This document shows positions 1 to 23,286 of a DNA stretch of 23,286 bases, in pieces. Position 1 is the first letter of the stretch. Every line of letters begins with the position of its first letter. This DNA comes from a virus: the IMG/VR virus record IMGVR_UViG_3300020195_000167, positions 1 to 23,286 of that record; one strand, given 5' to 3'. Position numbers and translations under genes: made by a program. The notes below the pieces were generated by a model. It was not told the DNA's origin. It saw nothing but the letters and a program-made list of their open reading frames with translations, and ran no database searches.

Positions 1-921
1 TGATAATGCTCCAGCAGTTGAGTTTCCTCTTAATATATTAAATATACTAGCTGAAGCTGAGTGAGCTAAAGCAAGAGATGTGCCGTTAATTACATGGGCT
101 TGTGTTGAAGTAGAAGCACCAAGGGTCCAAACACCAGCAGAAGAAATCGAACCTTTAAGTGTGCCACTGGTAGAAATTCCGATAGTTCCAGCAGAAACAC
201 GATATATCCCTGTGGTTGGATCATTTTGAAAATTAAGTCCGGGCGATGCTGCTGTGCCGTCTTGAATCTGCAAATTCGTTTTTATGATAGCTGATGATAA
301 ACCGAAATTAGCTGTTTGAACACCGTTAATTGAAAAATCTATGTTTTGTGCACCACTGGAATAAATACCAGCGCTTGAAAATAAAAGTGTAGGAGCAGCT
401 ACTGAGCCGTTTGGAAGACTAAGCTGTCCTGTAAATGTAGGATTTGTAATAGACGGTGTGCTAAACGTACCACTATTTACGGTTGGGGTATTAATAGTTG
501 GACTATTAAAGGTACCGCCTGTGATTATGGCGCCTGTAAATGTTTTATTGGTTAAAGTTTGTGTTGCAGTAAGGTTAACGAGATCAACACCACCCCATTG
601 GGGTATCGCATCACTTGATCCTGGTCCAAAGTTTAAATTGGCAGTATTACCTGCGTTTCTCCATGAAATAACATCAACATTGGCTAATCTAAATTGACCA
701 GCAGTTGCTATATTAATTGAACGGGTTTTATAATAGCCAGTTTTTAATCCAAAGTTTGGACCAAAGTCAATATCACCTAATATTGAGAATAAACCACCTG
801 ATTTTTGGAGAACCCCTTGGGTAATAGCTAAAGCCCAGTTTGTAGCATCTGGTCCCCAGCCTTCATCAGATAGTTCAGGATACTGATATGTGACGTTATT
901 TACTGTTAGTGAAACTGCCAT
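1..921 (-). CDS. Phage tail fibre or appendage protein, C-terminus beyond window
   Basis: The frame is open from an ATG at 919-921 to the left edge, giving 307 codons with no stop seen. A Shine-Dalgarno GGAG lies 9 nt upstream. The N-terminus (MAVSLTVNNVTYQYPELSDE) is followed by a segment around residues 55-100 (YYKTRSINIATAGQFRLANVD), then by TLTNKTFTG and a run of GGTFNSPTINTPT-like Thr/Asn/Pro repeats at about residues 125-155. Repeats of this TLTNKT...SP type are common in phage tail fibres and fibre-like appendages. The later part is Gly/Ser/Thr-rich and probably beta-structured. It follows the repeat-rich gene at 970-2940 with a 48-bp gap and no terminator, so the two are probably co-transcribed. 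Fibre is a family-level inference; receptor-binding residues cannot be located. Confidence 0.75.
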   Translation of the reverse strand, partial: MAVSLTVNNVTYQYPELSDEGWGPDATNWALAITQGVLQKSGGLFSILGDIDFGPNFGLKTGYYKTRSINIATAGQFRLANVDVISWRNAGNTANLNFGPGSSDAIPQWGGVDLVNLTATQTLTNKTFTGAIITGGTFNSPTINTPTVNSGTFSTPSITNPTFTGQLSLPNGSVAAPTLLFSSAGIYSSGAQNIDFSINGVQTANFGLSSAIIKTNLQIQDGTAASPGLNFQNDPTTGIYRVSAGTIGISTSGTLKGSISSAGVWTLGASTSTQAHVINGTSLALAHSASASIFNILRGNSTAGALS

Positions 922-969
922 TTATTAAATCTCCAAAATTAAACAATCTAAGCTGTTAGAGGAGAGAGT

Positions 970-2940
970 CTATAGTTTAAAGTACTGGAATGAATTAAGC
1001 GGCGGTAACTTTCCTGTTCCACCTAATAATGTAGCTCCACCTAACGTAATGGCACTAGACGTTTTTATAATTGAAACGTTATTTCCGATAAATCCAGGCA
1101 TGTTGGAACTTACAGTCACAACTCCAGCTAACGAAGAAGCATTTACAACTCCTGAAAGAAGAACTGTAATACTTGCATTAATTGCAGCGGCTAAGTTAGC
1201 AGCTGCTGTTGCTGAGGTAGTTCCAATTCTCCATTCGTTATTTGAAGGAGTACTTGCATTAGATACAGCAGTAAGAACCACGCCGTTAATCGTAACAGTG
1301 TCACCAGCAGTTGCTGCGCCTGAGAATGAAACAGATTGGAAAGAAGAAACAGCATCTTGAGATCCCGAATCAACAACCCCAGCATTAATAACTGCAGAAT
1401 ATGCTCCGCCTTTTAAACCCTTTAAGAAATTCATTAAATTAATAAGATCTTCATGAGGATTGCTAGGATCCGCTGTAGCTAAATCTTGTAATGTTTCTAA
1501 TTTGTAATTTGTATTAATACTTAAAACCAAGCGGCTTCTAGGAAATCCAGAGGTAGTTGAATCAACGCCACCAGCTAAGGTTGAACCGCCTAAAGAAATA
1601 ACACTAGACGTTTCTGAAAGAGCAATACTATTGCCAGCTAGGCCCGCAGTATTTGCAGCGATATATACAATTGCATTTGATCTACCGGCGTTTACAAAGT
1701 TAAAAAGAGAGGGGCTTGAACTGTCCTGAATTGCTTCAGTTAAATTAGTAGCAGAATCTAATGCGCTTGTTCCAATTTGAAACTGGTTATTTAAAGGAGG
1801 TGTATTTGAATTTGCAATTGCAGTAAAAACTACACCATTAATTGTTACAGTATCTCCGGCATTTGCAAAATCAGAAAATGAAATTGACTGAGAAGCAAAT
1901 TCACCAGGTTTAGTTGTTGGACCAAGTCCTTTACCAAATTTATATCGAGAAAGAACAGGTAAACTTCCTGTTCCACCTGATAATGTAGCTCCACCTAACG
2001 TAATGGCACTAGAAGTCTCAGATAATGGAATAGTATTTCCAAGAACCCCTGGCATATTACAGATAACAGTTGCAACGCCCAGGAGTGAAGAAGAATATAC
2101 AGCACCAGAAAGGTTATTAGAAGTACTTGCATTAATTGCAGCAATTAAGTTAGCAGCGGCAGTTGCGGCGCTAGTTCCAACTCTCCATTGGTTATTTGAT
2201 GGAGTACTTGCATTAGATACAGCAGTAAGAACCACACCATTAATCGTAACAGTGTCACCAGCGGTTGCCGCACCTGAGAAGGTTAGACTTTGAGAAGCGC
2301 CTAATGCGTCTCCAGCACCTGAATTTGCAACACCAGAATAAAGAATTGCTGAACGTGCACCACTTTGCATGCCTCTTAAAAAGTTAATTAATTTTTGCGC
2401 GAATGGTTTAGATCGTCCGTTGTTATTTACACCAGGTAAAAACGTATTAATAACTGCATTATTAGAAGTTTTTTGTTCACTGAGAATATCTCTCATTGTT
2501 CCAATTGCTAGGTCAGTATCTACTGATAAAACTAAACGACTTCTATAAGGGGCTTCATCAAATGGATTTAAGGCTGAACCTTCTGTTCCACCTTGAAGTG
2601 TTGCTCCACCTAGGGTCATAACGCTAGATGTTTCTGAAAGAGCAATACTGTTACCAGCTAATCCTGGGGCAACTGCTGAAATAGATACAACTGTATTTGA
2701 TCTACCAGCTTCAATAAAGTTAAAAAGAGAGGAGCTTGAGCTGTCCTGAATTGCATCAACTAAATTTTGTGCTGAATCTAAAGCACTTAAACCAATTTGA
2801 AACTCGTTATTTAAAGGTGGTGTTTTTGAATTTGCTACTGCAGTAAGAACTACACCATTAATTGTTACAGTATCTCCTGCTATTGCAAAATCAGAAAATG
2901 AAATTAACTGAAAGGCACGTTGAGCGTCACTATTTGGCAT
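970..2940 (-). CDS. Repeat-rich virion structural protein (four related beta domains)
   Basis: The protein has about 656 residues. I chose the ATG at 2938-2940 because AAGGAAAT lies just upstream; the GTG that opens the frame at 2961 sits before that ribosome site. It contains four copies of a roughly 105-residue module with the signature GDTVTINGVVLTA, a Thr/Asn-rich turn, a TAANLxxAIN-like helix, PGxxGNxIxLSETSS and LGGATLxGGT. The modules alternate in two subtypes, A-linker-B-A-linker-B: subtype A has NTPPLNNxFQIGxSALDSA, subtype B has NASTPSNNxWRxGT. The linkers are also related (YRSRLVLSVDT and FPRSRLVLSINT), so the gene arose by duplicating an A-linker-B unit. The GDTxTINGxxFTA fold type is frequent in phage tail and decoration proteins. 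A late promoter motif precedes it at 3032-3043. The exact virion location is unknown. Confidence 0.7.
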   Translation of the reverse strand: MPNSDAQRAFQLISFSDFAIAGDTVTINGVVLTAVANSKTPPLNNEFQIGLSALDSAQNLVDAIQDSSSSSLFNFIEAGRSNTVVSISAVAPGLAGNSIALSETSSVMTLGGATLQGGTEGSALNPFDEAPYRSRLVLSVDTDLAIGTMRDILSEQKTSNNAVINTFLPGVNNNGRSKPFAQKLINFLRGMQSGARSAILYSGVANSGAGDALGASQSLTFSGAATAGDTVTINGVVLTAVSNASTPSNNQWRVGTSAATAAANLIAAINASTSNNLSGAVYSSSLLGVATVICNMPGVLGNTIPLSETSSAITLGGATLSGGTGSLPVLSRYKFGKGLGPTTKPGEFASQSISFSDFANAGDTVTINGVVFTAIANSNTPPLNNQFQIGTSALDSATNLTEAIQDSSSPSLFNFVNAGRSNAIVYIAANTAGLAGNSIALSETSSVISLGGSTLAGGVDSTTSGFPRSRLVLSINTNYKLETLQDLATADPSNPHEDLINLMNFLKGLKGGAYSAVINAGVVDSGSQDAVSSFQSVSFSGAATAGDTVTINGVVLTAVSNASTPSNNEWRIGTTSATAAANLAAAINASITVLLSGVVNASSLAGVVTVSSNMPGFIGNNVSIIKTSSAITLGGATLLGGTGKLPPLNSFQYFKL

Positions 2941-2959
2941 GATTGATATTTCCTTATAC

Positions 2960-3019
2960 ACTTAACAGGACTGTAAGGGAACAGCATCCAGGTACCTTAC
3001 CTGGAAGTACAAGTTAAGT
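2960..3019 (-). promoter_or_regulatory. Structured 5' leader of the repeat-rich structural gene
   Basis: Between the late promoter motif and the start codon the minus strand can form a hairpin with a 7-bp stem (CCAGGTA, loop AGG, TACCTGG; 2988-3004). An outer 7-bp pairing, ACTTAAC with GTTAAGT, closes a larger structure (about 2960-3019). It has no T-run after it, so it is more likely an mRNA-stabilising or translation-affecting leader than a terminator. Confidence 0.4.
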
Positions 3020-3031
3020 AATTGTTCTTAC

Positions 3032-3043
3032 TGTACTTATTAA
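3032..3043 (-). promoter_or_regulatory. Putative late promoter motif (copy 6)
   Basis: Minus strand reads TTAATAAGTACA followed by GTAAG. It lies 91 nt upstream of the structural gene at 970-2940 and downstream of the free-standing GIY-YIG gene, where a fresh start of late transcription would be needed. It matches the 12-nt motif found in front of the other late genes at 11/12 positions. Confidence 0.5.
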
Positions 3044-3102
3044 ACCCCAAATGGCAAAATTGTTATTAATTAGCACCAAGGGGTTGACAACCAAGGGGCT
3101 GT

Positions 3103-3933
3103 TTACATAGGAAAAAAACGATAACCCTTGAATTCGTTAGATCTACTGCCATTAAGAATCTCGATAAGAGTTTTTGCGGTTACCATAAGAGCTTTAGCGC
3201 ACTTGGCCCTACTGCTGTATACTTGCTCTTTTTGTGTAGAAATTTCAATTACTCGAACAGCCTTACTGTTAGCAGCTTGTGCCTTTAACAGACAACCAGA
3301 TTTTTCCCAGCTCTTTAAGGCTTTCATTTTGTCTGAATGTTCTTTAAGCTTATCCTCTGTCCAGTATTCTCGAACCCCAGACAGACGAGTTGTCTTTTGC
3401 TCATCTGTTAGCTCTTTCCATCTAGCACTTTCTATGTCAGCCTTTTTAAGCTTACTCCCGGGGATTGACCAGCGTTTTTTAGATCCTAGAGAAGATTGCT
3501 GTTTACTTGCTGCTTCTCCGATGGACGCTCTATAATCTAATAAATATTTGGTGATTTTTGCTTTATGCTCTGGTTGAGCAAACAACTGTTTTTGTATGAC
3601 GGACATTTTTTCTTTAGATTCAATGGTATGCTTACCATTTGCGCCGCCACTCTTTAGATTATAGCCATTTGGAACTAAAGAATTTAAAGTATCAATAAAA
3701 TAGATTTCTTTTAAATTAAGCTCTTCTTCACTAAAGCAACTGCAGATGGGTTCAATGATAAAATTTATATGCCCATGTTTTGATATGGATGAATGTAGAG
3801 CAGAATTACTTCTATTATTTCTGGATGCAGTTTTGTGTAGCTTCCAGCGGTATTTAAGACTGGTCACAGTTTGACCTATATAAATTTTGCCGTTGATTTT
3901 ATTTGTTACTTTATAGATCATTCCGTAGTTCAT
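3103..3933 (-). CDS. Free-standing GIY-YIG homing endonuclease
   Basis: This 276-residue protein starts MNYGMIYKVTNKINGKIYIG, the GIY-YIG core in its common variant form (GMIY at 4-7, KIYIGQT at 16-22). It continues with R29 of YRWKLH, the catalytic-arginine region, and E75 within EEELNLKEIYFID, the conserved glutamate region, then a GYNLKSGG motif. The middle (about 100-210) is basic and helical, resembling NUMOD-type DNA-binding segments. The C-terminus (KCAKALMVTAKTLIEILNGSRSNEFKGYRF) looks like a NUMOD1-type helix-turn-helix. It lies between the MCP terminator and the next late promoter, outside any intron, so it probably spreads by cutting a neighbouring site. A sigma70-type promoter ends 6 nt before the ATG and there is no Shine-Dalgarno, so the mRNA is probably leaderless. 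Confidence 0.9.
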   Translation of the reverse strand: MNYGMIYKVTNKINGKIYIGQTVTSLKYRWKLHKTASRNNRSNSALHSSISKHGHINFIIEPICSCFSEEELNLKEIYFIDTLNSLVPNGYNLKSGGANGKHTIESKEKMSVIQKQLFAQPEHKAKITKYLLDYRASIGEAASKQQSSLGSKKRWSIPGSKLKKADIESARWKELTDEQKTTRLSGVREYWTEDKLKEHSDKMKALKSWEKSGCLLKAQAANSKAVRVIEISTQKEQVYSSRAKCAKALMVTAKTLIEILNGSRSNEFKGYRFFPM

Positions 3934-3939
3934 ATTTTT

Positions 3940-3968
3940 AGTATAACATACCAGGGGTTAGCTGTCAA
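3940..3968 (-). promoter_or_regulatory. Sigma70 promoter of the GIY-YIG gene, leaderless type
   Basis: The minus strand has TTGACA (3963-3968), a 17-nt spacer ending in TGT, and TATACT (3940-3945). Only 6 nt separate the -10 from the ATG, so transcription would start at or beside the A of the start codon. Confidence 0.75.
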
Positions 3969-3970
3969 GT

Positions 3971-4000
3971 AGTATATTCATCCCAGGTGCTGATTGTCAA
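3971..4000 (-). promoter_or_regulatory. Second, upstream sigma70 promoter in tandem
   Basis: The minus strand has TTGACA (3995-4000), an 18-nt spacer and TATACT (3971-3976). The 14-mer TATACTACTTGACA occurs twice, 32 bp apart, so the promoter region is itself partly duplicated. Confidence 0.55.
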
Positions 4001-4004
4001 GTAG

Positions 4005-4094
4005 TATACGGATTAACCTTTGTTGTATTATACGGATTAACCTCTATTGTTGTGTTATACGGATTAACCTTTGTTGTGTTATACGGATTAACCT
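4005..4094 (-). repeat. Four direct repeats upstream of the GIY-YIG promoters
   Basis: The 15-mer TATACGGATTAACCT (plus strand) occurs four times, at 4005, 4029, 4056 and 4080. The stretches between them alternate between TTTGTTGT and CTCTATTGTTG types, so the array is a duplicated two-repeat unit of about 51 bp. It sits between the MCP terminator and the tandem promoters, where a regulator-binding array would be expected. The sequence is also close to the -10 region (CCGTATAAT on the minus strand), so duplication of promoter DNA is the simple alternative. Confidence 0.7.
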
Positions 4095-4110
4095 CTATTG
4101 TTTTAAATAT

Positions 4111-4138
4111 TAAAAAGGGAGCCCTTTTGGGGCTCCCT
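4111..4138 (-). terminator. Rho-independent terminator after the MCP gene
   Basis: The minus strand forms GGGAGCCC, loop CAAAA, GGGCTCCC followed by five T. It lies 33 bp past the MCP stop and closes the capsid transcription unit. Confidence 0.92.
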
Positions 4139-4170
4139 TCTTACCGTAAATACTTGATTTACTTAATTAA

Positions 4171-7100
4171 TTACGAATTAACGATATTAATTACTTTGAC
4201 CAGACGTCCAGGGCTATCACTGAACAATGTTTGATCGGTATATGCGCGTAATTCGTAGCCGGCTTGGCTCGTCAATTCCAAGAAGAAATCTTCTTGTTGT
4301 TGTCGACCAGGCATTTTGAAGGAGATATTCATCGCACCGATTCTCTTAAGACGCTTGGGTGGGAAAATAAAACATTCGCCTTCTTTGATGTAAATCGAAG
4401 AAACGATATCAATTTTTCCATTTTGTCCGTGGAATGAGTATTCTGAAGAGCCATTTTCAAGCTTGCTTGATTTATAGCTGTCATCGTACATACGAAGAGC
4501 GGCTTGATCAGAGCTGATATTGGCCCAGGTTTTAGGAGAAAGCATACAAACTACATCTTGATCCAAGCCTCGTTCTACTGCACCAGAAACGGCGCTAAGA
4601 ATTTTGGAGAAGCTTAATGCAGCGCTAAGTGCGTCATATGTAGAGCCTTTCCAGAGGTTGTATACAGAAGCATCAATATTGTAAAGAACGCCAGTATTAG
4701 TGACAATTCTATCAAGACCGAAAACGTCTGTCAAGAGTGATCCGAATGGAATGAAGAAAGCACCAGTGGCAATAGCGGCATCAATAGCCGTAAGGTCAGT
4801 GGAGTTACCAGAAACAGAAACCGTTCTAGCGTTCAAATCAACAGCAGTAACTACTAATTGAGCGTTCGAGTTAAGTTTGTTACCAGAAGACGTAGGAACT
4901 GCAAGAGATACTACATCCAAAGGCATGTTTTCAGATCCAGCCCAGATTCCAGAAGCCCAGCTAGCAGTTTCGAGTTGATAAACTCTAGCTCCGCCAGATC
5001 CTGAAGCAGCAGACGCAAGTTTTCCGATGTTAGTTCGTCCGTAAAGCATAGAAATTTCAAGGCGTTTAGCCATTGAATTAACCATGTTTTGAACCATAAG
5101 AGAAGTAGCTTTTACAAACGCTTTCTTATCGTTAGACGCTCTAGCAGCAGCTTCATAGCTCATTTGTGAGCGAATAAGCATTTGCGATCCAGCAAGTTGA
5201 GCATCTTTGAAGATAGCAGCAACTGCATTGTTTAAGTTAAACGCGCCCGAATCAGCAGCGGCATACGTGATACCGTGTTCATGGGAGAGTTGTCAGTATT
5301 GTTACTACTCTATTTCTAGAGCGGAGAAGCCACTTCGGATTTCTCTCTTACGTTTTATATATAGCGTAAGTTCAGACTATCGCATCTTCAGATTTAGTAT
5401 CTGAAGTCAAATCATTTAGTCGTTCACGGTTAAGTGAGTATTTAGTAAGTAAAGCATCATTAACAAGGTTTTTATTAAAACTATGCCAATTACCATTGTG
5501 GGCTCTTTTAAAGTGACATTTAGAACAGACCGTTACTAAATTATCAATATCCAGAAATGCTTCTGGTTTAACCCAATAAGGTAATCTATGATGAGCATGT
5601 AAATGTCCTCCTACTAGTTTACAGTAGTGACAAGTAAAATTATCACGATTAAACGTCCTATTTCTAACAGGAGTTAATTCGTGTATTTTAAAATCCCTAG
5701 GACGGCGTATGTGTTTGCCGTCTTTATAGTTAGGGTTTCGTTTACCTGTCCTCTCTTTTGCTAGGTCTCCAATTTTTCTTTTGTTTTCTTCGGTATGTTT
5801 TTTACCTTTAAAACCAGAAATTTGGTCTTTTCGAGAGACACTTATTTTATTTGCTATTTCCGGGGTATGTAATCTTTCGTAGTACCCAGGATTTTCTTTG
5901 TTTCTTACTGAAGCAGCGTCACTTTGAGTCCTTAACACTCTGGCCTCTTTTAAAAGCCGTTTAACTGCTGTCGCACTGGTATTATTCCTCTTAGCTACTT
6001 TATAACAACTATTCAATTCAAAATAGTCTGCTATTAGTTTAGCAAGTGGAATGTTTTCTGCGATCTTCTTCATTTATTCCGCCTTGTTATCCTCATGAGT
6101 CATTATACTCTTTAAGGACCTCCAAGTCAATTAGATTCGATTTTCCTTTTAGCTATTTGCTATTAGGCCGCACATTCTACGGGTTGATGATCATCTGTTA
6201 TCGTGAAAGTTTTTTATCTTTCACTTCTTATAGTTTCCTATAAGGTCAGCATACATTTTCACCTAATGGTGTTGGGAGCTCTTGGATACATTATATTCTC
6301 TTTCGAGGTTCAGTATCTATGCGTTACGAATCTAATAGTTATTAAACTATTTTGACTCTCGGTATTAGCAGTTAAGCCTTCACCGAAACATCCCAATTTG
6401 TTAAACAAATTTAAAGTGTAAATTACCTGTACTATTTCTTAATCCATTACATACTAGGCTTATCTTAGAATATTGTAAATGAAGTTTACTTGCGGCTTCT
6501 CTAGCTGATTTATAGATTATCCCTGTTTCTATACATATAACAGATTTAGGTCTAATAATCTTAGCTTGATGTTCTGGACTATTTTTTTGTCCTAAACGAG
6601 CTATTCTATTTTTAGCTGCATGTTCTTCAGATACTTTTTTTCCTTTACGTTCTTCTGACCATTTATTCTTTTGATCTTCAGAATGTAAATTAGAATAACC
6701 ATTTATTGAAGCAGGGCTTACGTTGAACCCTGTAACTCTAGTATTATGCTGTTTTATTAACATTTCTTCTAGAATAACTGATTCATTTAAAGTAAGATAC
6801 TCTTGCGCCAATTCTATTTTGTATTCATCTCTATTCAAGTTTCTTTTGGAAACATGTTGAGAGAATCTTCTAGATAAAGGTTGAGAAGTCAAACCAACAT
6901 ATATAATATTATTTGACTTAGTTTCTTTTATAAGATACACTTTATAATTTTTCAAGGTATTGTTCCTTTTCAGGTTTCTACCGTCTAAATGGGATTTTAA
7001 CCCACAATCTCCATCATCATTATATTACAAATGAAGGTATATGTCAATATACTTTAGAGATTTCCGATTTCTTTAGCGGCTTCGATATACGGAACCAACT

Positions 7101-7200
7101 TAAGGAGTTTCACTCCATCGGGGATCAAGTTTTCGATCTTATCAGCATACACTTCTTTGAATAAACCGTTCAGTGTAGTGACAGTATTAGGGGTTGACAT
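4171..7200 (-). CDS. Major capsid protein (N4 gp56-like), split by two group I introns
   Basis: The gene is three exons on the minus strand: 7200-7056, 6191-6179 and 5293-4171. Joined length is 1281 nt, coding for 426 residues with an intact frame. Exon 1 starts MSTPNTVTTLNGLFKEVYAD and ends ...KEIGNL plus one base. The splice restores IGNLYHQPVQLSHEHGITYA, the expected conserved MCP segment. Exon 3 continues with SQMLIRSQMSYEAAARAS and NSMAKRLEISMLYGRTNIG, typical of the N4-gp56 MCP family. AAAGGAAATAA lies before the ATG, and a late promoter motif lies 129 nt upstream at 7329-7340. A strong terminator follows. Unspliced RNA stops right after codon 48 (CTC TAA), so splicing is required for capsid synthesis. 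Exon 1 or the 4171-5181 frame taken alone would look like broken genes; they are not. Confidence 0.93.
5372..6073 (-). CDS. Intron-encoded HNH homing endonuclease
   Basis: This 233-residue protein has an N-terminal helix-turn-helix-like part (SCYKVAKRNNTSATAVKRLL, about 22-41). A NUMOD3-type stretch follows (GFKGKKHTEENKRKIGDL and GKRNPNYKDGK, about 87-119), then a classic HNH domain. In the HNH domain CHYC and CSKC are the zinc-binding pairs, HAHHRLPYW carries the catalytic histidine, and DNLVTVC the asparagine. It would cut intronless MCP alleles to spread its intron. The ATG follows GGCGGAATAA, an acceptable ribosome site. Its own promoter lies at 6102-6130 inside the intron. The last codons (SEDAIV, stop) overlap the intron core, tying protein and ribozyme together. 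Confidence 0.93.
   Translation of the reverse strand: MKKIAENIPLAKLIADYFELNSCYKVAKRNNTSATAVKRLLKEARVLRTQSDAASVRNKENPGYYERLHTPEIANKISVSRKDQISGFKGKKHTEENKRKIGDLAKERTGKRNPNYKDGKHIRRPRDFKIHELTPVRNRTFNRDNFTCHYCKLVGGHLHAHHRLPYWVKPEAFLDIDNLVTVCSKCHFKRAHNGNWHSFNKNLVNDALLTKYSLNRERLNDLTSDTKSEDAIV
6102..6130 (-). promoter_or_regulatory. Sigma70-like promoter inside intron 2, for the HNH gene
   Basis: The minus strand has TTGACT (6125-6130), a 17-nt spacer and TATAAT (6102-6107). The predicted start is near 6095, 22 nt before the HNH ATG. It would let the nuclease be made without transcription of the MCP. Confidence 0.65.
6179..6191 (-). other. 13-nt micro-exon (exon 2) of the MCP gene
   Basis: The minus strand reads ATCATCAACCCGT. 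With the last T of exon 1 and the first A of exon 3 it encodes Tyr-His-Gln-Pro-Val, the conserved YHQPV of the capsid family. It is preceded by a G (end of intron 1) and itself ends in T, as group I splicing needs. Confidence 0.88.
6401..6955 (-). CDS. Intron-encoded GIY-YIG homing endonuclease
   Basis: This 184-residue protein uses a TTG start (6953-6955) placed 8 nt after AAGGAA. The GIY-YIG core appears in divergent form: KVYLIKE at 5-11, IIYVGLTSQ at 17-25 and the arginine segment LSRRFSQH at 27-34. E63 of SVILEEMLIKQH is the likely catalytic glutamate region, and GFNVSP follows. A NUMOD3-like segment covers about 90-135 (KWSEERKGKKVSEEH and related). The C-terminal IIYKSAREAASKLHLQYSKI (about 145-165) is a NUMOD1-like DNA-binding helix. 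It lies wholly in intron 1 and is probably expressed from the consensus promoter at 7019-7047. Confidence 0.9.
   Translation of the reverse strand: MKNYKVYLIKETKSNNIIYVGLTSQPLSRRFSQHVSKRNLNRDEYKIELAQEYLTLNESVILEEMLIKQHNTRVTGFNVSPASINGYSNLHSEDQKNKWSEERKGKKVSEEHAAKNRIARLGQKNSPEHQAKIIRPKSVICIETGIIYKSAREAASKLHLQYSKISLVCNGLRNSTGNLHFKFV
7019..7047 (-). promoter_or_regulatory. Perfect-consensus sigma70 promoter inside intron 1
   Basis: The minus strand has TTGACA (7042-7047), a 17-nt spacer and TATAAT (7019-7024), both hexamers exact. Predicted start is about 7012, inside the guide sequence. RNA from here lacks the 5' splice site, so it could serve only as GIY-YIG mRNA and not for splicing. Confidence 0.8.
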
Positions 7201-7328
7201 AAATTATTTATTTCCTTTGAAAAGTTAAAATTAGAATTAGAATTATATTAACTTTGGATACCAAAGACTAGCTTTTACAGGGGTAGCTATTAACATCCCA
7301 TTCAAAGGGTCAAGGGTCTACTTGTTAT

Positions 7329-7340
7329 TATACTTATTAA
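7329..7340 (-). promoter_or_regulatory. Putative late promoter motif (copy 5), MCP
   Basis: The minus strand reads TTAATAAGTATA followed by ATAAC, 129 nt upstream of the MCP ATG. The leader has a small hairpin, CTTTGG-TAT-CCAAAG, at about 7256-7270. Confidence 0.6.
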
Positions 7341-7363
7341 AATGAGTATTTACGCGTATTTAC

Positions 7364-7392
7364 TTGACAAAATAGAAAATTTAAGTTATGAT
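7364..7392 (+). promoter_or_regulatory. Sigma70 promoter of the truncated HNH gene, leaderless type
   Basis: TTGACA (7364-7369), 17-nt spacer, TATGAT (7387-7392), then 6 nt to the ATG at 7399. No Shine-Dalgarno fits between, so translation from a leaderless mRNA is implied. A direct repeat GTATTTAC lies just upstream (7347 and 7357). Confidence 0.75.
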
Positions 7393-7398
7393 CATTAA

Positions 7399-7884
7399 AT
7401 GAAGCAATGTAAAAGGTGCAAACAAACCATGGTATTGACAGATTTTAGTGTAGATAACACTAAAGGGGATAGAAGGAACATATATTGTAAGCAATGTGTT
7501 AGAGCGTACCATCATAGCCATAAAGGGCCAATTTCTGATAATAAGAAGAATTATTATGAATTACATAAAGAAGAGATTAAGCAAAAGCGTAAGGAATATA
7601 GAAAATTTAATCCCGAAAAGATCAAATTAACTCAAAAAAAATATTATGAAGCCCATAAAGTAGAACTTAATGAATCAAGCAGCGAATATAGAAAAGACTG
7701 GCGGGAGAAAAACAAGCTAAAAATCAGGGAGCAGGCTAGGCTTTACTATCAAAAGCATAAAGAACGCATTTATGATTATAGACGAAAACGAGTGAAAACT
7801 GATATCCAGACTAGATTGGCACAGCGTCTTAGGTGTAGATTAAGAATTGCCAGGAAGAATAATCAGAAGAAAGGGGCCGCTTGA
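7399..7884 (+). CDS. Truncated HNH-type homing endonuclease (zinc ribbon and basic repeats only)
   Basis: This 161-residue protein starts MKQCKRCKQ and has a second pair in YCKQC at about 30-34. Together they form the CxxC...CxxC zinc ribbon that opens many phage HNH proteins. Four basic helical repeats follow (YYELHKEEIKQKRKEYR, YYEAHKVELNESSSEYR, LYYQKHKERIYDYR and similar). It ends in LRCRLRIARKNNQKKGAA. In related proteins a segment like LRxRLxxALKxNxKxGSA is followed by the DLGCS and HxDH/HNH catalytic part, which is missing here; the downstream bases do not restore it in frame. It is probably a decayed nuclease, or a DNA-binding protein derived from one. It stands alone on the plus strand between scaffold and MCP, opposite to the late genes. 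Confidence 0.75.
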   Translation: MKQCKRCKQTMVLTDFSVDNTKGDRRNIYCKQCVRAYHHSHKGPISDNKKNYYELHKEEIKQKRKEYRKFNPEKIKLTQKKYYEAHKVELNESSSEYRKDWREKNKLKIREQARLYYQKHKERIYDYRRKRVKTDIQTRLAQRLRCRLRIARKNNQKKGAA

Positions 7885-7911
7885 GGAGTATTAAGAAGGA
7901 GGGGAGAAATC

Positions 7912-8868
7912 TTACTTTAAATACTTATCGAACAGTTCTTGTTGAAAATCATCCATAGATTGTTTCTTCTTTGGTGATTTTTCATTTTCATGTGCTGATT
8001 TAGGAACTGGAACTTGTTCTGTTCTAGTTGGATTAGGAGGAGCCTTAGATTTAACCTTATTGACTTCATATTGTCGAATCTTCTTGAGCTGATCTTCGCC
8101 TAAGATCTTAAGGAGGTCTTCAACATCATAATGTCCAAACAAAGAACGATGTTCTTCTTCGAGATCTTGTCTAACTCGTGTTGCAACATCTAAAGCTGTG
8201 GCTTCATAACCATTTTCAAGGGCTGATGCCATATATTCAGCAATACGGGCAACCGTCTTTGGGTTCTTAGGTAATTTATATTTATCAATAGCTCCAATGA
8301 TTTCATCTTGAATGTCTGATTCATATTTAGATTGAAGTTTTGACATTTGTTGATCACGTTGTTCTTTGACCATCTCATCTTTTTCACTCTTAAGTCTTTG
8401 AATTTCTTGTTGAATTTCATGTCTCTCACGTTCATCAGGAGACATCATTTTCTTATTAGCTTCTTGAACGATAAAGTCTTCAGCTAATTTGCGAACATCT
8501 AACCCAAGGCTAGCAAGAGCTTTACCTGGGTCTCTTTGAATCAACTCAAGAACAGCTTCAGCTTTCTTACGAGTATTGGCCGCTTGTTCAAACTTTTCAT
8601 GTGCACCTAAACCAAGTTGAGCAAGACGAACTAATTCGCCTTCATCAGTAACTTCGCGTTCACGACCTTGTGATTTAAGTTTCCATTTCTTAATGGCGGC
8701 TTTAATTTCAGCTTCTGAAGGTTGTTTAGATTCTTGTGGGCTTATTACTTCAGCGATTTCGTTACCAACGTCTGCTGCATCTTGAAATGCGTCGTTAGAA
8801 CCGGTTGCTTCTTGTGCAACTTGTGTGGCATCTACTGGTGCTGATGGTGTGGAGGGTGTATCACTCAT
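7912..8868 (-). CDS. Capsid scaffolding protein
   Basis: This 318-residue protein sits just upstream of the MCP, the usual scaffold position. It is acidic, Gln/Glu-rich at the N-terminus (residues 1-60). A long predicted coiled-coil region rich in E/K/Q runs from about 130 to 190 (RERHEIQQEIQRLKSEKDEM). The C-terminal tail is short, lysine-rich and helical (SPKKKQSMDDFQQELFDKYLK). Scaffolds of tailed phages typically have such a helical body and a basic C-terminus that contacts the capsid protein. AAGGAATAATAT precedes the ATG. A late promoter motif lies 73 nt upstream. No protease signature was seen. The call rests on position and composition, not on sequence identity. Confidence 0.78.
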   Translation of the reverse strand: MSDTPSTPSAPVDATQVAQEATGSNDAFQDAADVGNEIAEVISPQESKQPSEAEIKAAIKKWKLKSQGREREVTDEGELVRLAQLGLGAHEKFEQAANTRKKAEAVLELIQRDPGKALASLGLDVRKLAEDFIVQEANKKMMSPDERERHEIQQEIQRLKSEKDEMVKEQRDQQMSKLQSKYESDIQDEIIGAIDKYKLPKNPKTVARIAEYMASALENGYEATALDVATRVRQDLEEEHRSLFGHYDVEDLLKILGEDQLKKIRQYEVNKVKSKAPPNPTRTEQVPVPKSAHENEKSPKKKQSMDDFQQELFDKYLK

Positions 8869-8940
8869 ATATTATTCCTTTTCACGTCTCTAATGAGATT
8901 AGTTATTGGTTTGTTCGCCCAAGTGGGTTAGAACTTATAT

Positions 8941-8952
8941 AATACTTATTAA
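8941..8952 (-). promoter_or_regulatory. Putative late promoter motif (copy 4), scaffold
   Basis: The minus strand reads TTAATAAGTATT followed by ATATAAG. It overlaps the stop codon of the preceding gene (8949-8951) and is followed by two small hairpin options (CCCA-CT-TGGG and CTAAT-CTC-ATTAG) before the scaffold ATG. Confidence 0.5.
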
Positions 8953-9290
8953 ACGTCTATACTATTAGCTAAATCCTGATCATATACCCTTTGTGTATAA
9001 GTTATTGGAAAGGTAAACGTTGGGATATTTACTATAGAATTAGCTTTAGCTTTAATCTTTGCATATCCTAATGCAGTTAGATCTCCACTTAACTCTAAAG
9101 ACGTACAAGTAAAATGAAATACCTTTGTAATATCAAGTGACGAACCTTTGGCATCAGAATGGGCTTTATTAATAAAAAGGCTAATATGAAAAGTTACCTT
9201 TAGATTTACTTTATCACAGTTAAGCGCAGTGATTTTCCAGTACTTACCTGAGGTTCCATTAGGTAGGGTTTTTGTTTTTTCTAAGCCCAT
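8949..9290 (-). CDS. Small virion-associated protein, unassigned
   Basis: This 113-residue protein has a clear ribosome site (AAGGAG, 6 nt before the ATG). It has no signal peptide and no membrane segment. The sequence alternates hydrophobic and polar residues (KVNLKVTFHISLFINKA, VFHFTCTSLELSGDL), suggesting a beta-sandwich. It lies 10 bp after the fibre-like gene and before the scaffold in the late operon, which suggests a structural or assembly role. I do not recognise the family. Confidence 0.65.
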   Translation of the reverse strand: MGLEKTKTLPNGTSGKYWKITALNCDKVNLKVTFHISLFINKAHSDAKGSSLDITKVFHFTCTSLELSGDLTALGYAKIKAKANSIVNIPTFTFPITYTQRVYDQDLANSIDV

Positions 9291-9300
9291 TATTATCTCC

Positions 9301-11703
9301 TTAAACTAACTCTACTATTACCCAACCAACTACTGAGGTTTCAGTGACGTCAGTTGAAAGAATATCAAAGCTTGTTCCTGCTATTACGTTTGTAATTGAT
9401 AAAAATCCTTGAGTTCCACCAGCAGCTTGAACAGTAAGCATTACATTGCAAGTTGCTGTAATTGCTGTGGTTGCCACTGTGACAGTCCCTGCAACTAACG
9501 TTGCCTGTCCTGCTGTTGCTGCTCCACCTGTTGATACAAGGCCTAGTAGTCCAATATTATCAATGGTGTTATTGTTCATTTCTAGAGTACCAGTGCCAGC
9601 TAGCTCTAGTAGAATTCCAGGGGCAGACGTTTTAGTTGTACCACCAATAGTTAATGACTTAGCAAACCAGTTGTCAGCTCCAGTGTCATCTACGTAGAGA
9701 CCCCAGACGTTTACTCCAATTCCAGATCCGCTTAGATTGGGATCAATTCGAAGTCCGTACAGGTTAGTAACAACTAGACTACCACCAAAAGGTAGTATTC
9801 CGATAGTTCTAAACATAGCACAGTGTGTGATAGTGCCACCGTCAGTTGGTACAACACCAGCTGGCACACTAGCTGCGACAAACATCATATCAGCATTAGC
9901 TACGGTTTTGCCAGCAGCCACAACGAGTGATGCTAACATTGCATTGGATTCAAACCCAAGGTTTCCCACAAAGCCGTCTAGTGACATGTCATCTTCTGCA
10001 ATAAGATTAATACCCATGTTGTTTCCAATGATAATAGAATTTGAAGTTGGGTTATTTAGTGCAATTTGATAAGTACCTGAGATAAGGTTATGTTGAAATA
10101 AGCTGGGTGATGCTGTATAAATACTTGTATTAAAATTAGAGGCAACAGCAAGGGCGCCGTCTATAAGAGTAATTCCTGCCTTTTGAGTAGAACAAGATAT
10201 GTTGGTTAAATCTATTATAAGGCCCTGAACAAAGCTTGATACGGCTTGAGTTCCACCGACAGTTAAGCCAGTCCAGTTAGCACTGACTCCGCTATTACTA
10301 AAAAACTTTCCAAGTGATTTAGATTGGGAAGTGCCGTTTATTTGGATATCAATACCGTCTGAATTTTGACCAACGTCTGCTGTATTTAACCCTACATAGA
10401 GATAAGCTGTACTACTATTTAAAGAGTTACTGACGTAGCAGCCATTAAAATTGTTAGTTACTTGGCCGATGCCAATAGAAGTTGCTTTAATGAGTGTATA
10501 ACTACTGCGAAGTGTTCCATCCATTATAAAATTGGTATCAATCCCAGTGTAGTTCTCAATGCTAAAGTTAGCATCAATGTTTGTATTTAACCTGTATCCT
10601 AAAATATCACCATGAACGAATCCAGTGTTGGTGCCAGTGCCTACGTCAATTCTGGTTTCTATTCCTGTTATTCGTTCAACTGTACCATTTCCTTCCATGG
10701 AAACATTATAAAGTGCAGCAAGGATAGCGCCATTTTCAAAGTTATTTAACGATCTATCAACATGTAAATCAAATTGGAAACCAATTGTTTCTGAAGGTCG
10801 CTGGTCAGAAAGTGCAGAAACTTCTATTTCAAAAAAGTTAACTTTAATGAGTCCACCGATTGGTTCTACATTTAAGTAACAGTTGATTCCAAAGAAAGTG
10901 GGGTCAACACTCCAGGGGGGTAGTGCTGTTAAAACGCCACTAGAGTTATAGTAGGCGAGTTTATTGGCAGTTCCTGTGGTACCTGGTACATCTTCCCAGG
11001 TTAGAACACTGGAACTATCACTTCTTAAAAACTTATTACTTGCTGGTGGTTCAGGGGGCCATGTGTACGTAGTTGATCCAGTGACAACTGCCGGGGCTTT
11101 AAATGCCACATATTGTCCACCTACAGCATCTGCCCAGCGGAGAGATCTCTCTGGGGCCACTTCAAGATTTTGATCTGGTCCAATGGTTAAAGCAAGCTTT
11201 AATGCCCCAGTGGTATCCGCAGTATAAAAATAAATATTACTACCGTTATCTCCGATTTGTTTTTGCATACGGATAAGAGCTGTATTTAGTGAAGTGGTAT
11301 CTGCATTATCTCTGGGGTCAAAATTTATATCAAACGCTGGTGATCCAGTGGGTATATCATTGCCCCACGTAAATCTACCACTGCCTTGAGCTGATCCACT
11401 ATTACCGATTTTAACATGTAGTAAGCCAGTTGCTGTTGCAGCATTAATATCTTTGTAAAATCCATGGGTACGATTATTTCCACTTGGAGCACCAAAGGAC
11501 CATTGTTGAGAAATATCAACGGAAGATGCAATAATCCCATTGGTTAATGTGTTTAACGAAAAGGCGTCATTGGTACCAATTGAGATATCAGATCCAAAGG
11601 AGTTCCCACCATTAGTAATATCTCCACCAGATGCAGAGCTTGATCCCACATAATCGAATATACCCGTAAAGGGATTAAAAACTATTTGTGGAATAATCGG
11701 CAT
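9301..11703 (-). CDS. Large fibre- or appendage-like virion protein
   Basis: This 800-residue protein begins MPIIPQIVFNPFTGIFDYVG, a style common at the N-terminus of phage appendage proteins. Much of the body is Gly/Ser/Thr/Asn-rich with repeated short beta-like stretches (TGIETRIDVGTG, LGYRLNTNI, LYGLRIDPN, WGLYVDDTGADNWF), consistent with a trimeric fibre. The C-terminal ~60 residues (TATCNVMLTVQAAGGTQG and SFDILSTDVTETSVVGWVIVE) resemble a small module often seen at the end of phage virion proteins. The ATG overlaps the stop of the upstream gene (TAATG), so translation is probably coupled. The role in adsorption is inferred. The intramolecular chaperone and lyase motifs of tailspikes were not seen. 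Confidence 0.72.
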   Translation of the reverse strand: MPIIPQIVFNPFTGIFDYVGSSSASGGDITNGGNSFGSDISIGTNDAFSLNTLTNGIIASSVDISQQWSFGAPSGNNRTHGFYKDINAATATGLLHVKIGNSGSAQGSGRFTWGNDIPTGSPAFDINFDPRDNADTTSLNTALIRMQKQIGDNGSNIYFYTADTTGALKLALTIGPDQNLEVAPERSLRWADAVGGQYVAFKAPAVVTGSTTYTWPPEPPASNKFLRSDSSSVLTWEDVPGTTGTANKLAYYNSSGVLTALPPWSVDPTFFGINCYLNVEPIGGLIKVNFFEIEVSALSDQRPSETIGFQFDLHVDRSLNNFENGAILAALYNVSMEGNGTVERITGIETRIDVGTGTNTGFVHGDILGYRLNTNIDANFSIENYTGIDTNFIMDGTLRSSYTLIKATSIGIGQVTNNFNGCYVSNSLNSSTAYLYVGLNTADVGQNSDGIDIQINGTSQSKSLGKFFSNSGVSANWTGLTVGGTQAVSSFVQGLIIDLTNISCSTQKAGITLIDGALAVASNFNTSIYTASPSLFQHNLISGTYQIALNNPTSNSIIIGNNMGINLIAEDDMSLDGFVGNLGFESNAMLASLVVAAGKTVANADMMFVAASVPAGVVPTDGGTITHCAMFRTIGILPFGGSLVVTNLYGLRIDPNLSGSGIGVNVWGLYVDDTGADNWFAKSLTIGGTTKTSAPGILLELAGTGTLEMNNNTIDNIGLLGLVSTGGAATAGQATLVAGTVTVATTAITATCNVMLTVQAAGGTQGFLSITNVIAGTSFDILSTDVTETSVVGWVIVELV

Positions 11704-12065
11704 TACGTTCTCACTATGCTTATTAATTGATTAGAAACGTTATAAGTTAAAGTTAACGTTGCAATAGTGACTGTAAGTAATTTATAAACGACAACTCCAA
11801 TTTGACCTGTCCCATTACCGGATATAATATAAGTTAAATCAATTTGATCATAGTGTTCAGGGACTAAACTTCCAATTACTTTTACATCTATTGGGCTTTG
11901 ATCTGAAGCAATAACAACCGGTTCTGAGCCAGACATTGGCTTTTGACCAAATGTTGCTTCTTTACTATCAATACTCGCAAGTAAGGCTATTTCAACTAGT
12001 TGGTTAGATGCTGTAGCGTCTCCGCCACCAGTTCCAGTTGTGTCATTTATATCAATATACGCCAT
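11703..12065 (-). CDS. Small late structural protein (120 residues)
   Basis: I chose the ATG at 12063-12065 (MAYIDINDTTGTGGGD) because AAAGAG lies 8 nt upstream and it begins just after the stop of the neighbouring gene. The longer frame to 12110 would overlap that gene by 44 bp. The middle, ASDQSPIDVKVIGSLVPEHY, and the end, GQIGVVVYKLLTVTIATLTL, match a small protein type often found near portal and tail genes. In it, IASDQSPxxVK is followed by a beta-rich C-terminus. The function is not established; a head-tail or fibre accessory role is inferred. Confidence 0.72.
   Translation of the reverse strand: MAYIDINDTTGTGGGDATASNQLVEIALLASIDSKEATFGQKPMSGSEPVVIASDQSPIDVKVIGSLVPEHYDQIDLTYIISGNGTGQIGVVVYKLLTVTIATLTLTYNVSNQLISIVRT
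11715..11726 (-). promoter_or_regulatory. Possible late promoter motif (copy 3)
   Basis: The minus strand reads TTAATAAGCATA followed by GTGAGAAC, one base off the best copies. It lies inside the end of the 120-residue gene and only 12 nt before the next ATG, so it could be chance coding sequence. Confidence 0.3.
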
Positions 12066-12066
12066 A

Positions 12067-12414
12067 TTAGCTCTTTGATACCATATGAATAACCAACAAT
12101 CCGTTACCACTGGTTCTAGTATATTTTAATCTTACAAAATTATAATAAGCATGTTTGCTTACATTGAAAATATTATTAGTCTCACCATCATCAGTTGGAG
12201 ATGGTAAACTACTATTAGGTATATCAGACCAGTTTACTGAATCAAGAGATGCCTGTAGAGACATTATACCAACTGGACTACCGCCAGTCCAAAAAGCTTG
12301 TATACAATAACCGGACACGTTCGTAATATTCCCAGGTAAAGAAAATAACGATGTTCCCATGTTGTTTACATCAGAAGCTAAAAGTACTTCTGTTGGTTTA
12401 GATTCAAAGGACAT
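12067..12414 (-). CDS. Small late structural protein, discoidin-like fold suspected
   Basis: This 115-residue protein has AAAGGAATGATTAATT before the ATG. The core reads SGYCIQAFWTGGSPVG, MSLQASLDSVNWSDIP and YNFVRLKYTRTSGNG, a pattern of small phage virion proteins. There a tryptophan-rich beta-sandwich has the SxDxxNWxDI and VRxxYTRTSG signatures. It lies immediately after the portal gene and ends 1 bp before the next ATG. The operon position suggests a head-completion, neck or fibre-attachment part; this is inference. Confidence 0.72.
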   Translation of the reverse strand: MSFESKPTEVLLASDVNNMGTSLFSLPGNITNVSGYCIQAFWTGGSPVGIMSLQASLDSVNWSDIPNSSLPSPTDDGETNNIFNVSKHAYYNFVRLKYTRTSGNGLLVIHMVSKS

Positions 12415-12428
12415 AATTAATCATTCCT

Positions 12429-15400
12429 TTATTTGTTTACACCCGAAATCTCAGGAACTTGATTATCCATTGGATTCTTTGGTAAACTTGGCATAGTTAT
12501 ATTTGGAGCACCTTCTGGAACTGGAGCTTGCGGGCCTTCTGTTGGTGATGGTGGAGTTGGTCCGCCCATAGATGGACCACCGGGGGCTTCTGCGCCTTCA
12601 GGTCCACCTGGTCCAGGAGGCTGAGGAGGAGGAGCTAATGAAGGTTGCCCTAAAATATTAAGAAGGGCAGGGTCTGCAGTTTTAAGTTGTTGAATGTGGT
12701 CTTGGATATGTTGTAGCACAGCCTGAGTAACTTCTGCGTTCTCTCTAGCATCTGGAGAGGCAATAACTGTCTTATGTTCTTTAATATGAAGAACATGTTC
12801 ATCAAGAACAGTGACTGAAACGCCTTTACCTTCTGCAAGCTTTTCGTTTTCACCCTTAATAAGAGTTAATTCAGAAAGATCACCTTCAAGCATTTGATCA
12901 AGATTACCAGTCTTCATAACCATGATATAATCTTGAGCGTTCTTAATAATACCTTGTTGAAGTAAGTTGTTAGCCATTTCTAATTTACCAGCAGTTGTAT
13001 TATGAGTAACAGTGAAGTCTCCTAATACAAAATGCGGCTCTTCTTTTAAAGTAAATCCATAGTAAGTGCCCATTCCTGTGGATTTAATATCAATACTGTA
13101 ATTGAGGTGATTGCGAGCTTTAGTTTTCTTAATAGCCCGTTTACGAGCAATACGAGTGGGGATAGTCCAAGTATCGCCACCAATAGTAATCTTTTGATAC
13201 AACCCTTCTGTACCATTTTGTGATTTACTTTTAATCTCTTTGGTTGTAACTCTAAAACCTAATGACCTAGCTAAATATATGATGTCTTTACTAAGCTGTT
13301 TATTTTTTTGTGTAATTACAAAAGTTGTTTTAGAAACAAGAGAGCCGTCCGTATCTAAAAGACCGGCTAATAGTTCTAATCGGTTCTCAGCCGAGTTTAT
13401 CTTATATGATTGGGGAATATGTTTATTGTTAATAACGCCGAGATCTCTAAAGGCATTTAATGCATTATTTCGATCATTAGAACCGTGAGATTCGCCGCTT
13501 GTGATGAAATATACACTAGATTGATTATTGGGTTGAGATTGTACTCTTATATCATGCCCTATTACTTTAGCATAGTTGTACCATTCTTGGCGAATTTCTT
13601 CATCCATAGTAGTAATGGCGGTAGTATTTTGATGTCCATCGCCAAGCCATAAGCCCAATTGGTAAGCAGGAACTGTTACTGGTTTAGTTTCAAATTCAAC
13701 TCCAGTTCTAAAGCCCATGAATTTTTGTTGTTTCCCTTTAGGCCATAATAGAAATTCGCCGACAGAAATATCCACAATATCATATTGCTTGAGGCCGTAG
13801 CGTCCATCATTAGAGCAATATTTAAGAGATAAAATATGACTCTTATTACAGCCGTACACGAATTCACTATTAATTTTACTATGCGAAATATCAAACATTT
13901 CTTCTTGGCCGATTGAAACAGACTCAACTGTTCTAATCTTAGAATCAGGACCCATGATCACTTCACCAGTTACTATGTCTTGTACCTTCTTAATTGAGCC
14001 ATTATGCATAAGCACTTCAGTGTCAATTTTAAGACATTTAGATAAAGGATTACCCATATCTACAACTACACGACTAACTTTATCTAGATCATTTCCAGTA
14101 AACTCTCTCATATAAGAACGATTACTTTTACCAGCAATCATTGCTACTCTTGGTGTGGCAGCAAAATCCCTTAGAGTAGATAACGTGGCAGTACCAACGT
14201 CCTCTAATAGCTGCGCAAAGGATTGTTGTAGTCCAGAGTTAAATTGAATTGCCATTGATTGAATCAACGCAAGCGCGTTACCTGATCTTAAGTTGGCTTC
14301 AGGGTTACCTCTAGCAACAGAGTTGACCCCTGAGATAGTTTCCATTACTGATTCAATCTTATCAACAAATTGAAAGATTTCAGGAGGAGTCTTAGTTAAG
14401 TTAAGAGCTTCAGGTTTACCACCAGAAGACGGATCATATTCAATAACATTGAGACCACCAGGTAAGGATGAATAGGATATATTATGATTTTGTGGTATGA
14501 TAAGATTCTGCACACCGAAGGTGGATTGATTTGTAATGATGATTGAATAGAGACCGTCTAAAGTTTCTTGTAAACTTAAAAGATCAAACGCCACAGTATA
14601 ACCATGGGGTGTTCCAATGAAATCACCTGGGGCAATACGATAAACTGGGATATTTTTATAAGGAAGTGGGCCGTCATAAAGTACTGATTCCTTAGTAACA
14701 TAAACTACTTGTCGTCCATTAGGAAGAGCATCAGATCTACGATGATAGAATTCATACACTGGAACGAGATCAGATCTTAATTGACCATCAGATTTAAACT
14801 TATAGTTAAAAGTCATATCCATTTCATCTTTAGTTTTAGCTTTAAGAAGTTCTTCCTTAAGCTCTGGATATTTAGCAACTAATTCAAATCTATTCTTGAA
14901 ATGACGAATAATAATCCAGTCTTCGTCATTATTATCGGTTCTAAAAACATCTTTAATAACATCTATAGGATTAAGTACAGAATAGTTAATATCGCCAGTG
15001 AAAGTAATTTTATCAGATTCGGGGTCAACACTATATTCATCTCCTTGAGTTGTATCCCATTCCAGGCGAACATATCCTTCACCGAACACAAGAGCATGTT
15101 CAACTGCAAGCTTTAAATAACGCTCAAGTCGTTTTTCTCTCATATAATAATCAAGAATACCATTAGCTAAGATTGTTTGAGCCAATGAACGGTAATCGGT
15201 ATTGACCGCTCTAGCTTCCATTGCTGGTCGGCTAGAAGTAGTCATAACAAGTAAATGTTGTAGCAAGTTACGGAAATGATTAGCTTTAATTAAAGTAAGT
15301 TCACCTTGTTCGCCGGTCTTAATCATTTCAGATGATGTATGGCCAGCACCTGTTGAATTATAACCATAATAAGCAGCATAAGACTTACGCATCTTACGAT

Positions 15401-15533
15401 AAATACCTGAAGCTCCTAGGTTTTCATACCAGAGGTCCACATGCTTAGCTAGTTGTGAAGCTATCTCTTCTTTATCTAAAGTGGCCCAATAAATGTCTCG
15501 GTTACCGCCTTCATTTGAACTGTATTCATCCAT
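12429..15533 (-). CDS. Portal protein interrupted by an intein
   Basis: The precursor is 1034 residues; the mature portal after intein removal is 688. The N-terminal extein (1-499) has NHFRNLLQHLLVMTTSSRPAMEARA, LERYLKLAVEHALVFGEGYVRLEWD, NPIDVIKDVFR and a long central helix region (ETLDGLYSIIITNQS to VNSVARGNPEANLRSGNALAL), as in portals of short-tailed phages. The C-extein resumes TTAGKLEMANNLLQQG, so removing the intein rebuilds the continuous NPLSK-TTAGKLEMA segment. The tail is Pro/Gly-rich and probably disordered. AAAGGAATATC precedes the ATG, and a late promoter motif lies 29 nt upstream in the gap after terminase. The portal forms the DNA entry ring at the capsid vertex and partners with TerL. 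Confidence 0.9.
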   Translation of the reverse strand: MDEYSSNEGGNRDIYWATLDKEEIASQLAKHVDLWYENLGASGIYRKMRKSYAAYYGYNSTGAGHTSSEMIKTGEQGELTLIKANHFRNLLQHLLVMTTSSRPAMEARAVNTDYRSLAQTILANGILDYYMREKRLERYLKLAVEHALVFGEGYVRLEWDTTQGDEYSVDPESDKITFTGDINYSVLNPIDVIKDVFRTDNNDEDWIIIRHFKNRFELVAKYPELKEELLKAKTKDEMDMTFNYKFKSDGQLRSDLVPVYEFYHRRSDALPNGRQVVYVTKESVLYDGPLPYKNIPVYRIAPGDFIGTPHGYTVAFDLLSLQETLDGLYSIIITNQSTFGVQNLIIPQNHNISYSSLPGGLNVIEYDPSSGGKPEALNLTKTPPEIFQFVDKIESVMETISGVNSVARGNPEANLRSGNALALIQSMAIQFNSGLQQSFAQLLEDVGTATLSTLRDFAATPRVAMIAGKSNRSYMREFTGNDLDKVSRVVVDMGNPLSKCLKIDTEVLMHNGSIKKVQDIVTGEVIMGPDSKIRTVESVSIGQEEMFDISHSKINSEFVYGCNKSHILSLKYCSNDGRYGLKQYDIVDISVGEFLLWPKGKQQKFMGFRTGVEFETKPVTVPAYQLGLWLGDGHQNTTAITTMDEEIRQEWYNYAKVIGHDIRVQSQPNNQSSVYFITSGESHGSNDRNNALNAFRDLGVINNKHIPQSYKINSAENRLELLAGLLDTDGSLVSKTTFVITQKNKQLSKDIIYLARSLGFRVTTKEIKSKSQNGTEGLYQKITIGGDTWTIPTRIARKRAIKKTKARNHLNYSIDIKSTGMGTYYGFTLKEEPHFVLGDFTVTHNTTAGKLEMANNLLQQGIIKNAQDYIMVMKTGNLDQMLEGDLSELTLIKGENEKLAEGKGVSVTVLDEHVLHIKEHKTVIASPDARENAEVTQAVLQHIQDHIQQLKTADPALLNILGQPSLAPPPQPPGPGGPEGAEAPGGPSMGGPTPPSPTEGPQAPVPEGAPNITMPSLPKNPMDNQVPEISGVNK
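12999..14036 (-). mobile_element. Intein with LAGLIDADG endonuclease in the portal protein
   Basis: The intein is residues 500-845 of the precursor (346 residues). Block A is CLKIDTEVLMHNGSIKKV, starting with the nucleophilic Cys500. A block B-like segment is VYGCNKSHILSL with a conserved His. The endonuclease motifs are YQLGLWLGDGH (about 624-634) and LLAGLLDTDGSL (721-732), the two LAGLIDADG helices. Block F/G is YYGFTLKEEPHFVLGDFTVTHN, ending His844-Asn845, and the +1 extein residue is Thr. All splicing residues are present, so it is probably active. The insertion lies in the conserved NPLSK/TTAGK segment of the portal. Confidence 0.94.
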
Positions 15534-15561
15534 GAGATATTCCTTTAATTCTATTGCTTAT

Positions 15562-15573
15562 TATACTTATTAA
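15562..15573 (-). promoter_or_regulatory. Putative late promoter motif (copy 2), portal
   Basis: The minus strand reads TTAATAAGTATA followed by ATAAG. It is in the 46-bp gap between the terminase stop and the portal start. Confidence 0.6.
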
Positions 15574-15579
15574 TAACCT

Positions 15580-17073
15580 CTAATCCTTTTTTTCAGAATT
15601 TCCAGGGAAAAAACGAGCCATTGGTATAGATACCAGCTTTTCAAAGTTTTTATTAGTTTGGCTTTTACCTGATTCTGGTGGTAAATACATACACTCAATT
15701 TCAAGCCCAAGTCCTGGTGGATAAGGATTACGGCTACGTTGAATATTACGAACCATATAGATCAATGCTGCAATAAGGTCAAAGTGACCTTGATCTGCGG
15801 ATCTTGCAAATTTCTTACGTGAAGAGTCCCAGGTGGCTGACTGGAGTTGAGATATAAGATTAACGCATCTGGGGTGGATTCGTATCTTATTATCAGCTAC
15901 AGATAACCTGGCGGCGTTTACAGAGGCTTCTAGTTCATCTCTACGAGTCTGGCTAAATGCAAGTTTATGTGTACTATTTAAGTCACTAATAGTAATTAAA
16001 TCCCCGTCACAGTAGCGTTGATATGGTTTTTTACCATTCCAAAGGGTCATTTCCTTTTGAGTTATTACATTACTAATCATCTGGGTATTAGGTTTATTAA
16101 ACATTGCTTCATCTTCAATGACTAAATAGGCATTATAAAAATCATAATAACCGAATAAAATCCCGGTGTTATCTGTATATCCTAAATCTGCAACAGTGTA
16201 TGCATCAAAGAATGCAGGTTTCATGATCTGCCCTACATCTAATTGTTGTCCAGGGTTATAGGGAACGATATCTTTAATTAGATCTTTTAATTTAACTTCA
16301 GTTGCCTCAGGGATAACCGCTTCATTTTCATCAATGATGAATTCGGCCAAGAACTCTCGTCTCCAGGCTACGCTATCTTCGCCACCAGCTTCTTGTTTAT
16401 ATTGTTCTCGAACCTTCTCAGTGATCAAAGGGTTATCATATATAGTTTTCTTAATATAATTACCATCTAATTTAGCCTTTTCTGCTATTTTTTTGAATGG
16501 ATGTGCTGGAGAGATGGGAGGGGTTGAGGAAAGAATAATCTTACCATTGACTGTAATTGTAAGTGGGCGAAGAATACTTGAGATAACATAATCAAGTTTA
16601 TCCATAAAGCCAGCTTCATCACAGATAACTAAGTGAAATACTTGACCTCTAAGGTTCTCAGCGCGTTCAGCATCGGTACCTGCTATATGTATTTCTGATC
16701 CATTCTTGAATATATAAACTTGATCATTTACTCTATAACCGGGAAGTAGTTCTCTAGGGCAATCACTTAATATTTCTTTAATGCGAGGAATAATAATCTT
16801 TTTTACAGCCTTAGCCGTTGGAGCTAGATAACATATCTTAGCCCCAGGGTGTTGTAGGGCGTACTCAATTGAATAACCAGATAGGAGGAACGATTTTCCA
16901 ATTTGCCTTGAACAATTGATTACAAACGTAGAACCAGTGGTATTATTAATAGCTTCGTAGATATCTAATTGAGTTTGATGAAATTTCCACGAGACAATGC
17001 CCATATGCCAGAGTTTCTTAATAGAATCCTCTTGGCTTATAACTAATTTATCAGGTTTATTTTCCGTTGTCAT
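15580..17073 (-). CDS. terL: Terminase large subunit
   Basis: I chose the ATG at 17071-17073 (MTTENKPDKL) because GAGGT lies 10 nt upstream; this gives 497 residues. The ATPase domain has a Walker A-like CSRQIGKS at 54-61, a Walker B VFHLVICDEAG at 145-155 with D152/E153, and a coupling motif IILSSTPP near 175-185. The C-terminal nuclease half contains FDAYTVADLGYTDNTGILFG (first acidic cluster), RYCDGD and a late GHFDLIAALIYMV with the final aspartate, as expected for an RNase H-like nuclease. It overlaps the upstream small gene by 17 bp. TerL packages phage DNA through the portal. The separate large and small subunits and the next-door portal fit a standard packaging module. Confidence 0.95.
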   Translation of the reverse strand: MTTENKPDKLVISQEDSIKKLWHMGIVSWKFHQTQLDIYEAINNTTGSTFVINCSRQIGKSFLLSGYSIEYALQHPGAKICYLAPTAKAVKKIIIPRIKEILSDCPRELLPGYRVNDQVYIFKNGSEIHIAGTDAERAENLRGQVFHLVICDEAGFMDKLDYVISSILRPLTITVNGKIILSSTPPISPAHPFKKIAEKAKLDGNYIKKTIYDNPLITEKVREQYKQEAGGEDSVAWRREFLAEFIIDENEAVIPEATEVKLKDLIKDIVPYNPGQQLDVGQIMKPAFFDAYTVADLGYTDNTGILFGYYDFYNAYLVIEDEAMFNKPNTQMISNVITQKEMTLWNGKKPYQRYCDGDLITISDLNSTHKLAFSQTRRDELEASVNAARLSVADNKIRIHPRCVNLISQLQSATWDSSRKKFARSADQGHFDLIAALIYMVRNIQRSRNPYPPGLGLEIECMYLPPESGKSQTNKNFEKLVSIPMARFFPGNSEKKD

Positions 17074-17305
17074 TGGATGGATTACCTCTAGCAGCTCTGA
17101 GTAATTCAATTAGATCAGATGGAGCAGAAGGAGAGGAAACTGGAGATGAACTTGCACTAGAATTAGCTGCAGACTTTATCTTAAAAAGAATTTCTAGACA
17201 TCTAAGGTCATCATAATCAAGACCACAATTAGCTTCTTTATCATATAAACGTGAGATACATGAGATTAATATAGACTCTATCTTGACGTCTGTCTCTTGC
17301 GCCAT
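17057..17305 (-). CDS. Small protein upstream of terL, candidate terminase small subunit
   Basis: It has 82 residues from the ATG at 17303-17305. The longer TTG start at 17332 would overlap the gene above and lacks a ribosome site. The first half is helical (VKIESILISCISRLYDKE, LDYDDLRCLEILFKIK). The second half is Ser/Ala/Pro-rich and ends in SDLIELLRAARGN. No helix-turn-helix is obvious. Position and small size suggest the terminase small subunit, but the sequence alone does not prove it. It overlaps terL, indicating coupled translation. Confidence 0.55.
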   Translation of the reverse strand: MAQETDVKIESILISCISRLYDKEANCGLDYDDLRCLEILFKIKSAANSSASSSPVSSPSAPSDLIELLRAARGNPSNDNGK

Positions 17306-17306
17306 A

Positions 17307-17624
17307 TTATTTTTGTACGTTTCTGAATCCAATTGATGCTGCTATACCAGCTAATTTATCTTGGATGTTTTGGACTTTAGTTTGCATTTCAGTAAGAGTT
17401 ACTTTACTGTCATCTGTAAGTTTAGTTCTTTTAGATTGAACATGCCGTTTACCGTAGTACAAAGCAAGAGTGATTAACAGTGCGCCCATATCAGTAACGC
17501 TGGGTTCGCTAGCCATAGCTACTTTATAAAGAACTACCATACATGCAATATGCGTAATAGATAAAAGACCTTCATCGTCTGTAAGTCTTACAAAGTATAA
17601 AGCTTTTTTAATAAAATTATTCAT
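17307..17624 (-). CDS. Small phage membrane protein, possible holin
   Basis: It has 105 residues from the ATG at 17622-17624, just past the previous stop (TAATATG). Two hydrophobic stretches, LLSITHIACMVVLYKVAMA (about 20-38) and MGALLITLALYYGKRH (about 46-60), are joined by a short SEPSVTD turn. The C-terminal helix is charged (LTEMQTKVQNIQDKLAG). Small proteins of this two-helix type, with a DxGALLxxLAxYxxKR segment, often lie beside phage packaging or lysis genes. A holin role is possible but unproven. The ribosome site is weak (CGGTAAATAAT), so it probably depends on coupling to the gene upstream. Confidence 0.6.
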   Translation of the reverse strand: MNNFIKKALYFVRLTDDEGLLSITHIACMVVLYKVAMASEPSVTDMGALLITLALYYGKRHVQSKRTKLTDDSKVTLTEMQTKVQNIQDKLAGIAASIGFRNVQK

Positions 17625-17625
17625 A

Positions 17626-17913
17626 TTATTTACCGAAATAATAAGTATGAGCAAACTTGATTTTAAAATCTTCAAGAGCATGAGCTTTATTCATGCTATC
17701 TTTACTTACTTTATTAATCAATTTATCACCTTGAACGTCAGCAATAACTAATTTCCAGATGCCAGCTGTCTTTTCAATATAGAAAGCTTTTGAAAGTTTT
17801 ACTTCGGGAACAATGGGTTTAATTTGCGCCACATTAGTTTCTTTCTTCTCGACGACAACTTCAACTGGTTTCTTTTCTCCGTTTTTCTTGTTCCAGCCTT
17901 TTTTAAATACCAT
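17626..17913 (-). CDS. Unrecognised basic small protein
   Basis: It has 95 residues from the ATG at 17911-17913. GAAGGAAAATTAAA precedes this start and the longer frame to 17982 would overlap its neighbour heavily. The N-terminus is lysine-rich and probably disordered (VFKKGWNKKNGEKK), followed by a Val/Glu/Lys stretch. A small folded C-terminal part follows (FYIEKTAGIWKLVIADVQG ... FAHTYYFGK). I do not recognise a family. It sits in the late operon between the 86-residue gene and the membrane protein gene, with 1-bp spacings on both sides. Confidence 0.6.
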   Translation of the reverse strand: MVFKKGWNKKNGEKKPVEVVVEKKETNVAQIKPIVPEVKLSKAFYIEKTAGIWKLVIADVQGDKLINKVSKDSMNKAHALEDFKIKFAHTYYFGK

Positions 17914-17914
17914 T

Positions 17915-18175
17915 TTAATTTTCCTTCGAAATGGAAACAACCGATTTGGAACGTTTTTCAGCGCCGAGTCGAATGTCTTCAATTTGTTTAGCCGTTTGAG
18001 CCGTCATATGTTGAAGAAACTGAAGTAGTCTTCCAACTAATGCTGCATCTTGTCCAGAGTGAAGTGATCGCGCTGTGGCGTTTCTCCAATTAGCAAACTC
18101 TTGACATTGCTTTTCAAGTTCAACTAATTTAATTTGTTCATCTTCATTAAAAATAATAGGGGATTGTTCAGACAT
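17915..18175 (-). CDS. Unrecognised helical small protein, first gene of late operon 1
   Basis: It has 86 residues, with AAGGAAAATC before the ATG. It is almost wholly helical by composition (DEQIKLVELEKQCQEFANWRN; VGRLLQFLQHMTAQTAKQIEDI) and has no membrane segment. It is the first reading frame after the late promoter motif at 18334-18345 and a 158-nt leader. It could be an assembly or terminase accessory protein; there is no direct evidence. Confidence 0.62.
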   Translation of the reverse strand: MSEQSPIIFNEDEQIKLVELEKQCQEFANWRNATARSLHSGQDAALVGRLLQFLQHMTAQTAKQIEDIRLGAEKRSKSVVSISKEN

Positions 18176-18333
18176 GATTTTCCTTTCGAGGTTTCAATTA
18201 AGTTTAACTTCAAAAAATATCAATCCCAGTTAAGGGATATGATGTTTAAAATAATAGATTTAAATTAAAAGCAACGGCGGTTCTTGTTATGTGCATCAGA
18301 GCGGGAACCCAAGTGCTAAACTTATTTCTATAC

Positions 18334-18345
18334 TATACTTATTAA
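18334..18345 (-). promoter_or_regulatory. Putative late promoter motif (copy 1), start of late block
   Basis: The minus strand reads TTAATAAGTATA followed by GTATAG. It lies just after the early terminator and opens the terminase operon. The long leader downstream includes a TCCC-TTAACT-GGGA hairpin. Confidence 0.6.
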
Positions 18346-18366
18346 CTTTTCTTATTTTATTTTTAA

Positions 18367-18412
18367 ATAAAAAAAGACCCCAAGCGTGTGAGGGAGGATA
18401 CACTTGGGGTCT
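18367..18412 (-). terminator. Rho-independent terminator of the small minus-strand operon
   Basis: On the minus strand AGACCCCAAG pairs with CTTGGGGTCT (10 bp, extended by TGT/ACA across a bulge). It is followed directly by a run of seven T. It separates the 18491-19056 operon from the late block. Confidence 0.92.
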
Positions 18413-18459
18413 GCGAGTCTTTAGGAGGTAAAGACTCAGGGGATAAGAGGTTTCAGGAC
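18368..18459 (-). ncRNA. Predicted ~92-nt small RNA with anti-Shine-Dalgarno loops
   Basis: A sigma70-like promoter at 18466-18494 would start RNA near 18459, and the terminator ends it near 18368. No reading frame of note lies between. The RNA would have a short C-rich 5' arm (CCUGAAACCUCUUAUCCCCU). Hairpin 1 (18415-18437) has an 8-bp stem GAGUCUUU/AAAGACUC and loop ACCUCCU, identical to the anti-Shine-Dalgarno end of 16S rRNA. Hairpin 2 is the terminator, whose loop contains UCCUCCCUC. C-rich loops that bind ribosome sites are a known design of bacterial regulatory RNAs. It could pair with the AGGAG-type sites of host or phage mRNAs. The alternative is a mere 3' untranslated region of the operon upstream. 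Confidence 0.6.
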
Positions 18460-18465
18460 AATTAT

Positions 18466-18494
18466 ATCATATCACATAAATGATTGAAAGTCAA
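18466..18494 (-). promoter_or_regulatory. Sigma70-like promoter for the predicted small RNA
   Basis: The minus strand has TTGACT (18489-18494), a 17-nt spacer and TATGAT (18466-18471). The -35 overlaps the stop codon of the 58-residue membrane protein gene. Confidence 0.65.
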
Positions 18495-18667
18495 TTAAAA
18501 ATTTTACTTGCCACTGGGGGCATATATAATTTTTTTAAATCTGAAGCTTCCAGTGCCGCCGCCTTCTCAGCTTGCCTTCGATCGTATACAAAGAAAGCCA
18601 CTACTGCACCAGATACAATGATACCACCGGATAAAGCGCCAAGTAGACCTAATAAAAATGATTCCAT
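18491..18667 (-). CDS. 58-residue single-span membrane protein
   Basis: The ATG at 18665-18667 follows AAGGAATAACCC, a good ribosome site embedded in the end of the gene before it, 3 bp away. The N-terminus is a hydrophobic Gly/Ala-rich span (residues 4-27, LLGLLGALSGGIIVSGAVVA), followed by YDRRQAEK as a positive stop. A short helical, then Pro-containing tail ends KIFN. The basic residues after the span suggest an N-out orientation with the tail in the cytoplasm. It is the last gene of a three-gene operon before the small RNA. Phage inner-membrane proteins of this size include holin-like and exclusion proteins, but nothing here decides between them. Confidence 0.68.
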   Translation of the reverse strand: MESFLLGLLGALSGGIIVSGAVVAFFVYDRRQAEKAAALEASDLKKLYMPPVASKIFN

Positions 18668-18670
18668 GGG

Positions 18671-18871
18671 TTATTCCTTATTTAAGATTCGTTGTTTAGT
18701 AATTTCATAAGTCGATTTCACAAAGAACTTCGTACCACTTTGCATGGTAATCTGAGTGCAGCCCAACTGGCCTAATTTATCTAGGTCAACTAACACTTCT
18801 ACTCGTTCTGGATCAAGACTAACAAGACCACTGGATTTACTATCAAATACATCAAATTCAATTAGTTTCAT
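18671..18871 (-). CDS. Small phage protein, possibly FlbD-like
   Basis: This 66-residue protein overlaps the gene upstream by 4 bp (ATGA), so translation is coupled. Residues 15-55 (GLVSLDPERVEVLVDL, then TQITMQSGTKFFVKSTYEI) follow a pattern of one strand with an Ile/Val-Asp turn, then a Thr-x-Ile-x-Met-x-Ser-Gly strand pair. The same pattern is seen, more clearly, in its neighbour. Both resemble the small FlbD-type fold that recurs in phages. Similarity is weak and judged by eye. No function can be assigned. Confidence 0.6.
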   Translation of the reverse strand: MKLIEFDVFDSKSSGLVSLDPERVEVLVDLDKLGQLGCTQITMQSGTKFFVKSTYEITKQRILNKE

Positions 18872-19056
18872 AAAACGTTATTAGCTCCAATTAGTTTAAG
18901 GACTTCATCAACACTAAGATTAACCTTATGAATTCCTTGGGTTAACTGAATCAATGTGTAATTGTCAGACATTGGGTCTTGTCTGATGTCACATATATTT
19001 TCAATATTAAAGTATATCTCAGATCCATTAAGTAATATAATCTTTTTTATCTTCAT
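18868..19056 (-). CDS. Small FlbD-like phage protein, first gene of the leftward early operon
   Basis: It has 62 residues. The sequence KIKKIILLNGSEIYFNIENI, DNYTLIQLTQGIHKVNLSVDEVLKLI has the layout of FlbD-type proteins: an opening strand with LNG, a middle strand ending in a Gly turn, and a final SVDEVxxxI helix. In flagellated bacteria FlbD relatives act as flagellar regulators or accessory proteins. Phage versions are uncharacterised, so the name is only structural. There is no Shine-Dalgarno; the -10 of its promoter ends 6 nt before the ATG. The protein starts exactly where related proteins start, which supports this ATG and a leaderless mRNA. Confidence 0.65.
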   Translation of the reverse strand: MKIKKIILLNGSEIYFNIENICDIRQDPMSDNYTLIQLTQGIHKVNLSVDEVLKLIGANNVL

Positions 19057-19062
19057 GTATAC

Positions 19063-19091
19063 AATATAGCAAATATCTTAATATTTGTCAA
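19063..19091 (-). promoter_or_regulatory. Leftward sigma70 promoter, leaderless type
   Basis: The minus strand has TTGACA (19086-19091), a 17-nt spacer and TATATT (19063-19068), then 6 nt to the ATG. It drives the three-gene operon that ends at the 18367 terminator. Confidence 0.78.
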
Positions 19092-19103
19092 TAATATTAT
19101 TGA
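19088..19103. promoter_or_regulatory. Perfect 16-bp palindrome between divergent promoters, likely operator
   Basis: TCAATAATATTATTGA is its own reverse complement. It overlaps both -35 elements (19086-19091 leftward, 19100-19105 rightward) in a symmetrical way. One bound dimer would block or modulate both promoters. Confidence 0.6.
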
Positions 19104-19128
19104 TTTATTATAAGTGATATGGTATAGT
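19100..19128 (+). promoter_or_regulatory. Rightward sigma70-like promoter, leaderless type
   Basis: TTGATT (19100-19105), 17-nt spacer, TATAGT (19123-19128), then 6 nt to an ATG at 19135. It would start the plus-strand chain of very small reading frames. Confidence 0.6.
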
Positions 19129-19134
19129 ATTCAT

Positions 19135-19286
19135 ATGAACAGATGGACCGGAAATGCTTATTAAAGAGATCAGGAGAATGGTTTGAAGTCTTTCCATTAT
19201 AAAATATTGACCTTAAAACGAACACAATTGACTTATACGAGGTTTTCACAATGAGTTTGCTATCTAGAGCCTTCTTATATGAATAA
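19135..19286 (+). other. Leader chain of four tiny overlapping reading frames
   Basis: Starting at the predicted transcription start, four short frames each overlap the next: 19135-19164 (9 residues), 19154-19186 (10 residues), 19183-19254 from TTG (23 residues, with TGA overlapping the next ATG) and 19251-19286 (11 residues). They have weak or partial ribosome sites (GGACCGGAA; CGAGGTTTTCACA before 19251). They could be a leader that passes ribosomes down the transcript, decayed members of the microprotein family, or chance. None can be called a gene from sequence alone. Confidence 0.3.
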
Positions 19287-19335
19287 ACAGATCAATGACA
19301 CCTTATGGGTAGTTATCTTTGGTGCCAACCAATGA
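19279..19335 (+). CDS. 18-residue frame coupled to the microprotein array, probable remnant
   Basis: The frame reads MNKQINDTLWVVIFGANQ. Its QINDTLW segment lines up with QLNDVIW near the C-terminus of the array proteins that follow, in protein and partly in DNA. It therefore looks like the tail of a decayed array member. Its stop overlaps the ATG of the first full microprotein (ATGA). Confidence 0.35.
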   Translation: MNKQINDTLWVVIFGANQ

Positions 19336-19475
19336 TCTTCCTATTGAACAATTTAGGTAATTATACTTATTGGGTCTATAAGAGCAATAATGACTATATC
19401 TATGGTTATACAGGTTATAATATATTCATAACTAGAGACAACCAATTGAATGATGTAATATGGAGGCTACTATGA
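19332..19475 (+). CDS. Tyr-rich microprotein 1 (tandem array, type A)
   Basis: It has 47 residues: MIFLLNNLGNYTYWVYKSNN, then YGYTGYNIFITRDNQLNDVI, then WRLL. A hydrophobic start is followed by a Tyr/Gly-rich middle and a DNQ-NDVIW end, suggesting two small beta hairpins. Nothing resembles a signal peptide cleavage site. Its last codons (TGG AGG CTA CTA TGA) contain the GGAGG ribosome site of the next member and overlap its ATG. The gene is below usual annotation length limits. The family is not recognised; protein status is supported by conservation across five tandem copies. Confidence 0.6.
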   Translation: MIFLLNNLGNYTYWVYKSNNDYIYGYTGYNIFITRDNQLNDVIWRLL

Positions 19476-19606
19476 TCTTCCTATTGGACAAGTTAGGTTA
19501 TTATGGTTATTGGATTAATAAAGACTATAACTATGGTTATACAGGTTATAATATATTATTAGCCAGAGACATAAACAATAAGGTAATATGTTGGTATGAG
19601 CTATGA
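19472..19606 (+). CDS. Tyr-rich microprotein 2 (type B)
   Basis: It has 44 residues: MIFLLDKLGYYGYWINKDYN, YGYTGYNILLARDINNKVIC, WYEL. It keeps the family frame FLLxxLGxYxYW, YGYTGYNI and a final aromatic ending, while differing from type A in WINK and in the WYEL end. The start has GGAGG 5 nt upstream inside gene 1. Its stop overlaps the ATG of member 3. Differences from member 1 lie within an unbroken frame, which argues for selection on protein. Function unknown. Confidence 0.6.
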   Translation: MIFLLDKLGYYGYWINKDYNYGYTGYNILLARDINNKVICWYEL

Positions 19607-19752
19607 AGCTACTATTGGGCAATTTAGGTAGTTATGGTTATTGGGTCTATAAAGACTTTGATCCTTATTATGGTTTTGAGGGTTATACAGGTTATAATAT
19701 ATTCATAACTAGAGACAACCAATGGAGTGATGTAATATGGAGGCTACTATGA
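19603..19752 (+). CDS. Tyr-rich microprotein 3 (type A)
   Basis: It has 49 residues: MKLLLGNLGSYGYWVYKDFD, PYYGFEGYTGYNIFITRDNQ, WSDVIWRLL. It matches member 1 in WVYK and YNIFITRDNQ...DVIWRLL, but carries a slightly longer middle (PYYGFEG). The extra codons are whole triplets, so the frame is preserved. Its ribosome site is weak (TATGAGCT), so translation probably relies on termination-reinitiation from member 2. It ends with GGAGG and the ATGA overlap to member 4. Confidence 0.6.
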   Translation: MKLLLGNLGSYGYWVYKDFDPYYGFEGYTGYNIFITRDNQWSDVIWRLL

Positions 19753-19889
19753 TCTTCCTATTGGACAATTTAGGTTATTATGGTTATTGGATTAATAAAG
19801 ACTATAACTATGGTTATACAACAGGTTATAATATAATATTAGACAGAGGCAACCAATTGAATGATGTAATATGGCGGTATGAGCTATGA
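19749..19889 (+). CDS. Tyr-rich microprotein 4 (type B)
   Basis: It has 46 residues: MIFLLDNLGYYGYWINKDYN, YGYTTGYNIILDRGNQLNDV, IWRYEL. The first 24 codons are nearly identical to member 2, including WINKDYNYGYT, while the end mixes the type A NQLNDVIWR with the type B YEL. One extra Thr codon (ACA) is inserted in frame. The A-B-A-B order shows that a two-gene unit of about 275 bp was duplicated. It overlaps member 5 by ATGA. Confidence 0.6.
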   Translation: MIFLLDNLGYYGYWINKDYNYGYTTGYNIILDRGNQLNDVIWRYEL

Positions 19890-20026
19890 ACTTCCTATTG
19901 AACAATTTAGGTAATTATACTTATTGGGTCTATAAGGGCAATAAGGACCATAGTGATTATATAACCATAGTATTACACATATACACTGATGACCTGGGTA
20001 TTAATGTAATATGGAAACTACGATGA
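19886..20026 (+). CDS. Tyr-rich microprotein 5 (divergent, last full member)
   Basis: It has 46 residues: MNFLLNNLGNYTYWVYKGNK, DHSDYITIVLHIYTDDLGIN, VIWKLR. The first 17 residues copy member 1 (LLNNLGNYTYWVYK). The middle has lost YGYTGYN and diverged, but the NVIWKLR end is kept. Its stop overlaps another ATG (20023) that opens only a 7-codon frame, where the chain ends. A TTG-started 65-codon frame on the other strand overlaps it and is not considered real. Confidence 0.55.
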   Translation: MNFLLNNLGNYTYWVYKGNKDHSDYITIVLHIYTDDLGINVIWKLR

Positions 20027-20113
20027 CCCTTATTGGTCCCGGTTAATGCTAACATAGTTATACATGGGCCCAGTTCACACCAGGATGCCCTATACGCATA
20101 CTTTATATAATAT

Positions 20114-20160
20114 CTAGGGTTTAGTATGCCGGCACATCTAAGTGCAACCTGCAACCCTAG
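20114..20160. repeat. Inverted repeat CTAGGGTT / AACCCTAG
   Basis: Eight-base arms are separated by 31 nt. It has no T-run, so a terminator is unlikely. The loop is long and the structure may be weak. Confidence 0.35.
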
Positions 20161-20186
20161 TTAGCTTATTATTTAATAATGCACAT

Positions 20187-20336
20187 TGTAAACTCTATGC
20201 TGGTGCCAGTTGGCCGTATGGGCCTTGGTTAATGTAAATTCTACATAGGTTACGTTTCTATATGCCAGCTGCCAGCGGTCTGCAGTTAATGTTATCTGTA
20301 AACTCTACATTGGTATATCTGTAAACTCTACATTGG
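20187..20336 (+). repeat. Four iteron-like 17-bp direct repeats
   Basis: TGTAAACTCTACATTGG and close variants occur at 20187, 20233, 20297 and 20320; the last two are identical. All face the same way, and most are preceded by TTAATG or ATCTG. Direct repeats of this size in a non-coding region can bind a replication initiator or a regulator. The TGTA...TACA ends give each a partial dyad. Confidence 0.6.
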
Positions 20337-20425
20337 CGCTCCCGTGTACTGCCAACATTAAACTTTGTAACTATACCCTCTGACCCCAAAGGGGGTGTTA
20401 AACGTCAGTTAGTTGACGATTAACT

Positions 20426-20441
20426 TGGCACGCTTCTTGCA
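20426..20441 (+). promoter_or_regulatory. Sigma54-like promoter 1
   Basis: TGGCACGCTTCTTGCA fits the RpoN consensus TGGCACG-N4-TTGCA exactly, with 10 bp between GG (20427-20428) and GC (20439-20440). Confidence 0.65.
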
Positions 20442-20500
20442 TATATGCTGTAAATCGTCAGATAATTGACGATTTACTGTCTGATAATTGACGCTAATGT

Positions 20501-20516
20501 TGGCATGCTTCTTGCA
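20501..20516 (+). promoter_or_regulatory. Sigma54-like promoter 2
   Basis: TGGCATGCTTCTTGCA, one change from consensus, GG-N10-GC spacing kept. A CGTCA/TGACG-type palindrome ends 8 bp upstream of the GG. ACACCCTAATG follows, as it does after copy 3. Confidence 0.65.
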
Positions 20517-20626
20517 GGTAAACACCCTAATGACCAATAGTTGACGGTCACCGTTAGATGGTTGACGGTTAGCTGCCCCCTTGCAAGAACTATGCCAAGC
20601 AAATCGTTAGTTAGTTGACAGAATCT

Positions 20627-20642
20627 TGGCACGATTCTTGCA
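20627..20642 (+). promoter_or_regulatory. Sigma54-like promoter 3
   Basis: TGGCACGATTCTTGCA, exact consensus at both elements with GG-N10-GC. A palindrome copy ends at 20620. Followed by the same ACACCCTAATG as copy 2. Confidence 0.65.
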
Positions 20643-20658
20643 GGGGGACACCCTAATG

Positions 20659-20862
20659 GTTAGCAGGCAAGCCGTTAGCAGGCAAGCTGTTAGCTGTTAG
20701 CTGTTAGCTTGGCAGTAGGCAAGCTGTTTACGGGCGAGTGGTAGCCGTTGCCTAGCAAACAGGGTATCTGTGAGCTGTTAGCTGTGAGCTGCTTTCTGTT
20801 ATCTGTGAGCTGTTAACAGGGTATCTGTGAGCTTTAGCTTGGTATCTGTTAGCTTTAGCTGC
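20659..20862 (+). repeat. Degenerate GTTAGC / GGTATCTGTGAGCT repeat tract
   Basis: GTTAGCAGGCAAGC occurs twice (20659, 20674), then CTGTTAG runs, then three units of the GGTATCTGTKAGCT type separated by TTTAGCT or TTAGCT. The tract has a minisatellite look consistent with slippage. No frame through it looks coding. Confidence 0.6.
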
Positions 20863-21016
20863 TCTCGTGGTTATATATAGGTACCATAGGATCTAAGATA
20901 GATAAGTCTGTTTAGTGAAGAGGACATTGGTTATAAGGGATAAGGCTCATAATTGGTGGATTTGGACAATAATGAGTCTTCTAATATGCTGATATCATTG
21001 GTTGATTCATAAGTAG

Positions 21017-21047
21017 TTGATATTACAGGGACCATAATTGCTATAAT
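21017..21047 (+). promoter_or_regulatory. Possible extended -10 promoter
   Basis: TGCTATAAT (21039-21047) is an exact extended -10; a TTGATA lies 19 nt upstream, slightly too far. It could serve the gene at 21216. Confidence 0.35.
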
Positions 21048-21115
21048 GAATCTGGGTATCTGATATGAATAGAGTTAAGTGGTTGATATGCTTATGAAAG
21101 TTAGTTCAGGGTGTT

Positions 21116-21131
21116 TGGCATCAAACTTGCA
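21116..21131 (+). promoter_or_regulatory. Sigma54-like promoter 4, upstream of the first Ala-rich gene
   Basis: TGGCATCAAACTTGCA keeps GG (21117-21118), N10 and GC (21129-21130). Predicted start near 21141, 75 nt before the ATG at 21216. It lacks a clear palindrome copy next to it. Confidence 0.5.
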
Positions 21132-21215
21132 TTAGATAACTACATGATGCACATTTTGACAGCCTACTTAGTATACAGAGTTTTAAAGTTCATTTGCAGA
21201 TAATTAGGAGAATAT

Positions 21216-21554
21216 ATGAATAACACTAAAGAAATAACCACTAAAGATAAAGTTTGGATTGCTCTTAATCTTATGCCTAGAGGATTAGTTGAAGCTTTTG
21301 CTATGGATTGTGCTTCTAGGGCTTCTGCTTATAACCCTTCTTTCGGTGTTTACGCTGCTTCTGCCGCTTTATCCACTCAAACCCTTAACTCTAACGAATT
21401 GGCTTGTATGGCTGCCTATTATGTAGCTACTTCTACGGCTGACGCTGCTTTAGCCTCTTTATCGAAATCCTCCTATGCTGACATGATTAATGCTGTAGCT
21501 AATGAATATGATATGCAATTGAAGTCTATTGCTCAATTAAACAAAGGAATTTAA
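21216..21554 (+). CDS. Ala-rich paralogous protein 1 (short form)
   Basis: It has 112 residues, with AGGAG 5 nt before the ATG. The N-terminal EITTKDKVWIALNLMPRGLV, EAFAMDCASRASAY and the C-terminal QLKSIAQLNKG are shared with the proteins at 22192 and 22640. Between them lies an Ala/Ser/Tyr-rich helical stretch, less regular here than in the others. The conserved DKxWxAxxLMPxxLVxxFAxDCASRAS part resembles the helical region of phage proteins that precede YAA-type repeats (some annotated as immunity-like). That link is weak. The middle may form an amphipathic or solenoid-like helix bundle. Function unknown. Confidence 0.72.
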   Translation: MNNTKEITTKDKVWIALNLMPRGLVEAFAMDCASRASAYNPSFGVYAASAALSTQTLNSNELACMAAYYVATSTADAALASLSKSSYADMINAVANEYDMQLKSIAQLNKGI

Positions 21555-21562
21555 ATAGCAGC

Positions 21563-21591
21563 TTGACATTGTTTGTATGAGCTGAGATAAT
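21563..21591 (+). promoter_or_regulatory. Sigma70 promoter of duplicated cassette, copy 1
   Basis: TTGACA (21563-21568), 17-nt spacer, GATAAT (21586-21591). The block from GTTTGTATGAGCTGAGATAA through the AGAGGTGA ribosome site is repeated almost base for base before 22192. Confidence 0.8.
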
Positions 21592-21637
21592 AGTATTAAG
21601 AGGTGAATATATGAAACACAATGAAGGAGTAAATAAC

Positions 21638-21907
21638 ATGATGACCGAAAAACAACAAATTCAAATCCTTGAAAATGGCAATGTTACAGAATATAGTGAG
21701 CGTGAACTAGAGGAACAATACCGCGATATGCTTGATGATGTATACGGTGAGAGTGATATCTGCGGATATAAATACCCAGCAAGCAGAGCGTTAGCTGATA
21801 TTGACCCTATTGCCTTCCGGGAAGGTCTGCTTGAGTATACTAGTTCAGAAACAGTTATGATTGAAGATCGCTATTTTAACAAGGATGAGGCTGATATGCT
21901 TCTTTAA
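21638..21907 (+). CDS. Conserved phage hypothetical protein
   Basis: It has 89 residues from the ATG at 21638 (MMTEKQQIQILENG). AAGGAG lies 9 nt upstream and the same ribosome-site block precedes the next gene. A second possible start at 21611 (98 residues) has its own AGAGGTGA site from the promoter cassette, so both may be used. The core EYSERELEEQYRDMLDDVYG, ESDICGYKYPASRALADIDP, IAFREGLLEY is a pattern I know from many phage and prophage hypothetical proteins (a YxxMLDxxYGxxxICGxxYxxSxALxxxDPIAxRxG signature). Their function is unknown. It is acidic and probably cytoplasmic. Confidence 0.78.
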   Translation: MMTEKQQIQILENGNVTEYSERELEEQYRDMLDDVYGESDICGYKYPASRALADIDPIAFREGLLEYTSSETVMIEDRYFNKDEADMLL

Positions 21908-21928
21908 TTGAATGAAGGAGTAAATAAC

Positions 21929-22123
21929 ATGAAGTCAAATAAAGACTTTCTGGAAACCACAATCACTGACCAAGGTACTAAAACGATCATGGTTAAGTTT
22001 CGAGACAAACTCACAGGGGTTTATGTCTATGATAAGAAGGTATCAAGAGCGTTACTGGCGAAGATGTATCACGATAGAGCTGTGAGTCATGTTCTTAATG
22101 GTGTGCCGGTTATTGATATCTAG
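21929..22123 (+). CDS. Unrecognised 64-residue protein
   Basis: I chose the ATG at 21929 (MKSNKDFLETTITDQGTKTI) because AATGAAGGAGTAAATAAC lies before it. The longer frame begins with a TTG inside that ribosome site. It is basic in the second half (KVSRALLAKMYHDRAVSH) and ends NGVPVIDI. It has no membrane span or motif I recognise. It starts 21 bp after the previous stop and shares that gene's ribosome-site block, so the two form one small operon. Confidence 0.65.
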   Translation: MKSNKDFLETTITDQGTKTIMVKFRDKLTGVYVYDKKVSRALLAKMYHDRAVSHVLNGVPVIDI

Positions 22124-22143
22124 TTAGCATTAAAAATAGCCCC

Positions 22144-22172
22144 TTGACTTTGTTTGTATGAGCTGAGATAAT
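22144..22172 (+). promoter_or_regulatory. Sigma70 promoter of duplicated cassette, copy 2
   Basis: TTGACT (22144-22149), 17-nt spacer, GATAAT (22167-22172), followed by the AGAGGTGA ribosome site and ATG at 22192. Nearly identical to the copy at 21563 over about 45 bp. Confidence 0.8.
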
Positions 22173-22191
22173 AGTATTAAGAGGTGAATGT

Positions 22192-22638
22192 ATGAATATG
22201 AATATGACGAATAAAACTAAAGAAATAACCACTGAAGATAAAGTTTTGATTGCGCTTAAGCTTATGCCTGTAAACTTAGTTGAAAGGTTTGCCCTTGAAT
22301 GCTCCTCTAGAGCTTCTGCTTATGCGGCTAAGGCTTCTACTTATGCAGCTAAGTCTTCTAATTATTATGATGCTTCTGATGCAGCTGTCGCTGCTTCTTA
22401 TGCAGCTAAGGCTGCCTCTCTCGCTTCTTATGTTCAAGATGCTCCTGATACTCTCACTGCTGCTAAGGCTGCTTCTTATGCTGCTTCTTATGCTGCTGAC
22501 GCTGCTGATCTCGCTTCTTATGTTCAAGTTACTTCTGATACTCTCTCCGCTGCTCATGCTGCCGCTGATCTCGCTTCTGCTGAAGAACAGGATTTACAAT
22601 TGAAGTCTATTGCTCAATTAATCAAAGGAAGTAAATAA
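22192..22638 (+). CDS. Ala-rich paralogous protein 2
   Basis: It has 148 residues, counted from the first of three closely spaced ATGs (22192, 22198, 22204); AGAGGTGA favours the first. The N-terminal head is KEITTEDKVLIALKLMPVNL, VERFALECSSRASAY. A long low-complexity body of YAAK, YAAS, DAAD and LASYVQ units follows, with an internal duplication (LASYVQxxxDTLxAA twice). The conserved tail is DLQLKSIAQLIKGSK. Alanine is coded mostly by GCT, so the DNA is repetitive and two other frames stay open by chance. The body is likely one long helix or helical bundle with a regular Ala face, as in alanine-rich antifreeze-like or coiled proteins; this is speculation. Confidence 0.78.
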   Translation: MNMNMTNKTKEITTEDKVLIALKLMPVNLVERFALECSSRASAYAAKASTYAAKSSNYYDASDAAVAASYAAKAASLASYVQDAPDTLTAAKAASYAASYAADAADLASYVQVTSDTLSAAHAAADLASAEEQDLQLKSIAQLIKGSK

Positions 22639-22639
22639 C

Positions 22640-23149
22640 ATGAAAATCAAAGTAAATAGTGATATTATTAAATCATTACTTCCTTGCGAAGATAGACTGG
22701 TTAATTATCTTAAACATTACAATGAGTTAAACTTTGATATTCTAGAATTCCTGGCTCTGGACAAAATAACCACTGAAGATAAAATCTGGGTATCAGTTAG
22801 ACTCATGCCTAAAGAATTAGTTCAAAGGTTTGCTATGGATTGTGCCTCTAGGGCTTCTACTTATGCAGCTAAGTCTGTTAATGCTACTTATGCTGCTCAA
22901 GCTGTTTCTCATGCTTCTTATGCTGCTTCTTATCCTGGTCGCATTGATCTCTTTGCTTATGACGCTGCTTATTATGCTGATCTCGCTGCTTATGATGCTG
23001 CTTATGCTTCTGATCTCGCTGCTTATGATGCTTCTTATGCTCAAGGTGCTTCTGATACTCTCACTGCTGCTACTGCTGATACTGCTTCTGCTGAAGAACG
23101 AGAATTGCAATTGAAGTCTATTGCTCAATTAATTGAAGAAAGTAAATAG
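22640..23149 (+). CDS. Ala-rich paralogous protein 3 (long form with extra N-terminal domain)
   Basis: It has 169 residues. It begins 1 bp after the previous stop with AAAGGAAG as ribosome site. It has an extra N-terminal part absent from copies 1 and 2 (MKIKVNSDIIKSLLPCEDRL, VNYLKHYNELNFDILEFLAL). Then comes the shared head ITTEDKIWVSVRLMPKELVQ, RFAMDCASRAST, and an Ala/Tyr/Asp body (YDAAYYADLAAYDAAYASDL) of about 8-residue repeats. The shared tail is ELQLKSIAQLIEESK. The N-terminal part (CxDRLxNYLxHY) resembles phage proteins annotated as putative immunity-like with a C-x-x-R start. The next copy starts at 23202 with nearly the same DNA. Confidence 0.78.
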   Translation: MKIKVNSDIIKSLLPCEDRLVNYLKHYNELNFDILEFLALDKITTEDKIWVSVRLMPKELVQRFAMDCASRASTYAAKSVNATYAAQAVSHASYAASYPGRIDLFAYDAAYYADLAAYDAAYASDLAAYDASYAQGASDTLTAATADTASAEERELQLKSIAQLIEESK

Positions 23150-23153
23150 CTAC

Positions 23154-23182
23154 TTGACATTATCAATAGTATCTGAGATACT
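23154..23182 (+). promoter_or_regulatory. Sigma70 promoter before Ala-rich copy 4
   Basis: TTGACA (23154-23159), 17-nt spacer, GATACT (23177-23182), then the same GAGGTGAATGT ribosome-site block and ATG at 23202. The upstream half differs from the other two cassettes. Confidence 0.7.
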
Positions 23183-23201
23183 ATATATAAGAGGTGAATG
23201 T

Positions 23202-23286
23202 ATGAAAATCAAAGTAAATAGTGATATTATTAAATCATTAACTCCATGTAAAGATAGACTGGTTAATTATCTTAAACATTACAATG
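23202..23286 (+). CDS. Ala-rich paralogous protein 4 (N-terminus only, runs off window)
   Basis: The first 28 codons are in the window (MKIKVNSDIIKSLTPCKDRL, VNYLKHYN). They match copy 3 at all but a few bases, showing a recent duplication of the long form. GAGGTG precedes the ATG. The rest is beyond the right edge, so the body and tail cannot be judged. Confidence 0.8.
   Translation, partial: MKIKVNSDIIKSLTPCKDRLVNYLKHYN

Follow-up and report, generated by a model that had tools for sequence, protein, structure and literature searches.

A tandem microprotein array in a phage fragment as a patch of a putative family of short, self-coupling gene cassettes

Five tandem microprotein genes on a 23-kb phage fragment, taken in an earlier note as a local and self-contained array, have counterparts at many places in the genomes of a phage group, and the balance of the genome comparison favours reading the array as one patch of a phage family of short microprotein cassettes that couple themselves to neighbouring genes. 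Somewhat more firmly, these units are likely to be insertable cassettes with built-in coupling, a reading that draws on sequence comparison. Most of them encode a microprotein of 35-60 residues behind a shared N-terminal motif. The window discussed below is the whole stretch analysed, an IMG/VR record of 23,286 bases.

Layout and setting of the array

The array and its surroundings contain the following features.

18868-19056, minus strand: 62-aa neighbouring ORF, the positional anchor for the array in relatives
19091-19063, minus strand: promoter-like site TTGACA-17-TATATT facing the structural operon, from a consensus scan only
19100-19128, plus strand: promoter-like site TTGATT-17-TATAGT facing the array, from a consensus scan only
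19251-19286, plus strand: 11-residue ORF MSLLSRAFLYE, first link of the chain, with GAGG upstream; probable truncated copy
19279-19335, plus strand: 18-residue ORF MNKQINDTLWVVIFGANQ, with the start ATGAATAA and an ATGA overlap onto A1; probable truncated copy
19332-19475, plus strand: microprotein gene A1, 47 aa
19472-19606, plus strand: microprotein gene B1, 44 aa; GGAGG supplied by Trp-Arg codons of A1
19603-19752, plus strand: microprotein gene A2, 49 aa
19749-19889, plus strand: microprotein gene B2, 46 aa; GGAGG supplied by Trp-Arg codons of A2
19886-20026, plus strand: microprotein gene A3, 46 aa; N-terminal half A1-like, tail different
20023-20046, plus strand: 7-residue ORF MTLIGPG, last link, with an ATGA overlap with the A3 stop; probable remnant

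The five ORFs of 44-49 aa form an ATGA-joined chain spanning 19332-20026 on the plus strand, and the head-to-tail arrangement in the earlier note is confirmed, each start overlapping the prior stop by 4 nt. Such stop-start overlap occurs at every joint in the window, as in a coupled gene chain, and the layout is indeed suited to translational coupling. When the very short ORFs at either end are counted, the full chain has eight links and runs from 19251 to 20046; the extent first given, 19279-20046, already took in the 18- and 7-residue ORFs and missed only the 11-residue ORF at 19251-19286, which has a family-like beginning (MxxLL...Y) and overlaps the next ORF by 8 nt. These very short end ORFs would be truncated copies that still serve as links.

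The proposed A-B-A-B-A' order, with duplication of a two-gene unit, is supported by a 140-nt block at 19404-19543 that is repeated at 19681-19820 (98% identity, offset 277 nt) and by the first 67 nt of A3, which are 94% identical to A1. Whole-codon insertions and deletions separate the copies, and the GGAGG sites formed by Trp-Arg codons (TGG AGG) lie at the A1-B1 and A2-B2 joints, both as described before. The reported signatures FLLxxLGxYxYW, YGYTGYN and DVIW are present but are not carried by all five genes, as A3 is without YGYTGYN and has NVIW, while B1 has VICW. An inverted pair at 19807-19821 and 19957-19971, matching at 14/15 nt, lies between B2 and the A3 tail, and a small inversion or template switch may have contributed to this tail.

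The array comprises the first genes past a divergent intergenic region, on the strand opposite the structural operon. The promoter-like sites in this region (19063-19128) are no more numerous than in shuffles and are thus weak evidence. After the array comes a repeat-rich stretch without long ORFs (20050-21200), and similar stretches follow the arrays of two relatives, G001 and G002. Beyond it, consecutive paralogous ORFs with Ala/Ser/Tyr-rich repeats occupy 21216-23286 on the plus strand, several of them preceded by near-perfect TTGACA/GATAAT-like promoters; their G002 homologue (14051-14350) is without the long repeat. Two structural genes of the window carry insertions of other kinds. The portal gene (12429-15533, minus strand) contains an intein, an in-frame insertion bearing Hint and LAGLIDADG domains, which the G001 and G002 portals do not have. 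The major capsid gene (4171-7200, minus strand) is interrupted: an HNH ORF and a GIY-YIG ORF separate its N-terminal piece (7054-7200) from the remainder (4171-5181). The G001 capsid gene is uninterrupted, and no group I or II intron reached the Rfam gathering score.

Related phages and the coding status of the frames

Relatives were retrieved via terminase, portal and AAA-protein searches. They include G001 (IMGVR_UViG_3300028666_000028, 84.9 kb) and G002 (IMGVR_UViG_3300020596_000100, 25.5 kb), whose terminases are 76% and 72% identical to that of the window, together with near-identical strains of G002. The closest GenBank terminase, from a Silvanigrella phage, is 29% identical, and GTDB contained no terminase relative. 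The 62-aa neighbouring ORF has counterparts at G001 17148-17333 and G002 16993-17274 (blastp E 2e-7 and 5e-11), beside which lie a chain of 12 ORFs in G001 (L002 7320 down to 5201), two of them only about 20 codons long, and a chain of three in G002 (L005 6679 down to 6246), each on the strand opposite the structural genes.

The chain of five ORFs in the window was reached by 0/1000 dinucleotide shuffles, which do not model duplication, and each of the diverged G001 and G002 chains was likewise reached by 0/1000. In a rough simulation whose branch lengths are our own estimates, 76 unconstrained substitutions left all five window frames open in 0.3% of runs. Pairwise dN/dS between the window copies is about 1 (0.73-2.29), and the purifying selection expected earlier from values clearly below 1 did not appear; taken alone, the window shows conservation of frame, not of residues. 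Coding is nevertheless well supported by the 12- and 3-ORF chains, which are homologous open frames at the equivalent place in related genomes. The array ORFs are thus almost certainly translated genes, judging from these comparisons, in agreement with the earlier claim that they are real. A non-coding tandem DNA or RNA repeat, open by chance, would fit the strong DNA repeat of the window and the dN/dS near 1, yet the diverged chains of the relatives are equally open and have an amino-acid motif in common, and no Rfam family or structured RNA match was found in the array; this explanation is scarcely credible.

The common motif links the chains across considerable divergence. A position matrix built from the G001 array alone ranked the three genes of G002 1, 2 and 4 of 712 starts, and on the window it ranked four of the five genes 2, 4, 5 and 8 of 1150 starts. 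A profile built from the window genes alone did not recover the genes of the relatives, which only the N-terminal model recovers.

A genome-wide family with a constant N-terminus

A whole-genome scan of G001 identified about 29 members, with several chains lying between ordinary genes.

G001 1062-2924: chain around an FGE-sulfatase-like gene, directly before a helicase
G001 6680-8348: chain around a PilZ gene
G001 14948-17067: syntenic chain, counterpart of the window array
G001 60307-62165: chain, with further single copies elsewhere in the genome

Two additional members precede the same helicase directly in G002. At thresholds giving 28 matches in the real G001 genome, shuffled genomes gave 0; because these members were also the training set of the scan model, the shuffles serve as a control, not an independent count. 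Three motif matches (G001 18774+ and 53334-, G002 18115+) were left out by judgement; the first of these lies within a conserved gene as an internal reading frame.

The family motif is M-N-x-L-x-x-Q-[LF]-[GN]-Y-x-Y, followed by a later Trp. These first 12 residues and the Trp are conserved, while length and sequence in between vary freely. Leu-4 is encoded by CTA, TTA, CTT, CTC and TTG across members, which indicates that the residue is kept, not the DNA. The AlphaFold2 model of A1 has a helix-strand-strand-strand order (pLDDT 80, pTM 0.56), and a diverged G001 member is also modelled as alpha-beta-beta-beta, with low confidence (pLDDT 68). In the predicted shared fold, the N-terminal helix and first strand would be conserved and the middle hypervariable, with the Trp placed in the last strand.

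Change within the family can be rapid. One cassette differs between G002 and the nearly identical L026 by six amino-acid changes, 0 silent changes and one lost codon, against 27 changes over 6564 nt of flanking genes; six replacement to zero silent changes is by itself no proof of positive selection, and it is the local rate that is notable. The G002 helicase (L022:791-2767, minus strand) contains an intein-like insert of ~164 residues that is absent in the near-identical L026 (9103-10587). Tails also differ between members. The terminal stretch of the G001 member at 60495-60686 resembles the N-terminal region of the capsid protein (E about 1e-6), so tails can apparently be acquired from other genes. 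No DNA identity indicating recent movement was found between distant members. A 186-residue G001 member (L017:16310-16870 / L002:6563-7123, minus strand) has a long Gln-rich tail behind a normal N-terminal motif, and the FGE-sulfatase-fold gene (L017:1208-1834, minus strand; Pfam E 1.5e-39) is embedded in a G001 cassette chain. The FGE-sulfatase fold is a frequent target of diversity-generating retroelements.

Fixed joints and stop-bearing starts

An ORF just upstream is present for 34/39 members, and 29 of these 34 overlap it by either 4 nt (16 members) or 8 nt (13 members). Among ordinary ORFs of the same phages, 9/82 overlap by 4 nt, and 8 nt is absent from the listed gap classes. These joints arise because the start sequences themselves hold stop codons for other frames. 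Starts with stops in both other frames are ATGAATGA, ATGAATAA, ATGATTGA, ATGAGTGA, ATGACTAA and GTGAATAG, and cassettes often begin with ATGAATGA or ATGAATAA; the window copies begin with ATGA, which supplies the first stop but not the second. Both off-frame stops fall within eight bases of the start in 22/34 members outside the window versus 10/118 ordinary ORFs. As residues 2-3 had helped to choose the members, the count was repeated with members chosen on residues 4-12 only, giving 21/34 versus 24/712, although the same members had supplied the matrix for this re-selection. Joint and double stop depend on each other, because an open frame running into a start of this kind is bound to terminate in it.

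A rival explanation holds that these are ordinary fast-evolving accessory genes, host-takeover or counter-defence microproteins, that were tandem-amplified in operons with normal short overlaps, their double-stop starts merely reflecting a Met-Asn-Glu/Lys N-terminus and their insertability being ordinary phage recombination only. The clear tandem duplication in the window and the rapid amino-acid change agree with it, prokaryotic genes often overlap by 4 nt (PMC6728339), and codon 2 favours AAT over AAC to a degree that lies within genome usage. The Met-Asn-Glu/Lys motif could itself be the driver of both joint and double stop. Against this stand the frequent -8 overlaps, the recurrence of the ANT pattern, source of the second stop, despite variation of residue 2 among Asn, Ile, Ser and Thr, and a copy inside a polymerase gene, described below, and we regard the rival as rather unlikely.

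The exactness of the joints, which even remnants of 7-18 codons retain, and the dN/dS of about 1 could instead point to cis-acting couplers or spacers that tune the output of downstream genes, with the peptide itself of little import. This is very improbable, since synonymous codons preserve the amino acids of the N-terminal motif, members have a predicted fold in common, and what comes after the window, 12-ORF and G002 chains is repeat-rich sequence, not an ordinary gene joined closely to them.

Copies inside and between other genes

The cassette reading gains from a member that splits a conserved gene. L023 (IMGVR_UViG_3300031772_002210, 9.1 kb) holds five members, one of which (7914-8060, MNELCKQFGYKYF...) interrupts the gene of the family-B DNA polymerase and divides it in two, an arrangement also known from homing endonuclease inserts. 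The N-terminal part (6440-7921) aligns at 72% to residues 4-488 of the uninterrupted G001 polymerase and stops within the cassette start, overlapping it by 8 nt, and the C-terminal part begins within the cassette end and aligns at 56% to G001 residues 490-708. The break falls directly before the SGDTDG motif. As a one-piece polymerase gene would be the usual form, insertion in L023 is likelier than loss in G001; this gene-splitting cassette is the one known case and comes from a single contig. No nuclease domain was detected in the insert with Pfam, and a GIY-YIG origin found no support, profile comparison with the GIY-YIG proteins of the window being negative. Placement between genes is seen in G001, where a 55-residue member lies between two genes that directly overlap in G002.

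Searches against known families

Searches by blastn and tblastn against 50,697 phage records found no relative, and Pfam, PHROGs, NCBIfam, PADLOC and viral models, as well as the PDB searched by sequence and by fold, returned no convincing match. Across 32 members, no known family scored above the cut-off in several of them; the single weak matches, DUF5370 (0.0012), REase_II (0.0027) and RapZ (0.0091), each in one of 32 members, were taken as chance, as were PDB sequence matches to sticholysin (E 0.35). The sole PDB fold match, ADAR2 dsRBM2, was not significant (E 6.9, probability 0.07). The A1 model shares the helix-strand-strand-strand order of this dsRNA-binding domain but is without the second helix of the alpha-beta-beta-beta-alpha fold, and a dsRNA-binding domain was rejected. 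A first degenerate DNA pattern retrieved only short unrelated frames from IMG/VR, and a second recovered L023; the single pattern match in GTDB, a 23-codon frame, was rejected.

No convincing counter-defence match was found in Pfam, PHROGs, PADLOC, NCBIfam or the PDB, where PADLOC covers defence systems and many counter-defence proteins are without a model. These searches likewise gave no link to any defence system, and no description of such cassettes was found among the open-licence papers searched.

Comparison with known systems

Homing endonuclease insertion in T4-like phages, with nrdA and gene 43 among the split genes, offers the closest precedent. In these phages, free-standing homing endonuclease genes have been inserted as mobE in Aeh1 nrdA and as seg43 in gene 43 of phage 25, gene 43 of 44RR carries the untranslated insertion IC-UTS, and some of the endonuclease genes have starts overlapping the stop of the gene before, with possible translational coupling (PMC2988022). 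Like these inserts, the cassettes are promoter-less and can split a conserved phage gene, with family-B DNA polymerase genes affected in both systems. They differ in that T4-like inserts are nuclease-encoding or untranslated, whereas no nuclease domain was detected in the roughly 48 residues that the cassettes encode, and the cassettes exist as tens of diverged copies with starts that hold stops for both other frames.

Phage small accessory proteins, among them anti-CRISPR and other host-interaction proteins (PMC11323111), are likewise short, variable and without annotated homologues. The cassette products stand apart as one family that can be recognised by its shared N-terminal motif, by the tens of copies in a single genome and by the fixed -4/-8 joints. 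In the bacteria and archaea tested, termination-reinitiation occurs through ATGA overlaps (PMC6728339); the cassettes have such overlaps too, and in some cases the upstream gene contains the Shine-Dalgarno sequence. They depart from this coupling in that 8-nt overlaps (13) are as frequent as 4-nt ones (16) and in that many cassette starts serve both upstream frames.

Proposed mechanism and significance

By analogy with known stop-start coupling, an upstream ORF would run into the cassette start and terminate within the start codon, where the ribosome would restart. Each cassette would thereby bring its own coupling and need no promoter, and termination with restart at its start would allow duplication, loss, chaining and placement between or inside genes with coupling kept. 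Tandem duplication and recombination would raise the copy number, and the sequence behind the constant N-terminal element would diversify; cassettes may move by recombination at short repeated junctions. At the window locus, a two-gene unit would have been duplicated just past the divergent intergenic region, so that several variants could come from one mRNA.

A site past a divergent intergenic region and opposite the structural genes is a common place for early host-directed genes. This position would suit small host-directed proteins and makes host or defence targets plausible, including for the inhibitors suggested earlier, though we would put such targets at slightly less than an even chance. 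More tentatively still, the cassettes may represent a new class of element: promoter-less units whose start doubles as a stop for other frames, which couple themselves between or inside genes, reach tens of copies, exchange tails and form an evolvable library of host-directed proteins.

Phage small proteins are numerous and mostly unexplained, and many members of this family fall below common gene-length cut-offs, so that annotation could miss them. The N-terminal motif together with the -4/-8 joint would provide a simple signature for seeking the same design elsewhere. If the proposal is true, a phage could add and diversify small proteins without breaking its operons, and building the stop of an old gene into the start of a new one would give phages a path to the birth of genes, their splitting and the diversification of effectors.
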